A stretch of 53,828 nt of DNA. Origin: Bacteroidaceae bacterium. GTDB lineage: Bacteria > Bacteroidota > Bacteroidia > Bacteroidales > Bacteroidaceae. The position numbers were made by a program, and so were the translations under genes. Position 1 is the first letter of the stretch; every line of letters starts with the position of its first letter. Below, piece by piece: positions 1 through 53,828 of this stretch. Below the pieces are notes generated by a model. It saw only the letters and a program-made list of their open reading frames with translations, searched no databases and was not told the origin of the DNA. The DNA is taken from contig JAFWYF010000009.1 of the NCBI GenBank assembly GCA_017522785.1, positions 1 through 53,828 on the forward strand, written 5' to 3'.

Positions 1-3000
1 TATATACTTCCCAACCGAATCCGCTTACAAACTTAATATTATTAGAAGGAACGAGACCATCAGCAGAAACGACATTACGTATACGCTCTTTAACCGACGA
101 TACAAGGATGTGGCCGTTAACATCGACATTGACAACTCCACTACCTTCGTAAACAGGTTTCTCGGCACACTCTACATCGGCGAGCAATACGATTGTATCG
201 CCTACTTGTGCTGCATCCAAAGCCTCTTCGAAAATGTAGTAATTAGCATCGCCAATCTTGGCAACGGGAGATACCAAATAGAGATTGTTACGACCTGTGA
301 TTGTAGCCAACTGTATATTGTTTCCTGTAGCTATGATATCGGCAGAAGGAGCAAGCATTGCGCCTGAACCACCGCGCGCACCACCTACGATAGGACCAAC
401 ATCTACAGTAACATCGTTTACATTATTGAATGTAACATTTTTGACTGTAGAGTTTATAACTGTACCATCATTAGTTGCCTTGGCAGCTTGGTACTGACCG
501 ATGAGAGCACCAATACTCATAGAACTGAGTTTGCTGTTTGCATAATCAACTGTTGCTGTTGTCTCAATTACAACGTTCTGAACAACGCAGTTGTCGATAT
601 CGGTGTTCTGGTCAGCAATACCTACTATACCGGCAACCTTGCGAGTACCCGAAATAGTGATATTCTTAACAGTGTTACCTGTGAGTGAGTTATTCTCGCC
701 ACAGTGTCCCATGATACCACCGATGTTGTCGCCCTCTAAGTCGCTGGCAACATATACACCCTTAACGTAGCTTGTTGCAACACCGTCGCCAATTACAGAA
801 CAGTTGGCTACTTTTGTATAGTATTTACCTACGATACCACCAACGTTTGTCTGGCCCTCTACCTGTATTGTACCGCTTACGTGGCAGTTATCTACGAGGC
901 TTACGCTGTAGACCTGACCTGCAACAGCACCAACACAGTCGGTACCTATTACAGTTACATTATTTAGTTTGAGGTTCTTGATGGTTGCATTGTCGGCAAA
1001 TCCAAAGAAACCTTGATTTTTCTCGCCAACAACAATCATGTTGCTAATGGTTTCGTTGTTACCATCGAATGTACCCTTGAATGGAGCCTCTTTTGTACCT
1101 ATAGCCTCCCAGTTAGGAGTAACCTCGGTAGACATAAGCATCACTGCCTGAGCAGAGAGGTCAACGCTTGCACCCAATTTAACGTGCTTGCCGGCATAGT
1201 TGTTACCAGCTTTAACACTCATTGCAAAGAGACGTAGCTCGTTTATATCGCTAATTGTGTGGGGGTTCTCAGCGGTACCTTCACCCGGGAGTGTTCCAAG
1301 GCTGAGTGTAACATCGCCGTTCTCATACGAAACGTTTGCCATATCACCGTTCTCAACAGTTGTTACACCTTCGAAGTTATATACTCCGTTACCGTCTATA
1401 ACAACTGTTTCGCCCTGAAGATTAGCTGCATCTACAACCATCTTGCCATCGCCAACACACTTAAAGTCGTTGGTAATGAACTTACCACCTACGGCAACCT
1501 TCATCACACCTGCATTCTCCCAATCTTCGTTGCTGTCTTTGAGTTCAAATGTACCGTTCTCAACTGAGATTGTTCCGGTATTGCCACCATGTGATGACAT
1601 TATAGGAGCATTGACAACGAAGTTTGCACCACCCTTAACTGTAACTTCACCGGCATTAGCGAATGAACCGCTAACGGTGAGATTAGAGTTGTCGAGTGTA
1701 AGCGCTGTATTGTCGAGCCACAATTCCAAATGTGAAGCAAATGAAACAACTGAATTATTAGTTGCATTTACATTGAATACGGGTGCCAAACCGCTAACAG
1801 TTGGCATATATGTCTTCAGTGTCTTGGTGAAATCTACGATACTGTTGTCGAAGTTCATATTGAACTCACCTGTTGCACCGTTGTGCTTTGTTGACGAATC
1901 ACCAAGTTTAACGTATGCGTTTTTAACGTTGAACTGCACACCTGCTCCATCACCGTTGAACGAGATACCTGCAACAAGTTCGAGAGAAGGAGTAATTGCA
2001 GTCTTGTCTGCAGTCTTAGCATTCTCGATAGAACCAACAATATTAAAGGTATTTCCATAAGAAACAGTCATTCGGCCTTCTGTAGCTTTAAGGCTTGCAC
2101 CCTCACCAATTGTTATGGTATTATTATACCAACCCGGGCTGAATGTACTTACTGTTGTGTTGCCTGTGAATGTCAAGTTGCCACCTGCCTTAATTGTACC
2201 GGTTATAGTCTTGTCATTACCATTGAATATGATTCCGGCAGGAAGCTCAACGGTTTCACTCAGTGTTACATCGCTCAACAATGTGATTGTATCACCTGCT
2301 TGTACAGCATTGATAGCATCCTGAAGCGATACATACTCTACACTGCCAATCTTGGCAACGGGAGCAGCAACAACACCGTATGTGCCGTCGGCATTTTCCT
2401 TGCATGTGAAGCCATCGGTGCAATACGCGGTAACATCAGATTTAAATGTTCCACCCTTAACAAAACCTTGTGCAGGAGTCTCGTAGCATATAACACCATC
2501 AAATGCACCACCTGATATAACAATTGCATCTTCTGACATTGTTGTGCTTGTTTTACCATTGAGAGCAAAATTACCATTGAATGTACCACCCGATACATTA
2601 ACTGTAAATTTCTCAGCACTATTTTGATTTACAATGTATACTGCTAAATTGTAGTCTGTATCGTTTGTTGTAATAGTACCACCACTCACATTAAGAGCGA
2701 CACTTGGAGTATTGCCAGAGTTAATGTTAATAGCATAACCATCCTCACTGATGATTTCTCCACCTACGACATTGAGTGTAGCCTTAGATGCATCACCGTT
2801 AGTCCAGTTAAAGATACGAACTGTAGTCTTAACTGCTGTAAGTTTACCACCATTGATTGTAGCTGTACTACCTGCATAGTTATCGAGAGCGTAGCATGCT
2901 GAACCTGAAGGGCTCACATTCTCAATAGTACCTGCATTGATGATTTCTCCATAGTTGCTGATTACATTGCTTGCATAAGCATTAGTCATACTTGGAGTTG

Positions 3001-6000
3001 TAGTCTTGAAGCTGAGTTTACCATCCTTGTTTGCACTACTATCATTGATTGTAAGCTTACCATTGTTCTTTATCATTGCAACAGTAGCAGAAGATGCATC
3101 TTCCATTGAGATTGTCTTACCATTGAGGTCGAGTACAACATCTTTATCGGCTGCAATAATCAAAGACTCCGCAAGTTTCACATTGCTCAACAATGTGATT
3201 GTCTGACCATCTGTTGCCGCGGCAAATGCAGAAGAAAGGCTGAAGTAGCCCTTTGTGCCGATTGATGCAACAGCATCGCAACCAACAATCTCCTCACCGT
3301 TTACTTTAACAGCAACATCTTCAACAGTTACGTTTTCTACATTACCACCTGCATCAACATATCCCATGTAATAGTTATTGTTAGATGCAATGACAACTCC
3401 TGTAATTTCGGCACCATTGACCTTTGCACCATGAGGAGTACCGGAGACAGCACCTACACCACCGAGTTCACCACGTATAGTAAGACCTTGACCTATTGAA
3501 GTAACTGTACTATTTGTAACTTTTGCACCGGCATCACTTGCAAAACCAAGTATACCACCTGCACCCCAATATGTTGCAGTAATTGTACCCTCGGCAACAA
3601 CTGAGCAACCATCCATTTGTGGGAAGCCATTACCAACAATACCACCTACACCACGATAACCTTGAATTGTTACCTCACCTGTAAGATGCACATTGTTAAT
3701 ACGGGCACCAAGAGGAGCAACTGCTATAAGACCGGCATTATTTTGACCGCTTGCAATTATTGTTGCATTATTAACAGTGAGGTCCTTCACTGTTCCTGAA
3801 ACGTATTCTGTCTGCTTAGCAACCTGTCCGAAGAGACCGGCGTTACCACTGACTGTTACCCAAAGGTTGCTGATGTTTTTTTCGTTTCCATCGAATGTAC
3901 CCATGAAAGGATATGTGCTGTTACCTATAGGTGTCCAGTCGTCTTGCTCAAGGTCAATATCATTTACCAACTGAACGTATTTACCGCTATAAGTTTCACC
4001 TTCGTTCACCTTCTTTGCAAAGTAGAATAGTTCTTTCTTGTTATTGATGAGGTAAGGAGAAGCCTCTGTTCCCTCACCGGTGAGACCAGCCTCAACAAAA
4101 CTATCTTCTTTAATAACGACATTGCCGTTTGCATCGGTTTCGACCTCGGTATAATAACCCTCATTTGCAACCTCGTTATTTGTAAATTCAACAGTATATG
4201 AAGGTTTGCCACCATTCCAATAGTTATTACTTACACTTGCAGCACCATAGTATGCACCAACTGCTACAGTAGTAGCGATAGCCTCGCCATTACGCACTGC
4301 AGTATTACCTGCCGCGAACACGTTGTCGTTCACTTTACAACCATCGCAGAATATAGCGCTTGCAAAACGTTTTGTTGTGGCATGTGATGTTGTAACAGAG
4401 TTACCTTCGAAGTAGCAACCTGTTACCTCGTCGCTTACACCCCAGCCGGCATATACAGTAGCTGCATTACCTGTTGTGTTTACAGTGTTATCTATGAACT
4501 TGCTGTTTTTGAGAACAAGCTGTTCACCGTCGTTACGAACCACGATACCGGCACCTGTACTTGTGTTGCTGTCGAATGTACAACCATCGATTGTAACAAC
4601 AGAGTTTGAATTATCACCATTATAGTTAATATCGATAGCTCTTGATGTATTCTCGTTAAACTCTGAATTTGTTACTGTTGCATCGGTGAAGTTCAAAGAG
4701 AGAACACCGTATGCCGCATTACTTACACTGTTTTGCGCCAATACACAGTTATCCATTACCAATGTAACACCCTGAGCACGTACAACACCATAATTTGTTG
4801 TCCAACCGGTAAGGTCGAGGTTCTCTAACTTAATTGTTTCGCCATGGTCATCGCCCCAACCGCTGTTACCTGCCATAATAGCAGCGTTGTATGTTTGATT
4901 TGCATCGGCAGGAGTCATTTTGTGTCCGTTACCATTGATAGTGATGCTCTTTTCTATTGCCAATGTTTTGTTAAGAGGCATATCCTTTAACAATGTAATA
5001 GTTGCACCACTCTGAGCATTATTTATTGCTGTTTGCAAAGAGTCTGTAGCATTATTCAAGTTAAATCCGTCGGTAGAAATGAAACTTAGGATTTTACCAT
5101 TAGCATCGGTATTTGCAGCAAATACAGGATATAAACCGTCGGGGCCATTGAGAACAACATCGCCACCACTAACTTTAGTTCCATCGACCCAAAGTTCAAC
5201 CTTGGCAGGCATGTTATCTATTGTAGGAGCTGTAGTCCACTCCATATCCCAGAAGTTATCGGTATTCGACTCTGCATCTATAAGCAGATTCCATGTTACG
5301 TTTACATTACCATTGATGATACCATTAACATTGTTTAGGCTTGCAGAACCCATGACATTGTCATTTGCATCAACCACTTTTATTACAAAGCTCTCTTTTG
5401 AGTTACCCCATGTTTCGCCCCAAAGACGGTCTGTACCAATGTAACCGGAGAAGTTATTGCCCTTAGGAGCCTCAACAGCAGAACTTTTAACTGTTACATT
5501 CTCGGCTGTTACACCATCTGCAAGTGTCAAACCGACACCTTCGGCAAATTCAGCTGTCTCAGTAGTTGTGTACAACACCTTTACTGCGTCGCCCGACTCT
5601 GCAACTGTGGCAGCATCGGATACAGTACGATAGATTTGACCATCAACGATAACACCGCATCCGTTGGGATATGCATCACTCACACATGTAACAGTTTCGT
5701 CAGATGTAATGGTTGTTCCGTTGGAAGAACCGTTGTCCTCTAACTCCAATACACCTGTAGAGGAGTAGGTATTACCTTCGAGTGTTATACTCTCGCCATA
5801 TGTTAGCACAATGGCAGGCTTGCCTGTAAGTTCACTGAAATCGCTATTCTTGACTGTTACCTCTGTAGTTTTTGCACCACCCTCGGCATACATCTTAATG
5901 CCTCGGTCATCATCGAATACACAACTGTCGATTGTAACATCTGTACCATAAGCCCAGAAACTGTATTTTTCGTGAGATTTTTGGAATGTACACCCTGTGT

Positions 6001-6472
6001 ATGTTGTGGGGCAACCCGCAGCACATGCACCATTGGGGAATGTACAATCGGTATAAGAAACTGTTGCTACACGATAAACAGTAAAAGCAACGTTCATGAA
6101 ACCGGCATCGCCGGCGAATGTACCGGCAGGCTTACTCAAAATAAGATTGCTAAAACTTACATTGGGAGTTGAACCGCTACCATTGATGTAGCCGTTTTGA
6201 CCATTACGTGTAATGCTTATCTCAGCATCACTAGACTTTCCTACAAAACTAATTTTGTTGTAGGCACCTCCAAGAGCGGCTGTTGCATCGGCATAATCAA
6301 GTTTGCCGTAGACCTCGACTGTAACGTCGCCTGTCATGCCATTAGCAGCACTAATAGCCGCATCTAATGTTGCATAGGTTACACTACCTATCTTAGCCGA
6401 TTGTGAATAGGCCGAGAAGGTTAAGCACCATAGCATCGCTACAAGAGCGAAAATGCATTTCTTAAGTCTCAT
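1..6472 (-). CDS. Giant modular surface adhesin-like protein, beta-helix and GLUG repeats (3' end outside window)
   Basis: One frame is open from ATG at 6472 to the left edge, giving at least 2157 residues; the stop lies outside. Residues 1-24 form a Sec signal peptide (MRLKKCIFALVAMLWCLTFS, then AYSQ). A module of the type AKIGxVxYxxLxxAIxxA...GDTITLLxDV occurs five times, near residues 26, 466, 1065, 1373 and 2071. Two regions (about 800-1020 and 1728-2030) start with a GxGTxxxPY/H-I motif and a GTFDGN motif and continue with GLUG-type repeats such as VGGIVG and AGIVGI. Around 1200-1370 are VSGGxF repeats ending in YCTDGFTCKENADGTYGVV. These are typical of long right-handed beta-helix adhesins of gut bacteria. 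Glycine is mostly GGT and asparagine mostly AAC, as in a well-expressed gene. The secretion route is unknown because the C-terminus is not visible. It has its own promoter and is separated from the pilus operon by a hairpin. Confidence 0.88.
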   Translation of the reverse strand, partial: MRLKKCIFALVAMLWCLTFSAYSQSAKIGSVTYATLDAAISAANGMTGDVTVEVYGKLDYADATAALGGAYNKISFVGKSSDAEISITRNGQNGYINGSGSTPNVSFSNLILSKPAGTFAGDAGFMNVAFTVYRVATVSYTDCTFPNGACAAGCPTTYTGCTFQKSHEKYSFWAYGTDVTIDSCVFDDDRGIKMYAEGGAKTTEVTVKNSDFSELTGKPAIVLTYGESITLEGNTYSSTGVLELEDNGSSNGTTITSDETVTCVSDAYPNGCGVIVDGQIYRTVSDAATVAESGDAVKVLYTTTETAEFAEGVGLTLADGVTAENVTVKSSAVEAPKGNNFSGYIGTDRLWGETWGNSKESFVIKVVDANDNVMGSASLNNVNGIINGNVNVTWNLLIDAESNTDNFWDMEWTTAPTIDNMPAKVELWVDGTKVSGGDVVLNGPDGLYPVFAANTDANGKILSFISTDGFNLNNATDSLQTAINNAQSGATITLLKDMPLNKTLAIEKSITINGNGHKMTPADANQTYNAAIMAGNSGWGDDHGETIKLENLDLTGWTTNYGVVRAQGVTLVMDNCVLAQNSVSNAAYGVLSLNFTDATVTNSEFNENTSRAIDINYNGDNSNSVVTIDGCTFDSNTSTGAGIVVRNDGEQLVLKNSKFIDNTVNTTGNAATVYAGWGVSDEVTGCYFEGNSVTTSHATTKRFASAIFCDGCKVNDNVFAAGNTAVRNGEAIATTVAVGAYYGAASVSNNYWNGGKPSYTVEFTNNEVANEGYYTEVETDANGNVVIKEDSFVEAGLTGEGTEASPYLINNKKELFYFAKKVNEGETYSGKYVQLVNDIDLEQDDWTPIGNSTYPFMGTFDGNEKNISNLWVTVSGNAGLFGQVAKQTEYVSGTVKDLTVNNATIIASGQNNAGLIAVAPLGARINNVHLTGEVTIQGYRGVGGIVGNGFPQMDGCSVVAEGTITATYWGAGGILGFASDAGAKVTNSTVTSIGQGLTIRGELGGVGAVSGTPHGAKVNGAEITGVVIASNNNYYMGYVDAGGNVENVTVEDVAVKVNGEEIVGCDAVASIGTKGYFSLSSAFAAATDGQTITLLSNVKLAESLIIAADKDVVLDLNGKTISMEDASSATVAMIKNNGKLTINDSSANKDGKLSFKTTTPSMTNAYASNVISNYGEIINAGTIENVSPSGSACYALDNYAGSTATINGGKLTAVKTTVRIFNWTNGDASKATLNVVGGEIISEDGYAININSGNTPSVALNVSGGTITTNDTDYNLAVYIVNQNSAEKFTVNVSGGTFNGNFALNGKTSTTMSEDAIVISGGAFDGVICYETPAQGFVKGGTFKSDVTAYCTDGFTCKENADGTYGVVAAPVAKIGSVEYVSLQDAINAVQAGDTITLLSDVTLSETVELPAGIIFNGNDKTITGTIKAGGNLTFTGNTTVSTFSPGWYNNTITIGEGASLKATEGRMTVSYGNTFNIVGSIENAKTADKTAITPSLELVAGISFNGDGAGVQFNVKNAYVKLGDSSTKHNGATGEFNMNFDNSIVDFTKTLKTYMPTVSGLAPVFNVNATNNSVVSFASHLELWLDNTALTLDNSNLTVSGSFANAGEVTVKGGANFVVNAPIMSSHGGNTGTISVENGTFELKDSNEDWENAGVMKVAVGGKFITNDFKCVGDGKMVVDAANLQGETVVIDGNGVYNFEGVTTVENGDMANVSYENGDVTLSLGTLPGEGTAENPHTISDINELRLFAMSVKAGNNYAGKHVKLGASVDLSAQAVMLMSTEVTPNWEAIGTKEAPFKGTFDGNNETISNMIVVGEKNQGFFGFADNATIKNLKLNNVTVIGTDCVGAVAGQVYSVSLVDNCHVSGTIQVEGQTNVGGIVGKYYTKVANCSVIGDGVATSYVKGVYVASDLEGDNIGGIMGHCGENNSLTGNTVKNITISGTRKVAGIVGIADQNTDIDNCVVQNVVIETTATVDYANSKLSSMSIGALIGQYQAAKATNDGTVINSTVKNVTFNNVNDVTVDVGPIVGGARGGSGAMLAPSADIIATGNNIQLATITGRNNLYLVSPVAKIGDANYYIFEEALDAAQVGDTIVLLADVECAEKPVYEGSGVVNVDVNGHILVSSVKERIRNVVSADGLVPSNNIKFVSGFGWEVY

Positions 6473-6582
6473 TGTTTAAGATTTTAATAAAAAAAGATTA
6501 AAAATAAATTGTTATTATATATTTGATAAATTATTTTTACATTGATTATCAACAACTTATCCCTTCATCTTGAAAAGGAACT

Positions 6583-6591
6583 GCAAAGTTA
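6583..6591 (-). promoter_or_regulatory. Bacteroidota -7 promoter element of the giant adhesin gene
   Basis: The minus strand reads TAACTTTGC, matching the TAnnTTTG consensus of the main Bacteroidota sigma factor. It predicts a transcript start near 6576 and a leader of about 100 nt before ATG 6472. I see no clean -33 TTTG. Confidence 0.6.
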
Positions 6592-6695
6592 CGCATTTTT
6601 TGCCACATAATGACTAAAACAACGTAGTTTTTGCAACAATTGTTTAAATTTTTAACATTTAAAATTTCTCTAAAATTTTTAAAAATACTCAAAAA

Positions 6696-6737
6696 GCGCA
6701 TAGGGGGGGGTAAATAATTGTATTTCAATCATTTACA
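6696..6737 (-). promoter_or_regulatory. Upstream C8 element, copy 1
   Basis: On the minus strand a 14-mer TGTAAATGATTGAA is followed after 13 nt by eight C residues and TATGCGC. It lies about 110 nt upstream of the -7 element of the giant adhesin gene. A near-identical arrangement is found at 23625-23667 upstream of the pilus operon. Function is unknown; a binding site for a shared regulator is my inference. Confidence 0.5.
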
Positions 6738-6860
6738 AGAAAATAATAAAAATCTATATTATTTGTTTTTATATATAGCATTGGTTGGTGTTTTTGATAG
6801 CGCTTTGCTTTAATTTCTCGGTGCCCCACGAACTATTTTTTCTTTGCGCTTTTAACTTAC

Positions 6861-6902
6861 TATATAGGCCGGAGCAAATGTATTTTTGCTCCGGCCTATA
6901 TA
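6861..6902 (-). terminator. 18-bp perfect hairpin after the pilus operon
   Basis: TATATAGGCCGGAGCAAA at 6861-6878 is exactly complementary to 6885-6902, with a 6-nt loop. It begins 95 nt after the stop of the last gene of the run (6997). In the transcript the hairpin is not followed by a strong U tract, so it may be a weak terminator or an mRNA 3'-end stabiliser. The rest of 6473-6996 shows no coding sequence. Confidence 0.6.
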
Positions 6903-6996
6903 TAAATATTAAATAAAAAATTATCACTTCTTTTTACTTGTACGTATTACCGAGGTAAAGCTACTACCCCAACAAGATACAGTTTTCACTATTATA

Positions 6997-8865
6997 TCAC
7001 TCTGAACGAAGTTTTGATTTAAATTTTGTTCCAAAAAGTTCCAATTCTATTTCTTTACCCTTTCCTCTCATATGTACATCCTCTTTTGACGGGAAATTCT
7101 TTTTACAATCATTAATAGTTTTAACTAAAATATCTTCGTTCAATTTTGTTACCAACTCTATATTCTCTTGTAATTTTCTTATTTTATTTAATGAAATCTC
7201 AATAAAGTCTACTGCAACACAGAAACGAAAACGATCGTAAAATGGGGTTTTAATTTTGTTATTATACTCGTACAACAAAACACCTATGGCAAAATAGGAA
7301 TCAGGATATTCCGGAAGCAACTCTTTTGCTAAACAATATCCTTTATACGCATCAGTAAAACGGCCTGCTTTTTTTAGCGTAGTACCATAATCAATATATC
7401 GGTTCGCTTTTTCTAAATCACTTAATTGTTTAAACTCTTCGAATTCAAAAACGTCTGTATAGTAGTTTTTTGTTTGTCCATATTTATTTTGTGCTTTATA
7501 TCGATTTATAATTTCCAAAGCACGGTCGTAGGTCTTATTTTTTTGATAGACTTGTCTACAAGCCTCGAGATACAATTCAGACTCCTTATTACTCTTCAAA
7601 CCACTCTTATAAATCTTTTCGAAATTTTCATAGGTTCTTCCCCCTTCGTCCAACATTTTATTAAAATGCTCCTCCAACTTACCTAAATCGTTGCCTATAA
7701 ATGCAGATAGAGCATCATTAAATGCATCTGTAATACCTGTTCTATAAACATTATAGTTATTAAATAGTTTTGGGTCGGTTTCTGCATCTATAAACTTGTC
7801 TATGCGCTCTTCACATTTTGCTTTGTCTGTTTCCAAAATCGCCTTTACATATTTTTGCAATGGTTTACCCGTTTCTGAAAGGTCGTGTTTTCTTATATCG
7901 TACACAGTTTTCATGTGGCAAATTTCGGCAAACTCCAACAAGTGTATTACACTGATATTTTTTGAATTGGAGTATACCAAATCTTTGTACCAAGGATACT
8001 GTTTATAGACCTCTAAAGAGTCGTGTACATGCTCATTTGCCCAATATTTTCGTGTTGCATTTTCGGAATAGTTTTTATTGTGATGCGTGCTATGAAACAC
8101 CGAATCCATGCTCCACAAATGGTCGTAGTATGTTATTTGTTGTGAGCGTAGTTCTGCAACTGTTATGGAGTCTGTTCCGCTACTGAAATCTATCTGGCTG
8201 TTGAGAGCATCGACATTTTCAACGGCTAGGTCGTAAATCTCTTCTATCTCCTCGCGACGCAGTTTCAGGTTGTCGTAGTTTCCGTTTATTGTATCATTTA
8301 TTACACATGCCATGATAATTGCCACACCATCGAAGTAGAGGTCGAGGCTACGGTTTTCGCGACTGTTAAAGGCCTCTTTCCATGCTAAATATGCTTTTGG
8401 AAATTCCTCGACATAACCACTTTTTATTTGGTTCTTATAGTAGGCAACAAGGTTATTATAGTCTTTGTCGGAGCGTGGCGTTACTTTAAAATGTTTATAC
8501 TCGCGTTTGGGTGCTTTGCCATCAACTAAAAATGGATTTGCTATTGGGTCGGGCACCGAAGATAGCGAGTCATTGGCAACAGTGAGTGAGTCGGTTGGAA
8601 CTGAAAGTGAGTCAGATACAACTGATAATGAATCGATTGTGGCTACAGACAATGTATCGAGTGATGCAACAGAGTTTAATGAGTCTGTAACAAGCGCCAC
8701 ACTGTCGTTCTTTGCAGGTGCGACATTAGTCGACAGTATTGTATCGTTGCTCACTATTGTGCTATCATTTGCATAACGCAATGTTCTGCTTATGTAGCGA
8801 GCTTCGGCATGCTGTACAAAAAGCGACAAAAGCAGTGTTGCTATAATTAGTATACGATATTTCAT
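6997..8865 (-). CDS. Secreted TPR-like protein with Asp-Ser-Leu repeat tract
   Basis: This is a 622-residue protein with an N-terminal signal peptide (MKYRILIIATLLLSLFVQHA). Residues about 35-105 form a low-complexity tract in which DSL/DTL recurs (for example DSLSVPTDSLTVANDSLS). The remainder is helical and Tyr/Lys-rich. The region around residues 470-540 (ANRYIDYGTTLKKAGRFTDA and the following helix) resembles tetratricopeptide repeats. It is the last gene of the pilus run, 23 nt after the TonB-C lipoprotein gene. I know no named function; a periplasmic or surface scaffold role for the pilus machinery is inferred from position. The DSL tract may be a flexible linker. Confidence 0.75.
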   Translation of the reverse strand: MKYRILIIATLLLSLFVQHAEARYISRTLRYANDSTIVSNDTILSTNVAPAKNDSVALVTDSLNSVASLDTLSVATIDSLSVVSDSLSVPTDSLTVANDSLSSVPDPIANPFLVDGKAPKREYKHFKVTPRSDKDYNNLVAYYKNQIKSGYVEEFPKAYLAWKEAFNSRENRSLDLYFDGVAIIMACVINDTINGNYDNLKLRREEIEEIYDLAVENVDALNSQIDFSSGTDSITVAELRSQQITYYDHLWSMDSVFHSTHHNKNYSENATRKYWANEHVHDSLEVYKQYPWYKDLVYSNSKNISVIHLLEFAEICHMKTVYDIRKHDLSETGKPLQKYVKAILETDKAKCEERIDKFIDAETDPKLFNNYNVYRTGITDAFNDALSAFIGNDLGKLEEHFNKMLDEGGRTYENFEKIYKSGLKSNKESELYLEACRQVYQKNKTYDRALEIINRYKAQNKYGQTKNYYTDVFEFEEFKQLSDLEKANRYIDYGTTLKKAGRFTDAYKGYCLAKELLPEYPDSYFAIGVLLYEYNNKIKTPFYDRFRFCVAVDFIEISLNKIRKLQENIELVTKLNEDILVKTINDCKKNFPSKEDVHMRGKGKEIELELFGTKFKSKLRSE

Positions 8866-8888
8866 CTGTAGATTTTTTATTAAAATTC

Positions 8889-10118
8889 TTATTTAAGTCT
8901 GAACATAATAGGTAAAGTAAAGCGAACATGAACAGCCTTGCCACCTTGTCTACCCGGTATCCAATTAGGCATGCTTTCAACTACACGTATTGCCTCTTCA
9001 TCGAGATATGGGTCGCCTGAACTTTTCATTATTTTTGCATCGCTTATAGCACCATCTTCATTTACAAGAAAGTTCACATAGGAGCGAGCTTGTAAGCCTT
9101 TCTCACGACTTTCTTTAGGATATTTGATATTATCTTGCAAATATTTCATAAGTGCTTGCATTCCACCGGGGAACTCGGGTTGCTTCTCTACTATGTTAAA
9201 AATCTCTTCCTCTGTAGATGATTCATTCAATACTGCGGGTTTATCTGAAGGGATTATTTCCTTCTTATCATATTCGGCATCATCCTCTACGATTTTCAAT
9301 ATTTCGGTAATCTGTATTGCTTTTGGAAGTGGAGGAGAGATAGAAATATGTTTTGGTTGCGCTCTTGTAAACATCAACTGTTGTTCTTTGTTATTTATAT
9401 CGGTGTACGACATTGTTAGGACGTCTGCCGACTCATTTACAGCGTAACGTCCTCTAATAGAATCCAATATATATTCATTATTTGGGAGTAATTGAAAGTC
9501 GGGTTGAATAGGTTCTTTATCCCCTGATTGAACTAATAACTGATAATTTAAATTTATACTGAAAGCTGTATAATCACCCTCGTCGAAAGTAGGGAACATT
9601 TTAACAGCCTCACCAAACCGGTTTAACAAGTACCATTCACCTATGAGCTTATGTTTATCTGTTTCATATCCGATATTTATAACATCTATATCTCCTGCCG
9701 GTTTAGAATTATATACATTATCGAACATATAACAGAAGCGAATTGCCTTGCCACCAACCTTGCCGGGAGTCCACGCAGGCATTGAATCTATAATTGCTTT
9801 ATAAAGGGATTCTCTTGTTGGAATACCGTGGCCATAACATCTTGAGACATAGTGGGCAACGCCATTGCTATCGACCTCAAAAACCAAACTTGCGCATTTA
9901 TTCTTCGCAACAATATTATGATGTTTTTTAAGATATTTACAAAGAGCCTCCTCGCCACCGGGGAATTCGGGGTAGACGGTATCTATTGGCAAAATAACCT
10001 GAGGTTGTTCAACAACAGGTTCTACAACATCGACAACAGTTGGTGCCTGTCTTTCGTTACCACATCCAAAAACAAAGATAATGGAACATAACAATAAAAG
10101 AAGTTTTTTAGTTTTCAT
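8889..10118 (-). CDS. Lipoprotein with two TonB-C-like domains and a lipocalin-like middle
   Basis: The protein has 409 residues and a lipoprotein signal with Cys19 (IIFVFGC). Residues about 47-125 and 315-409 are both TonB C-terminal-like domains: each starts with PEFPGG, is followed by a helix (ALCKYLKK; ALMKYLQDNI) and ends with MPAWTPGKVGGKA or MPNWIPGRQGGKA. Between them, residues about 150-250 (beginning LIGEWYLLNRFGE) look like a small lipocalin-type beta-barrel. There is no transmembrane anchor, so it cannot be a classical inner-membrane TonB; it should be an acylated envelope protein. It lies 7 nt after the large barrel gene and 23 nt before the TPR-like gene. Partner and substrate are unknown. 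Confidence 0.8.
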   Translation of the reverse strand: MKTKKLLLLLCSIIFVFGCGNERQAPTVVDVVEPVVEQPQVILPIDTVYPEFPGGEEALCKYLKKHHNIVAKNKCASLVFEVDSNGVAHYVSRCYGHGIPTRESLYKAIIDSMPAWTPGKVGGKAIRFCYMFDNVYNSKPAGDIDVINIGYETDKHKLIGEWYLLNRFGEAVKMFPTFDEGDYTAFSINLNYQLLVQSGDKEPIQPDFQLLPNNEYILDSIRGRYAVNESADVLTMSYTDINNKEQQLMFTRAQPKHISISPPLPKAIQITEILKIVEDDAEYDKKEIIPSDKPAVLNESSTEEEIFNIVEKQPEFPGGMQALMKYLQDNIKYPKESREKGLQARSYVNFLVNEDGAISDAKIMKSSGDPYLDEEAIRVVESMPNWIPGRQGGKAVHVRFTLPIMFRLK

Positions 10119-10125
10119 GTTTTAT

Positions 10126-12156
10126 TTATTTAAGTCGGTATTTTACACCCACTTGAAAGGTTAGTATCTTTATTGGATTAGCATCTATATTATCGTTGTA
10201 CAACAACTCATCTTTATACATTTTAAAGCCCAACTCTCCAAAAATGCCAAGGGAGGGTGTAAACATATATGTTGTATTTAACGCAGCCATTGCACCCAAA
10301 TGCAGGTCTTCGCTTTTTTCAACAGGAGGCAATACTATGCACCCGGGTAACACCTGTTCGCCACCATCGAGTGAACAATCTACAGATGTGTTCATTGTCA
10401 TTATGGGACCAAGATAGAGTGCACTGCCCCACTTGCGTTGCGATGAGTAGCCATAGAACATGTTTGTGAGGTCGAGTTTTAAGTTTAGTGCAATGCTATG
10501 CATGTTATAGTTGTTGTTCCACAAGCCATCGAAGGTGTAGGCTTTGTCGCCAATTTGCTCGATGTAGCTGCATATATTATTAAAATCGTATGTAGAATAG
10601 TCGTAGAGCAGACGTAAACCAAACATTGAGAAGGGTTGGTATTCTGCGGCCAACGACAATGCTGTATTAAAGTTGTTCTTTCCTTCGAAGCCACCACGAA
10701 CCATCATGTAGTTGGAACCTGCCATTGCCGAGAATGAGTATTGCGTTTTAAATGGTTCTTTTGAACGAGCAAACGGACGAACAGCAGTTTCGGGCAGCGA
10801 GAACTCCATACCGGCAGTTATAGAGTAGCTTCTGTCGGTAAAATCTGTTTTTATGTAGTCGTAAGGTGGATTATAAGGCACCGAGAAATGAATTAAGGAG
10901 AAACGAGGCTCAATGAAGAATGTTTTTCCACCCGGCATGTGGTACTTAAAGTTCAAAGCACCGGTAAAACCACCGTATGCCGTTGCTGTGTGCTCTGTTG
11001 TCTCCGGGAAATATTTCCATTGACGACCAAGTTCAAAACCGGCTGAAACATTCATAGTAAAGTTGTGGTTGTTGTAGAAATCGTCTAAATCTTTTACTGT
11101 AGAGAGAAGATTATAGACTAATTCTCCACGTCCGAAGAGATACTGCGTTCTGGTTCTCTCGACATATTCGGGATGTCCCATTTCGGGTTGAGCAGCAGTG
11201 GTTTTCTCTTTCCAAATGTTAGAGGCATAGCCACCCGATACTTGAACAGCAAAACGTTTTGCCAACCAATAACCATATCCAAGATTTATAGATGGGCCTA
11301 AGCGGTCCATGACGCCAAGGTCCGATTCAATAAAGTTCAATCCGCCACCTGCAAACAGATAATGACGTGGGAACACCGGTTTTAGATCTCTTGCACGAGC
11401 CTCGGGCTCATTTGCAAACAGATACTGAATAGATGCCTGCACACCATAGAAAGCATTGTAGGGACGCGAAGCATCGTTTTTTTGCGACATGTTATAGCCT
11501 TTAGTGGCAATTGCGGCATGAGGCTCAACAGAAAGACTCAATTGACTGGAAAGGCGCACTTTTGCACGTATACCGGCCAACAGATAGTAGGCCTGCTCAG
11601 TACGCTTAAACATATCTCCTTGCTGAGCACCAACACCAAATGTGGTTGAAAAATCGAATAATCGGAATGGATTATATCCGAGGAAGTAGCGCGATAGATT
11701 GAAATGATGATTGAGCTGCAACGAATAGCGTTCGAGCTTTACATCTTTGTCTTTGAGGCTTGCTTCGCCATATTGCAAAAGCAGGCTCAATGAGTGATTT
11801 TTGGTAACATCTTTTTCTAATACCAAACCATAGTTTGTACCTAAAGAGAAGTGGTAATTGTTTTGATGTATTATTTGGTCTAACGACATTGTAAGACCTA
11901 CCGACATGTGCGAAAATATACCCGAATTGGAATAACGTATCAAGTCGGAATGGCGAAAGCGACCTTGTGCGGCAAATTCCATAGCATTAAAGCCATAGTT
12001 ACCTGCCGAAAAATGTTCCTCGTCGTGTTGTGTTGTATCGGCCTGCATTACAATGCTACCACCACCGGCAACCGATAGCGGATGAGCAACAGATTGTATC
12101 GTGAAGAAACAGATACAACACACAGCCAATAACAATTTTACTATTTTATCTATCAT
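10126..12156 (-). CDS. Large outer-membrane beta-barrel protein of the pilus locus
   Basis: The preferred ATG at 12156 gives 676 residues. A GTG at 12162 would overlap the previous stop by 4 nt. A hydrophobic signal peptide (MIDKIVKLLLAVCCICFFTI) is followed by repeated amphipathic strands rich in Tyr, Phe and Gly. The protein reads as two successive barrel-like halves, roughly 45-260 and 270-676, each with strands such as RYFLGYNPFRLFDFSTTFGV. It ends in VGVKYRLK, a typical outer-membrane-protein C-terminal strand. The preceding gene encodes an OmpA-like protein two bases away, suggesting joint function. The exact family is not recognised; an assembly platform or pore for the fimbrial locus is an inference. 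Confidence 0.78.
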   Translation of the reverse strand: MIDKIVKLLLAVCCICFFTIQSVAHPLSVAGGGSIVMQADTTQHDEEHFSAGNYGFNAMEFAAQGRFRHSDLIRYSNSGIFSHMSVGLTMSLDQIIHQNNYHFSLGTNYGLVLEKDVTKNHSLSLLLQYGEASLKDKDVKLERYSLQLNHHFNLSRYFLGYNPFRLFDFSTTFGVGAQQGDMFKRTEQAYYLLAGIRAKVRLSSQLSLSVEPHAAIATKGYNMSQKNDASRPYNAFYGVQASIQYLFANEPEARARDLKPVFPRHYLFAGGGLNFIESDLGVMDRLGPSINLGYGYWLAKRFAVQVSGGYASNIWKEKTTAAQPEMGHPEYVERTRTQYLFGRGELVYNLLSTVKDLDDFYNNHNFTMNVSAGFELGRQWKYFPETTEHTATAYGGFTGALNFKYHMPGGKTFFIEPRFSLIHFSVPYNPPYDYIKTDFTDRSYSITAGMEFSLPETAVRPFARSKEPFKTQYSFSAMAGSNYMMVRGGFEGKNNFNTALSLAAEYQPFSMFGLRLLYDYSTYDFNNICSYIEQIGDKAYTFDGLWNNNYNMHSIALNLKLDLTNMFYGYSSQRKWGSALYLGPIMTMNTSVDCSLDGGEQVLPGCIVLPPVEKSEDLHLGAMAALNTTYMFTPSLGIFGELGFKMYKDELLYNDNIDANPIKILTFQVGVKYRLK

Positions 12157-12158
12157 TC

Positions 12159-14999
12159 TCACTTTTTACTCTTTTTCTTGTACTCACTAAGCAGTCCCTT
12201 CAGCTTTTCGACAATCTCTTCGTTGTTTCTGATAGAGATATCACGTTTTAGTGATACCACTAATACATTTACATATCTCTTATCTATATCGAAGCATTTG
12301 AAAAGAGCCGATTTTGCATCTTCATAGTTATTGTTACCCGATTTTTTTATTGACTCCAATGCGCGTATATACCATGTATATGGGTGTTTTTCATCGACAA
12401 CCAAGGAGGGCTTACTGGGTGTGGATGGCAAGCTGTCGGTTTGCGCCAACAGCGTACTGTCGGGCAGTGCAACCATTGTGGTGTCAGATAATGCAACCAT
12501 TACGGTATCTGGCTTATTATCCATAGCCGGATGCATGATTACATCGCTCATTCTGTTTTTCCAAACATTAATTGCATTTTCTATCACTCTGTAGCCATCG
12601 CCGGCATTGGATATAAGGTCTTTATCGTTCGATGCAACTGCAATTTTTGTTATATCTTTCTCGAAACAACGTGCCAAACAGGTCTCTGCCTCTGTTTTAT
12701 CACCTTTTCTAAAATAGATTATTGATTTGAGATAATCGGAAACGGGATTATCGGGAAGGTTTAGCGTGTCGGCCATTGCCATATTCAGATACTTCACATC
12801 GGCATCCTCAGGAGTGTCCATTGCCAAATTTATGACAACCCTGTTTGTTACCGATGTAGAGGAAACCACTCGTCTTATTTTTTCGGCCTCTTCTTCTGTA
12901 GAAACTTTACCGGCCTTGTAACCTCCACGCAGACATTTGGAGAAGGACATGAGAGTATCATAAGGGGTTGTTCCTGTACATGCCTTGTTCATGATTCCTT
13001 CCAAAATAGGTATTTTATTCTTATAAGAACGTTTGTGCTGTTTCAGAGTCATTATGAGTTGATTGGCTGCAAATTCCGGCCAATTGACATAGTTCACAAT
13101 TGGGGCAGCATTTCCATCACCATCACGTTTTATTGCACGTATTATTTTTATTGTTCCATCTGCATTGAGTGTATAGTCGAGAAATGGTTCAAGTAGTTGC
13201 ATATCAATGGTATCGCGTGCAATATAACAGCATGCAAGCAGAGCAGCCGCATAGGGCCAATATCCATCACAATATTTTGAGTTCTCTGTCTCTGTATCGC
13301 GTGTTACCTTTAAAGCGTGCCGTACAACACCTTCCAACTCCTTTTTATCTTTGATGTGCTTGAACAACGACCAAAACTCTCCACGTTGAAAAAGAGTGTT
13401 GGCATTGTTATTATAGTCTTCGAGAATTTTATCTATAGATTTTTGTCCCTCGTAGTTTTCTGTATATTTAAAGCGCACAGTTCTGAGTTTGGGAAGATAT
13501 ATATCTTTTATTATAGATTTATAATATGGCAATGCTGCAACGCGGTAGCCTTGCGCCATCATATTATTCGGAAATTTTTCGACAATATCTTTAACTTCTT
13601 TGGCTTCATTCACATATCCATCGCGTGCAAGCGAATCGGCAAGGCAATCCCAACCGGCTACACGAGAGTCCTTTATCTCTACCGGGCGATTAGTGTAGCG
13701 CTTTATTTCTCTTTGCACATAAGTGGCACGCTCTTTTGCAAGGCTTTTGTTCTTCTCTTCACTTCCATCGGGTGAAGCCATACCATAAACTTCGACCTTA
13801 ACAAGGCTACGTTTTTCATTCTCACGTATAGCGATAAATGTATCACGCAACTTATTAAGTTGTTTCATATTGGTAGAGTCATTAGCCACAATAGTAGACT
13901 TTCCGACCTCGAAATTTAGATGCAACTCCTCATCTTTGTCTATACGAACATCCTCTTGTCTTTCAAAGAATTTATCATCGTCGGGCAAAAACTCTTTGAA
14001 TGTAAAATCGATAAATTTTAACGGACTACGTCGTTCACCATCATCTTTTCTGTCTGTGGAATAAACAGGAACGTTATAATCGAATACTTTTATTATGGCA
14101 CCAAAAGGGTATGGATGCGATGCGTTGGGGTCGTAACCCGAAAGAGTATCTACAACATGTGCTATGATTGTATCGTGTCCTTCGGTAAATTCTATTCTTG
14201 AGTATCGCCTGATGGTGTCTTCGAGTACATAGTAACGCATTGAGTCGGGCAATGTCATGGAGTAGAGTTTATCGTGCATGATGTCGTAGTCCATTCTGCG
14301 GTCCTGTGTTACATTGTAGTCGAACTTATCATAGAAAAAGGCATTTCCGTAGGAGAAGACAGAGTCGCTCTCTTCGTCGGAAAAATCGATGCGGTCGTAC
14401 CACAAAGGTTGAACAACCACACGCATGTTCGACTCCATTTTGTAGGGAATGACGTATGTAGCACGACTTGTCATTACACCATCTTCTTCGACGCTATCGG
14501 ATGGTTTTTCTGTCGATTTAATTTGTTTAGCATCAATCGTTACCTGATCTAGTCTTTGGTCTTCATCTGTCATCAATTTTTGCTTACCCTGAGCTTTTCC
14601 TTTTTTCTTAAGTTCAATTTTCATTCCGGAACGGCATTGTTTAATACTAAACATTGCATGGGAAATAAACAAATCCTCGCACCACACCAGCAACGTCGCT
14701 TCGCTGCCGTACATTTCGATGGTAAACTCACCTTTATAATTGGGGGTGGTAGATGCATATTTAACTTTGGTGGCACCTTTATCTTGCTTTTGAAGACCTT
14801 TAAGTGCATCTTCGGCATCCTTTTTATTTATAAAAGAGTAGACAGTAATTTCATCCTCGTATCTATTATATACAAACATAGGTTTATCAGGATCGACAAC
14901 ATCGATACTCATTTTATAAACAGTTTGTGCATGCAACTCCCCTATCGCAAAGAGAAATAGAAAAAGAGAGGATAATATGTAGAATAGTCGTAGACGCAT
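12159..14999 (-). CDS. OmpA-like protein with C-terminal helical repeats (DUF3868-like N-terminus)
   Basis: This is a 946-residue protein with a signal peptide (MRLRLFYILSSLFLFLFAIG). Residues 25-145 form a beta-rich domain resembling the N-terminal part of proteins called DUF3868 in fimbrial loci. At about 355-435 there is an OmpA-like domain: LNFEVGKSTI, then VKVEVYGMASPDGSEEKN and SLAKERATYV, the conserved asp/asn and arg pattern for peptidoglycan contact. From 450 on it is helical and TPR-like. A tract of DT/DS repeats (DTVMVALSDTTMVALPDSTL) sits near 840-865. Relatives in Bacteroides fimbrial loci are much shorter, about 500 residues. It probably links an outer-membrane complex to the cell wall. 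Confidence 0.78.
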   Translation of the reverse strand: MRLRLFYILSSLFLFLFAIGELHAQTVYKMSIDVVDPDKPMFVYNRYEDEITVYSFINKKDAEDALKGLQKQDKGATKVKYASTTPNYKGEFTIEMYGSEATLLVWCEDLFISHAMFSIKQCRSGMKIELKKKGKAQGKQKLMTDEDQRLDQVTIDAKQIKSTEKPSDSVEEDGVMTSRATYVIPYKMESNMRVVVQPLWYDRIDFSDEESDSVFSYGNAFFYDKFDYNVTQDRRMDYDIMHDKLYSMTLPDSMRYYVLEDTIRRYSRIEFTEGHDTIIAHVVDTLSGYDPNASHPYPFGAIIKVFDYNVPVYSTDRKDDGERRSPLKFIDFTFKEFLPDDDKFFERQEDVRIDKDEELHLNFEVGKSTIVANDSTNMKQLNKLRDTFIAIRENEKRSLVKVEVYGMASPDGSEEKNKSLAKERATYVQREIKRYTNRPVEIKDSRVAGWDCLADSLARDGYVNEAKEVKDIVEKFPNNMMAQGYRVAALPYYKSIIKDIYLPKLRTVRFKYTENYEGQKSIDKILEDYNNNANTLFQRGEFWSLFKHIKDKKELEGVVRHALKVTRDTETENSKYCDGYWPYAAALLACCYIARDTIDMQLLEPFLDYTLNADGTIKIIRAIKRDGDGNAAPIVNYVNWPEFAANQLIMTLKQHKRSYKNKIPILEGIMNKACTGTTPYDTLMSFSKCLRGGYKAGKVSTEEEAEKIRRVVSSTSVTNRVVINLAMDTPEDADVKYLNMAMADTLNLPDNPVSDYLKSIIYFRKGDKTEAETCLARCFEKDITKIAVASNDKDLISNAGDGYRVIENAINVWKNRMSDVIMHPAMDNKPDTVMVALSDTTMVALPDSTLLAQTDSLPSTPSKPSLVVDEKHPYTWYIRALESIKKSGNNNYEDAKSALFKCFDIDKRYVNVLVVSLKRDISIRNNEEIVEKLKGLLSEYKKKSKK

Positions 15000-15029
15000 A
15001 TTTCTTTGTGTATAGCAAACAAAAGTTGC

Positions 15030-15569
15030 TTATCTTATTATATATGATATTGAGGCTTCGATACGCGGCACAAGCATAATACCATCGCTATTGGTGCGAC
15101 TGCCGTAGTAGTCGTATCTATCACCTTCGTAATACTCTTTTTGTTTAAATCCAAGCACGTTCAAACCGGTTAGCAGTTCCAAATTCAAACGTTTTGAAAG
15201 GTTTAGCGTGTAACCCATGGCAACTCCCATTGCCACAGAGTTTCCTTCGTATATTTTTTTATTCCAATGAATATCGTAGTTTGCCATTTGCGCAGAAAAA
15301 CCAATGAAATGACGTGTAAACGGACGACCGCTAAACCAATAACGGAATTCCGGCGAGATGGCCATGATTGTGAGATCTTTGCCCCATGGTTTAGTACAAC
15401 CATAGAGGTTCAAACCTATTGTGTGTTTTTCGCCCACAACAATATCAGTACCTAAACTGGGTATCATTGCCACATCTTTCACGATGTCGCTCTTAATGGC
15501 AACCATCTGCGCCTTAACATAAGAGACAGAAAGCAATAACAGCCCTATTATGAATATCTTCTTTATCAC
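15030..15569 (-). CDS. DUF3575 outer-membrane beta-barrel protein
   Basis: This 179-residue protein starts with GTG at 15569 (no ATG is available) and has a signal peptide (MIKKIFIIGLLLLSVSYVKA). The sequence matches DUF3575: residues about 35-50 read GTDIVVGEKHTIGLNLYG, then ISPEFRYWFSGRPFTRHFIG, GVAMGYTLNLSKRLNLE and a C-terminal strand ASISYIIR. Such small barrels accompany FimA/Mfa-type fimbrillin genes in Bacteroidales. It lies between the last fimbrillin gene and the OmpA-like gene, with 17 and 30 nt gaps. It is a second DUF3575 member besides the first gene of the same run. Confidence 0.88.
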   Translation of the reverse strand: MIKKIFIIGLLLLSVSYVKAQMVAIKSDIVKDVAMIPSLGTDIVVGEKHTIGLNLYGCTKPWGKDLTIMAISPEFRYWFSGRPFTRHFIGFSAQMANYDIHWNKKIYEGNSVAMGVAMGYTLNLSKRLNLELLTGLNVLGFKQKEYYEGDRYDYYGSRTNSDGIMLVPRIEASISYIIR

Positions 15570-15586
15570 GTTAGAATTTAATTATT

Positions 15587-16543
15587 TTATATATTGGGTG
15601 TATAAATGATATCGACATTATACACTTTTCCTTGCTCAAAATTCAAATCATCTTCGCTAACCTCCAAAGGCAACAAGAGTGGCAAATTAGCAATAGACAA
15701 CCTACCTCGAACATTTATTTTTGTTATGCGCATAGACGCAGGAATATACAAAGGGATTGTTATGGTTAGTTTCTCTTTATTGATTAGTAGTTCTTCATCG
15801 ACAACGTTCAACGGTGTATTTATATACGATGGGTTGGAATCGTCGCTTATGAATGTTCCGTCTTGTAAATTAATGTAACCTACACCACTTTTGTTAAAAT
15901 ACACCTCTAATGCCTCTATTTTAACATACTGAAGTATATTGAAAATGGCTTTATTAACTGTTACATTAAGATTTAACTTTGCAAATGCATGTTTGTATTG
16001 CAAAGAAAATTTACCGTTACTTGTATAATCGGCTCTGGTTTTGAAAACTCTACCGGAATAGAGATAGTCGGTTGAAAAACAATCGTCGTAGAGATTTACA
16101 CTCAGATAGCATGTTGAATCTTTAAATAGTAAATCTTCGTCGGGCACATAGGGAATGTATGAATAGACCTCGAGCGCCGAATTGTTATATCTGGGGAAAT
16201 TGATTCCTACATTGGCATCGATGGGAGTAATATATCCCGGAATGACACCTGCAAACTCGGCATTGCATAGCCCTGTGCTACACGATGCAAGGTTTGCCCC
16301 TATCAAAGCATTTGAAAGGGAATCCTTTTCATATACAGGAAAACCAATAACACCTATTTCATAGGCATTATCTGCAGCTCTTGTATATGCGATATCTACA
16401 TCAAATTCGTAACCGGGTTGTTCGGCATAGAAACTGACGTTGATATCCTCATTGGATAGCATGTCGCTATCCAATGAGGCTTTATCACAACTGACTGTTA
16501 GAATTATTAATAAAGTACTTAATATTAATACTCTTCTAGACAT
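15587..16543 (-). CDS. Fimbrillin-family lipoprotein 4 (short)
   Basis: A 318-residue protein with lipobox Cys19 (LIILTVSC). A potential trypsin-type cleavage site follows at Arg55 (AYTRAADN), then a strand like those of the other fimbrillins (YEIGVIGFPVY). The middle HAFAKLNLNVTV and the final FEQGKVYNVDIIYTPN match the conserved core and last strands of Mfa-like fimbrillins. It is shorter than the three neighbours and lacks the final extended strand after the G-x-x-Y motif, so it could be a tip or terminator subunit (inference). Its start codon directly abuts the stop of the preceding fimbrillin gene. Confidence 0.8.
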   Translation of the reverse strand: MSRRVLILSTLLIILTVSCDKASLDSDMLSNEDINVSFYAEQPGYEFDVDIAYTRAADNAYEIGVIGFPVYEKDSLSNALIGANLASCSTGLCNAEFAGVIPGYITPIDANVGINFPRYNNSALEVYSYIPYVPDEDLLFKDSTCYLSVNLYDDCFSTDYLYSGRVFKTRADYTSNGKFSLQYKHAFAKLNLNVTVNKAIFNILQYVKIEALEVYFNKSGVGYINLQDGTFISDDSNPSYINTPLNVVDEELLINKEKLTITIPLYIPASMRITKINVRGRLSIANLPLLLPLEVSEDDLNFEQGKVYNVDIIYTPNI

Positions 16544-17752
16544 TTAGTTCAATTCAAATTTTAGTGATTCGTCGGGGTCGGCTTCTTGCCAATCCTCGAG
16601 TGTTGCATCTATCGAAATAGTTGAAACACCCACTACTGTTACATAAATCTTGTAGATATAACCCGATTTGAAGCGAGCGTTATCGCCACTTAACTTAATG
16701 GTTATACGTTTCTCGGACCAGTACTCCTTTTCGGGGTCATCGGCATCGCAAAGACATACCGACATGTAGTACTCTTTTTCGTTAGGACAAACCATGATAC
16801 CTTCTCCTACACGTACAGTATCGGAAACCTCCTCGCCCAATTCGTTTGTACTAAACGAGAATGGAATGGGATTTTCTGATACATCGGTACCGGAAGAATC
16901 TTTCAATGCAATATCTATCATGTCGTATCTATTGACAGGAACAATTGCTCCCGAACGACTGTCGTCCAAACGGTTTGCCACAACCATACGCAAGTTGGAA
17001 TATGTATCCAAGATGCATACATCCTTTATCTTAAGGTTCTTAACCTGCGAGAAATCGGCATTCATCTCCTGTTTGTTCCAACTTTTTTGTGCAACAAAAT
17101 AGAATTGGAACTGTGTAAGGCTATGTTTAAAGTGCATGTGAGCAACAGATGACTCTTGCGATTTCACATAACGTGCACTGTAAGCATACTTGTTGTCGAT
17201 TTTCTCGGAACGGCCCCATAATATATCGATATATCCATCGGTTTCAATATCGACATACACAGAATCGGAGTTGTGTACATAGCTCTGCTGACGTGGATAG
17301 TAACCGAAGAAATCGTAACCATACCAACTTGTTATTGGATAGTACCAGATATAATCTTGTCCGGGAAGCACCTCGAGCATAGCATTCTCCTCGCCTGTAT
17401 CGACTGCGGTACATGCCAAGTTACTCCAATAGATACCGTTGGTTGTAAAACCATAACCAGTTGAGGTGTTGTCCAAAACAACATTCCAATCGACATCGTT
17501 TGCATCGTCGCTACCGCCGATTCCTGTTTTTTCGCGCGCCAAACAGAAGATACCCAATGAGTCGGGTTCGGTAATATCATTTACCATTGCTCTGGTTGAT
17601 ACGTATGCAGGGAACCTAGTGTCGCTTTGCAACAAGATTGGAACGTCCGATACACGCTCCCCCGGTTGTGAGGGTGCGTGATGGTCGGAGTTGGAACAAC
17701 CGGCTAAAAAGGAAGATACTACAAGTAGTAAAAATAATATTCTTTCTTTCAT
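16544..17752 (-). CDS. Fimbrillin-family lipoprotein 3
   Basis: A 402-residue protein with lipobox Cys19 (SSFLAGC). A basic site at Arg54 (VSTRAMVN) follows, then LGIFCLAREKTG. The core contains SVAHMHFKHSLTQFQFYFV, the usual fimbrillin H-x-L/F motif, and the end reads FKSGYIYKIYVTVVGVSTIS followed by LEDWQEAD. This final G-x-x-Y...G...W pattern is shared with the two fimbrillins upstream. The protein is predicted to be lipidated, exported to the outer membrane, cleaved at the Arg and polymerised by strand exchange, as known for FimA/Mfa1. Which subunit it is (shaft or tip) cannot be told. Confidence 0.85.
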   Translation of the reverse strand: MKERILFLLLVVSSFLAGCSNSDHHAPSQPGERVSDVPILLQSDTRFPAYVSTRAMVNDITEPDSLGIFCLAREKTGIGGSDDANDVDWNVVLDNTSTGYGFTTNGIYWSNLACTAVDTGEENAMLEVLPGQDYIWYYPITSWYGYDFFGYYPRQQSYVHNSDSVYVDIETDGYIDILWGRSEKIDNKYAYSARYVKSQESSVAHMHFKHSLTQFQFYFVAQKSWNKQEMNADFSQVKNLKIKDVCILDTYSNLRMVVANRLDDSRSGAIVPVNRYDMIDIALKDSSGTDVSENPIPFSFSTNELGEEVSDTVRVGEGIMVCPNEKEYYMSVCLCDADDPEKEYWSEKRITIKLSGDNARFKSGYIYKIYVTVVGVSTISIDATLEDWQEADPDESLKFELN

Positions 17753-17792
17753 TATTGCCTATTATATGTTTCTTATTATGGTTTAAGAATTA

Positions 17793-19049
17793 TTACTCGT
17801 CGATTTTATCGTTATCAACAGCAATGTCTTCGCCTTTCTCCCAAGGAGCAAGTTCAAGTGTAATAACAATCTTCTCTACACCATAAACAGTGAAAGTGAT
17901 GTTGTACTGCTTACCTGCCTCGAAGTTAGCACCTGAAGGTACTCTCAAAGTTTGAGGATAAACAGATGTGTATTTCTCACCACCTGCTCTAGGAGTTTGA
18001 GAAATGTAAATCTCAAGGTCGTATGTCTCTTGAGGTATTAACATCATACTCTCACCAATGCGGCTGGTAATAGCTTTGTCCTCTACTACATCCCATTTAG
18101 GCTGGATAGGAGTCAAAGTAACCAAGGGAAGTGCACCTGTCTCTGTTGTCTCCAAAGCATCACGCTCTTTAAGAGTAATAACGTCCTCTACATCTATATC
18201 GGTGAGGTAATCGGTGGGTGCAGTTGTTCCATCCCATGCTACAATAAGGTTAGCCTCTGTTTTTGCGTTTACAATTTTAACTGAGTCGATAGTTACACCT
18301 ATGTATGTAGCATCATCGGCAATAGCTTGGTCTGACACAGCTTTTGAACTGGGCTGTACAAAGAATGCCAAACGAGAAAGAAGGTGTTGGAATATAAAGT
18401 GAGGCTGTACACCGTTAGGATCTTCCTGACCATTGTAGCCTACTTTCTTACGAGCAGAGTATGCGCTATAGTAACGTGTAGCGTCGTAACCAAGTTGCTC
18501 GAGTGTGAGACGTTGAGCATCGGACATGTCTGCTTTTGAAACTATAAGGTCTTGTGTACCGTCTAACTTAACAGGCAATACGTATTTGTCGCCCTCGGCA
18601 TTGAGTGCGGGGGTTGCACCATCTTTTGCTGCATCGTCGGCACGATAAGCAAAGAAGCTGTAATTACCTGACATAGGATAGTATTTGGGGTCGCCATACT
18701 CTGCATATCCTACGTTTGATGCTGCATCTGCAGTGGGTGCTGTAATTTCGGCATTGTTGAAGATGTCGCCATAAACATCCTTAGCAATAGAGAAATCTGA
18801 TTTGTCGAACATGTATACATTCAACTTTTCACCACGCCAGATGTTGTTACCACCATCCTCGGCTTTTAAATCACCGACAGCACCGGTACCTCTTGTTGTA
18901 ACATCGATGTTAGCACCACCTACAGAGAACAGAATAGGAGCTTTGTCCTGTTCGCCACCACCTGCGGGAGGAGTTACAACGTCATCGTTTGAGCAGCTTA
19001 CAAAACTGCCGACAGCAATACATGCTGCCATCAAAAATAACTTTTTCAT
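17793..19049 (-). CDS. Fimbrillin-family lipoprotein 2 (candidate major pilin)
   Basis: A 418-residue protein with lipobox Cys19 (VGSFVSC) and a basic site at Arg53 (DVTTRGTG). Residues around 80-200 contain YYPMSGNYSFFAYRAD and KLDGTQDLIVSKADMSDAQ, then the HFIFQHLLSRLAFFV motif, all typical of Mfa-like fimbrillins. It ends FEAGKQYNITFTVYGVEKI...LAPWEKG. Compared with neighbours it is rich in Ala and Gly and its codons (GGT, AAC, GTT, CTC) resemble the giant adhesin gene, suggesting strong expression. It is therefore the best candidate for the main shaft subunit, although this is an inference. Gaps to neighbours are 35 and 40 nt, among the widest in the run. Confidence 0.87.
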   Translation of the reverse strand: MKKLFLMAACIAVGSFVSCSNDDVVTPPAGGGEQDKAPILFSVGGANIDVTTRGTGAVGDLKAEDGGNNIWRGEKLNVYMFDKSDFSIAKDVYGDIFNNAEITAPTADAASNVGYAEYGDPKYYPMSGNYSFFAYRADDAAKDGATPALNAEGDKYVLPVKLDGTQDLIVSKADMSDAQRLTLEQLGYDATRYYSAYSARKKVGYNGQEDPNGVQPHFIFQHLLSRLAFFVQPSSKAVSDQAIADDATYIGVTIDSVKIVNAKTEANLIVAWDGTTAPTDYLTDIDVEDVITLKERDALETTETGALPLVTLTPIQPKWDVVEDKAITSRIGESMMLIPQETYDLEIYISQTPRAGGEKYTSVYPQTLRVPSGANFEAGKQYNITFTVYGVEKIVITLELAPWEKGEDIAVDNDKIDE

Positions 19050-19084
19050 TGTTTAAAAAATTAGGTTAATAAATATAATAATTA

Positions 19085-20392
19085 TCACTTAAATTCATCG
19101 TATTCAACATTTTCATCATCTATAGGTATGAATTCCGGTTCACCCCAATCCAATCCATCCATACTAAGTTTAATTGGTTGATATCCATAGATATGTATTG
19201 TTACTTGGTATTCGGAACCGGCAACAAAAGGATAGTATTTGTTAGTTCCATCGGGGAGAACCGTACGATTCTTTAGGTCGTAACGAGCTAAATATCGACG
19301 TATTTTTCCATCTGTTGATTGGAATGCACATGCAATGTATAGGTCGTACTGTTCACGTGGTGGCAATAGCAAGCCTAATCCAAAATTATTTATGATTTCG
19401 TTCTTGCCTACACTATGTTTTAAAGGTGTGAGAGCTGTTTGAGTGCCATCGACAGTTTCACCATCTTCGGGGATTTCGCATAGATGTATCTCTTCGAGTT
19501 CCTCTGTTACACCGGGAATCATTGTCATTCCCAAACGGGATGTATCGTTGGCAGCAACAGTCAGACGCCAATCTCGGTGTGCTTTAACATATATATCCTC
19601 AACATATATTTTATCACTCATGGCATCTTCGCCAACCAAATTAAAGACAAAACGGGAGAGACAATGTTTTGCATCAAAAACCGGGAATATTGAACGGTGT
19701 CCGGTGGTTGTACTATAAAGGAGTTCGCCGTTCAGCACATTGGTTGCAAACCACTTGTTGGCTGTTGGATCGAGACTTTCGAGTTGGCTTTGTGTAGGAC
19801 GTGCAACAGAACAGATTACATCTTGTGTTCCATCGATTTTAATGTCGAGATAGATGCGCTCTTTTTCGCGTACAGCTCTGTCATTTAATATCTGAGCATC
19901 GTCTATTGTATATGCAAAAAAGTTATATTTATGTTCTTGATTTGTTTGGCTATAGTAGTATGCGGCATCTCTACCAACAAAGTCGAGTGTTTCGTCGTAA
20001 TTTATTTTTGTAGGAGCACCTAAGCCTGTTTCCGGGTCATCGACCAGACATTGCCAAGGATTGTTTCTATCCTCTTCGATTAATGGATTATATGTTGCTC
20101 TGTAATCGATTGCACCATTGTAGGCATAGTTATTTGCCAAAAATGAGTAGACATAGAATGTAAGATTATTCCACACCCATTCACGGTCGGGGTCGATAGC
20201 ACCTACACCACGATTTGTAGAAATGTAATATGGATTATTCAATGACATCATAATAGGCACCTTATCATATATTGTTTCGTAATTCAGGGTGTCTTTGGTG
20301 TCATCTTTATAATCTATGCCAACATAACTATCGGAGCAACTGACAAAGAAAGCAACAAATAGCAAATAATATATTACTTTTTTGATACTCAT
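19085..20392 (-). CDS. Fimbrillin-family lipoprotein 1 (possible anchor or Mfa2-like subunit)
   Basis: I chose ATG 20392 (435 residues), which gives an ideal lipoprotein signal with Cys19 (FVAFFVSC) and a 4-nt gap to the previous gene; ATG 20404 would add four residues and overlap the previous stop. A basic site STNRGVG is at Arg61. The protein shares LDIKIDGTQDVICSVA and the HCLSRFVFNLV motif with the next fimbrillin, so the two are paralogues. It ends FVAGSEYQVTIHIYGYQPI with LDWGEPE. As the first fimbrillin after the DUF5119 gene it occupies the place where anchor or minor subunits often sit in such loci; that role is inferred. Confidence 0.83.
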   Translation of the reverse strand: MSIKKVIYYLLFVAFFVSCSDSYVGIDYKDDTKDTLNYETIYDKVPIMMSLNNPYYISTNRGVGAIDPDREWVWNNLTFYVYSFLANNYAYNGAIDYRATYNPLIEEDRNNPWQCLVDDPETGLGAPTKINYDETLDFVGRDAAYYYSQTNQEHKYNFFAYTIDDAQILNDRAVREKERIYLDIKIDGTQDVICSVARPTQSQLESLDPTANKWFATNVLNGELLYSTTTGHRSIFPVFDAKHCLSRFVFNLVGEDAMSDKIYVEDIYVKAHRDWRLTVAANDTSRLGMTMIPGVTEELEEIHLCEIPEDGETVDGTQTALTPLKHSVGKNEIINNFGLGLLLPPREQYDLYIACAFQSTDGKIRRYLARYDLKNRTVLPDGTNKYYPFVAGSEYQVTIHIYGYQPIKLSMDGLDWGEPEFIPIDDENVEYDEFK

Positions 20393-20396
20393 AATA

Positions 20397-21653
20397 TTAT
20401 ACATCCAAATCTATATTCTTGTAAATTATCCAATTATCTAAATTTCTATCTCCATCGACAGTCTCCAAAACTTGGTCCTTGTCTATTTTGAGGATATTAT
20501 CTATGTTCAAAATGACTGTTTCTTTGTTTTGATATATGATTTTACCATATTCGCCTATGGTGTTGTAAAGATTTATTCCCACATTAAACAATTTGGAAAC
20601 TTTGCGACCCAATTTATCTATTGTGTAACTAAATATTGCCAACTGCATTATTCCGGCACCGGTTGTAAATGTGGGGTCGTCGCTACGCAATAATCCCATG
20701 ACCGATATATGACCTACATAGTTCGTGAGCCCATACCAAGAAGATTGACCTTGGGCTGTATTTCCCTGTGTATCATTTTGAATGTCGGACTCCTCTTTTG
20801 GCATGAAGAGGACCTTTAGTGTGTGCGATGGGTCTACAACACCTGTTATGAGGTTCATACTCTCGGGGATACCGGAGACTTCGGCCATCATTTTTTCTAT
20901 CATGACAGAGTCGCGCTCAATTGAAAAATGAATTTCTATGTCCTGCGTTAATCTGTGAGGGGTTATCTTTATTATATTCTCATTCTTGTCGTCTATGGTT
21001 TTAACACCGGAACTAAAATAGTATATCGGTGTAGAGCCTGTTATATATGTTGAATAGGGATTGTAATCTTTCCAATTCATTCCATGTTTATCGACTTTGT
21101 CGTCGGAGAGTGGATAGGACTTGTATTTTATGACTAGTCTGTCGTTTAAAACTCTCTCGGCTATCTCTTCCGATGTTAGTCCTAAATATTCATAACAGTC
21201 ATCCTCGTGGAAATAGTTATATGAGATGAAATGATAATCTCCGTTTTTTACATAGAACTTATCGCCAGTCTCCTTTTCCGTTGTTGTACCATTGGAGCCT
21301 TGAGTTCCATCCACATTGCCATCGGTTGCATTATCATTGTCGGTTTCTTCACCGGTGTTAAAATCACCGTCATAGGGTTTGTTGAATATATATTCGCCAC
21401 CATTGTTGGCTTGCTGTGTACTGGAGTGATAGCCACAGAACCATGTATTTACAATTCTATGTCCGATGACCAACATGGAGTCGGGTATATCGCTTTTTTG
21501 AACGAAATTATCGTCCCATGAGTATTGTAAATCGACCAAAGCCAAATGGGGATGCAGTTCATCCTTGCAAATTTCGACCTCTGTAGTATCGCAAGAGGTG
21601 AAAATTGCAACAACAAGCATTACTGCCAGATATGTAATTATAAATCTTTTCAT
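20397..21653 (-). CDS. DUF5119-type lipoprotein of fimbrial locus
   Basis: A 418-residue protein with lipobox Cys21 (VAIFTSC). The region right after the Cys (residues 22-48: EVEICKDELHPHLALVDLQ and then YSWDD) is the signature of DUF5119, a family found next to DUF3575 and fimbrillin genes. The middle contains an Asn/Thr/Gly-rich segment near residues 98-125. A strand HRLTQDIEIHFSIE at about 230 matches the fimbrillin-like motif of its neighbours. Unlike the four fimbrillins it lacks the T-R-A/G site after the lipobox, so it is unlikely to be processed the same way and may stay membrane-anchored (inference). Gap to the upstream gene is 10 nt. Confidence 0.8.
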   Translation of the reverse strand: MKRFIITYLAVMLVVAIFTSCDTTEVEICKDELHPHLALVDLQYSWDDNFVQKSDIPDSMLVIGHRIVNTWFCGYHSSTQQANNGGEYIFNKPYDGDFNTGEETDNDNATDGNVDGTQGSNGTTTEKETGDKFYVKNGDYHFISYNYFHEDDCYEYLGLTSEEIAERVLNDRLVIKYKSYPLSDDKVDKHGMNWKDYNPYSTYITGSTPIYYFSSGVKTIDDKNENIIKITPHRLTQDIEIHFSIERDSVMIEKMMAEVSGIPESMNLITGVVDPSHTLKVLFMPKEESDIQNDTQGNTAQGQSSWYGLTNYVGHISVMGLLRSDDPTFTTGAGIMQLAIFSYTIDKLGRKVSKLFNVGINLYNTIGEYGKIIYQNKETVILNIDNILKIDKDQVLETVDGDRNLDNWIIYKNIDLDV

Positions 21654-21663
21654 TGTCTATAAT

Positions 21664-23418
21664 CTACTGCAATATAGTTGTTGAATCGGAAGGTACATCC
21701 ACTGTTGTAATAGTATCGGAAAGAGTATTAAACATAAGGGTATCTGATTTATGCATAAGAGTATCGGACATCTGAAGCTTTGTCTCTAACACTGTTTTCT
21801 TTTCCCTGTTTTTCTTATCCTTTTTCTTTTTTTTACTCTTTTCGGGTTTTATATTTTGCTGGTCATCTATTTTGGTTGCCACCTTTGTACCAAACATTTT
21901 TTCTAATGAGATACGTTTTACTGTATTCTCCAATTCAATTTTATGATTCTCGCCACTACGTTCATTGACATTGTAGGATTTCATATATACAGTATCTCTA
22001 TTCAAGAAATGTATTCTGGATGTATAGAAACGGTTATTTTCCTCTTTGTTAAATTCCGAATATTTTTTATAAATATTCTCCTTTCCTGTAGCTGCCGGCA
22101 CAGACTCACCAATATATTTATTATTATGAGGTAGTACTGAGTATTCGTTTACAGAAGGAACCAATTGAGCAATCAGCTGTATATAAGGAACAGGGTCTAT
22201 GCTATCACCGGTATTGGTTATAATTCCATCTCGAATACTATTATATCTTTTGATTATCTCGGTTTCAATCGATGTAATACCAACCTCGTCTTTTATACCG
22301 GCATAATGCTTCAACATATCGTTGAGGAAAGGCATATCCAAATCCTTAGCCGACGATATGGCTCTATTTTTCAACTGCTTTTTATAAGCGGTTGAGAGCA
22401 ATTTATTGGGTATTTTATAAGGTTTATACAACTCTGAAAATTCTGTCAACAGCATTGTGGAGTCGGCATCTTTGTACATCTTGTTTATACGGCGTATCTC
22501 TTCGTTCTTTTTACGTATGATACTGTTCCAAGAATCTATCGAATCGGGGTTTATGTAATAATTTGCTGTTGAGTCGCTCCATTCAAAGAACTTAACATTG
22601 TTCTGTTCGTAGTTTTGTCTCCACTTGAAAGCCTCCTCCAATTGACGCAATTTTGTATCGTCGTAGGAAACAATTTGTTCTCTAATAGATTTAAATCGAT
22701 AGACAAATCCGATACGTATTTCGGAAAGCATGGGGAACGGTACAACGTGGGAATCCTTCTTGCCTGCAGAGACATAGTGTCGGTCTTCGGAAGCATATTT
22801 GAATTTGTCGTAATTGGTATAAACAAAACCAACGTCGGCACCAACCTCAAAATCTATAGATGTTGCGTTGCCGTAGAGATAGAGAGGTGTATTAAAACCC
22901 AATGAAGCACCAACACCTATTGCCGTTCCCTGATAACCTGTTTTACCCAATTTAAGTGTATATTTGTCGTAACTTATATATGGACCAACATAATAGGCAC
23001 GATTTGGACGTGGGTTATTGCGGGCTGTCAAAGTTTGCGAATAGGCATAGTATTTATTTGTAAATCCTTTTGCATTCTTTCTTAAATCTTGTTCCCAAGA
23101 AGCTATTTTGCGTGTTCTGAAGTACCATAACAGATTAGCTTTTGCACCCAAAATATTATAAACATAACGGGAATCGTTTGTAAGTGAGGAGTTCCAATTA
23201 TATTTTGTTGAAAAACCAAGTGATATCTTTTTGGTTTTATTATGGACAATATCGTACTCCAGACCTATGTTTGGTGTCATCAACCCCCAATTCAAAACAT
23301 TTGTACGCAAGCCTAAACGTTCTTTGAACGAGACAAGCGTATCATTCTCATTCACAACATTTGAAAGACAAGTCGTAAACGAGAAGAAAAGAAGGATTGA
23401 AAGAATTATAAATCGCAT
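21664..23418 (-). CDS. DUF3575-containing outer-membrane protein with long C-terminal extension, first gene of the pilus run
   Basis: I prefer ATG 23418 (584 residues) because MRFIILSILLFFSFTTC is a proper signal peptide; an ATG at 23487 would add 23 residues before it. Residues about 30-250 are a DUF3575 barrel: LGLRTNVLNWGLMTPNIGLE, then ISLGFSTKYNWN and IRIGFVYRFKS. Residues 255-500 are helical and charged, with no family I recognise. The tail holds a Lys-rich stretch (KPEKSKKKKKDKKNREKK) and then Ser/Asp/Thr repeats with SDTLM occurring twice. Ordinary DUF3575 proteins have about 180-200 residues, so the extension is unusual. A promoter and the C8 element lie upstream. Confidence 0.8.
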   Translation of the reverse strand: MRFIILSILLFFSFTTCLSNVVNENDTLVSFKERLGLRTNVLNWGLMTPNIGLEYDIVHNKTKKISLGFSTKYNWNSSLTNDSRYVYNILGAKANLLWYFRTRKIASWEQDLRKNAKGFTNKYYAYSQTLTARNNPRPNRAYYVGPYISYDKYTLKLGKTGYQGTAIGVGASLGFNTPLYLYGNATSIDFEVGADVGFVYTNYDKFKYASEDRHYVSAGKKDSHVVPFPMLSEIRIGFVYRFKSIREQIVSYDDTKLRQLEEAFKWRQNYEQNNVKFFEWSDSTANYYINPDSIDSWNSIIRKKNEEIRRINKMYKDADSTMLLTEFSELYKPYKIPNKLLSTAYKKQLKNRAISSAKDLDMPFLNDMLKHYAGIKDEVGITSIETEIIKRYNSIRDGIITNTGDSIDPVPYIQLIAQLVPSVNEYSVLPHNNKYIGESVPAATGKENIYKKYSEFNKEENNRFYTSRIHFLNRDTVYMKSYNVNERSGENHKIELENTVKRISLEKMFGTKVATKIDDQQNIKPEKSKKKKKDKKNREKKTVLETKLQMSDTLMHKSDTLMFNTLSDTITTVDVPSDSTTILQ

Positions 23419-23527
23419 CTTAAGTTTTAGTGTCTTATAACACATAAAGAAACTGTTCAAGCATCTAAAAAACGCTTTTCTTATCATTGGTGCTTGACAA
23501 TATTTAGAACAGTTTCTATTTTTTTTT

Positions 23528-23536
23528 GCAAAATTA
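23528..23536 (-). promoter_or_regulatory. -7 promoter element of the pilus operon
   Basis: The minus strand reads TAATTTTGC, matching TAnnTTTG. A TTTG lies 16 nt upstream, slightly closer than the usual 19-21. The predicted transcript starts near 23521, about 100 nt before ATG 23418. Confidence 0.55.
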
Positions 23537-23624
23537 TATAAAAATTTTTAAACAAAGAGTAATTTTTATATACTTTTCTCTTAAGCCTCAAAGATTTAAC
23601 AATTTAAGTTGATTTTAACAAAAG

Positions 23625-23667
23625 GCATATAGGGGGGGGTAAAAACGCTGACATTCAATTAGTTACA
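23625..23667 (-). promoter_or_regulatory. Upstream C8 element, copy 2
   Basis: On the minus strand TGTAACTAATTGAA is followed after 14 nt by eight C residues and TATATGCC. It lies about 95 nt upstream of the -7 element of the pilus operon. Twelve of 14 positions of the first block and the whole C8 tract with flanking TTTA and TAT match copy 1 at 6696-6737. Confidence 0.5.
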
Positions 23668-23674
23668 TAAAATA

Positions 23675-23718
23675 CATGGCTTATCCAAGACTTTACGGTC
23701 GTTTTATGAATAAGCATG
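23675..23718 (-). terminator. Imperfect inverted repeat after recG
   Basis: CATGGCTTATCCA at 23675-23687 pairs with TGAATAAGCATG at 23707-23718, with one bulge and one G-U pair and a 19-nt loop. It starts 43 nt after the recG stop. No U tract follows, so a terminator role is only possible. Confidence 0.3.
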
Positions 23719-23760
23719 CTCTATGTAAATATTTTTTACCACACAAAAACGCCACTATTT

Positions 23761-25863
23761 TTATGAAATTGCGCCCCAATTCCAATTATTATTGCGTTTT
23801 ATGGTGCGCAGACGTTCCCAGACAACCTTGTAGAGAGGGTTGTTGCACTGAGGGTCGGCCTCAATCAGTTCGCGTGCTACATTACGCACATATTGCAAGA
23901 GCTGTTCGTCGCGTGCCAGATTGGCAATTTTAAGGTCGAAAGCGATGCCACTTTGCTGAGTTCCTTCAATATCTCCCGGACCACGTAGTTTCAGGTCGGC
24001 TTCGGCTATTTCGAAGCCATCGTTGCTACCGGTCATTATCTCCATGCGTTTACGTGTATCCTCGGAGAGTTTATAATCTGTAACAAGCATGCAATAGGAT
24101 TGGTTTCCTCCACGCCCTACCCTGCCTCGCAGCTGATGCAACTGTGAGAGGCCGAAACGTTCGGCATTCTCGATGACCATAACTGTGGCATTTGGGACAT
24201 CGACACCCACCTCTATAACGGTGGTTGAAACAAGGATTTGTGTTTCGCCCGATGCAAAACGACGCATCTGTTCCTCCTTTTCTTTGGGTTTCATCTTACC
24301 ATGCAACTTGCTGACGCTGTAATCGCAGAAGATGTTGCATATCTGTTTGTAGCCATCCTCGAGGTTTTTTAGGTCGAGTTTCTCACTCTCACTGATGAGT
24401 GGATAGACAACATAGACCTGACGTCCCTCTTTTATTTGCTTATGCATGAACTCATAGAGGCCTTCGCTACGATTGCGGAATATGTGCATCGTAGAGATTG
24501 GCTTGCGTCCGGGTGGCAATTCATCAATTACCGAGACATCTAAATCGCCATAAAGTGTCATTGCCAATGTTCGTGGGATTGGAGTGGCTGTCATTACAAG
24601 TATGTGGGGTGGTATATTGTTTTTTGCCCACATCTTGGCACGTTGCACCACACCAAAACGGTGCTGTTCATCGATGACCACCAAACCCAGATTATTAAAC
24701 TGCACATTATCCTCGAGCACCGCATGGGTACTGACCAATATATCGATATCACCATTTGCCAAAGCTTCTAACAAGGGAGGACGTTCTTTGGCTTTTGTGC
24801 TTCCGGTGAGCAGTTCCACACGCACCGGCAAACCACCCAACATGCGTCGTAAAGTTGAGGTGTGCTGTTCGGCAAGTATTTCTGTTGGTGCCATGAGGCA
24901 TGCCTGATAGCCATTGTCTTTTGCCAACAGCATAGACAACAATGCCACGAGTGTTTTTCCACTGCCCACATCGCCCTGCAATAATCTATTCATCTGATGG
25001 TTGCTGTTCACGTCGCGACGTATCTCCTTTACCACACGTTTTTGTGCGCTTGTAAGTTCAAACGGCAAATTCTCGGAATAGAAACGGTTGAACATTTCGC
25101 CAACCTTTGTAAAGCGATGTCCGACATACTTTTGCATGCGGTCTTTGGAATAATGAAGTATGCTCAGTTGTATGTAGAACAGCTCCTCGAATTTGAGACG
25201 ATACTGCGCTTCGCGCAACTCCTGTGGATTACGTGGAAAGTGTATTATGCGGAGCGCTTCGGCAAGAGGTATAAGATTATGTTTTTTTATGATATCGGGG
25301 GAGAGTGTCTCGTCGGCAACATTTTCACCTAGTAGTGTGAATAGGTTGGACATGAGCTTTGCCATTGCCTGAGAATTAAGGCCGGCACGCTTCATTTTCT
25401 CGGTGGTGTTGTAATAGGGTTGCAGACCCATTGCTGAGAGTTGCAATGCCTCGGCAACGTCGATATCGGGATGTGCAATATTAACACGTCCATTAAAAAG
25501 TGATGGTTTTCCGAATACAAGATAGCTGGTTCCTATTTTATACCTATCCTTGAGATACTTAAGACCACGAAACCACACTAAATCGACAAAGCCTGTGCCA
25601 TCGGTAAAGTGTGCAACAATGCGTCTACCGGCCCCCTCGCCCATCTCTTCGAAACTGCGTATTTCGCCACACAACTGAACGTAGGGCATGTTCCCGGTTA
25701 GTTCATTAACCATAAAGAGACGGCTTCTATCGACATAGCGATAGGGGAAATAGTATAAGAGGTCGTACAGGGAATAGATTTTGAGTTCCCTGTTCAACAG
25801 TGTTGCTCTCTGTTCGCCTACACCGGGAAGAAACTTTATGTTTCGGGTTGTTGTGTCCAGCAT
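23761..25863 (-). CDS. recG: ATP-dependent DNA helicase RecG
   Basis: This 700-residue protein has the full RecG layout: an N-terminal wedge/OB region (FLPGVGEQRATLLNRE at residues 11-26, then YRYVDRS), Walker A LLQGDVGSGKT near residue 295, a DEQH box (VVIDEQHRFGVVQR) near 400, motif III TATPIPRTLAMTLYGDLDVS, and the C-terminal motifs STTVIEVGVDVPNA and QLRGRVGRGG. RecG unwinds and remodels branched DNA such as stalled forks and Holliday junctions. Length is as expected. Its first 28 bases overlap the end of ispD, so translation is probably coupled. Confidence 0.97.
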   Translation of the reverse strand: MLDTTTRNIKFLPGVGEQRATLLNRELKIYSLYDLLYYFPYRYVDRSRLFMVNELTGNMPYVQLCGEIRSFEEMGEGAGRRIVAHFTDGTGFVDLVWFRGLKYLKDRYKIGTSYLVFGKPSLFNGRVNIAHPDIDVAEALQLSAMGLQPYYNTTEKMKRAGLNSQAMAKLMSNLFTLLGENVADETLSPDIIKKHNLIPLAEALRIIHFPRNPQELREAQYRLKFEELFYIQLSILHYSKDRMQKYVGHRFTKVGEMFNRFYSENLPFELTSAQKRVVKEIRRDVNSNHQMNRLLQGDVGSGKTLVALLSMLLAKDNGYQACLMAPTEILAEQHTSTLRRMLGGLPVRVELLTGSTKAKERPPLLEALANGDIDILVSTHAVLEDNVQFNNLGLVVIDEQHRFGVVQRAKMWAKNNIPPHILVMTATPIPRTLAMTLYGDLDVSVIDELPPGRKPISTMHIFRNRSEGLYEFMHKQIKEGRQVYVVYPLISESEKLDLKNLEDGYKQICNIFCDYSVSKLHGKMKPKEKEEQMRRFASGETQILVSTTVIEVGVDVPNATVMVIENAERFGLSQLHQLRGRVGRGGNQSYCMLVTDYKLSEDTRKRMEIMTGSNDGFEIAEADLKLRGPGDIEGTQQSGIAFDLKIANLARDEQLLQYVRNVARELIEADPQCNNPLYKVVWERLRTIKRNNNWNWGAIS

Positions 25864-26534
25864 TCAATAAGAGTCCTCGCCACCATCATATCAAATGGTG
25901 TTGTAAGTTTTATATTTTCTCTGTTACCCTCTACCGCAAATATCGATTCTCCAAGAGCCTCGACAACAGATGCATCGTCGGTGAAAGCCTCGACATATCG
26001 TTGTTCATAGGCACGACGGAGAAGCGACAACTTGAACACTTGCGGAGTTTGCACAAGACGATATCGGTCGCGTGGAACAACCTCGCTGGCGCCTTGACCA
26101 CCTACCACATGACGAAGACTGTCTTGCACCTCTATCATTGGTATTGCCGAACCATTTATCCATGCCTCGCGATAGGTTGTGTCGAATACCTTTTGAGAAA
26201 CAAAAGGACGAACTGCATCGTGAACACCTACAATGGCATCCTCGATGTCGTCTATCATTGCCAAACCGTTTTGTACTGAATGGAAACGGGTTGAACCGCC
26301 TGTGGTTAGTTGCAAAGGCACTTGAAACTTATACTGTTTACACAAATTGCTCCATAGTTCTAGATGCTCTTCGGGTAGCACCAGCACTACCTGCAATGAA
26401 TTATCCATTGCATAGAGACGTTCTATGGTGTGCATGAGAATTGGCCTGCCACCAAGCAGTTGAAATTGTTTGGGCATGTCGCCCCCCATGCGCAGGCCTT
26501 TGCCTCCTGCTACCACAATTAAATATCTTTTCAT
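25836..26534 (-). CDS. ispD: 2-C-methyl-D-erythritol 4-phosphate cytidylyltransferase
   Basis: A 232-residue IspD of normal length. It transfers CMP from CTP to methylerythritol phosphate in the non-mevalonate isoprenoid pathway. The nucleotide-binding loop is at residues 8-22 (VAGGKGLRMGGDMPKQF), followed by GGRPILMHTIE. Further signatures are TTGGSTRFHSVQNGL near 80, VHDAVRPFVS near 105, VPRDRYRLVQTPQVFK near 155 and FTDDASVVEALG near 190. The gene follows the DJ-1/PfpI gene by 6 nt and overlaps recG by 28 nt. Confidence 0.96.
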   Translation of the reverse strand: MKRYLIVVAGGKGLRMGGDMPKQFQLLGGRPILMHTIERLYAMDNSLQVVLVLPEEHLELWSNLCKQYKFQVPLQLTTGGSTRFHSVQNGLAMIDDIEDAIVGVHDAVRPFVSQKVFDTTYREAWINGSAIPMIEVQDSLRHVVGGQGASEVVPRDRYRLVQTPQVFKLSLLRRAYEQRYVEAFTDDASVVEALGESIFAVEGNRENIKLTTPFDMMVARTLIECWTQQPET

Positions 26535-26540
26535 GTGAAT

Positions 26541-27092
26541 TTAGTCTCTGAATTGCATTTGGGCACGAAGTGTGTTCACTATTTCTGCACCGCAGAAATG
26601 CTCTACTATTGCAAAGCCGAAATCAAAAGATGCACCCGGGCCACATGCTGTTATTATATTTTTGTCTATTTGAACTGTTGTCGCAGTATATTCTGCACCT
26701 AAAAGGTCGGTTTCGCAACCCGGATAGCAGGTTGCTTTACGTCCGTTGAGAATTCCCATGCGACCAAAGACCATTGGTGCCGCACAAATAGCCGCCAATA
26801 TTTTATTATTATTATTTGCTCGGTTTATTTCGTTGCGCAACGCTTCGCAAGCCGACATATTTTCGGTTCCTACGCTACCACCGGGCAAAACCAAAGCATC
26901 GGCATCGTCGAAATTACACTCTTCGAACAAAACATCGGCATTTACAAGCACATCTTGCGCCGAAAGAACGCTTTTACGTCCCATTATGGAAACTGTTATC
27001 ACTTGCAACCCGGCACGACGCATTACATCGACGGGAGCCAACGCCTCAACGGTTTCGAAACCGTCGGCTAGAAACAGATAGACTTTTTTCAT
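26541..27092 (-). CDS. DJ-1/PfpI family protein (YajL/ThiJ-like)
   Basis: A 183-residue protein of the DJ-1 superfamily. The acidic residue of the active site is in the N-terminal ADGFETVEA, and the nucleophilic Cys is in LAAICAAPMVFGRMG near residue 106, the usual position of DJ-1 Cys106. The DALVLPGG motif is present at about 65. Members act as deglycase or chaperone-like stress proteins, or have other hydrolase activity; the substrate cannot be told here. It lies between tonB and ispD with short gaps of 18 and 6 nt, a common arrangement in Bacteroidales. Confidence 0.9.
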   Translation of the reverse strand: MKKVYLFLADGFETVEALAPVDVMRRAGLQVITVSIMGRKSVLSAQDVLVNADVLFEECNFDDADALVLPGGSVGTENMSACEALRNEINRANNNNKILAAICAAPMVFGRMGILNGRKATCYPGCETDLLGAEYTATTVQIDKNIITACGPGASFDFGFAIVEHFCGAEIVNTLRAQMQFRD

Positions 27093-27110
27093 AACTATGT
27101 TTTTTATATA

Positions 27111-27935
27111 CTATCTTAACTTGAAATAGTATGTAATTGTTCCTGTTTGATTGTTCACTGTCTCGACCTTATTGAACAACGCTTTGCGTGCCGCATCGAT
27201 AGCAGCTTTGCGCAATACAGCATTTGCAGTGTTTGTACGAGAGTTAATTGTTGCACTGATAACACGTCCTTCGGGGTTTACTGTAATGTTCACAACCACC
27301 CTGCCCTCATCTTGTACATTGTATGCCGGACGAGGCAAGCCTCCTGTGCCCAATGTACGGTTTCCAAGGTCGAATGTTCCATAGCCACTATTACCTTTAA
27401 CAACGCCTATTGTTTCGTTGCCTGTAACAGAGCCTTCGTTGCCTTTACCCTCTTGCGACGCTCCTCGGTCGGTCATTGTGCTACCTTTTCCAAAAGCATT
27501 TGCAATTTTTGCGTTAGCCTCACGAGCTATGCGTTCCGCCTCTTGACGTTTGCGTTCCTCTTCACGCGCTTTGCGCTCACGTTCCAACTGTTCGGCACTC
27601 TTTTTGGGTTTAACGGTTTCGTTCTTCTTTTTATCGGAACTATTTAGTGCCACTGTTGGTTCATCGGTTTGAGTGATAAGCTGCTCCTTTGGGCTGTGCT
27701 TGGGCTCGGAAGCGCGCGATGATGCAGAAGAGGCTTGTGGCGCCACTTTCACCTCGGTATATTTAAATGCGTCGCCCGAAGAAGTCTCTACATTACCCAT
27801 TACTATGGGAACACCCGACTCGGGTTGTTGCTGGGGCTTGGTTATAACAATTAACAGGAGTATAAGAACTACTATTGCATGTACAATAATTGTACCTGCA
27901 ACACCATACCACTGCTCTTTTGTTAATTTATTCAT
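27111..27935 (-). CDS. tonB: TonB family energy transducer
   Basis: I use ATG 27935 (274 residues), which shares one base with the exbD stop; GTG 27938 is an alternative. One transmembrane helix lies at about residues 9-33 (VAGTIIVHAIVVLILLLIVI). A Lys/Glu/Arg-rich periplasmic stretch follows near 105-145 (ERERKAREEERKRQEAER). The C-terminal TonB domain (GLPRPAYNVQDEGRVVVNIT to the end) carries the conserved pattern AVLRKAAIDAARKALF. It passes proton-motive energy from ExbB-ExbD to outer-membrane transporters. All three genes are adjacent. Confidence 0.92.
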   Translation of the reverse strand: MNKLTKEQWYGVAGTIIVHAIVVLILLLIVITKPQQQPESGVPIVMGNVETSSGDAFKYTEVKVAPQASSASSRASEPKHSPKEQLITQTDEPTVALNSSDKKKNETVKPKKSAEQLERERKAREEERKRQEAERIAREANAKIANAFGKGSTMTDRGASQEGKGNEGSVTGNETIGVVKGNSGYGTFDLGNRTLGTGGLPRPAYNVQDEGRVVVNITVNPEGRVISATINSRTNTANAVLRKAAIDAARKALFNKVETVNNQTGTITYYFKLR

Positions 27936-28348
27936 CACTTTTTATCGGGACGGCGCGTTGCAAGCACCATCTTGAAATTATTTTCGTTTGCTATGTTCAG
28001 CACTCTCACAATTTCGCGATAAGGAACTGTCTCGTCGGCATACAATGCCACATACATTTCGGGTTCCTTTGTTGCACAATCTTGCAAAAAAGTAGCAATA
28101 TCATCGGGGGAGATGGGCATTTCATCCTCTTTTCCAAATGCTGAGTAGTAGTTAAGTTCCTTATCTATGATAACACGAGCCAAAGGCTTTGCCGAGGTTT
28201 GCTGATTACCCTGCGGAAGAAGAACCTTAATGGCGTTTGGTGTAACCATCGTAGATGTTATCATGAAGAAAATCAACAATAGGAATATTATGTCCGTCAT
28301 TGAGGACATAGAGAAGGCATCTATTGTCTTTGTTTTTCTTTTAAGCAT
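27935..28348 (-). CDS. exbD: ExbD/TolR family biopolymer transport protein
   Basis: A 137-residue protein with one N-terminal transmembrane helix (MTDIIFLLLIFFMIT, residues 17-31) containing the conserved Asp used for proton coupling. The periplasmic domain ends with YREIVRVLNIANENNFKMVL, typical of ExbD. It forms the energising complex with the ExbB-type gene 31 nt upstream and TonB immediately downstream. Confidence 0.94.
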   Translation of the reverse strand: MLKRKTKTIDAFSMSSMTDIIFLLLIFFMITSTMVTPNAIKVLLPQGNQQTSAKPLARVIIDKELNYYSAFGKEDEMPISPDDIATFLQDCATKEPEMYVALYADETVPYREIVRVLNIANENNFKMVLATRRPDKK

Positions 28349-28379
28349 CGATTATTTTTTTTACTTATGATTCAATTGC

Positions 28380-29090
28380 TTAACGCAACTCTTTCTTTTC
28401 GTGAACTATCTCCATAAATGTTATTATCTGAGCCTCTAGGTCGTTTTGGATTTTATCGACCAAGGTTACCAGATAGTTATATGAGAAGAGTGCCACGATA
28501 CCAACTATAAGTCCACCGACAGTGGTAATCATTGCTTCGTAAATACCACCAGACAACAAAGAGACATCGATGTTGTTACCGGCATTAGCCATTTCCCAAA
28601 AAGCACGAACCATACCTGTTACTGTTCCCAAGAAACCGAGCATGGGAGCCACCGCTGCTATGGTAGAGAGAATGGGCAATCCTTTTTCGAGATTGGACAC
28701 CTCGAGATTTGCACAGTTATCGACGCTCTCGCGTATTGATGATGCAGACAAACGGAAGTTCTTGAGACCACGCTCCACAACACGCGAAACAGGAGTATTT
28801 TCGTTACGGCAATAATTTGTAGCCGATTTTATATCGTCCTCTTTTATATTGTCGTGTATGCGTTCCATGAACAGAGGATTGCGTTTCATGGCATTACGAA
28901 GAGTAGTAAAACGTTCTATAAAGATGTATATGCCCACAACCGACAGAAGAGCCAGAACAAGCATTATCCAACCGCCTTTTACAGCGAGTTCCCATACATT
29001 CATACCTTCGGCAACCGGTTCTGCCACAACAGTTGATATTGAGTCTTGAACAACCTCGGCAACCTGTGCAACTTGCAAAAATGGAATCAT
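28380..29090 (-). CDS. exbB: MotA/TolQ/ExbB proton channel family protein
   Basis: A 236-residue inner-membrane protein with three transmembrane segments at about 33-54 (GGWIMLVLALLSVVGIYIFI), 138-160 and 180-205. The hallmark ISTIAAVAPMLGFLGTVTGM-type segment is at 137-157 and EAMITTVGGLIVGI at about 185. It forms the proton channel of the TonB energising complex with ExbD. An Asp/Glu-containing N-terminal stretch of about 28 residues precedes the first helix. It lies 21 nt after pdxJ. Confidence 0.94.
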   Translation of the reverse strand: MIPFLQVAQVAEVVQDSISTVVAEPVAEGMNVWELAVKGGWIMLVLALLSVVGIYIFIERFTTLRNAMKRNPLFMERIHDNIKEDDIKSATNYCRNENTPVSRVVERGLKNFRLSASSIRESVDNCANLEVSNLEKGLPILSTIAAVAPMLGFLGTVTGMVRAFWEMANAGNNIDVSLLSGGIYEAMITTVGGLIVGIVALFSYNYLVTLVDKIQNDLEAQIITFMEIVHEKKELR

Positions 29091-29111
29091 AATATTGTAT
29101 TTTTTTGTTTT

Positions 29112-29828
29112 TTACTTCGATAGTTGCTCTTTATAGGCAGCAACGGTATCCTTAAGGCCCATATAGAGAGCATCGCAAATAAGTGCATGCCCAATAGAAA
29201 CCTCATCGACCCATGTTATTGTTTGTACAAAATAGCGTAGGTTCTCGAGACTTAAATCGTGTCCGGCATTAAGACCCAAACCCAAACGACGAACAGCCTC
29301 GGCTGTTTCTATGAAAGGCGCAATTGCTTTTTCGCGATTTTCGGGATATAGTTCGGCATAGGGGCCTGTATAAAGTTCCACACGGTCGGCACCGGCCTTT
29401 GCTGCATACTCGGCCATACGTGGGTTTGCATCGATGAATATTGAGCTACGTATTCCGGCTGAACGCACATCGTTAAGCACATCACGCAGAAAATCAAGTT
29501 CTTTTACGGTATCCCAACCGGTATTAGAGGTTAATTGATTGGGTTTGTCGGGCACAAGAGTTACCTGAGTGGGCTTTACTCTGAGCACCATATCTATGAA
29601 ATCGCGTGAAGGATAGCCCTCTATGTTAAATTCTGTTCTTACGACTGCGCGCAATGCAGGGACATCGGCACGACGTATATGTCTTTCGTCGGGGCGAGGA
29701 TGCACTGTAATACCATCGGCACCAAAAGCCTCACAATCTCGTGCAACCTGCAAAATGTCGGGGTTATTTCCACCACGTGCATTTCTGATAGTTGCAACTT
29801 TATTAATATTTACACTAAGTTTCGTCAT
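29112..29828 (-). CDS. pdxJ: Pyridoxine 5'-phosphate synthase
   Basis: A 238-residue PdxJ of normal length. It joins 1-deoxyxylulose 5-phosphate with aminoacetone phosphate to form pyridoxine phosphate, the core ring-closing step of vitamin B6 synthesis. Signatures: LSVNINKVATIRNARGG at residues 4-20, GADGITVHPRPDERHIR at 35-51, TLVPDKPNQLTS near 95, and LGLNAGHDLSLENLRYF near 190. It is the first gene of a minus-strand run pdxJ-exbB-exbD-tonB-PfpI-ispD-recG and diverges from nadK. Confidence 0.96.
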   Translation of the reverse strand: MTKLSVNINKVATIRNARGGNNPDILQVARDCEAFGADGITVHPRPDERHIRRADVPALRAVVRTEFNIEGYPSRDFIDMVLRVKPTQVTLVPDKPNQLTSNTGWDTVKELDFLRDVLNDVRSAGIRSSIFIDANPRMAEYAAKAGADRVELYTGPYAELYPENREKAIAPFIETAEAVRRLGLGLNAGHDLSLENLRYFVQTITWVDEVSIGHALICDALYMGLKDTVAAYKEQLSK

Positions 29829-29920
29829 TAAAAAATGGCTTTTATTTTAATTAAATGTTATTTACTCTGTTTTAACCGTTATTTTCCGATGTTACACAAA
29901 AAATATTTAGTAATAAAGTG

Positions 29921-29928
29921 CAAAAGTA
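29921..29928 (-). promoter_or_regulatory. -7 promoter element of the pdxJ run
   Basis: The minus strand reads TACTTTTG followed by C, matching TAnnTTTG. It lies 93 nt upstream of pdxJ ATG 29828 in the 162-nt divergent region. Confidence 0.5.
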
Positions 29929-29962
29929 GTACAAAATAAAAAAATAAGATAATATTTTGTCT

Positions 29963-29970
29963 TAAATTTG
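29963..29970 (+). promoter_or_regulatory. -7 promoter element of nadK
   Basis: The plus strand reads TAAATTTGC, matching TAnnTTTG, 20 nt before nadK ATG. The leader would be very short. Confidence 0.5.
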
Positions 29971-29990
29971 CGCATAAAATCGGATGTTAT

Positions 29991-30863
29991 ATGAAATTTG
30001 CCATATTCGGAAATAGTTATCAGACAAAAAAATGCGAAAAGATTGCAGAGCTTTTCGATGTATTAAACAGATGCGGAGATTGCTATTCGATAGAACACCG
30101 GTTCTACGAGTTCTTGAAGGAGAACAATCTTGAGCATATTAAACCTGTCGAAATTATTTATGATGACAACTTTACTGCTGACATTGTAATTAGTTTCGGT
30201 GGCGACGGAACACTGTTGCGCACTGCCGGATGTGTTGGAAGCAAAGGGTTTCCTATTTTGGGCATTAATGCAGGCCGACTTGGTTTTCTCACTACTACAT
30301 CGAGTAGCGATATAGAGAACATTATTGCAAAATTACACGACAATAATTACGACATAGAGGAACGTGGATTGATTTATGTAACTACCAAAGGCGAAGATTT
30401 GAAGAATTATCCCTATGCTCTTAACGAGATTGCTATAATGAAGCACGACAGTTCGTCGATGATTACTCTTGAAACAACGCTTAACGAAGAGGACAAGATT
30501 ATATATCAGGCCGACGGATTGATTGTTTCCACCCCTTCGGGTTCTACAGGCTATTCACTAAGCGTTGGTGGCCCTATAATTGCACCAAATGCAGATGTGA
30601 TGATACTCACCCCCATTGCTTCGCACAGCCTGAACATGCGTCCATTGGTTGTAAACGATAATACCACTGTGAGGATTAAGGTGAATAGCAGAAGCCACAA
30701 CTTTTTGATAGCCATTGACGGACGCAACGAGAGTTGCGAAGAGAGCACCGTACTAACTATCAGAAAAGCCCCCTATTACCAACGCATAATACGTAGCAAA
30801 GGAGGCACATTCATTAAGAATCTGCACGACAAAATGATGTGGGGTGCAGACACAAGAGAGTAA
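29991..30863 (+). CDS. nadK: NAD kinase
   Basis: A 290-residue protein that phosphorylates NAD to NADP. The family motif ISFGGDGTLLRTA is at residues 66-78 with the catalytic Asp, followed by NAGRLGFL, YALNEIAI near 145 and the glycine-rich TPSGSTGYSLSVGGPI near 180. Length is normal. It diverges from pdxJ with a shared 162-nt intergenic region and ends one base before the convergent DUF4250 gene. Confidence 0.96.
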   Translation: MKFAIFGNSYQTKKCEKIAELFDVLNRCGDCYSIEHRFYEFLKENNLEHIKPVEIIYDDNFTADIVISFGGDGTLLRTAGCVGSKGFPILGINAGRLGFLTTTSSSDIENIIAKLHDNNYDIEERGLIYVTTKGEDLKNYPYALNEIAIMKHDSSSMITLETTLNEEDKIIYQADGLIVSTPSGSTGYSLSVGGPIIAPNADVMILTPIASHSLNMRPLVVNDNTTVRIKVNSRSHNFLIAIDGRNESCEESTVLTIRKAPYYQRIIRSKGGTFIKNLHDKMMWGADTRE

Positions 30864-30864
30864 T

Positions 30865-31044
30865 TTACCAGAACTTATTATTTTCGGCACTATATTCAAA
30901 GCCAAACTCTGCAAGTTTGGACTCTAGACTTTGTTGGTCTATATCCATACTTTTACATAGTTCCTCGAGTGAGGGATATTCATCGCGCAGTTTCATATTG
31001 ATAAAACTGAACAACATCATTGGGTCTTTAGGTAGTTCTTGCAT
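30865..31044 (-). CDS. DUF4250 small protein
   Basis: A 59-residue reading frame that begins MQELPKDPMMLFSFINMKLR and ends ENNKFW. This matches DUF4250, whose members start with LPKDPMMLxSxxNMKLRDxY and continue with a short helix pair (SLEELCKSMDIDQQSLESKL). Function is unknown. It starts 12 nt after the stop of the RND pump gene on the same strand, so it may be the last cistron of that operon. It ends one base from the nadK stop on the other strand. Confidence 0.88.
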   Translation of the reverse strand: MQELPKDPMMLFSFINMKLRDEYPSLEELCKSMDIDQQSLESKLAEFGFEYSAENNKFW

Positions 31045-31056
31045 AATTATCCGATA

Positions 31057-34000
31057 TTATTTCTTTTGCAACCAACGATACACTATTGGTATAACATAGA
31101 TATTAAGGAATGTAGATGTTAAAAGACCACCGAGAACAACCACAGCCATAGGGCTTTGAATCTCATTTCCCGACTTTTCGCCACCTAATATCATTGGCAC
31201 AAGTGCCAAAGCCGAAGTGAAAGCTGTCATTAGGATTGGGGTAAGGCGGTCGCGTGAACCAATCTGAATAGCCTTTTCGGGTTCCATTCCATCGATATTC
31301 TGAAGATGCTGATAACGCGAAACAAGTAATATACCGTTACGTGTTGCAATACCAAACAGAGTTATCAATCCTATTATTGCAGGTATGCTTACAACCCCCG
31401 ACGACAGATAGGTCGCAAAAACGCCACCAATGAGAGCAAGTGGAAGATTCAGCAACACGACAAGTGAAAGAGTTGTACTTTTAAATTCACCATATAGTAG
31501 TACAAAAACCACACCTATAGCAATGAGCGATGTAAGCCACAATGTGCGTGATGCTGTTGCCGCACTCTCGAACTGTCCTCCATACTCGAGACGATAGCCC
31601 TCTCCCAAAGATAGTTCCTTTTCGAGATGCTCCGATATACGTTCTACTGTTCCTGCAATATCGCCACCAATGATATTTGCAGAGACAACAACTTTGCGCT
31701 GAACATTTTCGCGACTAATGCTTCCGGGACCTCCGGCAGAACTTATTGTTGCAACCTCTTCGAGTGGAATTTTTCCCTTTTCGGTGTCAATTAGGGCACG
31801 ACGAACACCATCGACACTTTCGGTATAATCGCGATTTAAACGAAGTATTAAGTCGAAGCTACGCTCCTCTTCATATATTTCTCCCAACTTCTTACCGGGG
31901 AACGAGGCTGCCACAAAACTATTGAACTGCTCCATTGTGATACCATAATAGGCAAGACGTTCGCGATTGGCACGTATCTGCAACTGAGGTGTTTCAACCT
32001 GTTGTTCCACATTCACATCGACAACATTATCAAATGCAGCCAACAAAGTTTTTATTCTGTTTCCTGTAACAAAAAGAGTGTTTAAGTCGGGACCAAAGAC
32101 CTTAATAGCCAAGTCGGCCTGAGTACCAGATACCATGTGGTCGATACGATGCTCCAAAGGCTGACCTACCGATGTAACAACGCCGGGAACAGATGCCAAA
32201 CGGGCACGTACATCGTGAAGGAACTCCTCTTTGCTACGCTTGTCGAGAATAAAATTGACATCTATCTCTGCTCCATTAGATGTTTGGGAGTGTTCATCGA
32301 GTTCACCACGTCCGGTGCGACGTGTCGTGCTGGTAACCTCGGGTATTTCGAGTAATTCACGTTCTATGGTGGCACCTATGCGGTTAGACTCTTCGAGTGA
32401 TACTCCGGGGCGTGATACGGCAGCAATTGTCAAGGCTTTTTCATTAAATTCGGGCAAGAAACTGCGTCCCATTCCGGCAAAAAGCACAAGTGCTATAACA
32501 AACAACGAAACAATTGCGCCAACAATTGATTTAGAGTGCTTTAGTGCCCAATCAAGCGATGCTCCATACTTGTTCAGCAACCACTTATCTACCCAACTTT
32601 TCTTTTCGCGACGGGTGAGATATTTATCGTTTGCAAGCATCATCTTACACATGAGCGGAGTAACTGTCATGGCAACAATTAACGACATCACAAGTGCCAC
32701 AAGATAGGCTATGCCAAGAGGTTTCAGCATGCGTCCTTCGAGGCCACTAAGGAAGAACAGTGGCATGAAGGTTACCATTATAATGAGGGTTGCATGTATA
32801 ATTGATGCACGTATCTCGGAAGATGCCTCAAACACCACGCGATAAGTTGAAAGACGTTCTTCAACAGGTTTTGCATGATTCTCGCGCAGACGTTTGTAGA
32901 CATTCTCGACATCAATGATAGCGTCATCGACAAGTGAACCGATAGCGATGCACATTCCTCCAAGAGTCATCGTATTTATATCCATACCAAAAAGATAGAG
33001 CACAATGAGTGTTCCTAGCAAGGAAAGCGGTATAGCCAGAATTGATATGACGGTTGTGCGTAAGCTTGTAAGGAAGAGGAATAGAACCAGAATTACACAT
33101 ATAGCACCTTCAACAAGCGCCTGTCCTACATTATTCACCGAAGACTGTATGTAATCGGCCTGACGGAAGATGCCCGTATCGAGCGTAACATCGGCCGGTA
33201 GTGATTTTGCTATGTTCCGAAGATTGCGCTCAATATTTTTAGTAACATCGAGAGTGTTGATGTTTGGTTGTTTTGAGATAGACAATATCACAGCAGGAGT
33301 ACCACTCATTGAGGCATATCCTTGTCGAACAGCACCTGCCACCACCACATCGGCTACATCGGCTACACGCACAGGAGCATCGCCATTCATTTTAACAAGA
33401 GTACCGCCCAACTCTTTTAGATTATTGGAACGTCCCATTCCACGCAGATTATACTCGTTGCCATAGTCGCGAACGACACCACCACCTACATTAACGCTCA
33501 TTGAAGCGACGGCACTTTCGAGCTCTTGCATGGTAACACCATACATATCCATCTTAACAGCATCGGCCAAAACTTGATACTGCTTGTAATCGCCACCAAT
33601 TATTGTTACTTGTGAAACACCACCTGTTGCCAGAATAGCCGGTTTCACAATCCATTCGGCAAGTGTGCGTAATTCCATCATTGATGTTGTGTCGGACTGC
33701 ATACCAATAAAAAGAATTTCGCCCATTACACTCGACTGTGGAGCGAGCATTGGGACAATGCCCTCGGGTAACTCGCCTGTTATTGAGACAAGTTTTTCAC
33801 TTATAATTTGTCGGGCCTTGTAGATATCCATGCCCCAATCGAATTCCACCCAAACAAAAGAGAAACCTTGTGATGAACTTGAACGTACACGACGTACATT
33901 AGAAGCACCATTGACAGCTGTCTCTATTGGGAATGTTACGAGTCGTTCAATCTCTTCGGGAGCTAAATCGGCGGCATCGGTAAGTATCACCACTGTGGGC

Positions 34001-34131
34001 ATTGTAAGGTCGGGAAACACGTCTACCTCTATCTTCTTTGTAGAATATATTCCTCCAACAACAATTAACAGCACTGCCAGCAATACCAGCAACTTGTTAT
34101 CGAGAGAAAACTTTATTATCTTGTTAAGCAT
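31057..34131 (-). CDS. RND efflux pump permease, CusA/CzcA-like
   Basis: A 1024-residue inner-membrane RND transporter. Helix 1 is at about 12-30 (LLVLLAVLLIVVGGIYST), followed by DVFPDLTMPTVVILTDA and IERLVTFPIETAVNG as in heavy-metal RND pumps. The TM4 proton-relay motif reads GSLVDDAIIDVENVYKRLRE near residue 400. Two porter halves and a second helix set end in IYVIPIVYRWLQKK. The neighbouring His-rich adaptor suggests divalent metal ions as substrate, but the ion cannot be assigned. The adaptor gene is 23 nt upstream; there is no outer-membrane channel gene nearby. Confidence 0.92.
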   Translation of the reverse strand: MLNKIIKFSLDNKLLVLLAVLLIVVGGIYSTKKIEVDVFPDLTMPTVVILTDAADLAPEEIERLVTFPIETAVNGASNVRRVRSSSSQGFSFVWVEFDWGMDIYKARQIISEKLVSITGELPEGIVPMLAPQSSVMGEILFIGMQSDTTSMMELRTLAEWIVKPAILATGGVSQVTIIGGDYKQYQVLADAVKMDMYGVTMQELESAVASMSVNVGGGVVRDYGNEYNLRGMGRSNNLKELGGTLVKMNGDAPVRVADVADVVVAGAVRQGYASMSGTPAVILSISKQPNINTLDVTKNIERNLRNIAKSLPADVTLDTGIFRQADYIQSSVNNVGQALVEGAICVILVLFLFLTSLRTTVISILAIPLSLLGTLIVLYLFGMDINTMTLGGMCIAIGSLVDDAIIDVENVYKRLRENHAKPVEERLSTYRVVFEASSEIRASIIHATLIIMVTFMPLFFLSGLEGRMLKPLGIAYLVALVMSLIVAMTVTPLMCKMMLANDKYLTRREKKSWVDKWLLNKYGASLDWALKHSKSIVGAIVSLFVIALVLFAGMGRSFLPEFNEKALTIAAVSRPGVSLEESNRIGATIERELLEIPEVTSTTRRTGRGELDEHSQTSNGAEIDVNFILDKRSKEEFLHDVRARLASVPGVVTSVGQPLEHRIDHMVSGTQADLAIKVFGPDLNTLFVTGNRIKTLLAAFDNVVDVNVEQQVETPQLQIRANRERLAYYGITMEQFNSFVAASFPGKKLGEIYEEERSFDLILRLNRDYTESVDGVRRALIDTEKGKIPLEEVATISSAGGPGSISRENVQRKVVVSANIIGGDIAGTVERISEHLEKELSLGEGYRLEYGGQFESAATASRTLWLTSLIAIGVVFVLLYGEFKSTTLSLVVLLNLPLALIGGVFATYLSSGVVSIPAIIGLITLFGIATRNGILLVSRYQHLQNIDGMEPEKAIQIGSRDRLTPILMTAFTSALALVPMILGGEKSGNEIQSPMAVVVLGGLLTSTFLNIYVIPIVYRWLQKK

Positions 34132-34154
34132 AATAGTTCTATTTTATCGGGTTC

Positions 34155-35747
34155 TTAATGAACATGTCCGGCATGTGGGTCGAGCGCGGCCGCACCTTGT
34201 GATAATTTAATTGACACAGCTCCTTTGGTAACCACACGTTCACCCTCGTGCAGGCCTCTTATGACCTGAACATACATTCCATCGGATTCGCCTATAACCA
34301 CCTCACGTTTTTCGAATGATATCGGGCTATGCTGCACAAATACGAAGTAATTTCCCATCTCCTCGACCAAAGCAGTACGTGGTACTACGACTTTGGCTTC
34401 ATCGGATGACAGAGACGAAGATATATGGAGGGTTACTATGCTACCCGGAAGAACTTTTTGAAGATTATTGGCCTTAATGGTAAATGGTATCATGTTACAA
34501 CTGTTCACAGAACGGCCTACTGCAGATATTTCTCCATCTATATCTTTGAGCGACAAGAGGGTTCCATCTGTAAGTTCAACATTTGCACTCTCTACATTGG
34601 ACAAAATATTGGCGAAGCGAACGGGCAATTCGGCATTTATATTTACTGCTCCACTGCGTTGTATTGTAACAAGAGGTGTTCCCGGTGCAACATAATCGCC
34701 ATTGGCAACTTTTACATCCGATACATAACCATTGAACGGAGATTTCAACACAACCGATGTTCCACTATAGCTGCGTTTCATACTGTTATAGTGAGCCTCT
34801 GCCTGACGCAAAACAGCATGTGCACTCTCCAAATCCTTTTTTGAAACAATTTTGTCGTTGTACAATGCTTGTTTGCGAATATAATCGGCTTTCGCAACCT
34901 CGTAGTTGCTTTCGGCCTCGGCAAATTTAACAGATGCATCGTTTTCGGTTACATCGCCACCATCTAGCAAAAGAACTGCTTTTCCGGAAGCCACATTTGT
35001 ACCTGCTACAATATTATTGAGATAGTGTACACGCCCGGCAGATGTTGCTACTAGTGTTTGTTCATTCTCAGGGAGCGCTGTAACACGAGCAGCTACTTTT
35101 ACAGAGCCATTAAATGTGCCCTTTGCAACAGTTTCTGTAGCAAAATCAATTTTCCAGCTTTGTTCTTTTAGGAAAGATATTAGGTTTGCATCTATGTGTT
35201 TATGCTCCACTATATTGTGGGAGTGTGCATGAGTATCGTGGGAGTGTGCATGAGCGTCATCGTGGGAGTGTGCATGAGCGTCATCGTGAGAGTGATTGTG
35301 ATTACACTCTTCTGCCACATGTATCGGAAGAGCGAAATGCACATCGCCACTTGCTAAATGAAGTGTAAAATTCAATACGCCTTTTCCCGAAGCCTTTGGA
35401 GTAAGTTTAAACTCATACATGCCATGATGTACCGAATTAACATCTAAAGAGGTTGATTTGTCACCAACTGCAAGCGATATAGTTAAAAGAGCATCATCTT
35501 CGGGTTTAAAATCACTCAAGCGAGTTACATAAGTTGTTACATGAGAAGAGGAGCCTGCGGTTAATTCTTGCATGCGCACAAAAAGCTCATGAGTATTATT
35601 GTATTGTGTCAAGTCGTGCAATACAACATCGGTTTCTCCATGGTCATGGCCGTCATGAGCATGATTATGACTATGCGAAGTATGTCCGCAACTCGAAATA
35701 GCCAATGCAACTATTGTTGCAAGAGCAAAATGGAATATGTTTTTCAT
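34155..35747 (-). CDS. His-rich RND periplasmic adaptor lipoprotein, CusB-like
   Basis: A 530-residue lipoprotein (Cys20, ALAISSC) with histidines right after the Cys (HTSHSHNHAHDGHDHG). Residues 45-140 form an extra N-terminal beta domain. A second His-rich stretch at about 148-184 is built of a repeated DDAHAHSH unit. The membrane-fusion part follows: TLVATSAGRVHYLNNIVAGT near 230, a coiled coil (AEAESNYEVAKADYIRKQAL) at 265-330, SPFNGYVSDVKVANGDYV, and a C-terminal domain. The last residues are DPHAGHVH. It bridges the RND pump and an outer-membrane channel; the His clusters probably bind Zn, Cu, Ni or Co. The gene sits between DUF6769 and the pump. Confidence 0.9.
   Translation of the reverse strand: MKNIFHFALATIVALAISSCGHTSHSHNHAHDGHDHGETDVVLHDLTQYNNTHELFVRMQELTAGSSSHVTTYVTRLSDFKPEDDALLTISLAVGDKSTSLDVNSVHHGMYEFKLTPKASGKGVLNFTLHLASGDVHFALPIHVAEECNHNHSHDDAHAHSHDDAHAHSHDTHAHSHNIVEHKHIDANLISFLKEQSWKIDFATETVAKGTFNGSVKVAARVTALPENEQTLVATSAGRVHYLNNIVAGTNVASGKAVLLLDGGDVTENDASVKFAEAESNYEVAKADYIRKQALYNDKIVSKKDLESAHAVLRQAEAHYNSMKRSYSGTSVVLKSPFNGYVSDVKVANGDYVAPGTPLVTIQRSGAVNINAELPVRFANILSNVESANVELTDGTLLSLKDIDGEISAVGRSVNSCNMIPFTIKANNLQKVLPGSIVTLHISSSLSSDEAKVVVPRTALVEEMGNYFVFVQHSPISFEKREVVIGESDGMYVQVIRGLHEGERVVTKGAVSIKLSQGAAALDPHAGHVH
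35217..35302 (-). repeat. Short tandem repeat in the adaptor gene
   Basis: The 17-nt core GTGGGAGTGTGCATGAG begins at 35217, 35238 and 35262, and a degenerate copy begins at 35286. The steps are 21, 24 and 24 nt, in-frame units encoding (D)DAHAHSH. Length could vary between strains. Confidence 0.75.
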
Positions 35748-35809
35748 AAATTATTTATTTTCGCTAATGCGAGTTTAATTATAGAACACCTGTTTTCACT
35801 ATAAAATAT

Positions 35810-36253
35810 TCAGACAAGAATTTGTCCGACATTTGAGGCAGGAGGTGCTCTTAAACTAAACAGAAGAGAGGTTTCATCGGGTATCTTATGATAAAGATAA
35901 ACCTGAAATTTATGACTGAAATATTTTTTATAGATAGTATATTTCGGAACAGACAAGACAAAAAGAATTGGTGCTTGAGTTCCATACACTATTTTTTTAC
36001 TACCACTATGCTGTTCAAAAAGAATATTATCGCTATCGAGACATAAAGATTCGTCATGGTCGTGATGCGTACATTCTGAGTGATTACATGCATCGGCATT
36101 ATGGCAATGAATGCCCAAGCATGTAACAGCAATTGGAGTAATATTGTCAGCTACATACGTTACATGATGATGATGTGGCAACATACGTCCCACCAATAGC
36201 ACAACAAGTGCCATTAGAACAAAAAAAGACGATATGATGCGTTTCATTTTCAT
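35810..36253 (-). CDS. DUF6769-type His/Cys-rich membrane-associated protein
   Basis: A 147-residue protein with a hydrophobic N-terminal segment (residues 6-24) followed by LPHHHH at 25-30. A Cys/His cluster follows (IHCHNADACNHSECTHHDHD, residues 48-67). The C-terminus ends in LRAPPAS and NVGQILV, the pattern of DUF6769 proteins found beside metal RND pumps in Bacteroidota. It is probably a periplasmic metal-binding accessory or sensor; this is inferred. It precedes the adaptor gene by 62 nt on the same strand. Confidence 0.75.
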   Translation of the reverse strand: MKMKRIISSFFVLMALVVLLVGRMLPHHHHVTYVADNITPIAVTCLGIHCHNADACNHSECTHHDHDESLCLDSDNILFEQHSGSKKIVYGTQAPILFVLSVPKYTIYKKYFSHKFQVYLYHKIPDETSLLFSLRAPPASNVGQILV

Positions 36254-36311
36254 TTAAAGTATATCACACAACTATTTTACAAATAAAATATAACTATTCT
36301 CTATTTAAAAC

Positions 36312-37244
36312 TTAACCGTTTTTATTTCTTTTGGCTAAGGCCCACTCTTTGTCGATATAATTCTCCAAAAGAGTACAAGCATGAGCACTGAAGTCGAGTC
36401 CTTCACCAACAATTGAGTTCCATGTCTCAGGTGAAAGAGCATATAATTGTTCACGAGCGACATCATTCATAATAATACCATAGACTAATCCGGCATTAAA
36501 ATTATCTCCGGCACCTACAGTGCTACAAACATCCACTTTTTTAGCAGGATATTGTTGCGAATGGTTTTTAGTATAGAGATGTACATTGCCACCACCACTT
36601 GTAAAAATAAAATTGGGACAATAGAACATTATTTTGTCTTTGTAGATATGTTCTGCATCTGTCATTCCATAAAGATTCTCGAAGTCATCGAGTGAGCCAC
36701 GCACAATATCGGCATATTCTAAATTTTCGATAAGTGCTTCGCTCAATTTCAGACGTTCGTTTACATGATTTTTACGGAAATTTATGTCGTAATAGAGAAT
36801 GGCACCTTGCTCGCGAGCATATTCCAGAAAGCTCTTTGTTTTACTGCGCAGAACAGGATTGAGAACAAAGTATGAGCCATATACGACTATGTCATCGGCA
36901 TTTATCTTGGGAAAATCCACTTCTAAACGATTATTGGGATAATCTTTGTAGAAAAGATATTCTGCATCGTTATTTTCGTTAAGGAAGGCAAGCGACAATG
37001 GCGATTTTCCATCGGCAAAGGAGCATACAGACGAAGCATCAACTCCGCTATCACGCAAACTATTTAGTATCATTTCGCCAACTTTATCATTACCCACCTC
37101 ACTTATAAAAGAGACATTCAACCCCATACGTCCCAAAGATATCATACTATTGAAAGTAGAGCCTCCGGGTACAGCCTTAACCGGTACATTATTCTTAAAT
37201 AGTATATCCAGTACTGTCTCTCCTATTCCTATGACTTTCCTCAT
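36312..37244 (-). CDS. PfkB-family carbohydrate kinase
   Basis: A 310-residue ribokinase-fold sugar kinase. The N-terminal substrate motif GGSTFNSMISLGRMG is at about 27-41, GNDKVGE near 51, and the catalytic CSTVGAGDNFNAGLVYG at about 240-256 with the conserved Asp of GAGD. The substrate may be fructose or another sugar; sequence alone does not decide. It lies 27 nt after the LOG-family gene. Confidence 0.9.
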   Translation of the reverse strand: MRKVIGIGETVLDILFKNNVPVKAVPGGSTFNSMISLGRMGLNVSFISEVGNDKVGEMILNSLRDSGVDASSVCSFADGKSPLSLAFLNENNDAEYLFYKDYPNNRLEVDFPKINADDIVVYGSYFVLNPVLRSKTKSFLEYAREQGAILYYDINFRKNHVNERLKLSEALIENLEYADIVRGSLDDFENLYGMTDAEHIYKDKIMFYCPNFIFTSGGGNVHLYTKNHSQQYPAKKVDVCSTVGAGDNFNAGLVYGIIMNDVAREQLYALSPETWNSIVGEGLDFSAHACTLLENYIDKEWALAKRNKNG

Positions 37245-37271
37245 TTTATCTGAATTTATTGATACTATTAT

Positions 37272-37817
37272 TTACTTTAAGTGCAACAAAGAACTTAACT
37301 CTTCGACACTATTTGCAACAAGCAAATTTTCACAAAGTTCACAACGTACAAAGCCCTTATTGGAGAAATCATTAAGCATTGCAAGCAAGCTATCCCAGAA
37401 GCCATTTACATTATACAAAATTACAGCCTTGTTATGATAGCCTATTGTTACACCGGCCAATAGATGAAACAGTTCGTCGAGTGTGCCTATGCCTCCGGGC
37501 AATGCTATTACTATATCGCTATTTGCAATTATTGCATCTTTTCTATCGCTAAGATTCTCTGTAACAATTCTGTCGTCGAGCAATGTGCTTACCCTGTTTC
37601 TCTTTATCAATATTTGAGGAACAACACCAATGACACGACCTCCGGCAGACTTCACACTCTTGGCAACAACCTCCATGAGACCGGCTGCTGCACCTCCATA
37701 GAAGAGGCTTATGCCATTATTACCCAATAGAGCGCCAACTTTACTAGCTTCGTCGGCATATATGGCATCTATTGTTTCCGATGCAGCACAAAACAGACCA
37801 ACACTTTTTATACTCAT
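37272..37817 (-). CDS. LOG-family TIGR00730-type protein (nucleotide 5'-monophosphate phosphoribohydrolase)
   Basis: ATG 37817 (181 residues) is chosen because MSIKSVGLFCAAS is the canonical start, just one base after the stop of the ABC exporter gene; an upstream extension would overlap that gene. The family motifs GGAAAGLMEVVAKS (about 40-53) and PGGIGTLDELFHLLA (near 105, catalytic Arg/Glu region) are present. Such enzymes release ribose 5-phosphate from nucleotide monophosphates and in some organisms make cytokinins. The cellular role here is unknown. Confidence 0.9.
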   Translation of the reverse strand: MSIKSVGLFCAASETIDAIYADEASKVGALLGNNGISLFYGGAAAGLMEVVAKSVKSAGGRVIGVVPQILIKRNRVSTLLDDRIVTENLSDRKDAIIANSDIVIALPGGIGTLDELFHLLAGVTIGYHNKAVILYNVNGFWDSLLAMLNDFSNKGFVRCELCENLLVANSVEELSSLLHLK

Positions 37818-37818
37818 G

Positions 37819-39660
37819 TTACAGGCTTTGCATGTCGTTAAGACGTTTATATACTCCATCGAGAGCAAGAAGTTCATCGTGTGTACCACGCTCTACTATG
37901 CGACCATCTTTGAGCACGCATATTTCGTCGGCATTTTTGATTGTAGACAAACGGTGAGCAATGGCAATTGTAGTGCGCGTCTTCATAAGGCGTTCCAAAG
38001 CCTCTTGCACCAAACGTTCACTCTCGGTGTCGAGAGCCGATGTAGCCTCATCGAGAATGAGAATTGGAGGATTCTTGAGTATTGCGCGAGCAATGCTTAT
38101 ACGTTGTCTTTGTCCACCCGAAAGCAAGCAACCTCTATCGCCGACAATTGTGTCATAACCATTTTCCGATGCAGTTATGAAGTCGTGCGCATTGGCTATT
38201 CTAGCAGCTGCGACAACTTGCTCCATTGTAGCATTTTCAACTCCGAATGTTATATTGTTGTAGAATGTGTCGTTAAAGAGGATTGCCTCTTGATTTACAT
38301 TACCAATGAGCGAGCGCAAAGACTTCACAGCCATATTCTTAACATTCACGCCATCTATGAGCAGTTCGCCATCGGTAACATCGTAGTATCGAGGTATTAA
38401 ATCGACCATAGTAGATTTACCGGAACCCGACTGACCGACGATTGCAATTGTTTTACCCTTGCTGATTTTGAGGTTTATATTGTCAAGAACCTGTTTCTCT
38501 CCGTCGTAAGAGAAAGAGAGATTTCTATACTCAATCTCGCGCTCCAAACTTTTAATACTAACAGCATCGGGAGCATCTGTTATATTATTCTCGGCCTGTA
38601 AAATTTTATCGATACGTTCCATTGAGGCCAAACCACGAGGTATGTTATACCATGTTTTTGAAAGGTCTTTTAAAGGGTTGATGATACTATACAAAATTGT
38701 GAGATAGTAGATGAATGATGAAGCCGAAATTGGAGAACTATCACTAAGAATAAGTGTTCCTCCAAACCATAGGACTATAACTATTACGCATGTTCCCAAT
38801 AATTCGCTAACAGGGTGTGCCATAGCCTGACGCAGAGTAACTCGCATTATTGCAGTACGCAGTTCGTTGCTACATTTGAGAAAACGTTTGGACATTTTAT
38901 TCTCGGCTAAGAAAGCCTTGATGATACGTAAGCCACCAAGTGTCTCTTCCATCTGCGACATTGTTTCACTCAGTTTCGATTGTGCTATAAGTGATTTCTG
39001 CTTTAGTTTACGACCAACAACTCCCATAACCCAACCAAGGCTTGGTATTACCAAAATGGTGAACAGAGTGAGTTCCCAACTCACATACATCATTGTCGCA
39101 AAGTATAGTATTATGAATGTCGGGTTCTTTATAAGCATATCCAGAGAACTGGCAATGGAGTTCTCTACCTCTATTACGTCGCCACTCATACGTGCAATAA
39201 TATCACCCTTTTTCTCTTTTGAGAAGAAGCCTAAGGGCAATGCGAGTACTTTGTCGTAGAGTTGTGTTCTTATATCGCGTACAATACCCGTGCGCAAAGG
39301 GATAATTGCAGCCGAAGAGCCATAGTAACTTGCTGTTTTCATGAGAGTCATTACAACAAGGAACAAGCCTAGAATGAGCAGAGTCATAGAGGCTCCATTT
39401 GCCTCAATATAACTGCTTATATAGTAGTTACAGTTATTCAAAAACACATCTTGCATATTCTCGGAATTAACTGTATCCCAAGGAATGAACTCAACATTCC
39501 CACTATCTTCTATTTTGAAAAGGATGTTCAGGATAGGGATAATTACCATAAAAGAGAAAACATTCAATATTGCCGATAGGAGTGTAAAGAACAACGACAA
39601 TGCAAGATACTTCTTGTAAGGAGGTACATACCTTTTTAGAACCTTAAAAAACTCTTTCAT
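37819..39660 (-). CDS. MsbA-like ABC exporter (fused permease and ATPase)
   Basis: A 613-residue half-transporter. Six transmembrane helices occupy residues about 15-330. The nucleotide-binding domain has Walker A VGQSGSGKSTMVDLI near 408, signature LLSGGQRQRISIARA near 510, Walker B ILILDEATSALD near 535 and the switch IAHRLSTI. The family includes lipid A and multidrug exporters. An insertion in the first periplasmic loop (about 55-85, containing NNCNYYISSYIE) is notable. It begins a run of ABC, LOG and PfkB genes and diverges from the DUF4294 gene. Confidence 0.92.
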   Translation of the reverse strand: MKEFFKVLKRYVPPYKKYLALSLFFTLLSAILNVFSFMVIIPILNILFKIEDSGNVEFIPWDTVNSENMQDVFLNNCNYYISSYIEANGASMTLLILGLFLVVMTLMKTASYYGSSAAIIPLRTGIVRDIRTQLYDKVLALPLGFFSKEKKGDIIARMSGDVIEVENSIASSLDMLIKNPTFIILYFATMMYVSWELTLFTILVIPSLGWVMGVVGRKLKQKSLIAQSKLSETMSQMEETLGGLRIIKAFLAENKMSKRFLKCSNELRTAIMRVTLRQAMAHPVSELLGTCVIVIVLWFGGTLILSDSSPISASSFIYYLTILYSIINPLKDLSKTWYNIPRGLASMERIDKILQAENNITDAPDAVSIKSLEREIEYRNLSFSYDGEKQVLDNINLKISKGKTIAIVGQSGSGKSTMVDLIPRYYDVTDGELLIDGVNVKNMAVKSLRSLIGNVNQEAILFNDTFYNNITFGVENATMEQVVAAARIANAHDFITASENGYDTIVGDRGCLLSGGQRQRISIARAILKNPPILILDEATSALDTESERLVQEALERLMKTRTTIAIAHRLSTIKNADEICVLKDGRIVERGTHDELLALDGVYKRLNDMQSL

Positions 39661-39684
39661 AAATACTGTTTTTCATAAATGGCA

Positions 39685-39705
39685 CCTAAAATATTTATAT
39701 TTAGG
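39685..39705. repeat. Inverted repeat in divergent promoter region
   Basis: CCTAAA at 39685-39690 is repeated as TTTAGG at 39700-39705 around an AT-rich centre, 24 nt upstream of the ABC exporter start. It could be an operator; nothing else is visible in 39661-39824. Confidence 0.3.
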
Positions 39706-39824
39706 CACACTGATGTTAAAATACTGCGCGAAGATAACGCTTTTTATTTGTACTTACACGCTATATTCTTATTTTTTAAAGTAGTTTATTATATAAAGAA
39801 ATATATTTACTGTATTTTAGCGAC

Positions 39825-40427
39825 ATGAAATTAAAGGTTATAATAACATTTTGTCTTGCGCTAACATGCATGCAGAGCATAGCACAAGAGAGTGTTCCAC
39901 AAGATTCGGAGAAACTGTATGTTGTGGGAACAAGCCTTTACAATGGAGAATATATTCCACATATAGAGTTACCAACGTTTTATGCATATGCCCCTATAAA
40001 GTTCAAGAACAAAAGACAAAGAAGAGAATATACCCGTTTGGTTCGTGATGTAAAAAAGACACTTCCATTAGCGATTGAGATACGAACCATAATAATTGAG
40101 ACTTACGAATATTTGCAGACATTGCCTGACGACAAAGCTCGCGAGAAACACCTCGACAAACTGGAAAAAGGGTTAAAGGAGCAGTATACTCCAAAAATGA
40201 AAAAACTCACATTGCGACAGGGCAAACTGCTTATAAAACTTGTAGACCGCGAATGCAACCAAAGCGCCTATCAACTTGTCAAATTATTCATGGGTAGTTT
40301 CAAGGCGGCTTTTTACAACACCTTCGCCTCTTTTTTTGGAGCCAGCCTGAAAAAGAGCTACGACCCCGACGGAGAGGATTGGATGGTCGAACAAGTTGTT
40401 GTGAAGGTTATTACAGGGGTATTATAG
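39825..40427 (+). CDS. DUF4294 family secreted protein
   Basis: A 200-residue protein with a signal peptide (KVIITFCLALTCMQSIAQ). The DUF4294 core begins with YNGEYIPHIELPTFYAY and the basic segment KNKRQRREYTRLVRDVKKTLP, and includes LRQGKLLIKLVDRECNQSAY. Function is unknown but the family is widespread in Bacteroidota. The last six bases overlap the end of the convergent methyltransferase gene. Confidence 0.9.
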   Translation: MKLKVIITFCLALTCMQSIAQESVPQDSEKLYVVGTSLYNGEYIPHIELPTFYAYAPIKFKNKRQRREYTRLVRDVKKTLPLAIEIRTIIIETYEYLQTLPDDKAREKHLDKLEKGLKEQYTPKMKKLTLRQGKLLIKLVDRECNQSAYQLVKLFMGSFKAAFYNTFASFFGASLKKSYDPDGEDWMVEQVVVKVITGVL

Positions 40428-40955
40428 CCAACCAAATTTGCGAGCAAACTCCCATATTACCATACCTGCTGTAACCGAGACATTCAGAGAGTGTTTGGTA
40501 CCGAACTGAGGAAGTTCTATTGCTCCATCACAAGCATCCACAACCTGTTGTTGCACACCTTTAACTTCGTTACCAAGAATCACTGCATATTTTTTTTTCT
40601 CCTCTACTGCAAAATTTTGTAGAGAAAGACTGCCTTGCACCTGTTCTATTGCATAGATACCATAGCCTTCGCCACGCAATACATCGACAACTTGCATAGT
40701 GTCGGGATAGTATTGCCATGCAACTACGTCTTCGGCGCCAAGTGCTGTCTTATGTATTTCGCTATGAGGTGGAGTTGCAGTAATTCCGCAAAGGAGCACA
40801 CGCTCCACACGAAAGGCATCGGATGTCCTGAATACCGAGCCCACGTTATGCAAACTACGCACATTATCGAGAACAACTGTAAGAGGCAGTTTTTTGGATT
40901 GAGCAAACTCCTCGCGACCAATTCGCCCCATCTCAGTTACAAGTTTCTTTAGCAT
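40422..40955 (-). CDS. TrmH/SpoU-family RNA 2'-O-methyltransferase
   Basis: A 177-residue SPOUT enzyme without the N-terminal substrate-binding extension. Motif 1 is VVLDNVRSLHNVGSVFRTSD at residues 26-45, motif 2 AVILGNEVKGV near 127 and motif 3 LPQFGTKHSLNVSVTAGMVI near 148, which form the SAM-binding knot. It methylates the ribose of a tRNA or rRNA nucleotide; the target is not predictable. It follows the CoA-transferase gene by 30 nt. Confidence 0.92.
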   Translation of the reverse strand: MLKKLVTEMGRIGREEFAQSKKLPLTVVLDNVRSLHNVGSVFRTSDAFRVERVLLCGITATPPHSEIHKTALGAEDVVAWQYYPDTMQVVDVLRGEGYGIYAIEQVQGSLSLQNFAVEEKKKYAVILGNEVKGVQQQVVDACDGAIELPQFGTKHSLNVSVTAGMVIWEFARKFGWL

Positions 40956-40985
40956 TGTAGAATTTAGTTAGTGCTGTTTAATTTT

Positions 40986-42473
40986 TTAAACGAATTTGCA
41001 CCAGTCGGTAAGGCGCATATCGCCTTCGCGCTCAAATGTAGCATGCATACCAAGAGCTGCTGCAACATTATGGCTAACATGTCCTTTCTTTGACATTTTA
41101 AGATAGTCCCATAGCAACTGTTTGTAATCGGGGTGAGCGCATTTCTCAATAATTATTTTGGCTCTTTCGTCGGGACCTTTTCCACGAAGGTCGGCAACGC
41201 CATACTCTGTAGCGATTATATTCACATCATGTTCTGTGTGGTCGGGATGGGTAACCATAGGTACTATAGAACTTATCTTGCCATCTTTTTGTGTCGAAGG
41301 ACATGTAAAGATTGATATATATGCATTTCGTGCAAAATCGCCGGAGCCACCAATGCCATTCATAAGACGTGTTCCGCAGATGTGCGATGAGTTCACACAG
41401 CCGTATATATCGGCCTCAATTGCTGTATTCATTGCAATAATGCCCAAACGACGAATTATTTCGGGGCTATTAGATATTTCTGAAGGACGAAGCACTAACT
41501 TATCGCGGAAGAAGTCGAGATTTTCATATACATGGTCGAGACATTCACGACTTAGTGATAACGAACATGTACTACCGGCTTTTACTCTACCCAACTCCAT
41601 TAGTTTGATTACAGAATCCTGCAAAACCTCGGAATAGAGGTATAATGGAGGAATTTCGTTACAATTCTCCAATCCTTTAAGAACTGCGTTTGCCACATTT
41701 CCAATACCACTTTGTATAGGCAAGCCTTCGGCCGGGATAATTCCACGTTTCATGTCAGCGACAATGAAATCTACCACATTCTCGCCTATCTTGCGTGTAA
41801 CATCATCTAGTTCCTTGAATAAAACTACTTCGTTAGGCATGTTCACCTCTACAATACCTATTACTTTTTTGGGATCGACCTGCACATATGGAACTCCCAC
41901 TCTGTCGTCGGCCTTGTAAATAGGAATCTCTTTGCGATAAGGCGGGTCGAGTGGTTCATAGACATCGTGCAATCCTATTGTATGATGATACGAATTACGC
42001 TCAATAATAATTTTATCGGCAAGATTGGCAACTGTTTGTCCAATACCCCCTGCTGTAGTCAAATAAACCTTTCCATCGGCTGTTATATCTACAGCCTCGA
42101 GAATTGCGACATTGACTTTGCCCATGAAACCGTAACGAAGATCTTGCGCCATGTGCGACAAGTGCAAGTCGGTATAGACCATCTCTTTGTTGTTCACAGC
42201 ATTACGTACTACCGGATTTGACAAAAAGGGAGCACGAAAACGGATAGCTTGTGCACGTGTGAGTTCGCCATCAATAGCATCTCCGGTAGAGGCACCCGAA
42301 TACAAATCTATTTTAAAAGGTTTACCTGCCTCGTGAGCCTCAACAGCACGTTTTGCAACCTCGGGCAGAACAGTTTTAGGTGTTCCCGATAATGTAAAAC
42401 CACTGATACCTACTCCATCTCCGTTGTTTATATATGTTGCCGCCTCTTGAGCTGTTATTATTCTGTAATTCAT
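40986..42473 (-). CDS. Acetyl-CoA hydrolase/transferase, likely succinyl-CoA:acetate CoA-transferase
   Basis: A 495-residue class I CoA-transferase. Motifs include GVGISGFTLSGTPKTVLPEV at 21-40, SGASTGDAIDGELTRA near 60, GIGNVANAVLKGLEN near 260, YLYSEVLQDSVI with the probable catalytic Glu near 282, and NGIGGSGDFARNAYIS near 375. It swaps CoA between succinate and acetate, fitting succinate and acetate producing fermentation. The other family members, acetyl-CoA hydrolases, cannot be excluded. It is preceded by a small conserved protein gene and followed by the RNA methyltransferase gene. Confidence 0.92.
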   Translation of the reverse strand: MNYRIITAQEAATYINNGDGVGISGFTLSGTPKTVLPEVAKRAVEAHEAGKPFKIDLYSGASTGDAIDGELTRAQAIRFRAPFLSNPVVRNAVNNKEMVYTDLHLSHMAQDLRYGFMGKVNVAILEAVDITADGKVYLTTAGGIGQTVANLADKIIIERNSYHHTIGLHDVYEPLDPPYRKEIPIYKADDRVGVPYVQVDPKKVIGIVEVNMPNEVVLFKELDDVTRKIGENVVDFIVADMKRGIIPAEGLPIQSGIGNVANAVLKGLENCNEIPPLYLYSEVLQDSVIKLMELGRVKAGSTCSLSLSRECLDHVYENLDFFRDKLVLRPSEISNSPEIIRRLGIIAMNTAIEADIYGCVNSSHICGTRLMNGIGGSGDFARNAYISIFTCPSTQKDGKISSIVPMVTHPDHTEHDVNIIATEYGVADLRGKGPDERAKIIIEKCAHPDYKQLLWDYLKMSKKGHVSHNVAAALGMHATFEREGDMRLTDWCKFV

Positions 42474-42493
42474 AGCAATATTTTGTTTACAGT

Positions 42494-42892
42494 TTAGTAT
42501 TTCTTATTGAATATTTCGGAATATATTATAGCACGCTTTACGTCTGATTTTGTTTTTATGTAGATTTTCCCCAAAGAACTTGTATGTTCTTGTTGCACTT
42601 CACTATTTTGTGTTTCTATGTTGACTTGCAGAGAAGTATCTTTATTATATTTTAAATCCTTTTTTACCTTTGAAAAGTTATTCTTACGCACATTACTTTT
42701 GGGTTCTGTAACATTTTGAAGAGGCTCCACTGTTGGAAACGCTTCGGGAAAGAATGAAGGTTGTGCATCATCGGAAGCATCATTATCCTCAGATGGCACT
42801 CGTTGCACTTCTTTTGCGGATTTATATAATTTGAAAATTACAACTGCCACAATTATTAAAATTGGTAATATGTCGGAAATATAATCTATCAT
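42494..42892 (-). CDS. Small membrane-anchored protein, Bacteroidales conserved
   Basis: A 132-residue protein. One N-terminal transmembrane helix (LPILIIVAVVIFKLY, residues 9-23) is followed by an acidic, Pro/Ser/Asn-rich linker and a C-terminal basic segment ending KSDVKRAIIYSEIFNKKY. This last motif is what I associate with a conserved family of unknown function in this order. It sits 5 nt after the thioesterase gene and 20 nt before the CoA-transferase gene, in one run. No function is known. Confidence 0.72.
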   Translation of the reverse strand: MIDYISDILPILIIVAVVIFKLYKSAKEVQRVPSEDNDASDDAQPSFFPEAFPTVEPLQNVTEPKSNVRKNNFSKVKKDLKYNKDTSLQVNIETQNSEVQQEHTSSLGKIYIKTKSDVKRAIIYSEIFNKKY

Positions 42893-42897
42893 AAAAC

Positions 42898-43314
42898 TTA
42901 TTTTATATCACATGAAAGAATTTCACTAAACAGTTCGTCGAATTTCTCGCCACGGGTGAGACGACCGTTTTCTATAGAAACAATCTCTATTCGTCCTTTG
43001 ACGCACAATTTATTGTCGGGCAAACGATATATATCTTGCAGACAAATCAATTTTGCTCCCTCGCGCACCATATCTATCACCACAACAAACTTATCGTCTC
43101 CACGCAAAGGGTTTTTATACTCCAATGTTGCTTTAGAGACCATAAAATCGATTCCGTTATTATGCAAATCTGTAAAACTGCAACCCAAAGATGATAGAAA
43201 TTCATGACGCGAATGTTCGAGATAGTGCTGATAGTTTGCATTGTTCACCACACCTTGAATATCACATTCATAATCGCGCACCTTCATTTCGTGACGAAAA
43301 AGTACTCTATTCAT
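42898..43314 (-). CDS. Acyl-CoA thioesterase, YbgC/FadM type hotdog fold
   Basis: A 138-residue hotdog protein. The signature VRDYECDIQGVVNNANYQHY at 12-31 contains the conserved Asp near the catalytic helix, followed by LEHSRHEFL. It hydrolyses an acyl-CoA or related thioester. A good promoter lies 70 nt upstream and the gene begins a three-gene run. Confidence 0.9.
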   Translation of the reverse strand: MNRVLFRHEMKVRDYECDIQGVVNNANYQHYLEHSRHEFLSSLGCSFTDLHNNGIDFMVSKATLEYKNPLRGDDKFVVVIDMVREGAKLICLQDIYRLPDNKLCVKGRIEIVSIENGRLTRGEKFDELFSEILSCDIK

Positions 43315-43387
43315 AATTTAGTAGCCGTTTTAAATTCTAAATAATTTAAGTTCAAAAACAAGCCTATTGCCAGACAAGCTTTGTTTG

Positions 43388-43419
43388 CAAAGATATGTTT
43401 TATCTGCAAAAATATCAAA
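43388..43419 (-). promoter_or_regulatory. Full Bacteroidota promoter of the thioesterase run
   Basis: On the minus strand TTTG (43419-43416), a 20-nt spacer, and TATCTTTG (43395-43388) match the TTTG / TAnnTTTG consensus with correct spacing. It lies 74 nt upstream of ATG 43314 and is the best-matching promoter in the window. Confidence 0.7.
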
Positions 43420-43520
43420 TTAGATGAACTGTTTGTTGTTTTTATAAAGAATTTATCACTGTTTTTTTACATTTTCTGCTTATCTTCGCAGGCGTTTAGA
43501 AACCGTTTAAATTACCATAC

Positions 43521-44852
43521 GTGGAAAATATCAATAAAAAACTTTTTATAGAGACTTATGGTTGCCAAATGAATGTGGCAGACAGCGAAGTAATAGGCTC
43601 AATTTTGCAAGTTGCAGGATACAAGGTTTGCGATGACATTAAAGAGGCCGACCTTATTTTACTAAACACATGTTCCATTCGCGACAATGCAGAACAAAAG
43701 ATATATGGCCGTCTCGACCAATTAAACGCATTAAGACGTGGAAAGAACACTCTTATAGGTGTTGTAGGTTGCATGGCCGAACGTGTAAAAGAGGAGTTGA
43801 TTGAAAAATATTCGGTGAACATTGTAGCAGGCCCCGACAGCTACCTCTCGTTGCCGGAACTTATAGCAGAAGCCGAAATGGGTCATGCAGCAATGAATAT
43901 TGAGTTATCGACAACAGAGACTTATCGGGATATTATACCTACGCGCATTTGCAGCAAGAATGTATCAGGTTATGTCTCTATAATGCGCGGATGTAATAAC
44001 TTTTGCCACTACTGCGTTGTTCCCTACACAAGAGGACGAGAACGCAGTCGCGACATTAAAAGTATTCTTAACGAGGTGAATGACCTTGTTTCAAAAGGAT
44101 ATAAAGAGATTATACTGCTTGGACAGAATGTGAATTCCTACCGTTTTGAGCCGGAAGGTGAAGAGACTATCACATTCCCCGAATTATTGCGCAGAGTAGC
44201 ACACGAAGCACCCAAAGCACGCATAAGATTTACCACTTCGCATCCAAAAGACATGAGCGATGAAACCTTACGGGTTATAGCCGAGGAACCAAATGTATGC
44301 AAGAGTATACATCTTCCTGTTCAAAGCGGCAGCACTGCCATGTTAAAAGCAATGAATAGAAAGTACACTCGCGAATGGTATATAGACCGTATAGAGGCAA
44401 TACGTCGCATTGTTCCCGACTGTGGTTTATCTACAGATATTATTGCTGGCTTCTGCGGGGAAACCGAAGAGGACCACAAACAGACCCTTTCGCTGATGGA
44501 GTATTGTTCCTACGATGCTGCATTTATGTTCAAATACTCGGAACGTCCCGGAACATTTGCCAGCAAACACATGAAAGACGATATTGAAGAGAGTGAAAAG
44601 ATACGTCGCTTGAACGAAATAATTGCCTTGCAACAAGAGTTGTCGGCAAAGAATAATCGTAAATGTATTGGAGAGACATACGAAGTGCTAATTGAAGGCA
44701 CATCCAAACGCTCGACAGCACAATTCTACGGCCGTACAGAACAGAATAGAACAGCTGTTTTCGACCGTAAGAATTACAAGATAGGCGATTTTGTAAAAGT
44801 AAAGATAAACGATGCTACAGCAGCAACACTGCTTGGCGAAATTGTCGATTAA
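43521..44852 (+). CDS. miaB: tRNA-2-methylthio-N6-dimethylallyladenosine synthase
   Basis: A 443-residue radical SAM methylthiotransferase that adds the 2-methylthio group to i6A37 of tRNAs. The N-terminal UPF0004 domain starts at FIETYGCQMNVADSE (residues 9-23, first Cys of the auxiliary cluster), further Cys are in LLNTCSIRDNA and VVGCMAER, and the radical SAM motif CNNFCHYC is near 158 with VVPYTRGRERSR. A C-terminal TRAM domain (RSTAQFYGRTEQNR) is present. The start codon is GTG, as no in-frame ATG lies upstream and an internal Met would cut the domain. The gene is preceded by TATCTTCG, a weak -7 at 43481. Confidence 0.95.
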   Translation: MENINKKLFIETYGCQMNVADSEVIGSILQVAGYKVCDDIKEADLILLNTCSIRDNAEQKIYGRLDQLNALRRGKNTLIGVVGCMAERVKEELIEKYSVNIVAGPDSYLSLPELIAEAEMGHAAMNIELSTTETYRDIIPTRICSKNVSGYVSIMRGCNNFCHYCVVPYTRGRERSRDIKSILNEVNDLVSKGYKEIILLGQNVNSYRFEPEGEETITFPELLRRVAHEAPKARIRFTTSHPKDMSDETLRVIAEEPNVCKSIHLPVQSGSTAMLKAMNRKYTREWYIDRIEAIRRIVPDCGLSTDIIAGFCGETEEDHKQTLSLMEYCSYDAAFMFKYSERPGTFASKHMKDDIEESEKIRRLNEIIALQQELSAKNNRKCIGETYEVLIEGTSKRSTAQFYGRTEQNRTAVFDRKNYKIGDFVKVKINDATAATLLGEIVD

Positions 44853-44858
44853 AACCGA

Positions 44859-45086
44859 CTAATTACTCAACTTATCGCGCATGCGCTCCTCATAGCTCTT
44901 GCGCGATTTTTTATTTAATGGCATTATAGCCCAAAGAATTGCATAAAAAATGCAAACTGCGCCACATGTTAATGGTATAAGTATAATAAAAAGAGTACGT
45001 AACATTCGTACATTACCCCATTTTAACTTTTCTGCAATACCGGCACAAACGCCACCTAAAATTTTATTATCGGAACGAGATAACAT
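44859..45086 (-). CDS. PspC-domain inner-membrane protein
   Basis: A 75-residue PspC-like protein with the hallmark DNKILGGVCAGIAEKLKW at residues 6-23 and one membrane helix (TLFIILIPLTCGAVCIFYAI) at 31-50. It likely belongs to the envelope stress or phage-shock-like group. It converges on miaB with a 6-nt gap and has a possible -7 (TATTTTTGC) at 45131-45139. Confidence 0.9.
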   Translation of the reverse strand: MLSRSDNKILGGVCAGIAEKLKWGNVRMLRTLFIILIPLTCGAVCIFYAILWAIMPLNKKSRKSYEERMRDKLSN

Positions 45087-45236
45087 AACAACAAAAATAT
45101 TCTAATATTCAACTTTTCAATAATAGTTTCGCAAAAATAGAGCAAATTGAGGATTTAAAACGTTAAAATATGTTATTATGCGCCATATATTCCTCATTTT
45201 TTTTTAGAAAAATGAAAATTTCGCAACTTTAGAATG

Positions 45237-45244
45237 TATTTTTG
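45237..45244 (+). promoter_or_regulatory. -7 promoter element for the methyltransferase-ftsX run
   Basis: TATTTTTG matches TAnnTTTG, 57 nt before ATG 45302, in the 215-nt region between the diverging PspC and methyltransferase genes. Confidence 0.45.
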
Positions 45245-45301
45245 TAGCCACATTCGGGAGAGTCTACTCTTTTGAGAATAGTTTTGAGATAATATAACGC
45301 A

Positions 45302-46171
45302 ATGAGCAACAACAATTGCCCACTATGTGGAAGCAACAAAACAGAGATAGATTTCGTCTGCAACAGTAATATTTATGCAGACGAACTATTTGACATATAC
45401 AGATGTGGCGATTGCGGTTTCCAGTTCACACAAAAAATTATCGAAACCTCAAATGAAGCCAACCACAAGGTGGCAACACTCGAAAACAGAGGATTTATTG
45501 GCAAAATCTACAATTTTGCACACGGAATTATGTTGCAAAAAAAAGTTGCTCTGATAAAAAAATTGACAATGTTGCATAAAGGCAAAATATTGGACTACGG
45601 AGCAAAAGATTGCGATTTTGCAAATATTATGGCCAACAGGAAATGGGAAACAACAATTGTCAGTAGCAAAAAATGTGCATGCAAAGAGCAAAAATTTGAT
45701 AAAGTCATTAAACAAATCGATGAAGAAAAATTTACAGCTCTGCAACACAAATATTTTGATGTCATAACAGCATGGCATGTCATAGAGCATATAAATGATT
45801 TTGACATATTCATGAGTACATCGTACAATTTGCTCGACGAGAATGGAATTTTGATATTGGCAACACCCAACACAGCATCGTATGATGCAGAAAACTACAA
45901 TAAAGATTGGGTGGCATACAATGTCCCTTACCACCTTTGGCACTTTAATTCATCGACAATGATGCAATTGGGTAAAAAGCATGGTTTCATTTTGGAACGT
46001 CGCTACCCAATGCCTTTCGATGGATTCTACATATCTATAATGAGTGAAAAAAAGAAGGGTACACACATACCTATAATAAAAGGTTTGTGGAATGGATTTT
46101 TAGGATGGATTGCGTCGTTCGACAAATGTAGCGCCAGCAGTTCTATAATATATGTATTCAGAAAGAAGTGA
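45302..46171 (+). CDS. Class I SAM-dependent methyltransferase with N-terminal zinc ribbon
   Basis: A 289-residue protein with two CxxC pairs (CPLCGSNKT and RCGDCGFQF, residues 6-41) that form a small zinc site. The methyltransferase core has motif I as ILDYGAKDCDFANIMA near 96, a degenerate form of the usual glycine-rich loop, and FDVITAWHVIEHINDFDIFM near 152. Substrate unknown. Its TGA stop overlaps the ftsX ATG by one base (TGATG-type junction), so translation is coupled. Confidence 0.85.
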   Translation: MSNNNCPLCGSNKTEIDFVCNSNIYADELFDIYRCGDCGFQFTQKIIETSNEANHKVATLENRGFIGKIYNFAHGIMLQKKVALIKKLTMLHKGKILDYGAKDCDFANIMANRKWETTIVSSKKCACKEQKFDKVIKQIDEEKFTALQHKYFDVITAWHVIEHINDFDIFMSTSYNLLDENGILILATPNTASYDAENYNKDWVAYNVPYHLWHFNSSTMMQLGKKHGFILERRYPMPFDGFYISIMSEKKKGTHIPIIKGLWNGFLGWIASFDKCSASSSIIYVFRKK

Positions 46172-47031
46172 TGAGCAAAAAGATATTTAAGATACAGACA
46201 TTCAGTGTTTACATTAGCACCACATTGGTTCTACTACTTTTTGGAACAATGTGCATGCTATTTGTTACAGCCCACTCTTTGTCCGATCATGTACGACAGA
46301 ACCTTTCTGTATCGGCAATAATTGACAACAAGACAAAAGAGGCTGATATTTTAAAGACAAAAAAACTGCTGGAGAAGAGAAAATATATAACCAAAGTGCT
46401 ATACATATCAAAAGAACAGGTGTTGGAAGAACAAAAAAAGGAGTTAGGCACCGACCCTGTGGAATTCTTAGGATACAACCCCTACGAAGCCTCTTTAGAG
46501 ATATCTGTAGTACCAGAATACGCTAATCTTGACAGTCTTGCAAGAATAGAAAAAGAGTTATTGACGCTAAAAGAGATAGACGAGGTTATATACCACAAAG
46601 AATTAGTAAGTACCATAAACAACAATATACATAAAATGAGCATAGCTCTACTTGTACTATTAGGACTGCTTACACTGATATCTTGGTCGTTAATAGGTAA
46701 CATGGTGCGTCTGTCGATATACTCACAAAGATTTTTGTTACACACGATGAAGTTGGTCGGTGCTACATGGGGTTTCATACGTCGTCCGTTCATAGTACGC
46801 AACATGTATATTGGATTATTTTCCGGCATACTAGCTAATATAATTCTTGGTGTAGGAGTATATTTTATTATACAAAGAGAACCGGGAGCTATAACTGTGT
46901 TATCTGCCGAAAGCCTTATAGCCGTTGCATGCGCTGTAATATTGTTTGGGTTAACGATTACGATATTATGCGCATACACATCGGTAAACCGTTTTTTACG
47001 TATGCGTGGAAACGACCTATATTTTATTTAA
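46171..47031 (+). CDS. ftsX: Cell-division ABC transporter permease FtsX
   Basis: I chose ATG 46171 (286 residues); the GTG three bases earlier would add one residue. Helix 1 is at about 13-35 (FSVYISTTLVLLLFGTMCML), followed by an extracellular domain and three further helices between 155 and 275. The C-terminal motif TSVNRFLRMRGNDLYFI is typical. FtsX works with FtsE to activate cell-wall hydrolases; no ftsE is in the window. The cluster ftsX-DUF3098-uppP-truB-queA is a common Bacteroidota order. Confidence 0.92.
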   Translation: MSKKIFKIQTFSVYISTTLVLLLFGTMCMLFVTAHSLSDHVRQNLSVSAIIDNKTKEADILKTKKLLEKRKYITKVLYISKEQVLEEQKKELGTDPVEFLGYNPYEASLEISVVPEYANLDSLARIEKELLTLKEIDEVIYHKELVSTINNNIHKMSIALLVLLGLLTLISWSLIGNMVRLSIYSQRFLLHTMKLVGATWGFIRRPFIVRNMYIGLFSGILANIILGVGVYFIIQREPGAITVLSAESLIAVACAVILFGLTITILCAYTSVNRFLRMRGNDLYFI

Positions 47032-47055
47032 ACGAAACTAAAACATATTTATAAT

Positions 47056-47295
47056 ATGAATAAAAGCAAATTTGCATTTGAGAAGAGCAATTACATTTTA
47101 CTGCTTATTGGAGTAGCAATTATAGTCATTGGTTTTATACTGATGCTTGGTCCCGGTTCAACTGAGACACATTTTGAACCCGACATTTTCAGTTTTAGAC
47201 GAATTAAGTTGGCACCGGCAATTTGTTTCTTTGGATTTATTTTTGTGATATATGCAATTATACACAAACCTAAGAGCATAAAAAGCAAAGAATAA
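47056..47295 (+). CDS. DUF3098 small membrane protein
   Basis: A 79-residue protein with two membrane helices (about 14-30 [18 protein letters not shown] and 53-68) and the family motif [13 protein letters not shown]. Function unknown; the family is always next to ftsX in Bacteroidota. Confidence 0.9.
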
Positions 47296-47318
47296 CCACC
47301 CTACACAAAGAAAAGATA

Positions 47319-48167
47319 ATGAGTATATTAGATACAATAATAATAGCTATTGTTGAGGGATTGACAGAATTCCTTCCTGTGTCATCTACCGGGCACATGA
47401 TTATTACACAAAATATATTAGGTGTAGAAAGTAGTGAGTTTGTAAAGGCTTTCACCTTTATAATACAATTTGGTGCAATTCTTTCTGTGGTTGTATTGTA
47501 TTGGAAACGTTTCTTTAGGCTCAACAACACACCTGCCCCCGAGGGTTCAAATGCCATGCAACGTTTTCTGCATAAATATGATTTTTATTGGAAACTTTTT
47601 GTAGCATTTATTCCTGCAGCAGTATTAGGATTGTTATTCAATGATTTTATAGACGAGATGTTGGAGAGCGTTGTAGTGGTAGCCGTTACGCTTATTATTG
47701 GTGGAATATTCATGTTGTTCTGCGATAGGATATTCAACAAAGGAAGTGAAGATACCAAACTCACCGAAAAACGTGCTTTTTGGATTGGATTGTTTCAGTG
47801 TATATCAATGATTCCGGGGGTATCGCGTTCTATGGCTACAATCGTAGGTGGTATGGCACAGAAATTAACACGTAAGGCTGCCGCAGAATTCTCTTTTTTC
47901 CTTGCAGTTCCCACAATGTTTGCAGCCACACTGTTCAAAATGTTGAAGATTTTTATGGAGCCAAATGGTTTGGATATTATAAAGGAGAATATGGGAATAT
48001 TGCTCATTGGCAATATTGTAGCATTCATTGTGGCAATGGCAGCTATTAAGTTCTTCATTGGTTTTGTAACCAAATATGGTTTTAAAGCATTTGGTTGGTA
48101 CAGAATAATCTTAGGTGGTATAATACTTGTTATGTTAATGACAGGCCATAATTTAACTATAGGATAA
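47319..48167 (+). CDS. uppP: Undecaprenyl-diphosphate phosphatase
   Basis: A 282-residue BacA/UppP. Signature [15 protein letters not shown] at residues 13-27 and the second motif [14 protein letters not shown] near 168, with about eight membrane helices. It recycles undecaprenyl diphosphate to the lipid carrier for peptidoglycan and O-antigen synthesis. Its stop shares one base with the truB start. Confidence 0.96.
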
Positions 48168-48850
48168 TGGATTTTATTGCAGGAGAAATATTGCCACTTT
48201 ACAAACCCTACGGCTGGACATCGTTTCAGATTGTAAGTAAAGTACGGTATCTGCTATCGCACCACCATGGGGTGAAACGTTTCAAAGTAGGACATGCCGG
48301 CACACTCGACCCATTGGCTACAGGTGTACTGCTTTTGTGCACAGGTAAAGCAACCAAGCGAATTGAAGAGTTGCAGAGCCACACAAAGGAGTATGTTGCC
48401 GATTTGGTACTGGGTGCCACAACCCCGTCGTTCGACATGGAACATGAGATAGATGCTACGTACCCCTATGAGCATATAACACGCGAGTTGGTGCTCGAAG
48501 TGCTTGGCAAGTTTACCGGTACCATACAGCAACGTCCCCCACTCTTTTCGGCATGCAAGGTCGAAGGTAAGCGCGCATACGAACTAGCCCGCAGTGGGAG
48601 CAATATGGAACTTGCGCCAAAACAGATACAGATAGACGAAATAGAATTGCTCGATTTTGCTCTGCCCAAAATAACTATAAGAGTTGTATGTGGCAAAGGA
48701 ACATACATACGCTCACTTGCTCGCGACATAGGCGAAGCATTGAATAGTGGAGCATACCTCTCAAGGCTCGAACGCACACGTATTGGCAATGTGCGTATAG
48801 AGGATTGTATTAAACCCGACGATTTTCAAACATGGTTAAATAACTTATAG
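48167..48850 (+). CDS. truB: tRNA pseudouridine(55) synthase
   Basis: A 227-residue TruB with the catalytic Asp in GHAGTLDPLATGVLLLCTG (residues 42-60) and the motif YVADLVLGATTPSFD near 86. It makes pseudouridine 55 in the T-loop of tRNAs. Length is a little short compared with the longest homologues, mainly because there is no large C-terminal PUA extension. Its ATG overlaps the uppP stop by one base. Confidence 0.95.
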   Translation: MDFIAGEILPLYKPYGWTSFQIVSKVRYLLSHHHGVKRFKVGHAGTLDPLATGVLLLCTGKATKRIEELQSHTKEYVADLVLGATTPSFDMEHEIDATYPYEHITRELVLEVLGKFTGTIQQRPPLFSACKVEGKRAYELARSGSNMELAPKQIQIDEIELLDFALPKITIRVVCGKGTYIRSLARDIGEALNSGAYLSRLERTRIGNVRIEDCIKPDDFQTWLNNL

Positions 48851-48893
48851 AATTATGATAATAGACAACAGTGGCTACACGAACTTTCACCAA

Positions 48894-49952
48894 ATGAAAC
48901 TTTCACAGTTCAAGTACAGATTACCCGAAGAGAACATTGCGCTTTACCCCAAAGAGTGTCGCGATGAAGCACGTATGTTGGTGCTACACCGCAAGACAGG
49001 TGAGATAGAGCATAGAATTTTCAAAGAGGTAATAGAGTATTTCGACGAGAAAGACCTTTTTGTAATGAATGATAGCAAGGTTTTCCCTGCCCGTTTGTAT
49101 GGAAACAAAGAGAAGACCAATGCTCAAATAGAGGTATTCCTTTTACGTGAACTTAACGAAGAGTTCCGTCTTTGGGATGTACTTGTGGACCCGGCCCGTA
49201 AGATAAGAATTGGCAACAAACTATATTTTGGAGAGGACAACTCAATGGTTGCCGAGGTTATAGACAACACTACATCGCGCGGACGTACTTTGCGTTTTCT
49301 TTACGATGGTCCACACGATGAATTCAAAAAAGCACTCTTTTCGTTAGGAGTTGCCCCACTACCCGATGACTTTAAACGCCTTCGCAAAGAGGAGCCGGAG
49401 GATTTGGAGAATTTCCAAACATATTTTGCGAAAAAAGAGGGTTCTGTAACAGCCTCATTTGCCGGCTTGCACTTTACACGCGAACTAATGAAGCGCATGG
49501 AGATTAAAGGAATTGATACCGCATTTGTAACCATGCACACAGGTTTGGGTTGCTTCCGCGAAATAGATGTAGAGGACCTTACAAAACACAAAATGGATTC
49601 CGACCTTATAAGTGTCGATACAGAGGCTGTAAACCTTGTAAACAGTGCAAAAGCAGAAGGAAGACGTATATGTGCTGTAGGAACATCGGTACAGCGCGTT
49701 TTGGAGACAGCGACACTCACCGGTGGAATGTTGAAAGAGTATGATGGCTGGACAAGTAAATTCATTTTCCCCGATTACGATTTCCATGTAGCAAACTGCA
49801 TGATAGCAAATTTCTATGCTCCATATTCGACTATGTTAATGCTTACAGCAGCATTTGGTGGCTACGACAATGTTATGAACGCATACAATGTAGCACAGAA
49901 AGAGGGTTACCGCTTTGGTTTATACGGCGATGCAATGCTCATAATAGACTAA
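48894..49952 (+). CDS. queA: S-adenosylmethionine:tRNA ribosyltransferase-isomerase
   Basis: Start ATG 48894 gives 352 residues and the typical beginning MKLSQFKYRLPEENIALYP; an ATG at 48855 would add 13 residues unlike the family. Signatures are RLYGNKEKTNAQIEVFLL near 70, TASFAGLHFTRELM near 180 and TMHTGLGCFREI near 205. QueA converts preQ1-tRNA to epoxyqueuosine-tRNA. It follows truB after 43 nt and precedes folK. Confidence 0.95.
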   Translation: MKLSQFKYRLPEENIALYPKECRDEARMLVLHRKTGEIEHRIFKEVIEYFDEKDLFVMNDSKVFPARLYGNKEKTNAQIEVFLLRELNEEFRLWDVLVDPARKIRIGNKLYFGEDNSMVAEVIDNTTSRGRTLRFLYDGPHDEFKKALFSLGVAPLPDDFKRLRKEEPEDLENFQTYFAKKEGSVTASFAGLHFTRELMKRMEIKGIDTAFVTMHTGLGCFREIDVEDLTKHKMDSDLISVDTEAVNLVNSAKAEGRRICAVGTSVQRVLETATLTGGMLKEYDGWTSKFIFPDYDFHVANCMIANFYAPYSTMLMLTAAFGGYDNVMNAYNVAQKEGYRFGLYGDAMLIID

Positions 49953-50004
49953 AAGGCTGTCTTAATCTATATCGAGTTTCATAGATATTTAAACAGTGTC
50001 TCAC

Positions 50005-50493
50005 ATGAAAAAAATCTATTTGGGCCTAGGAACCAATCTTGGAGACAAAAAACAGAATTTAATGCAAGCGATAGAAAAACTATCGCTTGCATTAGGTAAT
50101 GCCATAAGTGTATCTCCATTCATTGAGACCGAGGCATGGGGGTTCTCTTCACAAAACAGTTTTCTCAATTGTGTTGTTGAATTTTCCACAGCAATGGAGC
50201 CACACGAGCTTTTAAAAACAACAGAACAAATAGAGATACATTTAGGGCGTACAAACAAATCTACAAGCAATGGCTACAGCGACCGCATAATAGACATTGA
50301 CATATTATTATATGCCGACGATATAATTGAATCTCCAACATTGTCGATTCCACATCCTCTGATGCATAAACGACTATTTGTACTAGAGCCCATGGCACAG
50401 ATTGCGCCACAGGTTATTCACCCCATTTATGGGAAAACTATTAAACAGTTGCTCGACGACCTTATTGAGAGCAATTGTGCAACAGAAGCATAA
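50005..50493 (+). CDS. folK: 2-amino-4-hydroxy-6-hydroxymethyldihydropteridine diphosphokinase
   Basis: ATG 50005 (162 residues) is preferred over GTG 49996. HPPK features: YLGLGTNLGDKKQNLMQAI at residues 4-22, ETEAWGF near 41, and DRIIDIDILLYAD near 92 with the magnesium-binding Asp pair, followed by IPHPLMHKRLFVL. It activates hydroxymethyldihydropterin for folate synthesis. A perfect 14-bp hairpin sits inside its coding sequence at 50061-50093. Confidence 0.95.
   Translation: MKKIYLGLGTNLGDKKQNLMQAIEKLSLALGNAISVSPFIETEAWGFSSQNSFLNCVVEFSTAMEPHELLKTTEQIEIHLGRTNKSTSNGYSDRIIDIDILLYADDIIESPTLSIPHPLMHKRLFVLEPMAQIAPQVIHPIYGKTIKQLLDDLIESNCATEA
50061..50093. repeat. 14-bp perfect inverted repeat inside folK
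   Basis: AATGCAAGCGATAG (50061-50074) and its exact complement CTATCGCTTGCATT (50080-50093) flank a 5-A loop. It encodes part of the helix after the first HPPK motif. Confidence 0.8.
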
Positions 50494-50543
50494 AAAAATA
50501 TAAAAAAGAGAGTGCAAATAGTCGATATATAAAAAATAGTATG

Positions 50544-50552
50544 TAATTTTGC
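50544..50552 (+). promoter_or_regulatory. -7 promoter element of metK
   Basis: TAATTTTGC matches TAnnTTTG. The predicted start, about 50558-50560, lies just before the proposed riboswitch. Confidence 0.55.
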
Positions 50553-50562
50553 ACCCGATTTA

Positions 50563-50612
50563 AGTGGAAAGATTTGGCTGCTTGCAACCACGATAAAAAA
50601 TGCTAAAAACCT
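50563..50612 (+). promoter_or_regulatory. Probable SAM-II riboswitch upstream of metK
   Basis: The leader has the layout of the SAM-II pseudoknot. GTGG (50564-50567) can pair with CCAC (50588-50591) as P1. The loop contains GATTT and GCTTGCAA, and the tail contains GATAAA, GCTAAAAA and CC, as in the known metX SAM-II RNA (GATTT...TTGCAA...GATAAA...GCTAAAAA). GG at 50575-50576 can pair with CC at 50610-50611 as P2. A hairpin ACCTC-ATCC-GAGGT (50609-50622) overlaps that 3' strand and could be the switch partner. SAM would repress metK expression. Confidence 0.7.
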
Positions 50613-50730
50613 CATCCGAGGTCTCATCGGCAAATCGAATATGCAATAACTAAATCTCTCCCATTAGTTTTCAATTTATTATTAACCGTTCGAAAATCAG
50701 ATAATTCGGACTAACACAAAACACTATTAT

Positions 50731-52023
50731 ATGGGATATTTATTCACATCGGAGTCGGTTTCCGAAGGACACCCCGACAAAGTAGCAGACCAAATTTCCG
50801 ACGCAGTTCTCGATGAGCTCATTGCATTCGACCCTCAATCTAAAGTGGCATGCGAAACTTTGGTTACAACAGGACAAGTAGTAATTGCCGGCGAGGTGAA
50901 ATCTTCGGCATACGTCGATCTACAAGATATTGCACGCAACGTTATTAACCGAATAGGTTACACAAAGAGCGAATATATGTTCGACGGAAACTCTTGTGGT
51001 ATATTTTCGGCTATTCATGAGCAAAGCACTGACATTAATCGTGGCGTAGAACGCGAAAACCCAATGGAACAGGGGGCCGGCGACCAAGGTATGATGTTTG
51101 GCTATGCAACAAACGAGACTGAGAACTACATGCCTGTATCGCTCGATTTGTCGCATCTTATTCTTACAGAACTAGCAGAGATACGTCGTGAAGGCAAAGA
51201 TATGACATATTTGCGTCCCGACTCAAAAAGCCAAGTAACCATAGAATATGATGACAACAACCAGCCTGTACGTATTGATACCATAGTAGTATCTACACAG
51301 CACGACGATTTCATTCAACCTACAGAGGAAGGTGAAGATGCACAATTGGCAGCAGACGCAGCACAGATAGCAAAGATAAAAGATGATGTTATAAACATAC
51401 TCATGCCTCGTGTAAAAGCAAAGATTACAGCACCCAAGGTGCTTGCACTCTTTGGCAATGATATTAAGTATCATGTCAATCCCACAGGTAAATTTGTAAT
51501 AGGTGGTCCCCATGGCGACACCGGACTGACAGGACGAAAGATTATTGTAGACACATACGGTGGCAAGGGTGCACATGGTGGTGGAGCATTCAGCGGAAAG
51601 GACCCCAGCAAGGTAGACCGTAGCGCGGCTTATGCAGCACGCCACATAGCAAAAAACCTTGTTGCAGCAGGTGTTGCCGATGAAGTGCTTATACAGTTGT
51701 CATACGCTATTGGTGTAGCAGAACCTGTAAGCGTATTTGTTAACACATACGGCACAGCAAAAGTTGCACTAAGCGACGGAGAGATAGCAAAGAAAGTGCA
51801 AACCATTTTCGACCTGCGTCCAAAAGCCATTGAAGAGCGTCTTAAGCTACGTAACCCCATTTATAGCGAGACAGCGGCATACGGACACATGGGACGTACA
51901 CCACAAACAGTAACAAAGACCTTTACATCGCGCTATTTGGATAGCAAAACCATTGAAGTAGAACTATTCACATGGGAAAAGCTCGACTATATAGATAACG
52001 TGAAAAAAGTTTTTGAAGTATAA
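50731..52023 (+). CDS. metK: S-adenosylmethionine synthetase
   Basis: A 430-residue MAT that makes SAM from methionine and ATP. Signatures: [20 protein letters not shown] at residues 5-24, [15 protein letters not shown] near 112, and [19 protein letters not shown] near 287. Length is somewhat above the usual 380-400 because of an insertion in the middle (about 190-225). It is probably controlled by the upstream SAM-II element. Confidence 0.96.
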
Positions 52024-52028
52024 ACAAA

Positions 52029-52691
52029 ATGCTTGGAATTTGGGATAAAATACAGAGGGTAAAGCACAATAAGGGCTATGGCGTTCAGTCGCCTGCCGCA
52101 TTTCATTTTGTTACACAAGTTTTGCGTAACAAAGAACAATATTATATTTACCCTCAACTAGACAACGTGGCACTTGCAACCGGAGAATTTTCTCCGGTGC
52201 ATTGCCGTCGTCTTTTTCGTGTTGCCAACTACTTGCAACCTCAAAACATCATCTTGTATAATGCCGGCAAAGGAAGCATTGCTTGTGCACTATCGGCAGG
52301 CAAGCAGAATGTTCCACTCCACTACATTGCAAGAAACAACAATATAAACCCCGAAGCAAAGCGTTTTCTTAGGGACAGAATTAGCAAGCATATATCAGAG
52401 ACACCCATTAACGAGCTAAAAAGTATTCTAGAGAAAGAGAATACTATTGGTATGTTACATATAATAGCCGATGAAAACCTTTTGGAGGTAATTGACGTTG
52501 CCACAAAACATATAAACAAGAAATCGGTTATAATTATTGAAGGGATACACTACGACAAAGTGCTATCCAAACAATGGGAAACGATAAAAAAACATTCGAA
52601 GAGTGTTATAACATTCGATTTATACAGCATGGGAATAATATTCTTCGACAACGAATATAAGAAGCAACACTACACATTGCTATTACAATAA
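52029..52691 (+). CDS. Methyltransferase-like conserved Bacteroidota protein
   Basis: A 220-residue protein. The N-terminal motif HNKGYGVQSPAAFHFVTQVL at residues 13-32 is characteristic of a Bacteroidota family annotated as SAM-dependent methyltransferase-like. The middle has NIILYNAGKGSIACALSAG in the place of a nucleotide-binding loop, and the end has SVIIIEGIHYDKVLSKQW. The classical SAM motif is degenerate, so activity is uncertain. It starts 5 nt after metK. Confidence 0.7.
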   Translation: MLGIWDKIQRVKHNKGYGVQSPAAFHFVTQVLRNKEQYYIYPQLDNVALATGEFSPVHCRRLFRVANYLQPQNIILYNAGKGSIACALSAGKQNVPLHYIARNNNINPEAKRFLRDRISKHISETPINELKSILEKENTIGMLHIIADENLLEVIDVATKHINKKSVIIIEGIHYDKVLSKQWETIKKHSKSVITFDLYSMGIIFFDNEYKKQHYTLLLQ

Positions 52692-52710
52692 GAACAATTC
52701 CAAAAGTTGT

Positions 52711-53235
52711 ATGAAAAAAGCAGTAGTATATACACGAACTGGAGATGACGGAACAACCTCGCTAATAGGAGGCAATCGTGTAGCAAAGGACCACCCGCGT
52801 GTTGAAGCATATGGCACTTTAGATGAGTTGAATGCAATGTTGGGTATTCTTGCCGTTTCAATAGATGACAACGAACTGTGTGCAAGAATAGAGGAAATTG
52901 AAAGAAATATCATTTTAATTTCTACTGCTCTAGCCAACGAAAATTGCAATACACAGGCCATAGGAAACAGAGCCATAGAGGAATTAGAGCAAGAGATAGA
53001 CAGAATTGATGCGACACTTGCCCCCATACATGATTTTCTGCTTCCCGGAAAGAGTTTTGCATCGGCACAAGCAAATCTTTGTCGTACCGTTTGTCGTCGC
53101 GCAGAGCGACGTATTGTAACGCTTGCAGACTCTTGCAAGATTGAACCGAGAATATTGGTGTATATAAACCGAATTTCCGACTACCTGTTTACCCTTTCAC
53201 GCTTTTTAAACAACAGAATAGAAAAAAACAGATAA
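52711..53235 (+). CDS. Cob(I)alamin adenosyltransferase, PduO type
   Basis: A 174-residue ATP:cob(I)alamin adenosyltransferase. Signature YTRTGDDGTTSLIGGNRVAK at residues 7-26 binds ATP, VEAYGTLDELNAMLGI follows, and the C-terminal LCRTVCRRAERRIVTLA and YINRISDYLFTLSRFLN segment closes the trimer interface. It makes adenosylcobalamin for B12 enzymes such as methylmalonyl-CoA mutase, consistent with a succinate/propionate-type metabolism. No cobalamin riboswitch is visible nearby. Confidence 0.94.
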   Translation: MKKAVVYTRTGDDGTTSLIGGNRVAKDHPRVEAYGTLDELNAMLGILAVSIDDNELCARIEEIERNIILISTALANENCNTQAIGNRAIEELEQEIDRIDATLAPIHDFLLPGKSFASAQANLCRTVCRRAERRIVTLADSCKIEPRILVYINRISDYLFTLSRFLNNRIEKNR

Positions 53236-53262
53236 AAGTGTTGTAAATATATTATTTTGAAT

Positions 53263-53270
53263 TATTTTTG
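53263..53270 (+). promoter_or_regulatory. -7 promoter element of the DUF2795 gene
   Basis: TATTTTTGC matches TAnnTTTG, 62 nt before ATG 53332. Confidence 0.5.
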
Positions 53271-53331
53271 CACACCTTTTTTGACAAAATACTTAAAAAC
53301 AGTTTCTCAAACATAAAAAACAAATTAAACT

Positions 53332-53556
53332 ATGTATTGGACACTTGAACTAGCATCTAAATTGGAAGACGCGCCATGGCCAGCAACAAAAGATGAACTC
53401 ATAGACTATGCTGTACGTTCCGGAGCACCTATGGAAGTTATTGAAAACCTTCAGGAAATAGAAGACGAAGGAGAAGCGTACGAGAATATTGAGGATATTT
53501 GGCCCGACTATCCAAGCAGCAACGAAGATTTCTTTTTCGACGAAGAGGAGTATTGA
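53332..53556 (+). CDS. DUF2795 small acidic protein
   Basis: A 74-residue protein. Its N-terminal half (WPATKDELIDYAVRSGAPME) matches the DUF2795 core, and the rest is very acidic (Glu/Asp), ending FFFDEEEY. Function is unknown. It is monocistronic, with its own promoter and a strong intrinsic terminator. Confidence 0.88.
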   Translation: MYWTLELASKLEDAPWPATKDELIDYAVRSGAPMEVIENLQEIEDEGEAYENIEDIWPDYPSSNEDFFFDEEEY

Positions 53557-53592
53557 TTCAAAACAAATTAGTAAATCACTGATTTTCAATAG

Positions 53593-53628
53593 GGAAGCAA
53601 GTAAAAATAAACTTGTTTCCTTTTTTTT
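53593..53628 (+). terminator. Rho-independent terminator of the DUF2795 gene
   Basis: GGAAGCAAGT (53593-53602) pairs with ACTTGTTTCC (53611-53620) with one G-U pair; the 8-nt loop is AAAAATAA and eight T follow. Confidence 0.85.
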
Positions 53629-53686
53629 GACTTGTTTTAGCACAAAATAAACTTGTTTATTTGTTGTACTCCAAGAATAAACTTGT
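53606..53686 (+). repeat. Three direct copies of AATAAACTTGT
   Basis: AATAAACTTGT occurs at 53606, 53646 and 53676; a fourth ACTTGT lies at 53630. The first copy overlaps the terminator. Their role is unknown. Confidence 0.6.
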
Positions 53687-53785
53687 ATATTTAAATACAT
53701 TCTTTAGTCTCCTCTTTTTTGTTAAATCGATTGAAGCAAAAAGAGATTTCTACCAGTAACTATTGACAACGGCATGTCCGTTTTG

Positions 53786-53793
53786 TATATTTG
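53786..53793 (+). promoter_or_regulatory. Promoter -7 element at right edge
   Basis: TATATTTG (then CC) matches TAnnTTTG. It points to a gene beyond the window. An ATG at 53803 opens MDSKWQI and runs to the edge, but the leader would be almost absent, so this ATG is uncertain. Confidence 0.4.
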
Positions 53794-53828
53794 CCTTACA
53801 AAATGGACTCAAAGTGGCAAATCTGCAA

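Follow-up and report, generated by a model that had tools for sequence, protein, structure and literature searches.

The stretch of DNA examined here, which we refer to as the window, comprises 53,828 nucleotides from a Bacteroidaceae bacterium and has a GC content of 40%. Its left part carries a giant adhesin-like gene and a pilus locus, both on the minus strand, and two similar sites containing a run of eight C residues (C8), named copy 1 and copy 2. The relevant features are as follows.

2 to 6472, minus strand: giant adhesin-like gene of 2157 codons that continues past the window end (open reading frame, sub-threshold family match)
6584 to 6591, minus strand: -7 box TAACTTTG facing the adhesin gene, 111 nt past the C8 of copy 1
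6700 to 6714, minus strand: TTTAC8TAT 15-mer of copy 1, with C8 at 6703-6710
6724 to 6737, minus strand: upstream block TGTAAATGATTGAA of copy 1, of the form GTAWnnnATTGA (sequence match)
6861 to 6903, minus strand: hairpin with an 18-bp stem, 3' of the final pilus-locus gene (z -6.4, very strong)
6997 to 21653, minus strand: remainder of the pilus locus (open reading frames and domain matches)
15587 to 19049, minus strand: three Mfa_like_1 (fimbrillin-like) genes (domain match)
21664 to 23487, minus strand: DUF3575 protein, first gene of the pilus locus (domain match)
23529 to 23536, minus strand: -7 box TAATTTTG facing the pilus operon, 95 nt past the C8 of copy 2
23629 to 23643, minus strand: TTTAC8TAT 15-mer of copy 2, with C8 at 23632-23639
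23654 to 23667, minus strand: upstream block TGTAACTAATTGAA of copy 2 (sequence match)

The two copies bracket the pilus locus in identical orientation. Copy 1 is located 230 nt from the start of the adhesin-like gene and copy 2 is located 144 nt from the start of the DUF3575 gene. The sole family match of the adhesin-like protein is a sub-threshold one to Peptidase_M26_N, and the word adhesin is our interpretation. The first-pass annotation had described a common architecture of the two sites on the minus strand, and the inspection bore this out: both TTTAC8TAT 15-mers are present with tracts of equal length, and 12 of the 14 letters of the upstream block agree. The gap between block and tract had been given as 13 or 14 nt, with TTTA counted twice, and the actual organization is TGTAAATGATTGAA, 9 nt, TTTA, C8 and TAT at 6700-6737 for copy 1, and TGTAACTAATTGAA, 10 nt, TTTA, C8 and TAT at 23629-23667 for copy 2. 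The TAnnTTTG boxes proposed in front of both genes were recovered, and an additional box, TACTCTTTG, is placed 70 nt past the C8 of copy 2. A hairpin had also been noted ahead of each site. The one at 6861-6903 is strong, and the one preceding copy 2 was matched by 29 of 200 shuffles and is no better than shuffled sequence.

We considered two other explanations of the sites and rejected them. First, the reading frames crossing the tracts are short, with at most 59 codons and no ATG before the tract, and the crossing frames that do possess an ATG have only 17 and 16 codons, which speaks against a coding role. Second, since the C8 copies bracket the locus, a pilus island bounded by att-like direct repeats was considered; this idea was ruled out by G056, a genome of the same genus, where the pilus gene lies beside recG (identified by eye) without a tract.

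We then asked how unusual the pair is. When TTTAC8TAT was held fixed, the local alignment score of the pair, 41, was equalled in 163 of 3000 flank shuffles. Agreement of a 14-mer at 12 of 14 letters and equal offset was reached in 23 of 5000 shuffles, and it was also seen in 131 of 3916 pairs of other C-tract loci of the genus, a set that includes homologous loci and loci with promoter boxes in common. The similarity beyond TTTAC8TAT is modest, and the pair alone is weak evidence. These values fit an explanation in which the pair is largely accidental, namely two intergenic C8 runs whose AT-rich flanks resemble each other modestly, and so does the finding that the exact motif occurs across the genus in the own genome only, apart from one match with C4 in G057.

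The tracts of the own genome (2,104,847 bases in 40 contigs) speak against such an accident. No C or G run of at least 7 other than the two C8 copies was found in the window, and the entire 2.10 Mb contains six such runs, five of 8 and one of 7. A genome-wide search with the full pattern, which the first-pass annotation had proposed, returned the two window sites alone, with none for the reversed control. Three of the six runs are TTTAC8TAT, the window pair being joined by a single site on contig 15; the tract length is 8 in all three, and all three are situated upstream of DUF3575 or adhesin-like genes. As described below, the upstream block also recurs in relatives. A largely accidental pair is somewhat unlikely in our estimate. 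The contig 15 copy is followed by another DUF3575 gene and belongs to the standard element defined below, with TTAAT as its first half-site, and a near-standard TTAC7 on contig 39 precedes a protein with a signal peptide (heuristic rule). Two runs of eight on contig 7 fall within open reading frames, at 137-144 (L015) and at 65930-65937 (L009, in an Acyl_transf_3 gene), and it is possible that these coding tracts act as frame switches.

C tracts were then collected from 44 genomes of the genus, 36 of which contain TTTAC7, at 99 places compared with 42 for the reversed control. All 99 places were read, as 94 loci (30 and 64) plus four more; with three further runs of the own genome added and one duplicate dropped, 101 rows were classed as 52 type A, 14 type B and 35 neither. 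Type A, which we call the standard form, is a class defined in this analysis from these loci. Read on the G strand, it consists of TTAAC-N5-TTAAC, 0-6 nt, G7-10, TAA, about 15 nt, TAnnTTTG and the gene; the TTAAC half-sites form a 10 bp repeat in which some letters may vary. The closest open reading frame on the G side reads away from the tract on the same strand at 52 of 52 type A loci, a count that includes two loci with the frame start 322 and 1218 nt off and seven in which the mechanically called frame spans the tract. Type B has the repeats inverted relative to type A, with the gene on the same side in 12 of 14 cases. Exact TTAAC-N5-TTAAC sites number 52 in the 94 loci, which had been picked for carrying a tract; a G tract follows 40 of these sites, and type B accounts for 11 of the 12 that lack one.

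The geometry of the standard form is narrow. The -7 box, sought 10-30 nt past the tract, was recognised in 36 of 51 genus copies, and in all 36 the second half-site is 33-37 nt away from TTTG. For the named set (82 copies at 80 loci) the corresponding distance is 33-38 nt in 58 of 62. The gap before the tract and the tail behind it compensate each other in the genus copies (correlation -0.73), and none of 10,000 permutations was equally tight. The tract thus floats within a spacer that hardly varies in length. Compensation for the length of the tract itself is weak: permuting this length alone was equally tight in 580 and 1353 of 10,000 trials, and the correlation of distance with tract length is 0.63 in the genus set and 0.17 in the named set. 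Tract lengths across loci range from 7 to 14. The flanks are alike in 21 pairs, of which 11 represent a single locus retrieved twice and six differ in tract length, for instance 8 versus 9 in L047 and L074 and 7 versus 8 in the same-genome paralogs L138 and L164, all observed differences being between species or between paralogs. The standard architecture together with the spread of lengths from 7 to 14 suggests that the tract promoters may be phase-variable.

The standard form is widespread. TTAAC-N5-TTAAC followed within 0-8 nt by G4 was found in 38 of 44 genus genomes, compared with one of 44 for the reversed control, and a stricter pattern matched at least 120 stretches in a collection of 84,980 species. 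Among the matches listed, 79 of 80 carry Bacteroidales-type titles, two less familiar names having been checked, and one is titled 'Clostridium sp.'; the genera and families among the matches listed include Prevotella, Muribaculaceae, Duncaniella, Parabacteroides, Alistipes and others. A standard element is present in a cultured strain, Duncaniella muris DSM 103720 (L174). The Clostridium-titled record, L212, contains an element of Bacteroidales type and, by reading, a TonB-receptor-like frame, and it is probably a mixed bin.

The genes behind the standard promoters encode mostly secreted and surface proteins. A signal peptide or lipobox, called with a home-made hydrophobicity rule and with uncertain starts at L010 and L039, was found in 53 of the 63 type A and type B targets of the genus, a count that omits one locus whose gene is more than 330 nt away. 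For comparison, the same rule gave 5 of 22 for neighbours across the tract (Fisher 3e-7) and, for the window genes, 10 of 29 (5e-6). For the named set, 69 non-duplicate loci remained after 11 loci common to both sets were dropped, with 39 targets carrying a signal peptide or lipobox, 18 without either and 12 loci having no open reading frame. A Pfam scan of ten of the 63 targets gave matches at 0.001 for seven, some of which fall under the curated cut-off, and none for three; the families are ricin-type lectin, LPP20, CarboxypepD_reg (two), MG2, fasciclin and DUF3575 with OmpA. An exception to the surface theme is an ABC ATPase at six loci, five of them type A. The standard promoter is common to a protein family from several species of the genus, at L035, L045, L047, L048, L065, L068, L074 and L117, whose members have signal peptides of similar sequence (MRKF...GAMAQ) and differ in the downstream body. 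The architecture, geometry, orientation, kind of target and distribution of the standard form are clear at the level of sequence.

Detailed comparison revealed that the window copies are not members of this form. First, against TTAAC-N5-TTAAC within 0-8 nt of the tract they score 5 and 6 of 10 (shuffle P 0.96 and 0.49). Second, a TAnnTTTG on the G strand with its TTTG 22-28 nt past the tract reaches 3 of 6 positions in each copy (P 0.88 and 0.80). Third, their genes lie on the C side and not on the G side. Six standard copies scored alongside gave 9-10 of 10 for the repeats and 6 of 6 for the -7 box. The tract of the standard form lies between the half-sites and the -7 box, and this is not so in the window copies. 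These values also bear on a reading in which the copies act as other-strand promoters, made of G8-TAAA and then TnAnTTAC, that drive antisense or small RNAs. The last four letters of TnAnTTAC do stand 22 and 23 nt past the G tract, which is the place of TTTG in the standard form; against this, the match to the -7 positions is at the shuffle level, and on that side both copies are adjoined by the end of an opposite-strand gene. We regard antisense promoters as very improbable.

Relatives of the window genes do carry the standard form in some species. Within the genus, relatives of the adhesin N-terminus were found in just two further genomes. Upstream of each, on the strand of the gene, is the standard form (G7 in G010, G6 in G006), with TAAT after the tract and a -7 box, GTAACTTTGCA, that is the same as that of the window adhesin gene. 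The DUF3575 pilus gene has relatives in nine other genomes, two of which carry the standard form (G057 and G014, the latter with a short broken tract, GGGGAGG); with G007 excluded, the remaining six have no element in the upstream DNA covered, which was at most 420 nt. Absence from the same loci in close relatives had been named in advance as an argument against a shared signal, and for the pilus gene such absence is what most relatives display.

The orthologs with the standard form raise a further explanation, in which the ancestral adhesin and pilus promoters possessed TTAAC repeats and a G tract, and the window copies arose from such standard elements by decay or rearrangement in a lineage that kept the tract only, in reversed orientation. 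The own genome holds just two near-standard copies, on contigs 15 and 39, and CATA-G8-TAAATA is common to copy 1 and the contig 15 element (TATA-G8-TAAAAA in copy 2), both of which fit this explanation. It does not lead one to expect a common non-standard block in both copies that appears also in G001 and G056, and the tract is still intact at 8. We consider decay unlikely.

The common block defines what we call the second form, GTAWnnnATTGA-N9/10-TTTAC7-14, which comprises the window copies and three weaker non-coding copies in the genus. ATTGA was picked after the pair had been seen, with four patterns tried; within the 60-70 nt upstream of 32 non-standard genus loci it occurs six times, always at position 15-16 from TTTA, and in 45 type A loci it occurs twice, at other positions. 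The six loci are both window copies, one in G001, two in G017 and one in G056. GTAW stands at the position described in the first-pass annotation in all three non-coding copies outside the window (G001, G017 and G056), compared with an overall rate before ATTGA of 61 in 3792. The 12 fixed letters of the block, allowed at two spacings, are matched at 11 in G056 and at 10 in G001, against a background of four in 34,203 positions with at least 10 and none with 11. Firmer support for the pair comes from these matching blocks in G056 and G001.

All five non-coding copies have a gene start no more than 334 nt away on the C side, and four of these genes are pilus-type, adhesin-like or secreted and one encodes an AraC-type regulator (G056). 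In G001 the copy precedes a secreted-type protein. The G017 copy lies 201 nt ahead of a DUF3575/OmpA gene, from the family of the first pilus gene of the window. At this locus, L083, there are C8 tracts at 1495 and 1749, 254 bp apart and with similar upstream sequence; the tract at 1749 falls inside the signal-peptide codons of the DUF3575/OmpA gene and was omitted from the five, and murB lies divergently beside that gene. The G056 copy (L100) has the longest tract, C14, between the regulator gene and a DcaP-type outer-membrane gene. The block at fixed spacing with a gene on the C side was found at the window copies, G001, G017 and G056, partly by construction, the second form resting on five non-coding loci in four species and being defined from the window pair. 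A search of the family gave 14 sites in 12 of 399 genomes, with two sites for the reversed control. Eight sites lie outside the genus, and GTAW is present in three of them (L273, L280 and L283). Since exactly these three overlap open reading frames, the second form is not claimed beyond the genus. At L280 and L283 the C10 tract is in a short frame, with HsdM-type and EcoRI-type DNA methyltransferase genes, respectively, a short way downstream.

Taken together, we suggest that C8 tracts are a regulatory mark of surface-protein promoters and that the window pair represents a rarer, divergent, upstream form of it, a reading to which we give slightly less than even weight. The shared signal for surface genes envisaged in the first-pass annotation survives in that tracts mark mostly secreted or surface promoters in the genus and in Bacteroidales, and in that some relatives have the standard form ahead of their orthologs of the two window genes; it does not extend to the exact motif, confined to one genome, nor to most pilus orthologs, and the window copies possess neither the direct repeats nor the usual orientation. 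In the standard form, a response regulator of the OmpR/PhoB type would bind the TTAAC half-sites and recruit polymerase, and slippage in the tract would alter the spacer length and hence expression. The window copies, whose C strand faces the gene and which precede the adhesin and pilus -7 boxes by 95-111 nt, might serve as upstream control sites and not as the promoter itself, which we propose with lower confidence. A dedicated regulator for the element is plausible. The own genome encodes three OmpR-type regulators (PhoB, RprY and one unnamed), none of which is linked to the element. RprY was considered for this role and set aside; the excerpted text of PMC3646045 gives no motif for it.

AT-rich direct-repeat half-sites that adjoin the promoter, as in the standard form, are a general property of the OmpR/PhoB family, KdpE being an example. 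Bacteroidetes promoters recognised by Sigma-ABfr have TAnnTTTG at -7 and TTTG near -33 (PMC7366714, in excerpt); the standard form has the same -7 box and differs from them in that a G tract and TAA occupy the -33 region and direct repeats precede it.

The value of the C8 observation is as a pointer to a promoter class of gut Bacteroidales, which in many gut species stands before genes for secreted proteins, among them lectin-like, fasciclin and OmpA/DUF3575 proteins. In Bacteroidales, phase variation is mainly attributed to DNA inversion in the excerpted text of PMC11868660, and a search of an open-licence paper collection gave no description of promoters that carry a homopolymer between activator half-sites and -7 box. 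If our reading is true, the tracts would offer a second, easily scored route to surface diversity in Bacteroidales that is readable from sequencing reads.

The closest known system is that of fim2 and fim3 of Bordetella pertussis. In the available excerpts, expressing promoters there have 14 C and others 13 C, compared with tracts of 7-10 here, and phylum, sigma factor and half-sites are different. Addition or loss of one C abolishes expression from Bordetella fim promoters (PMC10172299, in excerpt). The likeness is drawn here from the DNA sequence: the Bordetella promoter, with its BvgA sites and poly(C), depends on a response regulator and serves a surface appendage, and the length of its homopolymer sets the distance between activator and polymerase, an arrangement predicted also for the standard form, in which activator and switching are putative. 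We tentatively propose, with rather less than even confidence, that gut Bacteroidales possess a dispersed phase-variable surface regulon convergent with Bordetella fim, of which the window would hold a second, upstream-acting form.
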